A DNA stretch of 64,000 nt from Patiria pectinifera (Eukaryota; Echinodermata; Asteroidea; Valvatida; Asterinidae), in assembly GCA_029964075.1 (NCBI GenBank), contig CM057136.1:16418381-16482380 (forward strand), given 5' to 3'. A model generated the notes under the pieces. It searched no databases and was not told the DNA's origin. It worked only from the letters and a program-made list of their open reading frames with translations. Made by a program: the position numbers and the translations under genes. Each line of letters begins with the position of its first letter. The stretch's first letter is position 1. This document shows positions 1-64,000 of this stretch, in pieces.

Positions 1-1407
1 CATTTCAATTTGGTAATGTGCGGTGGTTGAAAACGGTAAATCGTTCCAGAAATGTGAGGTAATTTTCCATGTTGAAACGGTGTAATTGAATCTCTTTCTT
101 ATTTTTTCTAAAAACTGATGCCAAAGTTGTACGCCGAAGGATGTTAATTTTTACATCATAAATTTTATTTTTTGATTTCTCTTTTGACAACCATCATAGT
201 CATCCAAAATGGCTGACATTACTAACGTCATAGCAAAAATTGTATTTGAATCTTCCCTTTTTTTCACCTGTTTTTCCGAATCCAAAATATAAAAGGTTGT
301 TTTATTTCTTCAATTCGTTTTTGTTTTTGCAATTTTAATGTGTCATTTCAAATGCGATGACTTTAAGTGGAGTTTGCAACAGGAATTTGAATCTCAATAA
401 GCTATTTGTTTTTCAACTCAAGGCTGTGCATATACATGTACTTTTAAAGTCAAGCTGTATTTTTTTTTAGCCTATTTAGAAGTCGAAAGGTAACTTTAAA
501 ACTGCATGGAATTCAAAACAAAGCAAACATTTTCATCAATCCATTGATGGTCTTTTTACCTTAAAATTCAACCTTAAAATGTCCCCTTCAGTAAATACCT
601 GTTAAAACTGTAAATTGCAAACATTGTGTTCACTTTTCATTCCATTTTAATTTAACAAATTTTACATTAGCAATGTATTTTATTAGTCGAATGCTAGATA
701 ACTTAACTGAAGCACCCACTTAAAAACCTACACTTGTTCATCCACTTTCCACACAATGCAGTTTTCCTCCGAATCCCCCTTGACTTAATTTGTTATTCAA
801 ACATTAATTAAGCCGTCTGCAAACTCGCTAAAGGTCCGCCAATAGACCACCTATTATCACGATAGAGCTAATTTGTAGCGGGGCACTGGCCCGGGCGCTT
901 AAGCCTAGTACTCGCCGGGTCTTTTCATGCCTGTACGTAATTGTTGTGCTAAGTGCAGCGGCTTACAGAATGAGCTTAACGCTGTTTTGTTGCTGGGATA
1001 TGAACTAACTACCTTGAGTATTTAGGAGAAGATTAAGCTCTAGTAAGCGAATGTTGGAAAACTTAGGCCCGTGGGAAGAAGTCTTTGAGAAACTTGAGTG
1101 CAAATACTAACACATTGAGTAACTTTTTGATGTTTGGAAAGATTCCTTGTTTGCAAAGTTAACTTCCGTTATTCAAATCCATTCTACTTTTTCAAGCACA
1201 TTTATTGATAACTTTAAAAGTTTGAATAATTTACTTTGTTGATTATTGTGATGGACTACTACACAACCGAACTGTTCATGAATTGGAAGAATGTGACCAA
1301 AGCGAGGCTCGAACCAGAACAGTCTGAAATTCAAAGTGAACCGATTTTTACTTCAACTTGAAAATTTATTCATGATTTTGTTTCCTTTTCTTCTTTTCCT
1401 TCTGCAG
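1..1407 (+). other. Intron or 5' flank of nodal
   Basis: Upstream of the nodal acceptor. No frame here joins convincingly to the prodomain with a usable donor, so I read the stretch as intron sequence, with the first exon outside the window or undetected. It is AT-rich. The last 40 bases before the acceptor are a strong polypyrimidine tract. Confidence 0.5.
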
Positions 1408-2423
1408 AATCCAACAGCACATCCGGGACCAACTTCACCAGGAAGTGGCTGGCCAACTTCCGTGTCACCACGGTCTCAGAGCTGGAGGAGCGAGTCCGCT
1501 TGGCCGAACTTCGAATCCTCCTAAACCGTTCCTGGCGCAAGTTCACTCTTGAGGTCGCCCTTCACCACTGGGCTCCCGCCCCTTGTCCTCACGACCCCAC
1601 CCTCTTCGAGTGCTTGAAGAAGCAGCTGTTGATGTCTCGCCTGCTGCCCACGCATCGCCACGATGACTACGATGGCCGGGAGGTGTTTGATGTCACCGAG
1701 GGACTGCGGCATTGGTTCACCGAGAGTCCTACCTGGCGAGGCGAGTACGAATTGGAGATTCGTACCGTCCACAGCGTCCAGAACCCCGAGGACTCAGCTG
1801 CTGCAGGCACGCAGGATGACTCTTCTTCGTACTCCTTCTCATCATCTGTCGAAGACTCAACCCTGGATGAGTCTGCTGCAAGCTCCAGTGCTCTTGGTGA
1901 TGTTGTCTTAGTGGTGTTCTCCCGTGCCTTGCATCCAGTCAGCATCACTCTCGACGCAGCCGGCTCCGTCAAGGTCCGCACTCCTCGCTCATCGAAGTCA
2001 TCTCGCAAAGACAAGAAACCCAAGAAGTCTACCTCAGCTGCCAGAGAGGAGCAGGAACGCCTCGTCCAGGAGAAACTCCTTCGCGAACTTTTCGCCAGCA
2101 AGGAGGAGACGGGTCCTTGCAGGCGGGTCGCCATGGACGTGGACTTCTACAACAATGGCTGGGCTCGGTGGATCGTCTACCCTAAGCGCTTCGACGCCTA
2201 CAGGTGTGCTGGCAGGTGCAGTGGCCCGCTTGGATCTAAGGACAACCCGAGTAACCACGCCATTATGCAGAACATGGTTCGTGCCAGCCGCCCCGACAGG
2301 GCGCCCGAGCCTTGCTGTATACCCACCAAACTCTCACCGCTGAGTATGATCTACCTGGAGCATGGGAACATTGTCATGAAACATCATGAGGACATGATCG
2401 TTGAGGAGTGTGGTTGCCGATGA
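1408..2423 (+). CDS. nodal: Nodal, terminal coding exon (partial gene)
   Basis: Secreted TGF-beta ligand of the Nodal group, which signals through activin-type receptors and Smad2/3 in axis and germ-layer patterning. The exon follows a pyrimidine-rich tract ending in CAG at 1405-1407. It opens with two bases completing a split codon, then reads 337 codons from 1410 to TGA at 2421-2423. Residues 1-190 are propeptide, with two N-glycosylation sequons near the start and a Ser/Asp/Glu-rich stretch at about residues 128-162. A minimal furin site RTPR lies at 190-193. The mature domain has the seven cysteines at 237, 266, 270, 302, 303, 334 and 336. The patterns YPK..DAYRC.G.C, SPLSMIYLE and HHEDMIVEECGCR are typical of Nodal rather than BMP or Vg1/GDF1. 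No ATG or signal peptide is in frame here, so at least one 5' exon is missing. The TTG at 1500 is internal, not a start. Confidence 0.93.
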
Positions 2424-2645
2424 ACTCTTAGTGAACTGCTCTGAAAAGTTTGGTGGTAATCTCCTTGTTACATTGGACATACCTTTTTAAGCTAATGCTA
2501 TGGTTGTCTAAGCTCAAAAAGAAACCAAAATTAATTTCTCACTTTTAGCCGACACAAATGTAAATTAATGGTTTCAACTTTGAATATACTCTCGATCAAA
2601 TCTGTTCTATATTCATTGCAATTTTACAAATGGTTGTAATTTAAT

Positions 2646-2651
2646 ATTAAA
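2646..2651 (+). terminator. ATTAAA polyadenylation signal candidate of nodal
   Basis: ATTAAA lies 223 bases after the nodal stop codon in AT-rich presumed 3' UTR. It is a variant of the canonical hexamer and could serve a short transcript. Confidence 0.35.
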
Positions 2652-2815
2652 GATGATTCTATACATAAAAAGTATACTTTACTATAAACTAATTTGATAA
2701 AGTGTCATTCAAAAAACCTTATAACAAACTAAATGTTCGCCTTCGTCCCCAGTTAGCAAAATTCCTTCGCATTTTGGCCAATTTAGGACTTTATATTAAT
2801 TCAAGATAAAAGTGT

Positions 2816-2821
2816 AATAAA
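2816..2821 (+). terminator. AATAAA polyadenylation signal candidate of nodal
   Basis: First canonical AATAAA after the nodal stop codon, about 390 bases downstream. Another follows at 3054-3059. Which is used cannot be told from sequence. Confidence 0.4.
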
Positions 2822-3410
2822 TTGATCGAATTATAGTTTAATTTCTAAAAATTTGTCAAACTCAATGTAAACACACGAGTCAATGTTTAACTACAGAACT
2901 CATAAATGTGAAGCTTGCTTAAACTGCAAATGAGAAGTTATTCATCACAGTTAATTCAATTATAATAATGAAAAGATAAACGAGTAAATAATTTTGCTTC
3001 ATTTCTTATGAAATTTTGACAATCAAATCAAAAAAGTAAAACTTTTTTGCTGTAATAAAATATACAAACACATTTAGTTATTTCTAATCATGTTTTTTAA
3101 ATTCGCATTTTTACAATTATGATCGGGTAATTTGGGAGGGACTATTTTTTAAATAACTTGTATTTTAATGAATTTTTAACATTGATCGATCAAACTTATG
3201 AAATTGTACAAATTGTAATATACAGAAAAGAAATTATGTACGATAGCCGATGATTGCATTTTAATCTTTATGAAGATTGTTTTCATTACAATACAGAATG
3301 AAAACTTTGAAATTTGATAAATAAAAATTAAACTGTGAACTGATTTCAGTTTTATGGAGTTTATCCTTACTTCAATCTTTTCTCACGATAGGTGGATAAA
3401 TTTGTGAAGA

Positions 3411-3435
3411 TTTTTTTTTTTTTAGGGGGGGGGGG
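3411..3435. repeat. Poly(T)-poly(G) tract
   Basis: Thirteen T (3411-3423), one A, then eleven G (3425-3435). The G run is one of six poly(G)/poly(C) runs of nine or more in this window. Confidence 0.9.
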
Positions 3436-3836
3436 AGATAAGATTGCTCTATTGAGTTTTTTTTCAGATTTGCCTCAACAGAGGGCGTCATATTTATTCA
3501 CTTACCATGCGTTTGCGTAGTTTACTTAGATTGGATCCAGGTCACTCTCGGGTGGGAATCTGCAAGACTTGATCAACATAATAGCTGTCAACAGAGGGCG
3601 ACATGTTGTTCGCTCGCAACAGTTTTCGTGGCAAACTGCATGAACGAAGACCAGCTATTGGTGGCAAAGATTCTTATAACAAAAACAATTATAATAAATT
3701 GTTTTATAACAAAATAAGATGGTTGTTTTCACGATTATATAGGTTAGCCGGGAAGATAAACCATCATAAATTAAATTTAGCTCTTGCAGTGAAACTACGA
3801 TTTCTTAAAAATGTTTATTGGCTCTTATCATTCGTT

Positions 3837-4013
3837 AAGCCCGGTTCATGCTCTGCGCGAAAGCGAACGCGAATTTGTGACGTCGTGGCAAGTATTCGCG
3901 CTGCGAATTCGTAAAAGTTGAACATATTTCAACTCGGGCAAATTTCGCACCGAATGTTTTATGACGTCAAATTCGCTTCGCATTCGCTTTCGCATGAAGT
4001 ATGAACCGGGCTT
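3837..4013. mobile_element. Palindromic MITE-like foldback element, about 177 bp
   Basis: The two ends are inverted copies of AAGCCCGGTTCAT, and the inverted similarity continues inward through CGCGAAAGCGAA-like sequence, then GACGTC, to a small central hairpin (GTTGAA...TTCAAC). The whole element is therefore one imperfect palindrome with no coding capacity, as in non-autonomous DNA transposons. Flanking bases (TTAA-like on the left, TTTA on the right) hint at a short AT target duplication but it is not exact. The right arm carries TGACGTCA, a full CRE. Confidence 0.7.
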
Positions 4014-4113
4014 TATAGGCAAAAATAAGGGCCAAAATAAATAATTGAGGAAAATAAAAGATGGCACAATTAAAAATCATATCTACCAACCGACCTAGGC
4101 CCATCTTTTTACC

Positions 4114-4139
4114 TTTTTTTTTTTTTTTTTTTTTTTTTT
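4114..4139. repeat. Poly(T) tract
   Basis: A run of 26 T, possibly the poly(A) tail of a retroposed sequence on the minus strand. I found no recognisable retroposon body beside it. Confidence 0.85.
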
Positions 4140-7100
4140 CAGAATCATGGTTCAAACGTAGGCGAGCAGACTCCCCTACATATTAATTCCACTACTTTCC
4201 CTCCAAACAATTTGCGAGTAGATATCACCGACGCAGGCACGGAGCAAAAATAACAATCGCCGGTTTCCATGGTAATTGCTGAGGTTTTTGTGGCGGAGCG
4301 ATTAGTCTTTGAAGGCAGCCAGCCGTACGGGCGCGCGTCTCTACGGTTGAATCCTGCCATCGATTGCAGCAACCGTCCGTGGGTGGTGAGTAAAGCCAAC
4401 ACAGGCCTGCAATTACCCACGGCTTGAGATCAGGAAAACATCCTCCATCAAGGCCATCCAAACTCCATCAAAATACAGAACACATGAGAGCTAGAAACAA
4501 GCTGTCTGATATCTATTACCATCCTTCTCAACAAACAGGATGTAATAGCTTTCATGCCTGTTATAAAAATGCTAGAGGAATACAAAAAATGTATAAAAAG
4601 TGATTCCAAATTGATGGGAATAAGATTAGGTAGGCTGTAATGTCGATAGACGGTATCGCTCAACATGGCGTCTAGAAGTTGATGAGCTATGATTGCATTG
4701 GAGGATGATGATAACATTATTGTAACAAGAAGAAATGGATCATTCTTTATTGGTAAGACTTTAATAACTCCTGGCAATAAATGTATTAGTGACTGGCATA
4801 AACGACACAATACAATAGCAAGGCTCACCGTCGTATTAAATAAAGTCGTATTTCTAGGGGGTCGACTGAGGGCGGGTCCAATCAAATTACTCGTGAAATG
4901 TGAAAGTTTACTCTATCAAAACGACATCACCAGAACGAGGAACATGTGACGACTGGTATTAATACGAATGATTAAGTAGAAAATATGGGTCGAATAAAAT
5001 TAAATATTTAAAGCCTGATCGGAGAAATTTGTTTGGGAAAAGTCAACGCACATTCATGCCATTTGGTTTTCATACCTTTAAAATGATGGTTATTTATCGA
5101 TGACACTGGTGCTATGGAATGTATACCAAGCCTTTATGAGCTGGGCGACTCTAGTGTATCTCATCCAGAGATCACGGCACTGTGATCTATACCGCACATG
5201 CGCGGTCACCGACTTCTTAACTTTAGATCTGTGTCTGAATTCTAGATGGCGTCCTCAACCTACTTACGAGGATCAGTGAAGGACAACGACAAATTTGGAA
5301 GATAGGCCTACAAATACTTTTGAAGAAGTAACTTAAGTACAACTAAAACGCACACCCAACAGGTCTTTTTTTAAAGGATGTCACAGGTTGTCATAATCAC
5401 GATCAGATTACAACAATAATGGTTTGATATGTTACATCAGTTGTCTAGCTGTACACTTGGTTTTTCTTTTCAGCCGTTGCAAAATAACGGAATTCTAAGG
5501 GTTTTTTTGTCACTGCGCATTTTATGTAATTAAATTTGCGTTCCTCGTACTGTTTTCGAGTTTCATCCCGAAAAATAGATTCCTTTTCTGAATCACTAGT
5601 TTTCTAGCATTACAAAAGTTATTCACTTTTGTTTGAGACATCGACCGAAACTGACTAGTTATTGTATTCTTACTTTACATGCAGTTTCGACAGACAATAA
5701 TACCGTTCTCGCGGGGTAGACTGGTTTCTACCCACAATCATGCTTACAGTGTGGATAATGTATGGACTGGGAACCAGTCTGCTTGCAAAGCGGATCTGTG
5801 TTCAAACCATAAACCTTTTTTATCCAGAGGGTTGCACACGTTAAAAAAAAGGAAATGAGGTTTTTTTTTGGCTGGAAAAAAATACAAGTTAAACAATTGA
5901 TTTTGATGAAGAGCATGGGAACGCAACTTTGAGTGATTTGATTGGTATGATATAAACCGATGCCAAAACGTGCTCAGACACGAACCAACGAACGAGTGGA
6001 GAAAAAAAGGACATCGACCCGCAAACTAATCACTTTGATTATCGTCTAAACGCACTCTGTTTGCTTTGATCTTCCAATTGCTTCACAACTGCCAAACGAA
6101 AACACTCATTCCGTGACAGGGGGTGTAAGCTCGATTCATAAACCTGTCACATTGGCAAACGATCCTTCGCAATGTAAAGTGCAATTCAGTTGATTATCAC
6201 GTTCAATACTGGAAACGTAATCAGACAAATCGGTCATATATTCGGCAGTGTTGGCCTATGCCTGCCCGACCTTGCCCTTAACTTGAAATTTATTTTTTTG
6301 TTCCTTAGTAGAACCAAACTTTTCGAATCCTTTTGGGTTGTCTCTGCCTCTGGCATTAGCTCCCGTTTTTTCCCCGGTAACTTGGAACAAATTACTGCTG
6401 AAATGTCACATCCGAAGCCTTACTACCTGAAAAAGTGTAATAAATGAAACGATTCCACGCTCATGTCTCTGGGATTTATTTCTTGATTCGTCAGAGAGTC
6501 ACATTCACTTCATGTTTCAATCCAAAGAGCTACAGCTCTTAACTAGCTCTGAATTTCAGCCTAAACGGGTGATAGGGGATACTCCGATGAACCATTACCG
6601 GTTGTAATACCTCACACACGTGCGCTGCCTTCCAAATTGTCATTTATATTTCGCATTGACTATCGCGTTGATGTCTTTTTATTCTATATATATGGACACA
6701 CCAAGCGCACTACTAGGGTTGGGTGCATTGTGCGAGAACGCCCCCAGACACGCTACGCTCGGAACAGCGCACGCGGCACTTTATCTACGAATCGCATCGA
6801 CACATCTTTCATATAAGGTTTTCTTCGCGTGTCGGTACTTCACAGCACTTTTCCTCGAGAGCTTGTCTACCTGTCCGATCGTTTATTTCTCGATATGTCA
6901 AGCAGCCATCTGCGAACCGATCTCACAGCAAGGCGAGGAAAATTGGATTGTTGGATTTGAAGTCGGAAAAGCTTTATAAAAATCACATTTTTCAAGTTGG
7001 TGTTTTTAACTTTTCTATCAAGTTGACGGGCTTTGTCAGGGACGAAGACAAGTGGATTTAGGGGACTGCAGTTTCAGCAACGTGAGTATTAATATATTCT

Positions 7101-7159
7101 ATTTTTCCATTCATGATTTTTTTCTCATATTGCAGTAAAAAGTTACAAAGCAACACATT
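4140..7159. other. Intergenic, no supported gene
   Basis: Open frames of up to 145 codons occur on the minus strand at 4448-4885, but they lack family resemblance and a convincing start. An NRF1-like word lies at 5193-5204 (11 of 12 consensus bases). A TATATATA stretch at 6685-6693 is followed by a donor-like GTGAGT at 7082; a non-coding first exon between them is possible but unsupported. Confidence 0.5.
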
Positions 7160-7398
7160 TTGCAAATGTTATTTGTATCCCTCTGGCTTTTAAGCCAGAA
7201 GGAGGATTTAATTGTGCTAGTGTATTCCCTCTGTGTGTTCGTCCGTCGGTTCGTCTGGCTGGAATGTCCGTCCGTGTGTAACATTTTGGTTAGGTTAACT
7301 GTTTAGTACTGTCATATAAAAAGTCAGACTTCACTCTCAACCAAACTTGGTGACAATAAGCTTTGGGTAGAGGAACTTCAGATTACTTGAGACATTTG

Positions 7399-7411
7399 AG
7401 GTCAAAGGTCA
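7399..7411 (+). promoter_or_regulatory. DR1 nuclear-receptor word, copy 1
   Basis: AGGTCAAAGGTCA is a perfect direct repeat of AGGTCA with one spacer base, the site type bound by RXR heterodimers, HNF4 and COUP-TF. It sits inside the dispersed repeat, so the sequence is clear but function is not shown. Confidence 0.45.
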
Positions 7412-7553
7412 TCTAGGGGTCAACAAGGTCATTGTTCATCTTTGTTAGGTAACTTGAAAAGTGCAGCCATATGAAAAGTCCGACTTCACTCTCGACCAAA
7501 CTTGGTGACAATAATTTTTGGGTAAGGGGACTTCAGATGACTTCAGACATTTG

Positions 7554-7566
7554 AGGTCAAAGGTCA
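7554..7566 (+). promoter_or_regulatory. DR1 nuclear-receptor word, copy 2
   Basis: A second perfect AGGTCAAAGGTCA exactly 155 bases after the first, in the second repeat unit. Confidence 0.45.
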
Positions 7567-7665
7567 TCTTTAAAATTAGGTCATTGTTGATTTTGATTAG
7601 GTCAACTGAAAGTGTGCTTACTAACTTATTGTATAAATACTGCCTTCATGCCAGGGGAGGATTTT

Positions 7666-10600
7666 CTATATGCATTTGCAACATCAGAAAGATACATTAA
7701 CGTGAAAATTATAGTATTCTAAAGGTTTATTTTGGAAAATATTGAATTTTAATGAGGATGGTTTTATTGGAATGGAATCGTCCAGGATGGCACTGAGGAT
7801 ACCATTTCATGAGATTTACCCGTATAACTACGCGTTTTTGTAACGGAATACAAAAACATTTTGACAGTCTTACTGAACTTTCCTTGAATCCTTTGTGTTC
7901 TGGAGTGTATTTCCCATTTCACACGCCACGCTAACAACATAGACAGGTAGCATCAAGTCACAAGTGACAATTTTGCGGGTGCATATTTCGGATAGGGTTG
8001 GAGAGATGGACCTCTCCGTGGTCTGTAATTTAATTAGACGCACGGCATGCATGTTATACGGAAAACAGATATATAGTTCGGATAGGCGACAGCGGGTCAC
8101 AAAAAACACAAGCATTTCGCTGAACTATTAACAGTAATTGCCAGGAATACCCAGGATTTATTTATCTAAACCATTGGAAATGCGCCATTTGCGGATGATT
8201 GGCTTATCGTCTTAATCTCTCCAGAGGATGACGCTAAGCTGTCCTCGAATTATTATTACCAAACCAAATGCAATGATCGTAGACTATATTAATCGTATGC
8301 TTATTAATCAATGAAATCATGCATATCATGCAAATTGATTAATGTGATTATGCATATTATACTAATACATTAAATTATCATACAGGTTTCACAATCCTAG
8401 TTATAAACTCAAAATTTAATTAAAAATGTCCTTATATAGTCTTCGTGCGTGCTCAACTTCAAATATCTAATATGAAGCATATTTTATATTCCTACTTCAT
8501 CTTATATATCAGTATATTGTTTATTCACCATCAACAATAATTAGCACTGCAATATTGCTTTGAGAGTCGGGCATTTTAGCGTTCAATTTGCTAAATGCAT
8601 TTTTCGCCATGAGTTATAGCTTCTCATGGTTGAGGGGCGACACAATTAATCAGGACAGAACAATCACCAATAGCAATTGCAGAGCGGCGATGCGCTGGCT
8701 ACATTGCTGTGATATACCATACCTCCTCCCAAGGGATTAACATGTCGCATGGATAGTGATTTTTCAAGTTTAATATATTTTTTTATTACATTAGTCCTGT
8801 TAATAAAACCAAGGATGCCCATCAAAGACATTTGTATTAGTGCAGCAAGAAAGCCGGAAGACTCTTAGACAGAGGGAGGGGGGGGGGCGATGAAGAATAA
8901 TTTCAGTTCTAGCGGTGGGAGAAAACATCTAAACATATCAACAAATCTAAATGATTAAGCTGCACCTGCATTAAACTATTGAAGCTGCAAGGGCACATCC
9001 GAATATTGCAATTAATGATAATCGGCCGTTGTCGTAGAAAAGATAAAGTTCTACAAACTTCGGCGACTAAACCCGATAACATCTTGCATGTGCAAATGTA
9101 ATCACCGATCTCGCCAACGCGCACATTCCATATGGGTGCACGTTTAATATTCTAGGCGGTGGCATATTCCTAGGAACAGTTAATCAAGCGATGCGGGATT
9201 ATTAAAATCTCAAAAAAACATTTATTCCATTTCAAATGCCAGACGACTGATGGAAAGCGACAAGCGTGTCCCTAATATAAGCCGTATAGCGGGTATGACT
9301 CTCACAATCATGATCAGGCGACACTGTCGCGATACGATACGGTACCTAACTCTGTTGGTACATGATCGGCCTGGCGTTGCTAGGATTATAGATCCGACCT
9401 GCTCGAACTTAATGCATACCCAGCCTGCTAAGATTCTGATTTCAGCCACACCATTAGGCTCTATCGTAAGAAACGCCACTGTGGAATGTTTCCCCTGGGA
9501 ACGAGGGATGATCCGTGAGAGGAGACAGCGTTTTAATACTTAAACTCCATGTTATCAACAAGAGCTCTCAGAATATTGGCTTGGCATCTGGTTAACAGTT
9601 ACATGTTCACAACAGTCACACTGTGCAGCTCTTAGTCGTAATCAGGGGTCTTAGACGTGTCTTACGGCGCAATCACATCCACAATTCTTCTTATGCCAGA
9701 ATTCTTTGATCTTAGCCGCCTGAGACAATCCCAGCACTCTCCTCATTAGTATAAATACCCACTCCTTTATGCTCCTCGTATAATAGGCTCCTAGAAAAAG
9801 CGAATCAAGGAGAAAGGGATTCTGGAAAAATAACTAATTTTGTTAACCTGGAGAAGTTAAAAATGAAACGAGAAACTTGTTGACACCGAAAATAATTATA
9901 TGTCAAGATGAACTCAATGTGTCGTGGACGAAATTTGCAAATTTGTTCGACCGCCCGTTTAGCCGCTGAATGTTCTGAAAGCAGGAAATAAACAAAAAGT
10001 TTTCGTTCAAATAAAAACGAATGAAATTCAACTTTAAAATTCAGCGAATTGATTGCCTCCTATTTGGAAACGTATACTACAGCGAAAATAAAAATCAGTG
10101 AAACGGATTATTGGAGCATGGTAATGTTGTACTGCAGCATGGATGTGTTAAAAAAGGCATTCTTGACGCAAAGGAAAGTCATGTACAACAGTTTGTGATT
10201 GGTATAAAACAATCTTGTAGTTTAGGTATCCATGGTTCTCCATTATAAGATCCTGCTAACACCAAACAAGTTTTTCTTGGACTGAACAACTTTTTGAAAG
10301 CAGTTTTCCCAAATGGTTTCGGGCAAAATTTGAACAGCTTATTATTTTATTCCTGCTTTCACGAGACACACTATCGAAATGTACTTTTGTTTTATCACAA
10401 ATACATGTCTTCATCCCGCGTGACCGAGCCGATGCGAGAAGACAGTTTGAAATTAAAATTGGGCGAAAATCACGACGCAAGTTGTCGAGTGGAAAATGAT
10501 TAATTCATGTTCCCGAGACAATTATTCGCGAAATGGAAAGCTAATATTTACTTTAAATTGAACTCTATATCCAAGGCGGAACAACAGACAGTACGTGGCG

Positions 10601-13600
10601 TGTAGTGACTGCTTATATTATTGTCTTCCCTTTGGACTGTAAGTCTTATTTATTTTCTTTGGCACTTCTTGTTGATCTGCCCTTTTCGGTGTCTGATGTG
10701 ACTCCTCGAGTACTTGAGTCTGATTTGTCCATTGAATATGTCCCTGGCTTCATTCCGTTGGGAATGGGTGCGAATCCCTACCGGTGCAGTGTGAATGTGC
10801 CCGATAGTGCTCATCCGATCACGAAGCTTCCATGAGGATTTCCATCCGTGATAACTCTTCGAATCACATTTCCGTCCCCGTCTTCTCTCACAGGACAGAC
10901 ACGAAGCTGTTTCGACGTCTATTATAGGTTAAATCAACCTCGTGAGGTTGTGTCTCCGGTTGGAAAAAAGTAGTGAAATGCATTGAGTGCCCACTTACAC
11001 TACAGATTGTTGCTGGACTCCGAAAATGACGAACTTTAAAAGAAAGATTCTGCACTTCTGGAGGAGCGTTAGAGCACGTGATACTCCATGTACTATAAGT
11101 CTATTTGCAAACCTCTTACAACGAATTCTCACCGTAGATGTATCCAGCCACGTCGTCAATCCCAGACAGACAGGAAATTGTGGTAAACTTAGAAACTTCC
11201 AACTCATTCGGTGGAAAACATCACATTTTATCGACAGAAGAAGAGAGGAAACACAACCAGTGTTTTTTCAATATTAAAATAGACATGTTATAGAAACAAG
11301 TGAAATCAGAAAATAATATGTACATAAACATAGACAAACATTTTGGTAATGTAAGAAAAATAGTCTTATGCTATTATATATTTATATTATAAATTTATAC
11401 AGAACACAATCGGTCGGAAAGGTGTAGGAAAACACGTAAAAAGTCCAAAAAAAGTGTAAGAAATGCATCAATCATACACCGATGTGGGGATAAATAAAAA
11501 ATGAAATCAAAAATATGAGGCGAAAAAACCCCGAGGAATATGGCATCTTGGCGACACAAAGCCCTGACGGGAGGTATCTTATAAAGTGCAACCTCCTCAC
11601 TTCACTGTCATCCCAAGGAGATCAACCTCCCACGGGAGTCATAGAAACAGACCGTCTATTCCATCCAAACAAAGACAAGGAGACAAGAGGTGAAGACGGC
11701 CAAGCAAAATCAATACGCCCGCTGGCCTAAAGGTGGGAGAAAAATGAGATAATAACTCGGTACTTCTGAGGAAAAAAGGTGGAACTGGAAAACGCCAGAC
11801 ATACGCATGCAAACAAGGAGGAGTTCAGCAAATCGATGAGGAGGATGAAAACAAGACACTCAGACTTTGAGATGTGAAAGTGGCGTTATACAGATGCCAT
11901 TCAGATGTTGTTTTAGATGTTCTATGTGATTAGTTATTGCAGTTGAGAGCAAAGAAGGTTTTCAAGTAGGACTCTGCACTTCCCATTTGGAGTTCTGCGT
12001 GGAAGTTGACAAAGAGGTTATGTGAGATGGGAACACAAGAGTAATGGACAATGATTTTACTGCGGATCGTTGTTTTGGTAGTTCTATGCAGTGTTTAACA
12101 TATTAAAACTTTATATTATTTTGTACCTCGTGCTTCAGGAAATAGGGAGTGTGAATTTTGACCACAAAAATAGTGAAACATTACGGGAATGGGGCACACA
12201 CAATAGTGTATAGGCTAGAACATGTCTTCTGTGTCTTTTTTCCCATAACTCCTCTTAGTTGGTATACACTAGAACCAATCGGTGACAGAAAGAATTCGTA
12301 TTATTATTATTAAAACTATTTTTTATTTTAGATATTGATGACGAGTATTACTCCCATAATGGAGAATTGTGGACATCCCTGCTTCTGTAACCAAGCAAAA
12401 TGTAAATTGAATTTAAAACAGCAAAACAAATCTGTTTAAGCTTTCTGTTGATCTCATTTTAATCCAACGCGATATCAGATACAAATCTTCAATAATATAT
12501 TCCTCCTCTGCAATATATGCTTAGCTTCTCAAATGGTATTTCAAATATCAAATATATTATTATGTATTAACACTTAGTTTAATATATTAAAGTGTGTATA
12601 TTTTTATAGTGTTTATTTTCATTATTTTGCTTTCGGGCGGGGTCGACAGGGTCTCTTTCTTTCCAGTTTTATAAAAAATCGAACACATTAAACTGACAAC
12701 ATTGGAGTCCACTGAGGTTTGCATGAATGCTCACATTGACTTATTTATTTCCAGTCGCGGGCAGTATCTACATAAATATGTATACCTCGTTAACCGGGTC
12801 CCGCAGTTCATGGCATAAACACGTGAAATTGCTGAACTCCCTTGATAGAATGCGATAGAATCAGATTTACATTTGAGGCGATTAGAAGCTTGCAAATTCA
12901 CTTATCCACCGGCTCAGACTGCATCAGTACACCTGCCAGGGCATGACTTGAAAATCTCGGCTGCGAACGTCATGTTCAATTTGAGTTTATTACGACCGAT
13001 ACGTATACCAAACTAGATCCACAGACCTTCAACATTTCAGGAATGACAAGATGTTGACAAGTGTAGGCTACAGTAAGTAACACACTACCTCATGATATCA
13101 GATGATCCCTCTTAATCGGCATTTCGAACGTCAACTTGAAAGGTTTTATTTTAGGATAGACTGCTGTTATCTGTGCGTATTCCAAAAGTCACTTTATGTT
13201 TTGTTTTGTCTCGTTCGTTGTTTCTCTCTATTTTCCAAAATGGCAACTCGAGCTGCGCTTATTGGCAACGTGCCCGCAAATCATCATCCATCTTTTCTTA
13301 TCCATAGGCTTAGGTAGGATGTGAGACTTCCCTACGTGACTATATACTCTCAGAAATTGTAAATAGCAAATAAATGTCAGTTCATTGCATGACAAATGTG
13401 TCATTTTATTGCTACGGAACCATGCCTGTCAGCATTACGTTCTGACGGTCGAATATACAGTCAGAAGTGATAACGGGACAGAGAAGCTAAAATGAGGACA
13501 ATGTTTTATATAGTCTGGGCTTTCAAGTAGATTTTAATATTATTCTTTGCGCAGTCTTTTCATCCGATTTGGTATCTTTATATACCGTTTGGTTTTGCAC

Positions 13601-15280
13601 TTTTAGTGACTTGCTTAAGTATTTACAGTTTAAATTACGACTCCGTTCAGCAAGAAATGGGGAGGTTTTTATGAGTAGCGCCACCGTACTTCCGCGACAA
13701 GGCGCTCATGGTCCAACTCAATCACATCATTTCGAAATCGACACGTAGAGCAAATAGATCGTATTTCAGCGGACTGGGCGGAACGGGTAATACCATGCGA
13801 CGACACGCCGGCTACGGCCATTCAATCGCTATTACTGACGGGGTAGATACGCCCTTAGGCCCCTCGGGCAAACCACCTCGACACGCTGAAAATGACAGAA
13901 TGGCGTGCTACCGGTAACTTCACAATGAAATATAAATTTAAAGTCCCCAGTGTAGTTGATGAATAGGCGTCCAATATTTGAAACTTCGGTTCAGCAGAAA
14001 AGAAAGTATTTTAAGCTCGTGCAATTTCAACCATGCAGACGAAATTCATGTAAATGAAATCAGGCCAAAATAACATACGGTATTCACATCACTATTTTAA
14101 ATTATTACGAGGGCCGGCAAATCGATTTGAACACAACGACTCCGCTGCCAAAACCTGCGACCTTTGCAATTCGCTAAAGATATCAACATGATGGTGGATA
14201 TCAATAAGTTGCGTTCGTGTGATGCTATTTTCGTATTTCACTGAAATCTCAAGAACCTTATCAAATGTCAATAACAATAATTTTTGGCAAGATCATCATC
14301 GGCATAACAAAAATTATTTGTCACCTAATCGATTTTCCGATTTAATGCGTTTAGTACAATAACTAAAAATAAATTGAGATGTCTTCACTTTCAAGCTTTG
14401 GTAGATTTCAAGAGGTATGCACGAACCTACACGTTTGCATATTTTGAAATCTGTTAACAATCTACTGTAGGAATCTTATACATTAAAGATTTAGTGGACG
14501 TTCCATAAAGTCCAGGATGCGCACGTATTTGACTAGCACGGATGATATACTTCATGAAGCGTCTCGAAGATGGAACATCATTTAATTACCATAAATGTAG
14601 GTCACTTGTTCTATATATTTCCACGCAGCTGTCCTTTTCGTCACGTCTAGAGTGCAATATGCTCTACCCCAAGATCATATTGTAATAAGTGCACTACATG
14701 AATATTAATGCTAAAAATGAAACACTGTTTCTACAGCACTCCTCAACATTTCAAAGAGTGGCACGCTCAGCTTTGCTCAACGGTCAACTTTGCAGGTCAA
14801 TAGTCCAATTGCAGGAATCAAACTTGATTTCGGATGCGTGGCACGTAGACGTGGGGCGGCAAACGACAAAGAATAGATAGGCTAGTGGACGGAGATGCGT
14901 GGTTGATTTCTTGATTGTCAATTTGACAAATTGTTCTTTTTTGCTTCAAATTGCCTTTAATGCAACAAGGCAGCTCAGACAGTGAATACAATATCTTGGT
15001 ATCTATGTTGAGTTTTAATAATTTAATGGACCCATTTCACTTTATGATGCAACATGTTAAGAGTGATCTTCGATTTGGGAAATATGAGCGATTACCATGT
15101 CAAAATGCCCTGCATCAACCATACAAATAATGTACATACAATGTTATAATGCCATTTTTGTCGAGAAAAGGATTTCAATCACATTTTGACCAAAGTCTCT
15201 TTTTAGTGTGTGACTGTCAAACTGATTGTTTAACATTGAGACGCAACAGATTTCTACCTCCAAAAACTTTTATTTTTTAA
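7666..15280. other. Intergenic, no supported gene
   Basis: AT-rich, with no open frame above about 100 codons and none that I recognise. It holds a ten-base poly(G) run at 8878-8887, a short ATT microsatellite at 12299-12314 and slightly more GC-rich stretches near 9.25-9.65 kb and 13.7-13.9 kb that stay open in both strands without family resemblance. Confidence 0.5.
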
Positions 15281-15334
15281 AATCCAGTAGACAATAAGAT
15301 GTCTTTTAATCCAATAGACAATAAGATGTCTTTA
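15281..15334. repeat. 27-bp tandem duplication, two copies
   Basis: Units at 15281-15307 and 15308-15334 share AATCCARTAGACAATAAGAT and the following GTCTTT. They differ at one internal base and at the edge, pointing to a recent small duplication. Confidence 0.85.
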
Positions 15335-18300
15335 GGGTCACACTCGGCTGAAATATTGGCTTATATACTTGAAGCAAACTGAAGCAGGGAAGACCTTTCC
15401 TTGTTCATACATAATTATAAACATATTTTTGTTTTCATCGCGGTCCCGTATTTTCAGTGACGAAATGTCGGCGTCGTGATAAGTCAACATGTAACCAAAC
15501 CTGGCAATATATGACAGCACCATTCATATCGGAGATTGGTCCATGCTTCGATCGTATTTCTCTCTTTTCAGGACCGATAGTATTGGAATGGCAACCTTAT
15601 CCCTCGAATCCGTGCACTTTGTTTCTTAGCCGAAGCATCGTTCACCCTCCCAGCAGAATTAACCCCTCCCCCAGGGACCCGAGGTGCCTCGGCCAAATGT
15701 ACCCCCAAAACTGGCTCAAATATAGCAACCTGGTTCTCCGTTAACTTGTAGCAGCGCGAAGCATTATCGATCTTTTCGTTCCACCTTGTGAAAAAAGAAA
15801 AAAGAAAAAAAAGAACACTCAAAAAAGAGAGAGAGAATATAATTATATCGATGGAAAGGCTAGCAATGAAACGCCCTCTTCTACGCAATTCAACGCTGGC
15901 GTGCTTTAGGGTAAATATCTGCGAAATACAATATAAAATTTGCTAGCGTCCTATGGTGCCGTGTTGGTTTTGGTCATAATTAAAACGCCGGTTGGCGTCG
16001 GCTATAAGGTTTCGATGTGTGACTTTCAATATTGATATAGGCTTCTTTTTTTTCTGAAGTTTGCAAAGATTCGGATGTCGGTGTTTACATTGTGACTTTG
16101 TGGCTGTCCATCAAAATTCAAAATTAATATTTAATGTTTCCCACTAACGCTCAGAGTCTAGTCAGCTGTTCTTCAAAGCCTGAAAGCTGATAAAAACTAT
16201 AGCTGGGCCTTTTATCCTTAAAGAAGCACATTTCATTTTTGTTATTAAATGATGCTGAATAGGAAATGTAAAGTAGCCTACATAGCAGTTCCTTAATCAT
16301 TTTAACACCCATTTATGAATCACTGTAAAACATGAATTCGTGAGGTTATTGATTATTATTAAAAAGAAATTGTAGCAAAAAATGTTCATTAACATATTTC
16401 CGTATTTTTTTTTTTTTTTAAATATAATCTACACTTGAGATGGAAACTGATGATTCTTTCGTGGTCTGCGGCATAGCACCAAAGCATTCAATTTAGAAGT
16501 TTGATAACTACGGTACAAAATTGATACATTTTTACTTATATCTTCCACTTTTCCTTTTCATTGAAGCAAATAGAATTCACTTATGTCACCTTAAAAATCG
16601 ACATTCAACCTCGTAACTTAGCAACGATGTGAAGAAAAAAAATTCTCGCTTTTAGCGAAGTAAATCGTACGCACAAGAGCGCATTTATTATAGATAACAA
16701 AAATTGTGGATAAAATTCGTACAAAAATATATCATGACTAACTTGTTTATAAAGGGACCTTCTTCGATGGAAGGGAACAAAAGGTATAGAGAAAGCGGTT
16801 ACTGACGTCACAACATGCAAGACAACAATACGTCTTCAATTGAGCGTGGACTTCCACATCAAGCGGACCATTGTTACGAAACATGCGCCCCAAGGGCGGC
16901 CATATTGTCTTCGATACCCGTTGCATGCAAACTGTAATTGCTCAATTGTTGGAAACATTTTCCCCTCGTAAAAACAACAAATCGCCAAAAGGGGAGTTTA
17001 ATTTCGTCGGTGTTTGATGTCAGAATACGTTTTCCTTGAGGTTATTATTTAACTCCGGGTGTTTACACGAAAGTCCCTCAATTAATTCGCAAAAAAGGAC
17101 CAGGGAAGATTAAACGAAAATAGGCGGAAGGGATTACTATTTTGTCCAAAATATTTCAAATCTTTTGGACAAATACACTGTGCTTTGACGGTACGATGCA
17201 CTACACTAACTGGTGATTTCTGAGGTTAAAATCATTTGATATGTGAAATTGTCTAATTAAATAATTATGTTGGAGGAATGAAAATCACATATTAAAGGCA
17301 ACAAATATAACATATATTTAAAGCAGCAAATGATATTCTCCGTTGTCTAAGACTAAATGCCGGTTTTTAAAGTAATTCATAAGTTTCTTATTGGGCTAGA
17401 ACCAAAGTAAAGCCGCAGTGGCTATGAATTGTGCATGACTAGTAATAAACATATTGCAAGGTTCCCCAAACTACGAGCTCAGATTATTAAGTATATTCTC
17501 AGGTACCTGTCTTGAATATCGAATCTACACACAGGGAAATAAGCTTGCTTTGAGTAAAAAGCTCTATATAGGCCAACTATCAGTCAATGGTGGAACACTG
17601 CAAGAAAACTCAGCTCTCAAGCTGAAGGCAGCGTATACGATTAGTTATTGTTCCCGACTGTCAAAAATATCCGTAGGTGGTTTAGTTTCGCCTTAGAATT
17701 TAAGGCACTGGAATGTTCCTACTTCTCCCTTCACGCACGAGTGATGCTACTTAAAAATGCTTTTAGAGCATTTTCCAATAGATGGCAATGTATCGGATTT
17801 ATAACATGTAATTGATGTCACGTACATGTGTCATACAATGCAGACATACATGTCTAAGCACCTTTGAAGTGCGTATCAACATAATGGAATGCCAAGGTGC
17901 ATTTTTTGTTCTACTTTTCGAAATGTCCTATACCTCTTGTGCGCATGAGGCGAAAGTATTCTAGGTTTTCCTGGATCCCGGGTATTTGAAAACGTTTTTC
18001 ATTCCAATTCACCAATTCTAATATTCAAATTCGTCTGAGAAGAACTTCTCATGCTTTTAGTAAAATCAGTTTAGTCATTTATTATTCAATTTCAAAGTTA
18101 GGTCAACCTATTTAAGTACTTGATCGAGAATATTCGTCCATGCATATTGAATTCGTCTCACCTATTGCCCAATGACAGCATTCAGAGGTCAAATTCGTCT
18201 TATATCAATCAGTTTAAAAATTGTGTTAAGTAAATTAGTCCGGTGTGTGCTAACGCATTTTCCTTATGTCCTCGAGCTAAATCCGCACATTCGATCACAT

Positions 18301-19340
18301 GATGTTATCAGACCAAGTATAGCTGTACTTAACTCAGAGAGCAGTTACCAAAAGACAAGTGAAAGAACAACAAAATATAAATTTCTTGTTAAATTGAAAG
18401 AAGGCAATGTAAAAATGTACGATGACGCTTAGTTGCCCGTGTGCTCAAAACGGCGTAGACGAATCGAATACTCCTGAAGGAATGTGTGTGTCATGGTTTT
18501 AATTTGCTTGAATTAATATTGAAATTGTATGAAAAAGGACGAAATTGAACACTGCAAGTGCACTAAATCGACTCTGCTGGATGCGTTTGAATATTAGAAT
18601 AGGTGAATTGGACAGAAAAACGTTTGAAATAGTCGGAAACAACTATTTTAGTTGGAACTGCAGTATGCAGTATACCAAACGGGTATGTTTTTGTTATTAT
18701 TTTGTTCACCAATAAAAAACAACCATCGAAACGAAACGCCAATTCGACACTATCGAAACTTTGACATTGCAAAACATTCTTGCCAAACTTATCCTTTAAT
18801 TACGAGGAAGGCTTCACCACTGATGACGACACTCCGTTCTTATGCATATTGAAATTACCATTACCATATTTATGAAACAGTTGCCTTATAATGGCATGGA
18901 TTCACAGGTACTGTGCGTGTTCCACATTCCAGCCAGGAATCCTAAATACGGGGACTCGCCAATTTTGTCTGGCATTTACAAGCAGTCACTGCGAGGCATT
19001 CTGTCCACAAAACTCATTAGTTTCCTTGAGGATGGGTGACATACTTCAAGTCTGACCGTTTCCAATCAATCATGACTGAGTCCAGGAATAGCAGGTTGAT
19101 TTTGTTTTTGTTTGTTCGGTAATGATCAGAAGTTAAATGAAGACTACAAATACTGATTGAACAGCTTCTGGGGATCTTTGATTTAGAATGGTAACAGGGG
19201 ATATTTTGAAAAGAGCGATGAATGATAACTATAATTAAACTTCTAGTCGATAACGAAAAAATGGGGTTAAGAGATCACGAACATTGAGGTGTTGTGATTT
19301 GCGTTCTGGACAATGTCTTTTTTTGTTTATCATCTTTGTT
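15335..19340. other. Intergenic, no supported gene
   Basis: No convincing coding exon on either strand. A perfect CRE octamer TGACGTCA lies at 16803-16810 and a poly(T) run at about 16407-16419. The open frames are short and unrelated to anything I know. Confidence 0.5.
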
Positions 19341-19377
19341 TCTGCTGCTGCTGCTACTACTATTGCTGCTGCTGTTG
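19341..19377. repeat. CTG/CTA/TTG trinucleotide microsatellite
   Basis: Imperfect run of TGC-type triplets with a CTACTACTATTG interruption. The surrounding frame does not look coding. Confidence 0.85.
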
Positions 19378-22300
19378 TGGTTTTGTTGAAACTGCTGATG
19401 AAAACGTGGAAAAAAATTTGAAAAAAAAGTAGTTGCCAAATAAAACTTTCAATCCAAGTGTGAGTTGCTTTATCCTAGATATGATGTAATTAGTCCATGC
19501 AGCCTTTTCCTATAAATCTGAGGCAATTTCAAGATGTTTTTAAGAAAAAGACTTTCGCATTTGGAGGTGGCATATCAGCAGTATAAAAAGTCCCCCATAC
19601 AAATATCATAATGAGTCAAACATAGGTCAGTGCTCAGATTATTCTCGTGACAAGTTTGCAGTGTACACTGATGCGCATGCGCTTCCAGCTTTGCATATTT
19701 TGCTATATTGAAGTCCAGTGCACATAGTGGCGGGAAAACATATTCGTCACGGGTGCGACCGAAGCACGATTTTGTTTCAAATGGAAAATGACGGCATCGC
19801 TAAAAGAAAATAATCCGTAGCGCTGTGAGTGGCTCAGACTATCATCCGGTATACGAAAAACAACACCTGCAGCTATCCTCAATCAGTGTGGCCTCATTTA
19901 GAAACGTGAAGAAAAAGACTCAAAGATGAGAGAGGTCAGAAAGTTGGGCTAAGCCCGCCTGGGGTCAAACGTCCAGAAGTCTTATTAAAAAATGGCATGC
20001 CGCCTTCACGTGGATTATAATCGTGAGCCACTAAGGACCAGACTTATAATGAAAGTGTGCGTGGTCATGCATCTTAACTGTCCAACCTGAAGTTGAAGTT
20101 AAGAACTATTCGATCCATTTTTATTCCTGAAAATGGTTAATCAGAGTCTGGGGAGTTCTGCCTCCTTCGTCTTAATCCAGAACTGGCGAGGTTGTATCTA
20201 CATGGTATGCGACATTTTTGGTAATGCCTTCGTCACAACTTCGCGTCATTAGAACTGCAATAGAAATACAGTGAGTGTTCCTTAGAGAGATAAAGAACGA
20301 GGAAATGCCAATTAAAGACAGAGGAGGGAACAATCAGGGGAGTTCAGGTGAAATCGGAAGAAAAAAATGAAACATTCTAGCAGGGACTGACAAACTCAGA
20401 AATGCCTGGGGCTGACTTTGCACCAATGCCGTCTGGGGTGGAAACCTGGAGAATTCCCGTACCACAAACCATACCATCACATCCAGACGCTGATAACATT
20501 ATGATGAACGCCGCAGGGTGTGAAAAAACGTCTTCCTGCATCTCGACCGCAGACCCAATTCTATTATCAAATGGAACTTGGTGCTCCCTACTCTATATCC
20601 AATCTACATTTCGACCAGTTATAGGTTATGATTTTAAAGGCAATACCAACTGTTTGCGGTTTCTTCAGTTTATTTATAACTTCCCAATGGAAATGTAATG
20701 CGAAATAGATCAAGTTTACGTACAATTAGCATTATAATGAGTGTATAGGATTACAGATGAAGAATGTTTAACTTTAAATATCCAAGTCTCAGCCGCTTAT
20801 GCATGCAGAGTGCTTGTCTATAGACCCAGAAAAGTATAGGAATCTGATGTCCCATGACTGAATGCTGATCGTATGATATACAAACTTTAATAGTTGCACT
20901 GTTTGCATTTGAACGGGGATGGATGTTGCAGTCTCTAGTGATTCGAAACAGGAATTATACAAGAATTGTTATACGTTGTGCTGAACATAAATATGTAAGA
21001 CTAAAGAAAGGGATGATGAGGCTTTTGGTAGGATCATTTGGTATCGAAAGGTTGGAATGAAGATTGGGTTCAGATATCTAAAAATCGTTTGGATCTGATG
21101 TTTTATTCAACAACTGCATCCTTGCGACGGTTCGATGAGATTTCTCTACGGAACCGTTTTAGACCATTGAAGTGGAAAAGGCGATATTGCCTTACGGTGA
21201 ATAACTGAACTGTTTGACATTGGGCAGCGATATGCAGGTGAGCGGTCGGCCCCGTATCAACGCCGATTTGCACCCGGGAAAAAAAGCCACCGCTGCATTG
21301 GCCAGTGTTAAGGTAAACATTTTAATCTAATCAGACGCCATTTGCTTCCATTGAAATTGAATTAGCTTAATTTGTTCATTTCATTAGCCACTGATGTGCA
21401 TATCATTGCCTGGTTAGCAAAGTTCGGAGAAACACCAGTGGAGTGGGGGGGGGGGGACAGATGGGGCTTGGTGGGGGTTGCTTCAGCTTGCAATGGGACA
21501 GTACCCGTGCATCAAAGGTGTGCGTTTTCTCAGTCATCATCGTGTGCCGTAATACAGCGTAACTGTGACTGCACGTACATTGGCAATGCGATATGTGTGC
21601 GCGAGCACATGCCACGTAAAGGTCAAAACGCTATTACGTTTCCGTTCGATTCACGGGAAAAACAGGTCGAATGGAAATCTTTGAGACAACAAGAAGCACC
21701 ATTGAAAAAAGTTATATCTAAAACTTAAACGACAGTGTTTCAGGAATCATTACAATTACAAACTAATTGTTTCACATCTTAAATTCCATACCTTTTATAA
21801 AAGTCCTAACAGAAATGTCACAGTGATCAAGTATTTAACGAATCAACATGAAAGTGGGCAGCGTTGTGAAATCGGAAGGAAATCACAGACAATCGCAGAC
21901 CCACTCAGACTATCGGGATAGCTAAAAACTACTTTTATCAACTCGAAGTTAAATCTGTTTACAGCACAACATTTCTTGGAAACAACCTGACCTCAATTCA
22001 TCACTAAGTATTGTTTGTTGCCACACCGAGATTGAGCATTTGGCACGCGCTATCAGAATCCGTACTCGTGTAAGGCGTTTCATGGTTGAATGATTGACAA
22101 AATTGAAAGAAAGTAGGTCGGAAAAACACCTGTCAGATCCAGTTTCGATTCAATTCGAATACGCCAGCAATCACACCTTTAAAACCACTGACGTTTAATA
22201 GAATCCATTAGACCAAGTCATTAGGGTGGTACCGTTTCCTTCTGAGCATTCTTGACTGATCTGGTAACACACCGACCGATATGTTACACCTTTCTTGGAT

Positions 22301-23404
22301 GCAAAAAGACCCCAGAGTTTGTTCCTCACTTGGCTCACACGTCGTCGCTTCTACTTAAGACTGACTGATGAGTGTTGCGCGCGATACGTGTCGTTCATTC
22401 CATCCGCCCTCAGGCCAAGCGTAAATCCGCCACAATTGACTGCTATGATCCCACAAAGCGGCTGAATTCACATCTATAGATTCGTTTAATCCCTTCCAAA
22501 TTGAAAGCTTAGAAAACATCGGTATTTTCCGCATAAAACAAAAAACACACACGCAGCACCGAGGTTAGATCATGCATCTTTCTTTTTTACTTAAATTTTC
22601 GCTTGAAGGAAGTGTGTTAATATTTGATTAAGGGTGAGTACTTTTTTCGCGAAGATGTGCATGTAAACACCTGACGTGTGTATCGGCACGTTTGAACGCG
22701 CGTGCGGCGAGTAACGCAATTGTTCATCCTTTGGATCCTTGGGAGAACCTAGCTGGTCGCAATCAAGTCGCTTCACCTTATCACTGCCCAGGAGGGGAAG
22801 ATGGACTGTGATAATTAACGAGGATTTCATCCATCCCCCTGGTGACATGATAAATCTTGCCGAGTTTAACCCGAGAAGTGAGGACTGGGTTGTCTTCTGA
22901 AGAAAACAGATTCGTGTAATATTTTGATGTCGTTGGCCAGTCTTGTACAGAGCGTTCAATCAAATAATTCATCGTTCTCTTTTTTTCCCATGCTTTTACC
23001 AGCCTCAATGGAAACAGGAAATGAGAATGACCTGACCCTCGCTTTCATGGACTTGAAATAAAAAATTTGAATTCTATCTGCAAATTATAATGTCAGCAAT
23101 AGTAAGCACATTTATATACGATAGTAAAATGGTAGTAAACTACATAAATTACGTACTACAAAAAGTACGTACTAAAGCTTTCATTCTGGATAAAAAAAAA
23201 GAAGATAATTAGAAAACTTGACCGTGAAAAGAAGTCTACAAATAATCCAAAGAAGCTAAATACCGAACATAAATGCCTACAAATACTGTATATCATTTTT
23301 GTATTGAATTCAGACCATTGGATTTCTATCTGTACAGCTCATGCAGCGCCAGTGGCAAGAAGTATACGACGTGTATATGGCATATGCCTGATTCTTTTTC
23401 CCCT
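19378..23404. other. Intergenic, no supported gene
   Basis: Holds an NRF1-like word at 19672-19683 (11 of 12) and a 12-base poly(G) run at 21445-21456. ATG-started frames of 98 to 122 codons at 20402-20698 (+) and 22591-22959 (-) have no recognisable domains and no clear splice context. Confidence 0.5.
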
Positions 23405-23791
23405 GTATCCGGCACCCTTTCCCGCCCATTTGTCATTATCCTTACCTCATTCGTACCCAATTCATTTCCTTGCACATTTTAACTGATCACGTCGTTAAAC
23501 CGGAAATAAAATTTATAAATTTAACAAACCCTAAAACGTGTTTATTTTCTTCCAATTACAACAAATGGTTCCACTGGAAAGGCTGAATTTCATGATTTTT
23601 TTTCCTGTTCTGACATTAAAATATTCACAGCCTAACTTGGCAATGTCCAATGAAAACGTTATCTGCCCGATCACCCTGCGTTTGTAACTCAACAAACGCC
23701 AATCTCTAGTTTTTCGTCCTCAGTACCCGACACCCTTTCCCGCCCATTTGTCATTATCCAAATACGTCATCCGTACCCGATTCGTTTCCTT
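23405..23791. repeat. Separated direct repeat, 67 and 69 bp
   Basis: Copy 1 (23405-23471) and copy 2 (23723-23791) share CACCCTTTCCCGCCCATTTG followed by TCATTATCC, then CCGTACCC/TCGTACCC and TTCRTTTCCTT. The offset is 318 bases. The sequence between is AT-rich and shows no gene. Confidence 0.8.
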
Positions 23792-24026
23792 CCCATAATC
23801 CACCGAAAGGAAATTGACGAGGTTCCCTTTCAATCAATTATCAATTCTTGTCAGCCTCTCCGTGTGTTCTCAGTGTGCCAAATATGCAACGCCCGTCTTC
23901 AATTCATCATGTTTTCACGCCAAAACTGGTGTCGTATGAACTATAGACTCCAGCGAAATCAGGTCTCTCTCTGATCTGATACAATAATCCCACACCATAA
24001 TTAAAAGCTATTCTTTGGGGTGACAC

Positions 24027-24090
24027 CACGCGCGCGCGCACGTCGCACCGGGCGGTGCATTGAGTGCGCACGTACGACCCGCATGCGGGT
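24027..24090. repeat. Alternating CG/CA tract with nested palindromes
   Basis: CACGCGCGCGCGCACG at 24027-24042 is a strictly alternating pyrimidine-purine run. It is followed by GTGCGCAC, CGTACG and a perfect 14-base palindrome ACCCGCATGCGGGT (24077-24090), all in an otherwise AT-rich area. Confidence 0.75.
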
Positions 24091-24296
24091 GTAGTACCAT
24101 TTAAGTAATATCTCGTAATGTTTTAAACCTCTACTTCGCCTCTGCTTTGGTTGTGCTGCTGACCTCTGATTCATACGTTGTTTCTACATGTACCAAAGGA
24201 AACGATTCCAAAAATGTTATCGTATAATCCTTGAAAAATAATTGACTCATATCATGATTTACTTCAGGGACCTAAAAGTACCAATCAGCTTCAGCC

Positions 24297-24333
24297 CGAA
24301 GCCGTGCCCGAAGCCGTAGCCGTAGCCGTAGGT
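24297..24333. repeat. GCCGTA-type 6-bp minisatellite
   Basis: About five degenerate units of the form GCCGTA/GCCCGAA in tandem (CCGAAGCCGTGCCCGAAGCC and following GTAGCCGTAGCCGTAGG). Confidence 0.8.
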
Positions 24334-27300
24334 TATAGCCAGTTAAGGTTTGAGAACATGGCCATGGGTTCGCCCTATATCCTAGCATGCAGTACTCACA
24401 GCTAGTGCTCTGTGTATCTCACATTGCCCGATAATTTGTTGAGTATAAATCGCACACTACACCAGAACAGTATGGGTTGTGGCTTTACAGGTGGCATATC
24501 TTGACCAGTGAAATAACAAAATATGTGACCTGACATAACAACTGATTTGGGTCACACTAGCGTACCCACAGACTGACCAAACAATATCACAGAAGCTGAC
24601 CTGCAAATAATGTCATTTAAGACTCCCTTCTCGAAATTACCGAATTAGACCAACAAATTTGCACACTGAATCTAGGTTATTAGCTCTGATAGCCCTGACT
24701 GTATTTGCCCTACTTTTGCGGGTCCTTTGTATCAATGTTAAGCAGACAAACATGCATTTTTGTTGAGTTAAAAATTGATGAAACTGAGATGAATGGGTAC
24801 AATATTATTGGCGCCATTCCACTGGAGTTTATTAATATACCGTTTTATATGAATTTATGTTGTATGTATTTTTTACTTGACGGCAAACAGAAATCGATCA
24901 ATCAGTATTTATTATTTACATTAAATGGGCTGAAACATCCAATCACCCGACGCAATGGCGGAGTTAAGATGTTGCAAAGCACGCGGCTAGAAAGGTCAGA
25001 CGGTCCTAGAATTTGTCAGAATTAAATTATTCAAGATGTTTTCCAAGTTTGCCTAAGCCTCACAAGTCGTGAAAGCGCCAGATAACAGTGTTGTATGTTA
25101 AATCCTCGAGTGGTTTGTTCCCAAGATAAAAAAAACTCCTTCTTCAGCTAAAAAACGAAATAAAAAAGAAGAGAAGATCGCAGGAGAATATATACGAGCG
25201 TATCGTTTATTAAACCTGCAGGCAAACCGGCTAGCTGAGCCGGGGATTTATATAAAAACGCGCTTCATGTTATCTCTAGTTCGTTGGAAGGAGGTAGCTT
25301 TGACCCGTTCGTGTTTTGTATCTACAAATTGCTAGTGGTAGAGGAAGCGTAGGTATTACCGCTAGGGGTAAATCCTCTGATGTTACCAAGGAAAGTGTGA
25401 TTTTAGAGTGAAATTTGAGCCAGTGTTTGATATCCGGTCGGGCTAAATTGGAAGCTCCGATGCCAAAGTGATTTCTTTCATTTAAGAGACTGATTATAGA
25501 AGGGAGGTGCATATCTCCTTAATGTGAATGAAAATGATACCTTGCTTCAGCAAAATGAGGACTCGCTTAGATAGTTTTTACCATCTATTTTTGCAGTGAA
25601 GGAAAATGTGTGGATGCCAATTTTGTGGTATGACCTGATGCATTGATCTTAGAGTTGAAGATTTCCAAGCATCTTGCCACTGTACACTTCTAGGACATCG
25701 CAGCTGCTGAGCCACCAATTACATGTCGTCAAAAATAGTCACCACAATCCTACAGCAAAACAGCGGTGTCCCACGAGTGTACTCAGAACGTGATTACATC
25801 CGTGTAATGCTGGTCACAGCCCATTCACAAGATAAAATTAAACGGTTCAATTTGAGACTTTCGCTAGTATGGTCTAGAATTAACAGAATGCTGGACTTTG
25901 ATACATGTATCTGCACAGGAAATTGGTCCTGGGATTTTGGAGGGAAAAATGGATACAGAAATCGACAACCGGTGTGCTATCTTGGGATTCAAAACAAAGC
26001 TATCGGTTTCAACGTCACACCTTCTTCTGGCTAGCATGTCAATTCAAGCTGCAATATCGACAACGGCAACGCCGTAAGATGGATGTGATGCGCCGTAAAC
26101 ATATTTATACGCGTAGTGGTTGGGCTCACAGGGGAGTGAAAAGTCAACAATTCGGAGAAGACACCTAAAAGGAAACAGGCAGAACTGTTGACGGAAATAC
26201 GTCATTCCTCGTCAGAAACCGAGACCTGAAAATGTAAACAATTATTTCTGCTGGTGCTGCCGACGTTTGCAAGCTGATGTATCAGTTGACTGCCTTTGAA
26301 TATGAAAAGCCAAAACTTTAAAGGTGATATCACATGGTAATTGAAAAGGTTTCTTAATCGATGTGAAAGATGCAACACTTCTTTGATTACATCTTAAGAT
26401 GATTTTTTTTTTAACTCGTTCGTTATATCACATTGAACAAAAGGGCCGCAAATGAGAATATTAAAATCTACATCATCGAATGAACAATTTTCTAATAAAT
26501 GGGTCAGGTTTACGCAACGGTACTTCCACCTCTATGGCCTTGGTTCGAATCCCGCCCAGACCGATCTAATGATTGGATTTACCCTGGAGCAGTATTGTGA
26601 AAATTCCTTTTGCATCTGAAACTTAACATTTCTTCGTCCTTTGCCTTAAGTTTCTATTAATTGGCTTCTGAGCAACACTGCTTCAGTGTGCTTTTGAAAA
26701 AAAAATTGATTTCAATACAAGAAAGAATTAAATACAGAGATAAATGCAGAGATAAATCCATATCATGTTATGTGCTCCTTCGCCAACCACATAATCCTAT
26801 AAGTATAGGCCTATAAGTATTGGGAACGAGAAATCACTTGTCTAGTTCGACGTGACATGTCAGTAACAGCCGATTGTAATAGGATTTCGGCCCGCTCACA
26901 GATGCTTACCGCCCCTGCGATATGACCCCTTTTAGTGGCTTAGATACTTTGTCCAAAACTTGCCAGTGAATTGAACAGGGGTTCGGTGGACAGAGAGCAA
27001 GACTGTTCTCGTCAACTGCAATGTGAGCAAATCAAACCATGATGCTAAGACATTATGGACATCTGTGATCAATACTACGAAAGGAACTAAGAAAGAAAGA
27101 CAGATATGTACAAATAAACGGATTTTGAGTAATCAATAACGGCAAAAATAATATAAGTTAGTCAAATAATTCAACATATAACTTCGTTTTGCCGAAGTAA
27201 AGTTTGTACTTTATAGTAATATGAGCCATAAGATAAAAACAAAAACAGGCCCCGTACACCGATGTGATAAAAAAGTTGTAATTGCAACATGTGGCCACTT

Positions 27301-30300
27301 GAACATAATATAGCAACATACATATTAACAACACGCATAAGATTCGTGATCGTTTTGCACGTACATTCTCGCTTTCGTAAAAAAAACATGGCGGTTCTGT
27401 ATAAATAGTGAATAATAACCATTTCCTGACGCTAACATAATTCGATCCAAAGGACCGTTGATTGTTAACACAGCGTAGTTTTGGTGCTTACGGATGGGGA
27501 GGGTCACTCGTACACAGGAAATTAAATTTAATTTTTAACTTCGAATGTCAACGCATCGTGCCAACTTTTAAAATGTAGTTCTATAAACCCATCATCCATT
27601 TGGAGTCTAACTTTTCCTGTCAAAAAAAGGACGAAATTGAGGATATTGCTACAGGTGTACCTTTTTTAAAGCTTTGTACTCATTGCAGGAAGATTCACAA
27701 ATGTCTTCACGTGCACACTGACTTCTTTAAAATTGTCCAACTCTAAATACAGGAAGTGTTCTCACTGCAAACACGAAACTGCTCCGCTCGAAAGCTCCAT
27801 TATATTTGCATGGCCATTTAACAGACAGGAAACCGAAAACAAGGTATATCGTGTGTAATGTTTTGGAATATAAATCTCCAAATGTCTTAAACGATTCTGA
27901 AAGTTAATCTACTGGAAAATACGTGACTGGTACCCGTTTTAGCTGCTGTACTTATTTGAATGCAGTCGGGTAAACAGAGCAATACGCAGTGAGACGCTAG
28001 ATATTATATCTGATCCTTTTCAGCCATTTTGACGTCTGAAGCACAATTTAACTTGCAGACTTCATCTCTTTACATTGAATTAAAAGCTGTTTGCGGTGCG
28101 TGTTTCATTCCTATCGAAATATGCAAAGGAAGAATAGAAACTGCGTGGAGTAGTTTTGTTTCATTTCAGAGGTGCAAATAAGTCCGTTTTTGTGGTTGTT
28201 TGCTAAGGCAATACATTAAGAGAACAACAACATTTTTTTTAGACATGTTTGGGTTTGGTCAAAATCCTTGATTATTATTTCAACGACAACCGTATTTTGT
28301 TGGCGATGAAAACAAAAATCTTAAAGTCTACACCAGCAAACTCGAAACTTTTTTGCTGCGACCAATTTTGAAAAGGGGTTTTCAATGTCGGCCATAATGA
28401 TAATCAGCCTTGCGTGTGCGTCATTCATGTTATTTTTTCCTCGGAAACTTCAAATGCGAAGGAATACTAAATCAGAGAACATCGTTAAAAGTCAGGCTTA
28501 ATTGTTATAAGAACACGTGCGCGGAGTTCGTTCACGTCACAATGCTTCATTACCTGGTCCCTATAATAAAGCAGTGAATAGCTTAGTTTCTTGAATAATT
28601 GTTGTTAACTCGTGCAGCGGACGAAGTTAATGCCGAAATGAGATTTGGGCGCGACTTGGATCTATCGCGGAAGATCAAATTATGATTATCCATCCGCCCA
28701 ACGGATGAGTAGAGTCGTCTAATAGGCATTGGCGCGCGGCCTCACTCCAGCCTAACTCGATTAGAGATCCGTCCGCTGATTCCAACCACGTTAATTATTA
28801 GTGTGATGAACAGCACCTGAGGAACATGTCACACAAGGGCGCGCGTGCTATCTTCAGTAGATGTATTTGCATGTTCTGTGGGCAGTATCGGTGAGTGACC
28901 GTACACGCGTGTATAATGTCATCCATATATCAGTTCAGATGGAACAGTCAACACCATTTCGTGAGTTGTTTCCACCGAATTGAAGTAAAGTCGGAAATAA
29001 AGTTTGCGAGTGCAATTTCCTTAAACAGATTCATCTTCCGTCACAGGAAATTGATTTAGAAGTTTACTGAAGGCCTCGGAACTATTTGATAATGCCCACC
29101 AGTTCAGTGGCGAAAATTAAGAGAAAGAGTTGCAGTTTAATGGTGCCTGCAGACGTACTCACATTGTGTTGTAGCTTGTGAACTGTTCTCAATCGGGAAA
29201 AAAATACACGTGAGAGCATTATTTAATTTCGGTTAACACTGTAGCACGCATGCATCATATTATTCTATTAAGTTATACTTTTTCTACACTTGTACTAGTA
29301 CACTGATCACCCATTAAGAAAAAGTCTGAAACAACTTCCAACACAATAATATGATTAGAAGTGCACTTTTACAATACAGTCTCCGTAAAGGTTACAGCAT
29401 AACAAGCAAAAAACAATTAACTTGTTACGGAAAATGAAACTCTGCAATAATTATAAGAGACTTGGTTTAGGATTCGTGGGAAAAAATCTCTTAATATCAC
29501 ACCGCAAAATTGCTTACCAACGTGCATTTGTCCTCGTTCTTTATATGACGAGTTTTTGTGCACAAGCAATCCACTGAAAAGTTCCTTCTTAATTTTTTTT
29601 TTATAAATCTTTTACAACCTGACAGCTGGTTAGGAGGAAGAAGTCTTTTGGCTCTCGAAATCTCCAAAGCTTATTAAAAATAAGAAAGTGTCAGTTTGCA
29701 GTTCAACTCTAGAGTGTGTACACGTTCACGTGTTAGCAAACGAAGGGTAAATGAATGTCCCCGTTGATTTTGATTCCAAGCAGGTTCGTTTGTATTTGCC
29801 TCGATTGGTCAGTGTACACAAAAACACAAATTGGTTTGCCTCAACCCCCCTCCCCCCTATTCGGGGCAGTCTATCGGCACGTTTGAGGAAAACGCCCGGT
29901 GCGTTGCCACTCAATTCTAGACAGATTAAGGTTTGCCCCGCCAGTTGATACAATCACACCGTTTTGTAGAAGTGAATTGCTAACAATTACACATGTCATA
30001 CAAGATTTTTCAGATACGGGAATGATTGACGAATACTTTTAGATTGGGCGGCGAGAGTTCTTACAACGGAGCCCAGTTCGCTGCCTTCAAAGGCCATATC
30101 GAGGTTGCTATGGAAGGTGATGCGTGATAAGACGCATACAGCAACCGATAAGAGAATGTCACACAACTTGTTTGTTTATCCACTGCCGGCTCACAATTTA
30201 ATAATAGAAGAGGAAAAAATGAAAACCAAACATTTATCTTGGACCGACGATGTTTGAATATTCCTGCAAAAAATATGATCTTGTCGAATGTTTCTCACAT

Positions 30301-30420
30301 GTGCTTGCAACAATTCTTTGGAGAGGTCAACTACGAATTTAATTAAAGGAGACAAATAATTTGGCGGTTTTGAAAAATATTTATCGTCGACAGATAAAGA
30401 TACGCAAGTCCTTTAGACTA
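24334..30420. other. Intergenic, no supported gene
   Basis: No exon recognised. It holds the tRNA-like box B sequence at 26542-26552 and one TAGGCCTA word at 26806-26813. Between 28.5 and 28.9 kb is a mildly CpG-richer patch without an open frame. Confidence 0.5.
26505..26620 (+). repeat. Possible tRNA-derived SINE fragment
   Basis: GGTTCGAATCC at 26542-26552 matches the tRNA box B (T-loop) exactly, with a poor box A-like region about 35 bases upstream and an unrelated body downstream. A tRNA cloverleaf cannot be drawn, so a SINE head is the better guess. Chance is also possible. Confidence 0.3.
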
Positions 30421-31020
30421 CTAGCGGGATGCCGCACTTTGCGCGGCACCCACTAGCTGGGTGGAGTCATATATACTAATGTATTACTTTGACCTCAATT
30501 TGCATGTTGACCCCAGGTGGGCGTGGTAAACCTTGGTGAAGCAATTTTGCCACATTTTATATCATCAATTTGTACATTTATGTATATGCTTTTATGGTTT
30601 TAATGTGAAGTTTTTAAACGTGTATACAACTATGTGTGCAGAACGAGGAGACAAGTTTCATGTTTTTACATGATGAGAATGAATACATTGAATTGAATAG
30701 AATTGATCAATATTATTATTTGCGTAATAGCGATTCGTTTTGGAGTTTTTTCATAAAGACGATGTTGTAATATTTAAATAGTCAAAGTCTCAAAGAAACA
30801 AATTTGCCAAAAACAAACAAACAAAGCAACCTTTTTCTTACGTGCCAACTGTGACTTCAGAGGAGTGAGTGAAATCGCAGCATAGGACCTGCATACACTA
30901 GAGACCTCTCCGTTAACCCTGGAATGCTTCCGCATACTCCTTAGGCCTTTTACAAAAACGTGACACACAGACATCAGACAGAGAGACGGAGACAGACAGC
31001 CGCGCAGCGTAGGATCTTTT
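30421..31020. repeat. Probable dispersed repeat, about 600 bp
   Basis: Starts with an imperfect hairpin, CTAGCGGGATGCCGC (30421-30435) facing GCGGCACCCACTAG (30443-30456). It ends with a CAGACA/GAGACGGAGACAGACAG-type tract and GCGCAGCGTAGGAT at 30961-31015. This beginning and end resemble dispersed non-coding elements in other marine invertebrates, from memory. No open frame of note. Boundaries are approximate. Confidence 0.4.
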
Positions 31021-31195
31021 AATTTGGGATTGATACATTACCCTTTAAAATGCAACTACAGGGATGCTCTTTCTTATTTCTTTCATCAGTAAAAAGGGTA
31101 CAAAATGCTACATGCATTACTGTTCAATGCCAGTCATGTTAATAGTTTCGAAATGGCTCAGCAATATTGATATATTTTGATTCTTTGTATTTCAG

Positions 31196-31402
31196 GATTA
31201 AACTGTGAGGCACGAGCTACCGAGAAATATCAACGTGTGTTTCGTCTTCTCGTCGGAATAAAACCGGGAAGATTGCTTGGCCTCGGAAATTGTTCGGGAA
31301 ATGGACAGCAAACCCCAGGCGGGTTTCAAAGAGCCAACAGCGTGCATTTCACGAGCTTTACGAGGGAACAGTGCGGTGAAATTGGGAAATACGTGCACGG
31401 AA
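31196..31402 (+). other. Candidate non-coding or unknown internal exon upstream of the receptor
   Basis: A 207-base segment bounded by a strong acceptor (TTCTTTGTATTTCAG) and a strong donor (GTAAGT at 31403). It is open in one frame (from 31198) and symmetrical in phase, but the peptide is not recognisable. It lies 1.25 kb before the receptor start codon, where an acceptor-like TTTATTACAG (32612-32621) would allow splicing, so a 5' UTR exon of that gene is the most economical reading. Confidence 0.3.
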
Positions 31403-31578
31403 GTAAGTCGATCCAGTAGCTTGGTCTGAGGCATTTGCATGTAGTCAAGATCCGCCCGGAGATCTGGAAAGATAAATATTTTAAGAAAAGTCTGCAAGGT
31501 GTAATTTCAAACTTATTTGAAAACAATACACGCAGTTTTTCGGAGTGAAAAACACGTACTGTCGTTCGTGCGTGTCGA

Positions 31579-31613
31579 CGGGGCGGTGAGGGTTTGGCTA
31601 AGGGCGCATGCGC
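31579..31613 (+). promoter_or_regulatory. GC box and NRF1-like promoter motif cluster
   Basis: GGGGCGG at 31580-31586 and the palindrome GCGCATGCGC at 31604-31613 lie in a CpG-richer patch about 1 kb upstream of the plus-strand receptor start codon. Such clusters mark CpG-type promoters. It would support a transcript starting here and reading into the receptor gene, but direction is not proven. Confidence 0.3.
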
Positions 31614-32651
31614 GAGCGTCTCAGCTGAAAGCTGTAGTTGTTCAGATGAGAGCGTTGTATTGGCGTACTGAAGTCCCTTGGTGTCAGCTTTACCAGTGAG
31701 CAATCTCATAGTCAGCGGGTACAGATCCATAGAGACTCCGGGAGTAGCTCGTCCTAGCTACATCCACGAGCACTCTTATGTGCTTTGCTGGGCTTTTAGC
31801 GTACCGTCAGAGAGAAACAGCCGGCCATTTGGCTGGTTGCGGCTGATGAGATTTCAAGAGGTCTCGCCGTTCTTCGTGCTCCGGAAACGACCACAACTTT
31901 TTTTCTCATCTCTCGCCCTTCCCCGCCCCATTATTATACCGTGAGCCACCCGGGTGCTTTCCGCGTCTAGTCAAGCCAAACGACGGCCCACGTATCGCCA
32001 AGAACTTTCTGTACTGCTTCTCCGTGCGTCACAAACGTAATTCAGAAGGGATCATACCCAGATTACCGCATAATGTAAGTGTAGCAACTCGCTTTGATGT
32101 CAGTGAAATCCTAGCTCGACAGAGTGGATACTCGGACTACTCCTTCAGGGTGATTTGCCAAAGTAGATGGAGCCACACCGGACATCCATGTAAAATGAAA
32201 CCCCACGGTATTGTTGAGGACTGCTAGTTTTCAAACACTGTATCTACTGTCATAAAGTCAGCGTTACTGGATTGATCTGACACCCAGGAACATCTCGTCT
32301 TCGACGGGATAAAAAAATTGAGTCGTTACAAATCACAAGATGATGGTTTGACTTGTAAGCAGGAACATCGCTGATCCAGACTTGACACAGCAAAAGTAGT
32401 TTGCTTCTGTTGTTTCCAACCGAGGAGAACGAGAAATCCGTTGCACAATCTAGGATTTTACCTTTGATAGCACTGCACTAAACCCAACCACTAAAAGGGT
32501 TAGACTTTCAAGACACATGCACGACTAGTTGCTCCGTCGTTCCGCGTCTGTGGAATCGCTGTTAACATTTTTGAATGATATTTAGCTTTATTAAAGAGAC
32601 ATCACTGCAAGTTTATTACAGGGGAATCTTAGGAAGATCGCAGAAGTAAAA

Positions 32652-33241
32652 ATGGGTGGCACAGCCAGTGATTTCATGGACTATGATGATTACTATCCTA
32701 TTAATGATACTTTCACGCATAATATGGTTCCGCGTGATCGTATCATATGGAGCGTGGTGGTATCAGCAGTTATGCTCACAGCGGCCGGGGGTAATATTAT
32801 CGTCATATGGATAGTGGGTACCAACCCTCGCATGCGAACGGTCACAAATTATTTCCTGTTAAACTTGGCCGTTGCTGATGCCTTGATCGCAACTCTAAGC
32901 ATGCCTTTTCTGTTTAGTTTCATCGTCACGCAGAATTGGGTGATGGGTGCCACTATGTGTCGCATGGCCAGATTCATGGGGACTGTCTCCACTATGGCAT
33001 CAGTGTTATCCTTAGTGGCCGTCTCTGTGGATCGCTATCGAGCCATCGTCCACCCCTTACTGCCACGCCTCTCCAAATCCTGCATCATTGGCATGATTTT
33101 CTTTATTTGGGGCGGGGCCGCCTCTTTTGCTAGTCCTCTGTTCCTGTACTCCCACCTGGTGACGTTTGGATACGTGAACGGGCCGGTAACGCAGTGTTAC
33201 GTCATCTGGCCGGATGGAGTACAGAGAGAATACGAGTTTTG
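32652..33241 (+). CDS. Plus-strand receptor, exon 1 (N-terminus to ECL2)
   Basis: 590 nt coding residues 1-196 plus two bases of the W197 codon. Covers TM1-TM4 and the ECL2 cysteine. Donor GGTAAGAG, with GT at 33242. The frame stops immediately if read into the intron, confirming the splice. Confidence 0.95.
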
Positions 33242-36200
33242 GTAAGAGACATTATCTTTATCAATCAGTTACTGTACAACCAAGGGCACATGGATATATT
33301 CCACTGGATATACCACGATATATTGCATTGGAATATATCCATTATTTCAAGAGTTTTTTTTTCCAATTTGAAAGACATTGTCATCATCAGATTTGGTCTT
33401 GAGTCAGTTGAAAAACTAGTTGGGAGTTACAGACCCTTGTTACGTCATAATTACGTCATAATTAAATGGCTACATTCATATTTTACAGGTTTAATAACTA
33501 CTTGTTTTAGATGGTGTTCTTAAAATATCTATCGTCAAAAAGCCTAAATTGAGCATATTATGACATACTGCCAATAACAATGTTTGTTGACTTGTTTTTG
33601 CGACTTTTTGTCTGAAAGAGAATGGCAAGCTGAAACTTTCTATCTATTATCATATAGTCGAATGATGTTTACTGAACTGAAATGTTATTGCAGTTTGAAT
33701 ACTATGCTGGGATCGAGTACACTATGCGCATGCGCAGTGGGGATTCTACCGCAATCGTTCCAATTACCAGGTGATGAATGTGACAATTATCATGATAACA
33801 ACTTGCATCAATCACACCATTTTGGTAAAATTCCGTCATTAAGCCATCTTTGAGTGCACAAATGACTGCCTGGTTATCTTAATAGCAATATACAATCGCT
33901 GAAACTTGAGAAACAAACACATTATTTTTTATCTATTTCGCATTTTCACGGATTTACGAGAGAAGATCAAAGGCCCGATTCGCACAACGAAAGCAGACGT
34001 CTTTCCTCTAATGAAACGAACCCGAAGTCACACGTTTTATTTACCATCGCAAGCTGTGTACAGGCACCTGGGTTTATGAAAGGACAACACGGCAGCAAAC
34101 GCGACGCTACCCTGCAAAAATATTCCGATTTCTGAATGCCACTCGCCGATTGGCGTGAACAGGCTATACGGAAAGGGTTTCTCGGATCTTTGCTGACGGT
34201 AATGTAAGGTGTGAAGCGATATACCTTTCTAAATGCTGAAAGGCAACGGATGTCTCTTCCTGTTTACCGAACATGGATCCCTCAGTCAATTCATGTGGAG
34301 TTGGGACTTGATTCCTTCAATGGCAATTACACCATGACTGCCCTCAGTGCCTTAAGGCTCTCTGAAGGGAAAACAAAACAATCGAAGTTTCTAGAACTCT
34401 GAAATGGTTTGCCTTAAATCGACCACACGATCCTAAAAACAACTGATCATGATCCAACTAGAATGAAAGCGGTATAAAAGATTTAAAAAAAAAATATTTG
34501 GAGATAACAGTCTGAAAGCTTTATCATAATATTCGTTATATTCGGTTATTCAGGCATATTTAGTCAAATTAATGATAAATAAAACGATTTCCAGGAAAAG
34601 AACTGGAGCATGATTAAGTCAATTAATCATAATGTATGTCTTTAAGGCTAATTTAATTAAGACCGCGAACATTGTCTCAATATTGATTCTTATCACAAGG
34701 TTAACCTTGACAAATGGGCAGGCTATTTCAAAACCAATTAATTATTCAAATGAATGAAGCCTCAAGTCGGCAGCTTATAAGCAAATATCGGCATCATGTA
34801 AATATTAATAGGGTCCCCCTGACAATGTTTTTTTTTTGGGGGGGGGAGGGAGAGCGGTGGGTTTGAGTAGGCGAATTTTTCTCAAACGGAAAGGTCAATT
34901 TGTGAATCGTAAATCAATTTTAGTTCCGGTTACAATGCAAAGTCACTTTTTTTCTCTAGTTACTTTCTTTTTCTATGACGTAGCCTACTAATCGGCCTTA
35001 ATTAAAGGCATATATTATGATAAAATGTTGAAAGAACATGTTAAAGCACAGATATCTTGATAACGTGAACGTGACATTTATTACTTGGCCTTCGACGTAG
35101 CATTTTACGGGGGATTACTTTTAATCTTGGCTTTAATCAAAATCCTTTGAAGTCCCATTTTTCAAAGATTAACTTCACTTTAACAGAGACACTGAAGGAA
35201 ACATTAATGTCAACTATAAGGTGAGATACGGAGAAGATAAATATGTCATCTCAAATTTGCAGTGTTCATGTATACCTAGCGGCAAAGTCACCACGCAGCC
35301 TGATAGATCAAGATAATGTCCCCAGGTTAAACGTGTTGAGTTTTGACTGTCTCTCGGCAAAACCTCTCCAATGTCTGTCATGTTCAATTAAATTTGCACC
35401 TGTCACGATACACTAAGCATATTCCCATAGGTCTCGTGCATGGTGACAAACTTTTACCATTTGTCTTCGCATTAGGTATAATGTGGCGACTTTTACTGTG
35501 GTATACTGCGTGCCCTTGTCCATACTGGCCCTGTGCTACACTGTGATTGGTGTCAAACTTTGGAGGAGCGGAGTTTTGGGGGAATATATTCCTAGTCGGG
35601 CAAGACACATCAAAGCCAAAAGAAAGGTGGGTAGTTTGATTTCTATTATTATTAGGCCACCACGACCACCTGTTTACGACATACAAGAGTTTAGTAAGCA
35701 CACGAGGATACACAGCAATAATAGAGACAGTGCATCATGTGACGTCGTGGCTGGAGTCCTGCGCTGAGAAATTTCCAGAGCACATCCAAAAACTTAGTAA
35801 ACAATTCAGACAACGTCGGGATACAATACCTGTGCCAATGGTTTGGTTCATTATCGGGCCATGATACGCACGTGACACGGTCTGCGCATTCTCTCTCTTA
35901 TTTTTGTGAGAAAAAAAAAAAAAAGCAGTCGCCAACGCAACTTTGTCGGGTATTTATTATACAGACCTCACTGTATGACGCCGGTACAAAATGATCGATA
36001 ATTCAATAACATGAGATGAATGTTGAATCGAGCGTCATACCTCGTTTCAGCGAACGTCGGTGTCACGTGACAACGACACAAATTTGTAAACAAATGCCAC
36101 GTCTTATTGGCATCGATGCGACCTTATGAGGCATCATCTTTTCAAAATAGTGGGCATGGAGCATGCGCAGCCCCCCCCCCCCCAAAAAAAACTACTGTTG

Positions 36201-38635
36201 GATCGCATCAATAGCGATCGCATAAAGAGTGGCCAAAATTACACCAACCTACTGACGAATTGAATACAATGTATGTATATTGTTTGAGATAATGACATAT
36301 AGATTATGCATTATGGCTGTAGCATTTGTCATACATTATGTTTCAGCGTGTCGTTGTGCTCTTTTCAAAGGCATTGGTAGTTAGGATTATTGTATTTTGG
36401 ACGTGATTTTTTTATTCTTGTATTTCAGGTCGTCAAGATGATCATCGTGGTCATCGCAGTCTTTGCTACATGTTGGTTACCTCTGCATGTGTATCAGCTT
36501 CTGTCCTTCATGAATGATGTTGCCTATCAGAGATCCTACTCACTACACGTCTACCTAGGAGTCTGGACGCTGGCTATGAGTTCATCTATGTACAATCCAT
36601 TCATCTATTGCTGGCTGAATGATAGGTGAGGGTTTATTAACATGAACCCTCTTAAATCTTTCAAAATTCAACAGGTTTTGAAGGATTATGTAGGATCGAG
36701 GAAGGTAGCTTCCAAAAACTATTAATATCCATAGGGACTTGATGTCCGTTAAGAGTTTCGGTATTAATTTGTCAATTATAGTTGACGATTTCTCCCCAGC
36801 GCGCTTACACGCGGACGTTCGCAGAGCGAACTTGGTACTACTGAATTCTCCACCAGGGAGATTAACAAGGAGGCCCGAGGAGCGTATGTGTAGCTTTAAA
36901 TCAAGTTGACCCCGTGCTAGAGGTGTTAGGGAGGGAAGCTGTCTTGACGCGTTGGCCGTTGTCTGACGTTTGATTGAGGCATTGAGAGGATAAGTGCGAG
37001 AGAAAAGTATCAAATTGACGAGAACGGTATAAGTTCCATTCTCTGTCCAAATCTTGGGGGAAATTTGGCACAAATTGTCAGCTCTAGAAACCCCCTTTTC
37101 ATAATGGTGACGTGGGAATGAGTTCTTTTCTTCTAACAATGCACGTTCCTGGATCAAGTTCCCGCTTTCTGTATACGCTGTAATTGCCACTTGCCGCTGG
37201 CAGATTTCTTCATTTCGAAAGCTGAACCTTTCGTTAAAAAGGCATGCTATAAGGTTCAGCTGGTCATTACAAAGAAGCAAATTTAATCAGGACCATGTCT
37301 AAATTGAATTGGAATAAGAACCCCAGTCTGCAGCATAGAATCATAGAGCATTATTTCATCCAAAAGAAACCCGAAAGGTAGATTCGCGTGGAGAAACTCA
37401 CCGAAGTTGCGAATCCGCAGCAAGAGTATTTGTTATATCTACGACGCAACTTCGCTTTGCTTTGCAATATTTAGCTAGAGTATAAATCGATCTTTGTTTA
37501 TAAAACGAGCCATCACGCGAAGAATGGGAAAGGGCCGCCAACACAGATCCGTATGGAGATGAAACAAATTGCCTTTATTAGAGCGTTTGTTTTATTGAGC
37601 TTTATCGAAAGATCACTTCGTTATGATTAAACATCCAACTGAAAAAAAGCCATCCTGACGGGGCTTTGGAACCTTTTTGGAGATTGTAATACCCGCAGAC
37701 ATTTCATATTGAGCCACACACGGGAATGACTGTCATCTAAAGATCACTTTGCCGATTGCCTGCACCCAAGCGAGACCAGGCATTACCTGTTCCCGATGGT
37801 TTTAGAAATGGTAGGAAGATTGGGTTCACTCTCCGCTGAGCGTCGCTAGTGTCAGTTGTTGTTGACGCCGGCTAAATGACGCCCCGGGCCAGGACTTCTC
37901 AGTAATCGTTCGCTTATGTTTGTCCATCATATGCTGTTATTTTTTTCCCAGGGATTAAGGCTGTCACTTGGGGGAAAAGTGGCTCAAGAAATAATTATGG
38001 CTGGCTTAAGGAGTGCTCCTCGTGTCATGACCTGAAACTTCAATTTGACAACGATCACAACATACTCCCTGTCATCATTTTGTGTCTTCTTTCGATCATT
38101 TGTTTCCAAAGGTCCTTACTAAGAAAAGTATCAGGAAACTTGATTCTATATTAACCTGCTTAGGAGGAGTTAATTTATATTAAAGCATCGAAGTTGAAAT
38201 TTCAGGTTTCCAAGTTGTACCGACTATATATTGGGTGAAGTTTGCGGATAAAGCATTGTGAAACTCTACCAGATACGGTTATTCTAGTTCCCCTCAGAAA
38301 ACTGAAGTTGGTTTCTGTCATACGTTTCGGCTGTACTGACACCTTTGTTTTATCCGCAATCGTTTCATTTTAAAGCCTTTAATTGATTAAATTGATTTGG
38401 TTCGTATATTTACAGGTTTCGAGCCGGGTTTAAGCGCGTATTCCGCTGCGGTACTACAAGCCCCGACGCCACCAACGGTCACCAACAAAGCGCAACGCCC
38501 TTAAATCCCACCAGCCACCACCTGATGACGTCAACAAGTGGTTACCAGCGCGCCGCCAACGGTAAGCAGGCGTTAGTCAGCAAGAATAGTCTCCTGACTG
38601 CCAGCGTAGTGGATTCAATGGAAGACACGTGCTGA
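32652..38635 (+). CDS. Tachykinin-type neuropeptide receptor, plus-strand copy (class A GPCR), complete gene
   Basis: Seven-transmembrane receptor of 385 aa, coding exons 32652-33241, 35476-35626, 36429-36625 and 38416-38635. It is expected at the plasma membrane, coupled to a G protein. The N-terminus has an NDT sequon (N18) and an acidic Tyr-rich stretch at residues 10-15. Visible landmarks are N48 in TM1, LAVAD with D76 in TM2, C103 and C182 for the ECL2 disulfide, DRY 127-129, CWLP 262-265 in TM6, NPFIY 303-307 in TM7, and a possible palmitoylation cysteine C324. WPDG in ECL2, RMRTVTNYFLLNLAVAD, YTVIGVKLW and the AKRK-VVKM junction are close to tachykinin/neurokinin receptors, and three intron positions match those I recall for vertebrate TACR genes. 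The ATG has a good context (AAAATGG). The ligand cannot be inferred safely; an orphan relative remains possible. Its paralogue faces it from 52.5 kb. Confidence 0.93.
33291..33341. repeat. 13-bp perfect inverted repeat near an exon donor
   Basis: TGGATATATTCCA (33291-33303) and TGGAATATATCCA (33329-33341) are exact reverse complements with a 25-base loop. They could form a pre-mRNA hairpin just inside intron 1. Confidence 0.85.
33440..33461. promoter_or_regulatory. Tandem CRE-like pair
   Basis: TTACGTCATAA occurs twice head to tail without spacer. Each copy contains TACGTCA, one mismatch from a CRE and compatible with CREB/ATF or PAR-bZIP binding. Confidence 0.3.
33725..33736. promoter_or_regulatory. 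Perfect NRF1 palindrome
   Basis: TGCGCATGCGCA fits the YGCGCAYGCGCR consensus at every base. It lies inside intron 1 rather than at a known promoter, so an alternative start is only a possibility. Confidence 0.35.
35476..35626 (+). CDS. Plus-strand receptor, exon 2 (TM5 and ICL3)
   Basis: 151 nt. Acceptor CGCATTAG. The first base completes W197, then 50 codons run from YNVATF through YTVIGVKLW to HIKAKRK. Donor AAG|GTGGGT. Exactly the length of the paralogous exon. Confidence 0.95.
36171..36191. repeat. Poly(C)-poly(A) tract in intron 2
   Basis: Thirteen C (36171-36183) directly followed by eight A. On the minus strand it reads T8-G13, the same arrangement as the tracts at 3411 and 34828. 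Confidence 0.9.
36429..36625 (+). CDS. Plus-strand receptor, exon 3 (TM6-TM7)
   Basis: 197 nt, acceptor TTGTATTTCAG. Starts VVKMIIVV, carries CWLP and NPFIY, and ends in CWLND plus two bases of the R313 codon. Donor AG|GTGAGG. By eye, 46 of 65 full residues match the paralogous exon. Confidence 0.96.
36626..38415 (+). other. Plus-strand receptor, intron 3
   Basis: 1,790 nt with no sense-strand exon. The antisense strand has an unusually long open frame (37280 down to 36582) with no methionine codon; see findings. Confidence 0.85.
38416..38635 (+). CDS. Plus-strand receptor, exon 4 (helix 8 and C-terminal tail)
   Basis: 220 nt, acceptor TATATTTACAG. The first base completes R313, followed by FRAGFKRVFRC (helix 8 and a likely palmitoylated cysteine) and a Ser/Thr/Asn-rich tail. 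The last residues SVVDSMEDTC are shared in form with the minus-strand paralogue (SVVDSTEDIF). TGA at 38633-38635. Confidence 0.93.
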
Positions 38636-39428
38636 TCGGGCACCAGGCGGGATGAGTCAGGGACATCAATATCATAATTAGGCTGGATCTTTCTTGAAAT
38701 AGATTATGTGAAAACACACTGTTGATCAGTATGTATGCCTTCTTGATATTTTGTTGGCTTTGGTGACCATGTAACCGAGATATTTTATAGATCGTAGTTT
38801 AAAAATAACGGATTTTTATGGCTGCCGTTAGGAACCGTATAGCATGCAACATATATTAACACTCTTTGCAAAAAAGTGTGAAGAGAACATTTCCCAAAGG
38901 GAATGGAGATTCATCATGACTTTTAAAGTTTACAAGGTTCGATGAACGTAAAGAAATCCTAAATAATTATAAAGACTGCACTATATGTAAGCCATTAGAA
39001 GGTCACTAGTCGGCTAAACATACGTTTAGTATCTAATTTGAAAGTCATTCACTGCGAATAATGCACTCTGATAGTTACACAGAATTATTACATTTTGGTT
39101 CGTATATAAGTCTAGTTAAATGTCACGTTACCAAAATATATCTGGCTTAAATCTCCAATCTCCATGAATTATTTTACCATTTCCTTTTCGCCTGAGTGAT
39201 TTTGGTTTATGGAATTTGCAACACCCTGACCTGAAGTTGTTATTTCGTCTGCAAAATGTCATCTGCAGCGCGCGATGTATCATGTATCATCGTGCCCCAG
39301 ATCTTGAAGACATCTTCAAGAATGATGTCATGTGGGTAACCGTTTTGTCAGAGTGTAACGATCCAGACCCAGTCCAGGGTGGACAAGAGTGCGAGGTGTT
39401 ATGAGCGGATAATGGACTCCGTGCACGA

Positions 39429-39549
39429 ACAGTAGGTGGCGCTGTTTGGAAGGACACATTACGTGCGCTGGTTCACGCGTTCGAATTCCGAAGATGGCGC
39501 ACCCCCAATATTCAATCGAATGCACGCAAACCAATAGCACGTGCGCATG
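39429..39549. promoter_or_regulatory. CpG-type promoter-like cluster with a CTCF-like word
   Basis: Within 120 bases are ACAGTAGGTGGCGC (39429-39442, matching the vertebrate CTCF core at nearly every base), AAGATGGCG (39491-39499, YY1-like), CCAAT (39531-39535), CACGTG (39538-39543) and GCGCATG (39543-39549). The patch from 39.26 to 39.74 kb is visibly richer in CpG than its surroundings. No gene is visible immediately downstream on either strand, so the promoter idea rests on motifs only. Confidence 0.3.
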
Positions 39550-40234
39550 GGGAGATCGCTCCTTAGAATGCGTGTGCGCTCTTTTGCGTGTACAGCCGAT
39601 GGCGTATGTAGTTTTGCACTGTGTCCATAAGTTGTAAGTGTGAGGCAGTTGAGTGGGTTATTTGTGGTTCTGTGGCGATGTGAATATAAGCTGGGAAGTC
39701 CAAAACGAGTCAAGTGACGGGCAGGCATTTCGCGTTACGGTCGCTTTTCGTTATTTTGTAAAATACAATCTTGTTCTCAAGTTAATATCCCTTTATACTT
39801 TTTCACCTTAAGTTAAGACACAGCTGAACCATGGGGCTGAACTTAACATTTGGAACCATACAGATGTTTTGTTCTACAATGTTACAGTTCAAACACGCCG
39901 ACTGATGTAATACAAACGACCAGTAATTTTCTTTGCATCAAATTTAGGCCCCAGTGGAGCATCGGTTCTATATTGGTCTAATGATTGTCACAACTCCAAT
40001 AAGAGACATTCCATTTGAATGCATCAGCTTTATATAAACACACGACCTAAGCACACTCAATGATCGTTTTAGTGAACGCAAAAGAATGTTGATGAATACT
40101 GTGATTTTTTTCTCCAAATATCAAGGCAATTACGTTGAGATTATGGCGTCAGGAAAAAACTGATCTCGTATTTTTCCAGATGGATAGTTTTTTTCTCAAG
40201 TGAAAATATTTTAAGATGTTATGCGCCTATCATG

Positions 40235-40245
40235 CCCCCCCCCCC
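40235..40245. repeat. Poly(C) run
   Basis: Eleven consecutive C, followed by TTCACACC. Confidence 0.9.
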
Positions 40246-40419
40246 TTCACACCGCGCTGTCCCAAGTCCGATGTCGTGGTTTGGTCACGTTTTCATGCCC
40301 CTGAAGGTTGGGGATTTTGGTCACTCCTAAACATCGTTTGGCGTACTACAAAGAAAGGCAATCACTAGTGCGCTCCACGTATGTAAGTCGGAGACTGTCA
40401 TTTAAATTTTGCCCAAGTG

Positions 40420-40456
40420 GTGGGGATATTGTCACTTCAAAAGTGACAATCCCCAC
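40420..40456. repeat. Hairpin-forming inverted repeat
   Basis: GTGGGGAT(AT)TGTCACTT at 40420-40437 pairs with AAGTGACAATCCCCAC at 40441-40456: 16 base pairs with a two-base bulge and a three-base loop. A second weaker arm (CCCAAGTGG / TGAGTGGGG) lies outside it. Confidence 0.8.
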
Positions 40457-40475
40457 GTCTTGAGTGGGGCTGTCC

Positions 40476-40502
40476 GGGGGAAGGGGAAGGGGAAGGGGAA
40501 AC
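40476..40502. repeat. GGGGAA microsatellite
   Basis: About four copies of GGGGAA in tandem directly after the hairpin. Confidence 0.85.
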
Positions 40503-40529
40503 CGCATTACGGTCAGACAAACTTCTTTA

Positions 40530-41220
40530 CGAGATGATAATGGGAATAAATCTATTAAAAGCTGATGTGAAGTGGAATTTAGCTAAAAATGGTTTTAAAA
40601 TGTGGTGGATAAGTGCAGATATCTGTGAGCGCTTGAGGTTCCATGAACAAGATTCGATATCAGATGGTAAACAGTGGTGTGCTTGATGTATCTTATGAGA
40701 TTCAGTTGATGAGCAATGGCATGTCCGCCTTGAGGTTTGTTTTTGTTTTGTAAGGTTGTTGGGTGAGCTGTGAGATTGATTGTAGCCGTGAGTTGATTCG
40801 CCTGGAGGTCTAGTAAAATTGGGCATTTGATCACGCCGGTTTATCAATTCATGGATTAAACGTAATGTTTAATACATTTTAAATTATCATTGGTTTCATT
40901 GATCAACAGGTTGAATAGATTAAGGTCTAGTAATATATTTCGGTGTGCAATGTGGTGAACAGAAACTGAGAGAGGTAGTCTGTGAGGAGGTTTATTAAAC
41001 GATAAGTGACAGCAGGCTCGGCGAGAAAGTACACGGCACGTGGAATGCAGAGTGCAAAGCACGATACAGTGATTGGTTGCGAGGGTTGAGATTATTGCTA
41101 TAGGTGAGTAACTTATGATGTGATCGTATTCGTTCTGGCATGCTGTGGTAACACAATATCGAGATTTCTCAGTTGTGTTCATAGTTAATGAGCAGGGGCA
41201 AAATTTACACTAAAACACTA
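40530..41220 (-). mobile_element. Possible degenerate retroelement debris
   Basis: On the minus strand two open frames (41182-40856 and 40847-40527) follow each other, with AATAAACCTCCTCACAG between them in an LTR-like or LINE-like style. No reverse transcriptase, protease or integrase motif is visible, so this is a guess from texture only. Confidence 0.2.
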
Positions 41221-44008
41221 TGCGCCTGAGGGCATTTTTGCACCATGATGATTTTATCAGCAGCTAAAATTGTTAAGAATGTCTCTTTAAGTATTAAATG
41301 CACGAGGGTTTGTTATCAAACCCAATTTCCCCATACGTACTCCTATGCCACATCTTCAAGTCTTGAATAGTTAGTGAAATTCCAATATTTTTGTTAAAAA
41401 AGGCAAGTAGTTACAAATCCAAGAATACAGCTCACAATTTTCATCAGCCTTGAAAAATGAAAAGGTTCACATTGTCTCAGCATAAACGGTAAAAGTATTT
41501 AGTAAAACAAAAGCGACCCCTCAAAATGCAGAGTATTCAAGGTTTTGCATACTAATTAAGGAAATAAATATTTCCACTACATAGGTTATACGTTTGATCA
41601 TTATTATGGTTGCGATTTGTTGATATAGAATGGTATTAAGGTTAACAACTGAGACCGAACCTTCAATATATTGGCCCATATTCCCACTTGTTCTCTAGTT
41701 GAATAGCACTGGTGGCAGTACACATTATCCATTTTTATTTTGGTTGTCAGTTCAGTTTGTTTTCTTAATCGAGTTAACTTTAATTATTGCAACTAAACAC
41801 CATGCACCATCACGTACTTCACACTTCCCTTAATCTTCAGTCTATCAATGCAAAATACCGAAAAATAATATTGATATTTTAAGTATTCACTTAATGATAT
41901 TCAGTAAGTTGAGCTGATGTTATATTCATGTGAAAACAAATTGACTGAAAATATAAAAGTAAAACTAATGTCACATCTGTTTGTTATTGCTATTTTTCTG
42001 ACATTGTAATTATCGTTGATTAATCAGTCGAATCTTGTATTAAAGTGTCAAGTGGTTGTATAAAACAAAAATGGATGTTACATGTAAATCAGTAAGATAT
42101 CACCTGTTATATACTTGACAAATCATATCTCCAAAATCTATTTATCTAGTTTTTTTCTGCAAGAGTTCTTGCAGTCACTGCTACATATGGAGCCAGACTC
42201 TAAATACTTGAATAAATGCAGCCAATTTTGGGCTTTCATATGGATTGAAATTTTGACCGACTCAACAGAAATGTCTCGTATAACCGACACTAACCTGTTT
42301 GAATAAGAGTACATATTAGGCCTAGCCTCAATAGATTTGTTAGGCCTATAAGGTTAGCTCAACGAAAGGCCTGTATTTGCACGGACGATAGAGGCGTTTA
42401 TGAGTTTGAGATATCCAGAATTATCTAGTTAACAGTTATTTGAGCACATGTCCTGACTCACCGAGTCTGCCATACTCACTTATTTTTCATGGTGATCTGA
42501 GCTGAGGACCTAACATGAACTCTTATCCCACCCCATATAAAAATATCCAACTGATACAGTTTAGCTAAATGTACAACTGAAAGAGCAGGTTCGCGGACAA
42601 GAATAGAAAAACGCAGATTGAGCGGATTTAAAAAAAAAAAACTCTTGTGGGGGCTACGAAATGGACCACGACAAATTGAGGTATACATAATGTAAGAAAG
42701 AAGATGTTCAAGTGAAAAACTACTTGTTAAATACAGTCGCCGTGGCAGGCCTCAGCTGTTTTTTCCCAGTTTATAACATTTTTCCCGGAAAGGTACAATA
42801 TCGGCCATAGGCCTACGGTGAAATATGTACACAACTGATCAATTTGATGTCAGCCAACTGTTATCGGAACGAGAAGGGATGGGTGCACTCAAGAATTAAA
42901 TCATCCATTGAAACATACACTACAACAAAAACTGTTGCTGTGGTTACAATGCAATAATCAACGGAGCACACTCATCACTTCAAATAGTGCTATGCTCTAT
43001 GTCATGCTTTTCCTGACAACAGAGGGCGCCATTGAGCGGTTTCCGTTTGAGCACAGGAGTCTTAATGGGATTTTCTTTCTACAACATATTACAGATATTG
43101 CTTATAATATTTAACTATCCTCAATATGAAAAAATACAACATTTAGTAAACTGACGGGGAAAAAACAATGGCAAAGATACAAAAAACCTGGCTATTATTA
43201 AACAAGTTGTGGCTGATCGAGCCCTATTCGAAGACTGTATTTCTTTTTGTAGCATTTGCGCTACGCACCGTACCACAGTGGTTTCGAAAATGGCACTTCC
43301 ACATAATTGCCACAGTACACACAAGAGTCACAGCATAGAGAACTGATAAAGAACTGTAACTTGGAACGTCACTATTACATAACCAGACCTTAGCTAGCAT
43401 GCCGGACAGTAAGAATAACTGAAATAGTTTCGAAGTAGAACATTTTGTAGACAATATACTGGCGTTTGGGCTTACTCAACCATAATACTGAACGGCCCTT
43501 GTCACAACTAAACCATTTTGTACTGTGCACAGGTATATGTGTAGGCCTTAAGTCCAAAGTTCCGTCAACCTTGACGTAATAAAATACTGTGCAGCCCTTT
43601 TGAGGGATAATTACTGAGACCCACCTTGTGAATTCACTTACCTCAGTTCTGTCTTGTCACATTAGGCCTACGTCAAGTCACCGTACTTCCTTAGTGATGT
43701 TGCTTCACGTCCAAGTTGCCCAAATGCCCAAAACTTTTCCCCGAATTTGTCAGTTTGTGTAGTCCGGTTTGACGCTAACTTTCTCCAACCTATTCGTGTG
43801 AAATCTCCACGTACAGAGTGTAAGAACATGAGCTATGGCTCGACTGAATTCCTCTGAGGAAACTTTCCTCCAGTACAAGGTCAGAGCGGTCGGCATCGAC
43901 ATGGACCTGTGGTGGTTTTTGCAGCTACCGCGCGCGTGACGTGCTGACCTGAAGGTCAAAATGACAGCGCCCTCCAGAGTCCAAATGCATACACTTGTGC
44001 GTGTCAGT

Positions 44009-44038
44009 CATTGATCTCCATAATTATGGAGATCAATG
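44009..44038. repeat. Perfect 30-bp palindrome
   Basis: Fifteen bases, CATTGATCTCCATAA, followed at once by their exact reverse complement, with no spacer. Flanked by GTGTCAGT on both sides as a short direct repeat (44001-44008 and 44039-44046). Confidence 0.9.
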
Positions 44039-44365
44039 GTGTCAGTACAGTAACTGCGTATTTGGGATTATTTTCACCTAAAATGCATGAGCACAAAATG
44101 GGTTTCCAATGATCTGAATAACATAAATTAATGTCCGTACAAACATATGGGTGGGTCAATGCCTGATTTTGCGCGTTAACCGTTCGGTGGGGGTCGGGGT
44201 AGTGGGGGTCTCAACAAAACTCTCAGCTGATACGTGTATTTTTCAACAAATGTACATTGTATATGGATTGGGAGAATAGTTATTATGCAATGAACCTAAT
44301 AATACCATGCGCGTATTATGCACAGTCCTATGAACAAAGGATAGCGCGAGGCTTGCTCAATATGC

Positions 44366-44555
44366 ATGTGCGCGCATTCCCGGCATTATGACGTTAGTAA
44401 ATCTTTGGTTACAAAAGTAAACAGCCGTTTTCTTGCAAATAATCAAATAACCTTGGAAATGAAACACACGGAAGCGATCAGTATAAGCCCTAAAGCAAAA
44501 CATCTAAACATGACATTTGCATCCAAATCGCAGATAAAACAGCGGGCTATTACTG
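44366..44555 (+). CDS. Uncharacterised KVHF protein, exon 1
   Basis: First coding exon, ending at a consensus donor (GTAAGTG) in phase 1. It codes about 32 residues from the ATG at 44459 or 63 from the ATG at 44366. Basic and without recognisable motifs. Confidence 0.5.
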
Positions 44556-45195
44556 GTAAGTGTTTCCATTAAGTGCTGAGGGTAATTTGAACACCTCAGA
44601 GTGCCGTCTTCGGGCAACTTTAGTGGCGATCCTCTTTCCTGAATTGGTGTTATTTAAGACGTTAGTTTACAAGTACTGTATAATTACAGTCTTCCATTTC
44701 AGTCTTGGCATAGTGTAAACGTTTTTAAAGAAGAATTGAAGATGAGGAGTACAATTGTTTCTCAACATCCTTGTAATAGCCACTTCAGACGTGATGCTGC
44801 ATTACAGAAGGAATAGCGATGAAGATGCCAGGTTGTCCGCCATCGTGGATCGAAATCCCGCCCTCTTCCCGCGAGATTACCTGAAGCCGTTCCAAGCGCA
44901 AGACTTTCCATTGGGCGTTCGTCGTTCGCAGGTCATGTGGGACTCGCAGCGCGAGTTACTGCAGCGCGCCACGGAGGCAACGAAGCGGATGGAAGCAGCC
45001 AAGGCGCGATTCTACGCTTGGCCATCGCGCCACCAAGCGATCGCGACCAACCAGTGCCAAAACAGATTTATAATGGATAAATATCGCGACTGGGCGAAGG
45101 TGGCCGATGAGGGCACAGTATCAACAAGTGAAATGCCCAAGAACGGCAGTCGTAAAGTTCATTTCAGTAAGGACATTGAGGTTATAAGAATTTAG
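44366..45195 (+). CDS. Uncharacterised small charged protein with a KVHF (PP1-docking type) motif, two exons
   Basis: I do not recognise the family. The proposed CDS joins 44366-44555 and 44789-45195. The donor is ACTG|GTAAGT and the acceptor CCACTTCAG; the phase-1 split codon becomes GAC, giving 198 aa. The ATG at 44459 has a better context (G at -3, A at +4) and would give 167 aa. Exon 2 is GC-richer with codon use like the receptor exons, and encodes a charged, probably helical segment (QRELLQRATEATKRMEAAKA) and then SRKVHFSKDIE. KVHF fits the [RK]-x(0,1)-[VI]-x-[FW] docking rule of PP1-binding proteins. No signal peptide or clear membrane segment belongs to the spliced product. The hydrophobic lead of the unspliced frame from 44755 lies in the intron. 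Stop TAG at 45193-45195. It lies between two convergent receptor genes and reads towards the minus-strand copy. Confidence 0.6.
44789..45195 (+). CDS. Uncharacterised KVHF protein, exon 2
   Basis: Codes the last 134 residues, from VMLHYRRNSDEDARLS through NPALFPRDYLKPF to KVHFSKDIEVIRI. An alternative acceptor at 44806-44807 would be out of phase with the exon 1 donor, so the CAG at 44786-44788 is preferred. The unspliced frame starting at 44755 gives 146 residues. Confidence 0.68.
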
Positions 45196-47084
45196 ACCAG
45201 AGACGTGAACACACTCTAGTGAAAAGCCAGCACTCAATGTATAATTCCACAATTTATATGTAATTTAAGGTGGCCAAAGCTTGGATATTTCAAGTAACAT
45301 TATTTCCCACGGTGGCCCTCTCTCGCCATCTGAAATACAGACATAATTTCCCCAGGCATCAACTTCCATTGAACTTCGACTTAAATCATGTTATCATCGA
45401 CCACCTTTATAGGGAAGCAAGATGAAGTTTGCGTATAATACTTGGCCAAGCACGACGTTCATACGACTTTGTCGCCCGTGCTCAGTTGTGCAAAATTAAA
45501 AACTAGACCATCACTGGCCAATAATAACATCAATAATATCTTGAACACTCTATTTCTTCTTTTATGAGTACCGTTTGTTTATTAATAATTAGACACAGTA
45601 CAGGTTGACATAAATACAGGTCGCGTTTATATACAGCAGATATCAGACTAAGTATGTACATCGCAATATATATTTACATCACATCACAAGCGGCAGATTT
45701 GATAAAGACTTGTTCTTCAAAGGACGAAATTGTTTTTTGAAGTGGCATGACATTTTGAATATAGAGCATTAATAAATTGATATGGACAGTTTTCATTTCT
45801 TTTACGGAAAATATAGTTGTAATCGAAGTGCTTTGAAATTTGATTTACTGATTTTATACTTTAATTCATTATTATCGTTGTGTCATCGGGAGAGTGAACA
45901 CGAATTGACTTGATGTTTGACTAAAAGTTAAGATAAAAGTTCATTGTAAATGTTATGATAATTATGTTAATTGTCTGATAATTATGTTCAATTCGGTGAC
46001 AATCATCGACATAGTCACCGTATAGTATTGAATAAGTGATCTTGACGCATCAAATCAGCTAAAGAGCAGCCTCTTTTGGAAGTAAAATTAAAATAAAATG
46101 ATTTAAAAAATCAGGTTTCCATTACATTTTGTTTGAACTACGTAATGCACGATTTGCACGCACATTCCCGACATTGTGACATTGACGTCAGTCATTAGAA
46201 GATCATTGTTTGGAGTCATTGCGCCATCATTGCCAGTCTTTAGTTTATTATCAAAACTAATAATTATCTATCCTCAAAAAATGCTATTTCACATGATTCA
46301 AAGGGAGCTCTATACATGAGCACTGCGGTGCGCCTTTGCTGTTCATTTGAATTGCGTTCATCGCTTGCTTTGAGCATACACTGTAATAACAAAAAGCGGC
46401 AGAATTCTAAATCTCATGAAATCTTTTAGAATCTCATTAAATAATAAATACGGAATAGCACCGTGTATTGGGAATAAGGATATACGGCGTTTGTGCATTT
46501 GTAACCCTGAGTATACGATAAGTCAAGAACAGTTGGGTTGGCAAAACCAGGTCACCTGACGCCAAACTTTCTTGGTGAAAAAGTAAAGTGCTGTGTTTTA
46601 CACCGCGTTCGAAATTGGCTCGGTTTAAAACAGTTGTCTACTTGTCGGTAATCAACAGACATGGCGTCACACGTGACGTGGTCAATTCAGGCCCCGCCTA
46701 CCGACTAAGAATGATTGCATTGCTCATAGTTTTCCATAGACACGTGTACCGCAACCAAACTACAGTTCGACAAGGCTCTAGTCCCTTTCTAATTAATTAA
46801 ATTCGGTGGAGGGCCGGTGCACCGGAGTCAACCTTAAGTAAATCGAAAGCCCTCTTTTTAAATTCACTCCACAGAATGCAGAGTTCACATGACCATCTAA
46901 CGACCCCTCTCAGACTGACCAGCGCATATCGAGCGGCCGTTTCCAGGTTACTTGTGTCCCTGGCAACAGCATCCTGGCAACAAAATGGCGGTGGTCATTC
47001 TGATGTCTCATGCAAACTCTGTATTTCATTGGCTGTAGTGATGATAAGGAAACAGTCAATCCAACTCTCCTTTATACTGACAGT
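45196..47084. other. Intergenic between two 3' ends
   Basis: 3' flanks of the KVHF gene (+) and the minus-strand receptor. AT-rich up to 46.5 kb. A patch at 46.66-46.70 kb carries CACACGTGACGTGG and CCCCGCC, promoter-like words without an attached gene. AATAAA candidates occur near 45.77 kb. Confidence 0.5.
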
Positions 47085-47319
47085 TTAGAAAATATCTTCT
47101 GTTGAGTCCACTACGCTGATCCCCATGATACTCGTCCGACACAAGAGGGCGGGCTTGCCATTAGCGATGTTGCGATTGATCCCTGTGGTCGTCGAGGTTG
47201 TCATAGCGCTAGAAGCCGTAGGCGTCAGTGGGATTCGTCTCCCAAGGCCCTTGGGGTCGTTTTGATTCTTACTTCTGGGTATGAGGCAACGAAACACGCG
47301 CTTGAAACCAGCTCGGAAT
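47085..47319 (-). CDS. Minus-strand receptor, exon 4 (helix 8 and tail)
   Basis: 235 nt, acceptor CCTTAACTCCAG. The first base completes R312, then FRAGFKRVFRC and a basic, Ser/Thr-rich tail (TSTTTG) ending SVVDSTEDIF. TAA at 47087-47085. Confidence 0.94.
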
Positions 47320-50300
47320 CTGGAGTTAAGGCAAACGAACAAACAAACACAATTTGAGACTCCGAATCCTCATATGAAAGAAACAAATTTAATGAATAGA
47401 GTTTAAAAAAAAATTGAAATATTTATGCTGCAAAAATTCATAATTTGTGAAGAATGAGATTAATTTTTTTTTGAGCGGGAAGAGTTTCTCTAGCATCTTA
47501 AAAATATGCATATTAACTGCATCAGTTTCGTGACAATTTTGTTGTACATACCTGTCGTTCAGCCAGCAGTAGATGAACGGATTGTACATGGAACTACTCA
47601 TAGACAGAGTCCAGATAGCAAGGTACACGTGTACAGCGTAAGGCTTCATGTATATGTCATCGTGTAGAAAGGCAAGGAACTGGTAGACGTGCACTGGGAA
47701 CCAGCACACAGCAAAAACCGCAATGACTAGCACGATCATCTTCACGACCTGAAGAACATGACAACAAAATGTCAAATTTATACCAATGTGATTAGATAGT
47801 AGGATGCAAGTTATGGAATAAATCTACAAAAAAACACCCCAAAAAAAACAAACTAGAGAGCACTAAGAGAGCGCAAATCTCCGCCGAGGCATATATAACA
47901 ATTGAATCAATCTACTTTTGGTATTTAGTTTAATTATAATCACTATTTACAATGGGCGTTCAGGTTTTTGCATTATATAGATCGGCGCGCACATCGGCGC
48001 GCACATCAGTTTTTACATTCTTCCATAAGCTTATCTAGCTCCCAGTCTTCTTGAATTTTAATGGTTCTTGATTCTGGAGTGCTGAATGATAACACAAAGC
48101 AACCGATGAAAACTGGTGTGCAAATGAATAGATGTTTTCATCGGATGACGTCCGTCCGCCCCCATCTACAAGATACACTTTACTTAATAATCCGTATTAA
48201 AGTATGGAGAAATCCATCATATGGATTTTAAGAAAGACTGGATTTAATCTTGGAATTGCAAATCTTACAAATTGTGGTTTTTACCGAACATGTATAAAAA
48301 AAAGGTATTTCGTCTCTTGCTGCACAAGAATCACAACGAGGATGGACTCAAAAGCAGCGTTCGTTGACAGAATCTCAGCTCATCTGGACTTTCTAGCAGA
48401 CATTCTCTCTCTACACAAACCCTGAGTGACTGTGACATTATGCACTCGGCGGGGATTTCATTCATCAGTAAACTCGCGCACCGTTCCCTCCAATATCTTG
48501 CCAAAATATAGGCCTGAGTTTTGCGAATAATCACCCATGCAAGTGGAGGCTTACTTGACACATAACTGTCAGCTTGTATCAACATCACTGCTGATCCGAT
48601 TTGAAAGCTTTAATCTTTTGGAACTGTGGAGTGTAAATGAAGCAATATCACTGGCCTTATACCTGACCATTTTTTATACCCGAGTTGCCACATTGTTATT
48701 CTACCAAATAACAAGGTTTCTCCACTCCGAATATCTACGAATTCAAATTTTCTGTTTCGCTCAGAGACAAAAATGCTCCACAATCTAAGTGCTTTTTCTG
48801 CGATATTTTCGTTGAATCTGTTTTTTTTTTCGGGCGGGTTTGAACAAAAAGATAGTAAACATATATATATATTTTTGTATAAGACGCAAATATGATTTTT
48901 CGGCTTTCAAAATATTTGGCGCCAACTGTTCACAATTGTTTGTTGGGGTTTAAAAGAGAAGTGGGAGGCCAAAAAATCGTTAAAACGTACACAATTGTTA
49001 CCCAAAAGGTCAAAACATATCTCCAACTGCATTCTGTTTATGATTTTGGTCGAGCAGCCGACCTTTTAAGATGATATTACGTCTTGATGTTTTTCTAAAG
49101 GAAAACGAAAACATCCTACCTGCATTCATCACAATACAATGGGAGGGAAAACACTTGAAACTAAACGAGGCTCATTGGGGACGTAATGTGATCATGAACA
49201 CTGCTGGCTATTTCTATTAATTTCTTTAACGGGAATGTGCGTTCGAGGGACAAAGTCGTCAATAGAATGTTTAACTTTCAAGATGCACAACATTCTTGCC
49301 GTATCTGTTTATAAATGGACCTTATGGTCTATAGTCTATCCACAAACAAAACTCTTTGGTCGGTTCGTTTAATCACTTTCAGACTCCGATTTTTTTTCCA
49401 GATAGATATCTTTCTTTCAAATATAGGCCTATCACCGCTCTAATGTCGTTGAACTGTTTGGTTACAATATTTTGCTTAGGCAAATTACGTGCTTAGCGAG
49501 ATTCATTGCAAAACCTTTTTACACGGGATCGACTTTCTAGCCCCCCAAAATCTTAGACCGTTCTCGTTCTCATCTGAGCAGATTTGTGTGAGTTCATTGC
49601 AATTCCTTGAAATCGACCCCTTTATGCAGTACCCTTAATGACCAGCACTTGCAAGGATCATGCCAACCCACTTGACCCCCTCCCGTTCACTTCCAATCTC
49701 CAACTTGACATCTCATTATTATGGTCAACGAGTCCTTCGTGTGGCGTACCTTCCGTTTTGCCTTGAGTTGTCTGGCCCTGTTGGGTATGTACTCCCCCAG
49801 CACGTCTCCTCGCCATAGCTTCACACCAATGACAGTGTAGCAGACAGCTAGTGTGGCCAATGGTAGGCAATACAACACCGCGAATGTGGTAATGTTGTAC
49901 CTGTAACAACAACAAATGTGCATGATCAATACCGTTATCCTGTAGGTAGAGGTCGCACTATAGGGTAGTTATTAAATAACACTTATGTATGACGTCATCC
50001 TGCTCGTTGATTTCATTTTTGCTAGCATACTTCTTAATGCTTTCATGAGAGAAAAAGACCTGGAATTTCATCATGGCTGCTGCATATGCAGAATACTTGA
50101 TGAGAATGGCCTTGGGAGGTTTATTACAAGGCCGTATCCGTGTCTCTTGTCAAGAGCTTTTGTCTAGTTCCTCGTCCATGGTAAATACGTAGGGAAATTA
50201 CGAGGACAGTCGAAGCCGCAACTCAGGAGGTCCGTTATGGACACGACCTAACTCTACTAGACAGAGAGAGGTAGTGAAGCCAAGGACCACACTACTAGAA

Positions 50301-52526
50301 AAAAAACTATATTGGCCCAAGTTTAAGCTCGGTCCGTCTCAAGTCATATTACAACGTACTCCAATAACGTCATATATGTACGGGATTTTGACACATTCAG
50401 ACTGGTGCCGAGAATGCAATCAGCATGGTGCAACAGCGCTCAGGTGAGCAAGGTGCCCGACTCTCTCTTGTATTTTATCTTTCTCTGATAAAAAAATGTT
50501 TCTCTGAGGGGACCCACGTGGTAAAAAAAATAATGAAGCCTTGTTAAATTGGGGCGTCAGTGTTTTGATAACCGTTGTCTTTGAGATATTGCCTTTTCTC
50601 GCCCCAAGCGCCACATCGATCTGCACAGCTTCCTAATTGGTTCGAATTACATGACAAGTTGAAAGATGACACCATCCTCACAGGAATCGCCGGCTTTTAT
50701 CAACATGAAACAAACGTGTCCCCCGTGCGTGGCATAGAACTGATGGAAACCAGTCCGTTTCCTTTTACTGATATTTCATGGCGAGGCTAACAAGTACTGT
50801 TTTCTTAAAAGATGTAATTCCTCAGAACATGTCATCATAAATTTGAGACCTCAGACATTTGTGCTTGCATGAGGTGTGGAACGAAATGTGAAACATTAAG
50901 CTCCCTAGACATTACATTCTGACGAGTTTTGACGAAGAACTCGCTCTTTTCCCACTCCGCCTTTGGGCATGCAGAGCCTCGATCTGGCAACTTTACACAA
51001 TAAAAAAAAAACCGGTTCAGTGATCTGAACCCCGACACGGAATCACTGAACTGGCTATATTCATTGTGTAAAGTTGCAAGATCGAGGCTCTGCATGCCCA
51101 TGGCGGAAGTGTGAAAACAGCGAATAGAGTGGTTCGAGCGTTTTATATTTATCTGCTTTGCGCAGCGGAATTTGAAATTATGACAGAAGCAACAGTGCTA
51201 AGGCTGGAGTATTCATCTTGCTATAGCCAGGTTTCTTGGGTAGGCCTATAGCTGAAGAACGACCCAGGCCTATAGCTGAAGAACGACCCACTTAATCACG
51301 AATAAATGACGTGAAATCATCAGTTTTATAGCCTCCCTTTAAACTGTTAGTTGACCTTTTATTGGCTGAGCAAACATGCTATAACGTTACCATCGAGACA
51401 GGGTACCATAATATATAAACTCATTCTCTGATTGGATCAGACCAACTATATCGCAGTCTCTTGTTTTGCATGATAAATAAGACTCAGTGTCCAAATTTTG
51501 ACCCTTTATAGAACCACAAAATGCCGCATCTATGTCACCTTATGGTGTTGAAAAATTCTGACATTAGTAGTGAGTGTTACCGTCTGTGACACTGCTTTAT
51601 CATAGAGCAGCCACGATACAACTACATGCCTCTGCCATGAAACTAGGCAACTTGAGTGAGGTTCTCCGATGTCGTGTGAGGTTTCTATGGGAGGTTAATT
51701 ACGTGGTATGTGTCTTGACGCCACATGGCCAAAGTACTTTCTGTGGTAAGTGTTTAAGGTCATATAGGGTAAATGAGGAAAATGTCGATATTTTCATGGT
51801 ACCAATGTTTAAACGTGTTACTCCCACGATTCCGTTTAATAATAGGCCTATGTGCCCTCTTCATGGATGAAGTCAGGAGATTAGACTGTTTAGTTGAAAG
51901 TCTCAAATAAAAAAGAACAGGGTAACACATATAACTTACGTAAAGTCAATCTGGTTGAGTACTCCGTCCGGCCAGACCACCATGCATTGTCGTTTGGTCA
52001 CATCTCCGACGTAGGTGAAGGAAAAGATCCTCGAGTAGAATAAGAGAGGACTGGCGAAGATGGAGGCGCCTCCCCAGATGACTGCGATCATACAGACGAT
52101 GTAAGACTTGGAGAGACGAGGCAGGAGAGGGTGGACGATGGCACGGTAGCGATCCACCGAGACAGCCACAAGGGAAAGCACGCTGGCAGCCACGGACACC
52201 GTTCCAAAGAAACGCGCCACTTTGCACATAGCGGCACCTAGAGCCCAATTCTGAGTCACGATGTAACTTGCTAGGAAAGGCATGCTTAAGGTGGCGATCA
52301 AGGCATCAGCCACGGCCAAGTTCAACAAGAAGTAATTAGTCACTGTTCGCATTCGGGGATTGGTGGCCACGATCCATATGACAATGAGGTTACCCCCCGC
52401 AGCGATGACCATGATGGCAGTGCAGATGATGGTCCACGCCACGCGCGACTCATTGTCCATGTTGTGAACGAAGGTGAAATTGACGACGTTGTTGTCTTGT
52501 ATTCCGCCACTGTTTTGACCTCCCAT
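47085..52526 (-). CDS. Tachykinin-type neuropeptide receptor, minus-strand copy (class A GPCR), complete gene
   Basis: Paralogue of the plus-strand receptor, 389 aa. Coding exons in reading order are 52526-51940, 49900-49750, 47748-47552 and 47319-47085. The N-terminus has two sequons (N16 and N25). Landmarks are LAVAD in TM2, C101 and C181 for the ECL2 disulfide, DRY 125-127, CWFP 261-264, NPFIY 302-306 and a cysteine after FRAGFKRVFR. All three introns interrupt at the same residues and in the same phases as in the other copy, and exons 2 and 3 have identical lengths. The start is the first in-frame ATG (the frame continues upstream only to a GTG), and its MGG matches the MGG start of the paralogue. 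The tail ends SVVDSTEDIF, as in the sister gene. Resemblance to tachykinin receptors is clear; the ligand is unknown. The two genes converge, 8.4 kb apart. Confidence 0.94.
47552..47748 (-). CDS. Minus-strand receptor, exon 3 (TM6-TM7)
   Basis: 197 nt from VVKMIVLV to CWLND plus two bases of R312. Carries CWFP and NPFIY. Acceptor ATGTTCTTCAG, donor AG|GTATGT. Confidence 0.96.
47749..49749 (-). other. Minus-strand receptor, intron 2
   Basis: 2,001 nt with no further exon recognised. Includes the 12-base tandem ATCGGCGCGCAC (47981-48004), an AT dinucleotide run (48861-48872) and one TAGGCCTA word at 49424. Confidence 0.85.
47981..48004. repeat. 12-bp tandem duplication
   Basis: ATCGGCGCGCAC twice in tandem, followed by a partial third unit ATC. 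CpG-rich in an AT-rich intron. Confidence 0.85.
49750..49900 (-). CDS. Minus-strand receptor, exon 2 (TM5 and ICL3)
   Basis: 151 nt. Acceptor TTGTTGTTACAG. The first base completes T196, then YNITTF through YTVIGVKLW to QLKAKRK. Donor AAG|GTACGC. Confidence 0.95.
50939..51124. mobile_element. Foldback element with long inverted arms
   Basis: The left arm (about 50939-51001) and right arm (about 51061-51124) are inverted copies sharing GGGCATGCAGAGCCTCGATC followed by TTGCAACTTTACACAAT (one mismatch), with weaker pairing outward (TCGCT.TTTTC.CAC). The 58-base centre holds a second inverted pair, GGTTCAGTGAT and ATCACTGAACT. No coding capacity. It lies in intron 1 of the minus-strand receptor and looks like a MITE or foldback transposon. 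Confidence 0.75.
51242..51289. repeat. 24-bp tandem duplication
   Basis: Two identical 24-base units (AGGCCTATAGCTGAAGAACG plus ACCC), including the AGGCCTA word frequent in this window. Identity suggests recent duplication. Confidence 0.9.
51940..52526 (-). CDS. Minus-strand receptor, exon 1 (N-terminus to ECL2)
   Basis: 587 nt coding residues 1-195 plus two bases of T196. Donor TTTAC|GTAAGT. Contains TM1-TM4, DRY and the ECL2 cysteine in RQCMVVWPDG. Confidence 0.96.
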
Positions 52527-53060
52527 GATTCTGATCAATTCTGTCTTCCGATGAGCAACTAAATCAATAGTCACTGATAAAACTACACACACTCAATCTT
52601 TCTTATAATCCTGAAGCACTCTGGTAAGTCTCTGCTGACGTTGCAGTTGACTTGAATCAAGTTTTACATTTAAAGGTGTCCTCTATTCCAGCACTGATTC
52701 TATTTTTACAGAGTTTGCACTATATAGAGTTCAGGCTATTACATTAAGGTTCAATTCATGGTTCAATTCAATAGCGTGAACGTCAAAACTCTATTTCACA
52801 TCTCCAAACACCAACTTACTTCCATGGAAACACGCTAATATTTTCGTCCTGTCGTCCGCGAACAAACTGTTTTGACAAGAATCTCCCTCGTCTTCCGTTT
52901 TATTTATGAAGTTGTTCTTCTTATTCAGCATATCGGCCCGAATTTCCCCTGACGACAACACTCCTCATCCTATCGAAATATCACCGGTGTCGAATTTTCC
53001 GCACTTCATTTGAGAATTCATTTTCATTGTCAACATTCCCGTGGTATTCTCTTTGATCCG

Positions 53061-53078
53061 ATTGGACGACTGACGTCA
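53061..53078 (-). promoter_or_regulatory. CRE plus CCAAT box, candidate promoter of the minus-strand receptor
   Basis: A perfect CRE TGACGTCA (53071-53078) lies 5 bases from an inverted CCAAT box (ATTGG at 53061-53065), in a small GC-rich patch 540 bases upstream of the start codon at 52526. The position suits a cAMP-responsive promoter, but no TATA or transcript start can be assigned. Confidence 0.35.
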
Positions 53079-56000
53079 CGAGCGCAGGCGCAGAAACCTC
53101 CGCGGCAAGATTTATACGAATAAAGCCACGTGGGATGAGTCAACGTCCGTGCATGAACCATACACTCATAATCCTCATCATGGCGATTGAAGCAATCTAC
53201 AGTGGGTGTAGGACAAGCCTAATACCGTGGTTTGATACTCTGTTAATTCGTCAAATAAACTTCCAGTAGGCGTATTTTAGTTTTCTTACAGTAGGGACCT
53301 GTGGCTAGGTTATTGTTCGACTTTGAAGGCGATCATGTTTTCACCATCTGAGCCTTCCGTGCCTCTTTCTGAGGTATCGATTTCCTAATATCAGCCACAA
53401 GTTGACGAGAAACCCCTTTATGAAATAAAACTGTGGCCAGTCGGCGTAGCGGATCGATATATCCAGCGAGCGAGTGAGTGGGTTCGGCTCAGGGTAGTTT
53501 AATCCCTGAGTGGGGCTCTGGGCACTATGCGGGCGCGCTTCTCCAGTCGAAACGTTCCACGGCACTGCATAAGCTAAATTCTAGCTCGAGAATTGAAACA
53601 GGAAATCTTGAACAGCCCAGTCCTTTTCTCTCACACCTTGACCGCCGAGCAATAGATAAATTCTCCGGAGAACGGGGAGCACGCTTTGCAGGGCAGCCTG
53701 ACCAGTCAACCGGGACGTGAACGGGCGAAGCTGTGACCTAAATCAAACGAGACAAGACGAGACACACACATTTAAAATACCTTTTCACGGAAAGAATTCA
53801 TTGAAACGTTTCCGTTCCCGCCTGGGAATGGAAACATCCGGTGTTTAATTTCCCAGAATGGGATTTGATTTTCCTTTCTATAAATACAGAGACATCAAAT
53901 TGATCGGAAAGCGTGTCCAATTCACGCAATCACGCTTAGCACCCTGAGTGCACCGGAAACGATTTTTTTCTAAACAGTTTCTCTTGTATAGAATTGCATC
54001 TACAGTTAGTTGATCATTTTGAACAAGTCAGTGTACCAGATATTCAAATCTGACTTGTGACGGGCACGTATAGGTTTTCAAAATTCACACTGCACAACAG
54101 TACATTTACGTGTCACATTCTATGATAAACATTGAACAAGCGGGCAATGTTTTCGTTGCCTAGCTTGCAACGGGTCCCAAAACATTGCAATGTAACAATT
54201 TACTGCCTCGACAATTAAAAGCCTCTAACAAATTGACAGACTGAAGGAGAATGGTTGTCTTGAATGACACCTCAATGTTTAATGTCTTATCATTGCCAGC
54301 ATCAAGTACGGTCTCATCATCTCTCCAATGTGCAGCGAGTTGCCGTAGGACACACCATTAAAGCCATTCTGCGCACGTGCTTCTAACGCAACGGAAGAGC
54401 TCAAAACTTTCCCGGGGATCACCTAATTGCCACACCGCGCGCTACGCGCCACGCGCCTCTAGGGGCCTGGGATAACTTCGTATCAACCTTTTTTTCTTCT
54501 TTGAACCCATTTAATCACTCCCGGAGAAGTGGCATAAATTTGTCTTGTATTTCACAACCAAGCATCGACAACCGGTGTCGGTTCCGTAAGGAATCTTGTC
54601 GGCGCGACTATAGGAAATGCGCAAATTAATTAGCCTCGTTAAAAAGTCTGAATTGCGAGACTCAGCTGTAGTCGCATTTCAAGCCGTTCGATTCGCCCAA
54701 GGCACGAAACCATATCGTTAAGGAGCATAAAGAAGAACTGTACAACTCGTTAAAAAAAATCGACCTTGATTCTTAGTGTCTCACAACTGAAACCAAGTGA
54801 TTGGCATTCGATTTCGTCTGGCATCGATCCACACGGAAGTATGTAAACCACAAAACCTGAATACTAACTTACAGTAGGCGATTTTTTTTTTGTAAAGAAA
54901 TGAAATGAAGTACGGGATTGATTTAACCAAAGTTTAGCTAATTGTCTCTTTATTAACCAATTTTATATTGGAAATCTACCACAAACAACCTTCCTTTTTT
55001 CACTCTTTTCGCTCTTTGATAGCGCCAGTGTTGCGGATGCTCAGATAACTACGAAATAAACCTTTATTTTGCCACAACGAAGCTTTCCCAAAAATGTTCC
55101 ATATTCATTGTCTTTGCACAGCTCTAAAAAGTCCGTTTGTTTCCGGAAAAATGGTGTTGTTTTTCTTGTTAAAAATCTCTTGATTAGGTACAGTTCTGAA
55201 TATTTCACAAGTCAAATCGTCTTGACGTGCGCACTCACCCCTCATTAATTACTCGATCTCCGAACTGACCCGAGTATTCTTTCTTACAGCGTGATGACTC
55301 GTGCGCGCTGGAGAGGCAAAGTATCTCGGGCGAAGTTACCGCTTCGATTACAAGCAAAACACGTGTGGCTACGCGTGTAATGAATTCCCAATGGTGGTGT
55401 GGTCATATCAAGGGAAAGAGAGATATGCCGACTTAACGCTCTGCAGTGATTAAAGGGTGTGACAAACTGACAACATTCCAAAGAGAAAATTTGGATGTGA
55501 AATTTATTTAAATTTAACGGTGCATATACTTAATATAGAATTCGAATCCAATATTAATTTTGTTGTACCAGATCATCGTGATGCAGGCCTATGTGCAGAA
55601 AAAAAGGCAGAAAGAGGCAACTTTCTTTCGACAAGAATGCTCACTGAATTGTGCGCGCTAATCTATCATCAATCGCTCATCTCCAGGGAGAATGGAAGCG
55701 AGGCTAGACTCTGTTAAACTGATAAGAGTCTATCAAGTGACCGTAGTCTGCCAATGTGGTCTCGTTTTCAACCTCGCTGACAATACAATGAGGTAGGCCT
55801 ATACATTGCACTAACGGCAAAGTCAGTAAGCGTATGATACGAAATGGCACCGAACATTGCAGAGGCTGAACACAGTTCGGTATCTAGGGCAGCCCAGCGT
55901 CATGTATGCAGCAAATGCAGCAAATCCTATTATCAATTTTCCCAATTTTGCTCATCTGTCCTCGCCTCCTCGCCTGGCATTCCTACGCTGCCTGACACCA

Positions 56001-58279
56001 TCTTGTCAATCAAGACGACAGGTTACCTAAATGCAAATACTTCACATTTTGGAAGCAGCTGTGTGCGCGGGACGCTGATTGAGTGACTGTCTGCAATTAT
56101 GATAGTTGATGAGGAGAGCTAATGACAGATGATTCAATGAAATGCATCATCAGAAAATTGGTTACAACTTCTGGAAATTTAAAAACAGGAAATGCGTTTA
56201 CGGAAACAGTCGCACTAGTTTCCGTATAAGTTATACATAAATCATGGTACATGGTCTAAAAGGCCAGATCAATGTAAATCCGAACCAGGATGAAGATGTA
56301 TTTGATATTGACACACTAAAGTAAACATCAATCGTTTGAAATGGCGTTAGCTGTTCCTTTATTTTCCGGCAATGTCAGTCAAATTTACAGAATTAAAAGA
56401 TGTTCGATGATTATATCAGCCATTTGAAAAAAGTCTTTATTCGTATCGAAGCTTTTGATGGCATCGCGTTACCAATGATAACTTTCACAAGTTGGTCTCA
56501 TGTTTTAAGTTCAAAGGTTTTTACACTTTTTTCGACAAGCAAGACATTAAACTCAATACGAGATGCAACACGAAGTTTCAACTCTTCTGGGAGTATGAGT
56601 GGAGACATTTAATTTTGACTGCTGCAAATTGCGAGAGAGAAGAAGAGAACGGGAAACATGATCATCTCATAGCCGCGTAATACACCATAAAATGAGGCGC
56701 AATCGTGTATGAAGCCGCAAGTGCTAAAACCTTGTTTACAGCACGTTTTCAGTGTTCGCGCGGTCGCTTTCCGACGAACAAAAAGAGTCTCCGTGTCCCG
56801 AGAAAGCCTTGGGGAAACAACCTCGTTCCCGGAAGTCAAGATTGTTGACATAACTCTTTTCTTTCAAAAAGGTATTCAGTCGTAAAAAGCTTGAAGCAAG
56901 CTGCGGAAATCTAAGAATGCCAATGACATCGATTGACTTAAGTGCATTTAGGATATTTCCCCCTTGTCGGTGTGAAACAGTTCATTAGCTTAAGGTTATT
57001 TTCTGAGACTGTTTATACTGATATCAACTCCTAATGGAAGTAATTGTGCGCACGTGTTTGAGAAAAAAAACTGCGCCGAAAGTGTTCAAAGGCTTGTGCT
57101 AAACACGGTGTTTTCCATGTCTTCCTTTTATACCAAAAGGGCAAGCTCAAATAGGCCCATCACTGCTAATAAGTTTTGTTTTTATCTAATTCCACAAGCT
57201 TTTGGTAAACTTATGCCGTCAATTGAACAGAAAGAAAACAATACATTAGTTGGCCTTGAAGGGGAAAAATAGAAATCAGGATAAAGAAGAGATTGACTTT
57301 TGATGTTCTTATTTATGAATCTTCAACGCACTTTTCTTGAGAATTTATCCGATATTTGAAAAGAAACTTAAAGCAAATCTTTTCGGGAACATTAACAGTT
57401 TTACTCGCATGACAAGCGGGAGTAATACACGCAAATGTAGCCAAACCAACTCCATATCATTATTATTATTATACCCAGAGAAGTATTATTGGTTTTACTC
57501 TTTTCTAGATGTTGATACACCATCGGGCATGCACCTTTGCAATCTGATTTTAAAAAAAATCAGTTCAAATGCAATCTGATTCTTTCCTTTATACCTTTGA
57601 CCCCTTTTATTGGCTCTTGCACGGCTTTCAGGATCTACTTCTCAGTAGTCTCAGTAGTCTATTGTCCGATCAGCCCACCAAATATTTGACAAGAAGTGCG
57701 CATGCCACTGCGCTTTCCACTAGCAGCGGATTTCCCGCGAAATCTAATTTGCAGGGAGCATACACGGCGCGGGTGGATGATACTCGTCCCCCGCCAAATC
57801 TCCCCAAAATGCGTTTGGAACGATTTTTAGCCGGGTTGTTTACCGGTAAATCCGGGATTTAGAGACGAGGAAATTGATTCCATTCGATGAAATTCCTGCA
57901 CTGACGTTACCAGTCATCTAATTCCTTGAGTCTCCGAGTATCGGAGCTCATAACATTTCCAAGATTTGAGGGGAAAAGGGTTTCCACTTCCTAGGTGGGA
58001 AGGATTACTTAACTCTGAATCGGTATACAAACTGTACATGTTATATTTGTTTTCCCCGAAGAACAGCCTACCTAATGATTAAAAAATGAAGTAAGCTTTT
58101 TCATGTAGTAAACGTCATGACGACAGGTATATATTATATTCATAAGGGTTTGATGAATATTCATTATTGCGCAACTGCAGGCACGCGGTTATCTTGAATG
58201 CTGACCGTGACGACAATCAATGCTTTTTACACGTAAGAGTTGGGACAATACGCAAGACGGATAGTGCCACTCGATGAGT
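53079..58279. other. Intergenic, no supported gene
   Basis: Upstream of the minus-strand receptor. Frames up to about 100 codons show no family resemblance. A short ATT microsatellite lies at 57458-57472 and a TAGGCCTA word at 55794. A CpG-richer patch at 54.42-54.47 kb has no attached frame. Confidence 0.5.
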
Positions 58280-58786
58280 GTGAATATATATTTTTTGGTG
58301 CGTGTGAAAATATGTTTTATTTTTGTACAACGGTCGCCACTTATTAGGCCTATGTGGCGGCCGCCAGATAAAAAGTGGCGGCCGCTGTACAAAAAAGAAT
58401 ATTTTCACACGTACAAAAAAACATATTCACACGTTTTTATGTGGCGGCCGCCAGATAATAAATGGCGGCCGCCACATAAAAAAAGTGTGAAAATATTTTT
58501 TTTGTACAGCGTCCGCCACTTATTATGTGGCGGCCGCCAGATAATAAGTGGAGGCCGCCACATAAGTCGTCATAATAAGTGGCGGCCGCTGTACAATTTT
58601 TTTTTCACACGTACAAAAAAAAATATATTCACACTTTTTTTTTTATGTGGCGGCCGCCAGATAATAAGTGGCGGCCGCCACATAAAAAAGTGTGAATATA
58701 TTGTTTTGTACGTGTGAAAATATTGTTTTGTACAGCGGTCGCCACTTATTATCTGGCGGCCGCCACATAATAAGTGGCGGCCGCTT
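58280..58786. repeat. Palindromic GCGGCCGC array
   Basis: Alternates GC-rich palindromic blocks (GTGGCGGCCGCCA) with AT linkers (GATAATAA, CATAATAA, ACTTATTA) and longer spacers made of TGTACAAAAAA and ATATTTTCACACGTAC in both orientations. GCGGCCGC starts exactly at 58357, 58378, 58444, 58465, 58530, 58582, 58650, 58671, 58756 and 58777. Four pairs are spaced 21 bases, and a fifth partner at 58551 is mutated to GAGGCCGC. Because the unit is palindromic, both strands stay open with WRPP repeats (TGG CGG CCG CCA), which is why I do not call it coding. I know no named family for it. Confidence 0.85.
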
Positions 58787-61700
58787 CCGTAGGGTAGTAT
58801 AATCCCATCATAATAATCATATATAATAGTCATATTTAACCATCGTTCGTCCGTCTTAAAAGCCTAATTAGTCCTTAATCTGTTCTTGATCATCTAGGGT
58901 ATTTTATAGCCTATTATCACGGCCTAGTGCCTAATCGATCCCACGAGAGACAACTTAATCGTTGACAAGACACGCGCCCGATAGACCGGCGCATGACTCT
59001 TCATACCACGAAAATAGATCCCGGCTGTGACAAAAATGTTTTGATCATGAGATTGATTCCTACAAGGCAATTGAGGATATCTCATTCACTCTTTCAAATG
59101 TCCATTAGAATTCAATATTCTTTATTATTACATTCAATTAGGACGACGCTGAAAATGTAAATCTACGGAAATGCAAGAAGGTAAAAATTGTCGAATATTT
59201 TTAAGAGCGCATAATGTTCGGATCGTGACTAGAGGCTCCATTTTTTTTTAACATCGCCAAAGGGATATCTGATTATTTTGTCACACTGAAAATAGGGCAT
59301 GTAAATTTGATAAAAAAATATGAATAGGACAATATTGGTGTGTACCACATGCCAACAATATTGGCGTTTTCAGCTCACGTTGGCATGAAAAAGTATTTGG
59401 CTTTACAATCGACATCAAAAAATGCTTGTAATGGTAAAAAAAATACCAGTGCAATTTTTAAGAGCCAAATTCTGACGAAGAAGAAAAAGAACAGTCCGAT
59501 ATCATAAAGAACAACCTAAGAATGCCAGCATGTTGTTTGTTTTAAGCCAAACAATTTCCATCTTCGTAAGATTAAAGTACGTGGTTCAGATATTTCGGGG
59601 AAAAAAATCGTCAATAAAAATCGAAACCGCAGCGGGTATAACAAATAGCTAATATGCTTGCATTGTCTTGGATCTTGACTATGAACTATGTTGTTACAAG
59701 AACTGATGACTTTAAGATACCAATCTAACACCAACGAAAACATCGATAGTGCGGCTAGGCCTATATAGTACGATTTGGTGAAACATGCATGAGGCATCAG
59801 ATATCGCACCATCGTGATGCATGAGGTGGGAATTGGGGAACGTGTAAAAATATAATCTTACCTGCTGTAAGATGCAGTTTAAACACTCGTTGTTCAGAGA
59901 AACCTCCAACAGTGCAGGAATACTGTCTTGTTGAACTTTAAATCTTCAGGGGTAATTTGGTGTTGTTTTAGCTGCAACGTGTGCTATTCGCGCTTGAGTT
60001 GTCTTTACACTGCGTGGCTTGGTTATAGAAGTAGCGCGCATGTAATGATGCGGTGCTGTTATACCAACAAGCCGTGTAGAGCAAGTGATGGGGCGTGAGC
60101 GATCTCCGCCCGTTGAACTAACTGCGTCACGGCTATACCACAACCCCATGCGTACCTCACCGCGCCAAGTGTCACTCAGAATGTCTTCTCCCGTGTTCCA
60201 TTAGGTTTTGCAATTGACGCCCACCTCGTGCCGTGCTTGCTCCTGCGGTCTGTTTGTTAGACCCGATCACGTTTCCCTTCTTCCACTTTTTTTCTGAGAC
60301 TGCGCTTGCTTCCTTCTTCCGCAACATATTATACGTGTAGGCAAGTACAGTCGCTGGTAGATCGTGCATGTGTTTAGAAATACATGTACTTCTACCTTTT
60401 GATCCCGTGTTTTAATCTCAACAAAGCGAGGAAAAAACGCTGAAAAAAATATCTAGAATTCCTAAATCGCTATCACTGCAATACCCTGAGACTCACTTGC
60501 ATTCATTGCAAAGATTAGCTTTTAATCTAACGTTAAGAGCAATAAACAGTCAGATTATTTTTTTCAACTCGGAAAGAGGAAATTCGTCGATTGTACCATC
60601 TGCATACTATAGTGTAGGATCCTTAAGTTTCTAACCCCGGCACAATCCGCCTCTACATTTTTCCTGGGTTTTACTGGACGGCCCCACATTTCGTCTTAAT
60701 TAGTTTTTCTTGCGAGCCTATTGAGGCAGGTATTTCGGATCATATTCTGCTGAAATGGCGCATCATCGAGCGCAGGTTGACGTTAACTGTTTCTGTTCAC
60801 TTTTAATCTTTTTTCATCGGACCTAACGCCAAGAATTAATTAGACAAACGACGATAATCGCAAGACCTTTTTTTGATCTGAGTCAAACGGCATAATTATT
60901 GTATATCATATAGGTGCATCTACACCAATACAAACTATTTCATTGCACAGCCGAGGCCCAAAAGGAGACAGGATGAGCCCCTTCTCAGCTGTGAGAAGGT
61001 CAATTAGGCCAATTACAGTCTGTGATTAGATTTTCTCGGCGAGCATACTAGTAATTCTATCTGTCGGCTCATTGGAACAAGGTAAATCAAGCAGTGGGAA
61101 CGGCAAACAGTGACATCAATACACGGCTCTAGGTCAGTGCAGTGCTGTCAATGTTTTCAACCTCAATTCACAGAGAGATTTGTGAAGTGGAGAAATTGGC
61201 AATGGTACAATGAACGTTTTGTATGATATCAAGGTAATCACAAAGGAACTTAAATATAGAACAAAACATATCTTAGGGGTACGTTGTTCTGAAGAACTCA
61301 AGATCAAATCAAGCTACAGCCAATTACATTTGATGAAGTTTTACACATTTAAAAAAAGTTCCTCAATGGCGTTCCGTGCGTTTTGTTCATGGTAAAATCC
61401 ATCCTTGATTGGTTTTAAATTGAATTAATAAGAAAGGGAGGTGTTATCAAATTAAAAGAAATTCTAAAACAATTTAAACTTCTTGCGGCGAGTTTAAGGT
61501 GTACTCTTCTCCATCATCTTACAGATTCTTAAGTGTACCGTTTTTCAATTGCAAGGGAAGATACGAATTACAATCAACTTAAGCGGTCACTGCGCGCATT
61601 TATTCATCCAGATGCTTTTACCGCCGCGTGGGTAATCTTACAATCGCAAAATTATTCGCCTTCAAAAAGAAGGACGCTGAGTTTTGATCAGCTCTTCGTA

Positions 61701-64000
61701 ACGGTCAACGGACGAAGATTCAACTAAATCAATTGGTAATCCAACACTGCGATACCCATCCAAAATGAGTTCCTGAAGTAACTTCCGCAGTGACTTGGGT
61801 TACAAAATGATAAATAATTATGTCACTCGTAGATCATGTGCATGATAGTGTTCGCTGGAAGGTGTTTAAGCAGTGCATTTCAAGCCGGCTTGCCACAGAC
61901 TATAGGGATGTTTCAAAGCAGGGGGAGATGTTTCACAGCAGGGAGATAGAGCAAGGTAGCTTAGACAATCCAATAAAAAGTGAAACGCAAGATAATGATT
62001 TCTGAAGACGAACGGATGCTCATCGACATAAACCGGGCTGAACCTGGCACTGCCGCCACCTCGATCTCACTGTTAGCTATAGACCTCCCCACAGGGACTC
62101 CCACTTCACCGTGCAAGCCAATTAGAGCGGCATTAACTATTTCTCATCCGGTTAGGGGTGGTGACGTCACAGGGAGGAGGTAATGCAATCATTTTTGTTG
62201 TGGTCGGGCTGAGAAATAAAAGGTTTTCGAATGGAGCAACCACATCGTAGAACGTACCATCTAGAAGAGGTTTGGCTGTTCAACCGTATGATACACAGGG
62301 TTCCATTTAATTTTTCAATTGAATAACAAAATAAAAGATAAACATTCGATAACATTAACAGATAAATCTTGTCAATGTTACCTTCTATAAAACATAATGC
62401 ACACTATATTCACGACATGTAATTTAAAAGAGTCAAACTGTACACTATATAACATTCAAGTCACAATTGAAGAAAATACATTGTACTATCAAGCAACACA
62501 ATACAAAATTTGCTTCGAGTTCAGAGAACCACTGCAGCTAAATTTAGCAAAGGTTGCAGTCCCCGCAATGCATTATACACGTACCACAGGGTAGTCACGA
62601 CAAATGTCTCGATGCGATCTTTGTAAGGAGATAGGATGATGCATATCTGTGGATTGGCGGCGTTAACATCGATACGGACTAATCTATCCCATGAGCCATA
62701 GGAAACTGATGGGGCTTCATCTCGGTGAAATTAAATCGCAAAAGCGGCTTTCCGATGCTGTCCAACTTTCACTCACGAATCACAAAGTTTGCCGTAAAAA
62801 AATCCTACAATTCTCAACATTTAACAGTAATCTCTCCATGTAGAATATGCAATTTTAGGACTATTTTGGAAGTGAAAAAGTAATGCTTTTTCGATGATGA
62901 CAACTCGTGGTATGAGAATATCAACATCGCCGTCTTTAAAATCATCTAAAGAATGCCAACATCCAAGATGTCAGCCGGGGCTGAAAGCAATCTAAACAAT
63001 AAAACAACTCGCATGGTACCATTACAGCTTATACAAATTGAATCAAATACATATATCTGCCTCTAAATTTGCAGTTCAGATGTAGAATTTATGAAAAATA
63101 GCAAACACAAACACACCTTTAAATTTAATTTCCTCTCGACAATTTTGAAAGCGTCCTGCAAAATTTTTCTGCATTCCACCATTTCAAGCAGTTCCTTTTT
63201 ACGACTCAGAATGCTCCAATTGAATTAAGGTAATCTGATCCTGTTGACGTCAACACAGCAGTTTGTGTTGATCGTCAAACGGAACTTCAATCAAAGAAAT
63301 AAAGTTGTCAAGTAAAGTCGTATTTTGCAGCACAATCCAGAGACTGTTATGCGTTTTTATGCCCGAAGCTTCTCCGTCAAAGGCACTGTTTAAAGTCCGT
63401 CATATAATGATCAAACACAACCAGCCCCCTTGGCAACATTTACTGTAAATATACCGTGTCGGTTCACAGCAAATCTTTCCCTCTTTGACCGCGACACTTC
63501 AGAGTACATATTCAACTCACTGAAAGTGAAATGTTGACATTTCAAACTTACAAAGGCAACAGCCGTCGACAACAATACTGCTCCAGTGAGTCCCAGGTGC
63601 GGAGAGGCAGTAAAATGACAGACAGTTAAGGCAACTTGGCTGGCAAACGGAACTTAATTACAACTGTACATCTCTATTTTGTACCGGAGGAAGCCCCAAA
63701 TGAACTGAACAGTCCGATCTGTGTTTGTCCACAAACACCCAAGGTTGGGTTGTCATTGTAAACAGTGAATGCAAACACTGTAGAATTGTATTTTAAAATA
63801 TCTGAAAGCTTGTCTAAAATTACTTCAACTACAATATTAGCTTAACACGAAACAAAATTTCACTTATAAAAGGTGGAAGTTGAACACGCATATCAATAAA
63901 AACAAAAACCCAGAAAGTTTCAATTCTAGTGTCCTTTCTTCATTCGGGTTACGTAAACGTTTGTAACGCAGGCTCTGGTTTGTAATCCCTCTACCGTTAA
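58787..64000. other. Intergenic, no supported gene
   Basis: AT-rich to the right edge. Open frames stay below 100 codons and none has splice context or family resemblance. A CpG-richer patch at 59.95-60.25 kb holds no recognised exon. One TAGGCCTA at 59756. Confidence 0.5.

What the first reader, a model, noticed from the sequence alone, without database searches (positions are those of the whole stretch)
58280..58786. Array of palindromic blocks with ten NotI sites in about 430 bases
GCGGCCGC should occur well under once in 64 kb of AT-rich DNA (about 0.16 by base composition, assuming 20% each G and C), yet it appears ten times here. The blocks are paired at 21-base spacing and joined by A/T-rich spacers that are themselves inverted (GTACAAAAAA and TTTTTTGTAC; GTGTGAAAATAT and ATATTTTCACAC). 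Each block and several spacers are palindromic, so the locus could extrude multi-armed cruciforms. It could be a new satellite or foldback family, or a hotspot built by slippage of hairpins.
Basis: partly seen in the sequence, partly recalled or inferred. Interest (0 to 1): 0.7.

Follow-up and report, generated by a model that had tools for sequence, protein, structure and literature searches.

The report
Palindromic NotI-site minisatellite foldback array
A 509-base stretch of animal DNA is built from small mirror-image blocks repeated forwards and backwards, so that one strand can fold into a single long hairpin; it looks like a locally amplified repeat or a broken foldback transposon, with no sign of a gene.

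Summary
Ten GCGGCCGC sites lie in 428 bases (58357-58784); shuffles give 0.13 per window. Four more cores are one- or two-base variants. The feature is an ordered array at 58277-58785: Xo Xi Y xi xo Z | X Y xi xo Z | Xo Xi Y. X is an AT-rich 20-26-mer that alternates in strand; Y and Z are GC-rich palindromic blocks acting as mirror centres. Inside blocks, seven of nine core spacings are 21 bp; the others are 21+6 and 21+10. One strand folds as a single hairpin of about 450 nt (z = -32.6). The array is also about 2.5 head-to-tail copies of a ~205-bp palindromic unit. I found no target duplication, no paired repeats in the flanks, no Pfam domain in ten nearby ORFs and no second copy in the window. 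Phage and plasmid records gave no match; three hits in viral and prokaryotic contigs look like chance. Best reading: a palindromic minisatellite grown in place by hairpin-primed template switching, then tandem duplication. A truncated foldback/MITE-type transposon is almost as likely. The own-genome search that would decide did not complete (13 attempts).

The parts
58277..58785 (.). Whole array: alternating AT-rich X blocks and GC-rich palindromic Y/Z blocks
   Evidence: DNA fold of 58277-58786 z = -32.6
58277..58327 (+). X block 1 (Xo, Xi): GTGTGAA..GTAC-type units
58328..58386 (.). Y1: palindromic block, cores at 58330 (variant), 58357, 58378; holds a 6-bp GGCCTA insertion at about 58347-58352
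   Evidence: fold z = -3.6
58387..58432 (-). X block 2 (xi, xo), opposite strand
58433..58484 (.). [not shown]
   Evidence: fold z = -9.4
58485..58507 (+). X block 3 (a single Xi-type unit)
58508..58590 (.). Y2: palindromic block, cores at 58509 (variant), 58530, 58551 (variant), 58582; holds a 10-bp insertion
   Evidence: fold z = -10.0
58591..58634 (-). X block 4 (xi, xo), opposite strand
58635..58688 (.). [not shown]
   Evidence: fold z = -9.7
58689..58733 (+). X block 5 (Xo, Xi)
58734..58785 (.). Y3: palindromic block, cores at 58735 (variant), 58756, 58777; matches its own reverse complement in 48 of 52 positions; the array ends here
   Evidence: fold z = -7.7

Best explanation
It is a non-coding palindromic (foldback) minisatellite. 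Shown: AT-rich X units alternate in strand between GC-rich palindromic blocks, and the inner/outer type of the X units follows the same order throughout. The array can be read both as one long hairpin and as about 2.5 head-to-tail copies of a ~205-bp palindromic unit. Inferred: short GTGGCGGCCGCCAC-type palindromes let a nascent or broken strand snap back and prime on itself. That copied the X units in inverted order around Y, and the finished ~205-bp unit was then duplicated in tandem by slippage or unequal exchange. I propose no cellular job for it; its likely effect is local instability (replication stalling, breakage, copy-number change).
For: Module order and mirror symmetry. Inner X units read GTGTGAAAA and outer ones GTGTGAATA: four of four outer units, and five of five inner units if the single X3 is counted as inner and the damaged x3 is accepted. 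Tandem period: U1 and U2 agree in 160 of 173 ungapped positions. Hairpin fold z = -32.6. Of seven informative columns that separate half-units, columns 87 (T in H1 and H5) and 4 (H3,H5 against h2,h4) fit direct tandem copying. The edges fall at different module borders and show no target duplication (longest shared exact word 4 bp). The flanks share no unusual direct or inverted words. [quoted passage not shown]
Against: Only one locus is known, so local origin is not separated from a dispersed family. Five of the seven informative columns do not follow the tandem register (31, 36-38 and 101; 36-38 may be alignment effects around an A/T run, and 101 is affected by the insertion in Y2). The GC-rich multi-core blocks, in ~40% GC DNA, have no visible local source sequence.
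Confidence: 0.48

Rival explanations
1. It is a truncated or rearranged non-autonomous foldback or MITE-type DNA transposon. The repeated X units and GC cores would be subterminal binding sites for a transposase encoded elsewhere, and the ~205-bp unit would be a tandemly repeated part of its long inverted ends.
For: Modular inverted architecture. The foldback element Tetris carries ~220-bp tandem repeats inside its long inverted ends, served as a source of satellite arrays, and is known in rearranged copies (PMC4079207, abstract and sections 3, 10 and 17 read). That paper also lists sea urchin among organisms with foldback elements. A family with, say, a thousand copies in a large animal genome would often show only one copy in 64 kb (inference).
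Against: No target duplication at the edges, no terminal inverted or direct repeats in 600-base flanks beyond chance, asymmetric ends, no Pfam domain in the ten nearby ORFs tested, of 26 of 70 aa or more listed for 52600-64000, no second copy in the window.
Confidence: 0.38
2. It is a functional element: clustered sites for a DNA-binding protein at two helical turns (21 bp), or the source of a long hairpin RNA.
For: Regular 21-bp spacing and conserved cores, 10 of 14 exact. The single hairpin would be a Dicer-type substrate if transcribed (inference). With lax thresholds the best Rfam match is a microRNA precursor family (MIR2646, E = 2e-16).
Against: No Rfam match at gathering score. All 72 low-threshold matches score below their family's gathering score (MIR2646: 76.4 against 245 bits) and spread over unrelated families, as any long hairpin may. 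No transcription data. 21-bp spacing also follows from tandem growth.
Confidence: 0.08
3. The array is an assembly artefact of a simpler palindrome.
For: Palindromes and tandem repeats are hard to assemble (general knowledge); no reads were available.
Against: The copies differ from each other: half-units are 80-92% identical in substitution columns, leaving aside the 26-base fragment h6, and two blocks carry private insertions. Copying the same reads twice would give identical copies.
Confidence: 0.06

Closest known systems
Foldback transposons with tandem repeats in their inverted ends (Tetris, FB, sea urchin TU; the name TU is recalled, the sea urchin case is cited in PMC4079207)
   Same: Modular, inverted, tandem units of about 200 bp, able to fold back, rearranged forms known.
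   Different: No target duplication, no paired flanking ends, no middle domain, only ~0.5 kb, no second copy seen.
Satellite-like arrays carried by non-autonomous Helentrons (Cg_HINE of oyster, PMC7492417, abstract and section list seen)
   Same: Short tandem array in animal DNA.
   Different: Here the units are palindromes in alternating strand. Helentron ends were not sought by a dedicated search.
Inverted duplications from foldback priming or template switching (PMC10622511, PMC10766183, abstracts and section lists seen)
   Same: Predict inverted copies joined at short inverted repeats.
   Different: Those are large chromosome rearrangements in yeast; here the scale is about 100 bp and a tandem step must be added.
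Repetitive hairpin-forming elements of sponge mitochondria (PMC2800124, abstract and section list seen)
   Same: Short hairpin-forming repeats in intergenic DNA.
   Different: Mitochondrial; this window holds receptor and TGF-beta exons, so it is nuclear.

Membership tests
Foldback DNA transposon | Long inverted repeats built of tandem subunits | tested here: met
   Alternating inverted half-units and a ~205-bp tandem unit; but no separate middle domain.
Foldback DNA transposon | Target-site duplication (8-10 bp in Tetris) | tested here: not met
   Longest exact shared word between the two edge zones is 4 bp, and no word of 8-12 bp even with one mismatch; 539 of 1000 random zone pairs had an exact word of 5 bp or more (count redone).
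Foldback DNA transposon | Dispersed copies in the genome | not testable with these tools
   The genome search 'own' unanswered in 13 of 13 attempts; no second copy in the window.
MITE / TIR transposon | Matching terminal inverted repeats at both ends | tested here: not met
   Left end is an X unit, right end is a Y block. Longest inverted word between the 600-base flanks is 8 bp; 101 of 500 random pairs gave 8 and the other 399 gave more.
hAT transposon ends (Hermes-like) | Subterminal binding repeats GTGGC or AAG(T/C) | tested here: inconclusive
   GTGGC occurs 15 times (8 + and 7 -) in the array; the densest ~510-base stretch elsewhere has 9. But PMC10368747 revises the Hermes site from GTGGC to AAGT (passages read), and GTGGC is part of the repeated core itself. 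AAG(T/C) was not counted.
Minisatellite / satellite | Head-to-tail tandem units | tested here: met
   About 2.5 units of ~205 bp; U1/U2 identical in 160 of 173 ungapped positions.
Structured RNA gene | Match to a curated RNA family | tested here: not met
   0 matches at gathering score in the whole window; 72 matches at E up to 1 in 58200-58860, all below gathering score.

The most novel reading that the evidence does not exclude
The locus is the first seen copy of a new self-amplifying foldback repeat family in an animal genome, whose units grow by alternating hairpin turns (one turn at Y, one at Z) before or instead of transposase-driven movement. The two clean insertions in it (GGCC plus a doubled TA; GTCGT plus a doubled CATAA) would be footprints of other mobile DNA, with unfilled copies beside them.
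Probability: 0.12. Interest if true: 0.6.

Novelty: new member of a known kind. Interest (0 to 1): 0.33.

Why it matters
If it is a local palindrome array, it is a compact natural record of how hairpin-driven copying builds inverted and then tandem repeats, with internal 'before and after' copies. If it is a family, it would be a foldback element with an unusually regular alternating design. As a single locus of unknown function it is a curiosity.

Tried and rejected
Prokaryote/virus origin: blastn of the array against phage and plasmid records gave no match at 1e-5. A 17-base pattern hit two viral-collection contigs once each; in the 601-701 bases that I read around each hit the two have the same sequence and no array. 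Two further patterns gave 0 hits in viral contigs. A 23-base pattern hit one Clostridia MAG once, inside a frame that matches the LGT enzyme family (E = 2.4e-13), in DNA of 58% GC. That 8000-base locus holds three GCGGCCGC sites (0.47 expected, 2 of 200 shuffles reached 3), none in an array. I take these three hits as chance.

Hairpin RNA families: the 72 low-threshold Rfam matches (best E = 2e-16) were set aside because all score below their gathering score and they spread over unrelated families.

hAT link through GTGGC: recalled from memory, then checked; the paper found revises that motif, so I dropped it as evidence.

Protein coding: a 150-aa stop-to-stop frame runs through the array (58265-58717 +). 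I read it as a by-product of the 21-bp (7-codon) period; it has no Pfam match.

Literature: nine text searches. Papers listed of those found: 0 of 0, 1 of 1, 15 of 329, 0 of 0, 15 of 40, 15 of 110, 10 of 14, 10 of 182, 5 of 5. No listed title describes this array; the unlisted papers were not seen. The core string GTGGCGGCCGCCAC is in 5 papers (listing only); by title none is about repeats. This does not show that the array is undescribed, because most subscription papers and the repeat databases are not held.

Duplication history from half-unit variants: tried; too few and partly conflicting columns for a firm order.

Full report
OBSERVATION. The window holds ten GCGGCCGC sites, all between 58357 and 58784; dinucleotide shuffles give 0.13 on average and never more than 1. 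Four further cores are variants: ACGGTCGC at 58330 (two differences), GCGTCCGC at 58509, GAGGCCGC at 58551 and GCGGTCGC at 58735 (one difference each). Inside the blocks nine neighbour spacings can be measured. Seven are 21 bp. One is 27 bp, because Y1 carries a 6-bp insertion, and one is 31 bp, because Y2 carries a 10-bp insertion.

FOLDING. As single-stranded DNA the array gives one hairpin from about 58331 to 58783 at -210 kcal/mol, against -68 for shuffles (z = -32.6; 0 of 100 shuffles as good). Alone, the five GC blocks fold with z from -3.6 to -10.0. Of the five AT-rich blocks, two fold better than nearly all shuffles (z -4.7 and -4.2, but only -2.0 and -5.4 kcal/mol) and three do not (z -0.6 to -1.2). 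This is potential only; extrusion in the cell was not tested.

SURROUNDINGS. The window is animal-type DNA: a TGF-beta domain exon (1362-2423 +) and rhodopsin-family receptor exons (32595-33245 +, 51936-52592 -, 47389-47823 -) (7 ORFs scanned, 4 with matches). GC is about 36-46% per 2 kb. Ten ORFs around the array, of 26 listed for 52600-64000, have no Pfam match at 0.01. blastn of the array against the rest of the window gives nothing better than E = 0.32. No Rfam family at gathering score and no tRNA was found in the window.

BOUNDARIES. The left edge is an Xo unit (58277) and the right edge is the end of Y3 (58785), so the ends do not mirror each other. The longest exact word shared by the two edge zones is 4 bp; 539 of 1000 random zone pairs reach 5 bp or more (recounted). 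Between 600-base flanks the longest direct word is 9 bp and the longest inverted word is 8 bp; most of 500 random pairs give 8-10. So no target duplication or flanking terminal repeat is visible. A five-base match (GCCAC at 58266-58270) hints that a decayed Z may once have stood left of the array; this is too short to count.

HISTORY. Aligned half-units are 80-92% identical in substitution columns if the 26-base fragment h6 is left out (pairs with h6 run from 88 to 100%). Of seven informative columns, 87 (T in H1 and H5) and 4 (H3,H5 against h2,h4) fit tandem copying of whole units. The other five (31, 36-38, 101) group other half-units, and some of these may be alignment effects. The Y3 centre has the CCAGATAATAAGTGG spacer on the opposite strand to Y2 and to Y1, which has it with one substitution, as if the centre had flipped. 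Inverted copying first and tandem copying second is my inference, supported only weakly.

SEARCHES ELSEWHERE. Phage and plasmid records: no match. Viral contigs: three patterns, hits in 2, 0 and 0 contigs; the two hits lie in the same sequence context without an array in the stretches read. Prokaryote contigs: one hit, a single 23-mer inside an LGT-family frame of a Clostridia MAG. These collections are not where an animal repeat would be found. The host genome search did not complete in 13 attempts, so copy number is unknown.

MECHANISM. I judge local growth by snap-back copying around short GC palindromes, followed by tandem duplication, the likeliest (0.48), and a truncated foldback or MITE-type transposon nearly as likely (0.38). 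Foldback elements with ~220-bp tandem repeats in their ends that fed satellite arrays are documented in Drosophila (PMC4079207, abstract and sections 3, 10, 17). By the membership test it cannot be filed as such an element, because target duplication and matching ends were tested and not found; it may still work like one.

SIDE RESULT. The 6-bp insertion in Y1 turns CCACTTATTATGTGG, present without it at 58516-58530 (+) and 58763-58777 (-), into CCACTTATTAGGCCTATGTGG (58337-58357). That equals GGCC plus a doubled TA, and creates TAGGCCTA. Outside the array TAGGCCTA occurs 11 times against 0.36 expected from a second-order Markov model. It ranks first by that ratio among 256 palindromic octamers, and among all octamers seen at least 8 times with more than two letters. 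The four one-base variants that I tried, of 24 possible, were absent. The array therefore shows one such octamer arising by insertion, with unfilled copies beside it. One possible cause is the footprint of a TA-targeting transposon with GG...CC ends; this is speculation.

One count was mended (539, not 535, of 1000 random pairs), one coordinate (GCCAC) and the wording on the chance hits.

Noticed in passing
window 5303, 26806, 42317, 42341, 42808, 43663, 49424, 51241, 51843, 55794, 59756 and in the array 58345: The palindrome TAGGCCTA is about 30-fold over-represented (11 outside the array against 0.36 expected). In the array it is a clean insertion (GGCC plus doubled TA) next to copies without it, which suggests the octamer can arise by a small insertion or footprint.
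   Followed up: partly
58558-58582: A second insertion in the array: CCACATAA GTCGTCATAA TAAGTGG, i.e. GTCGT plus a doubled CATAA, relative to CCACATAATAAGTGG.
   Followed up: no
32772-33151 (+) and 52033-52412 (-): Two rhodopsin-family receptor exons are inverted paralogues (74% identical over 381 columns; Pfam 7tm_1). Two further inverted matching pairs in the same order, 35498-35628/49748-49878 and 36408-36627/47550-47769, suggest an inverted gene duplication with arms of about 4-5 kb.
   Followed up: partly
17990-18029 and 18586-18625: Inverted pair of 40 bases, 92.5% identical, about 560 bases apart; could be the ends of a small transposon.
   Followed up: no
1362-2423 (+): Exon encoding a TGF-beta family C-terminal domain (E = 9.7e-32); looks nodal-like from recall only.
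   Followed up: no
7282-7459 and 7437-7611: Tandem duplication of about 155 bp period at 79% identity.
   Followed up: no
58265-58717 (+): A 150-aa stop-to-stop frame through the array, probably kept open by the 21-bp (7-codon) period; no Pfam match.
   Followed up: yes
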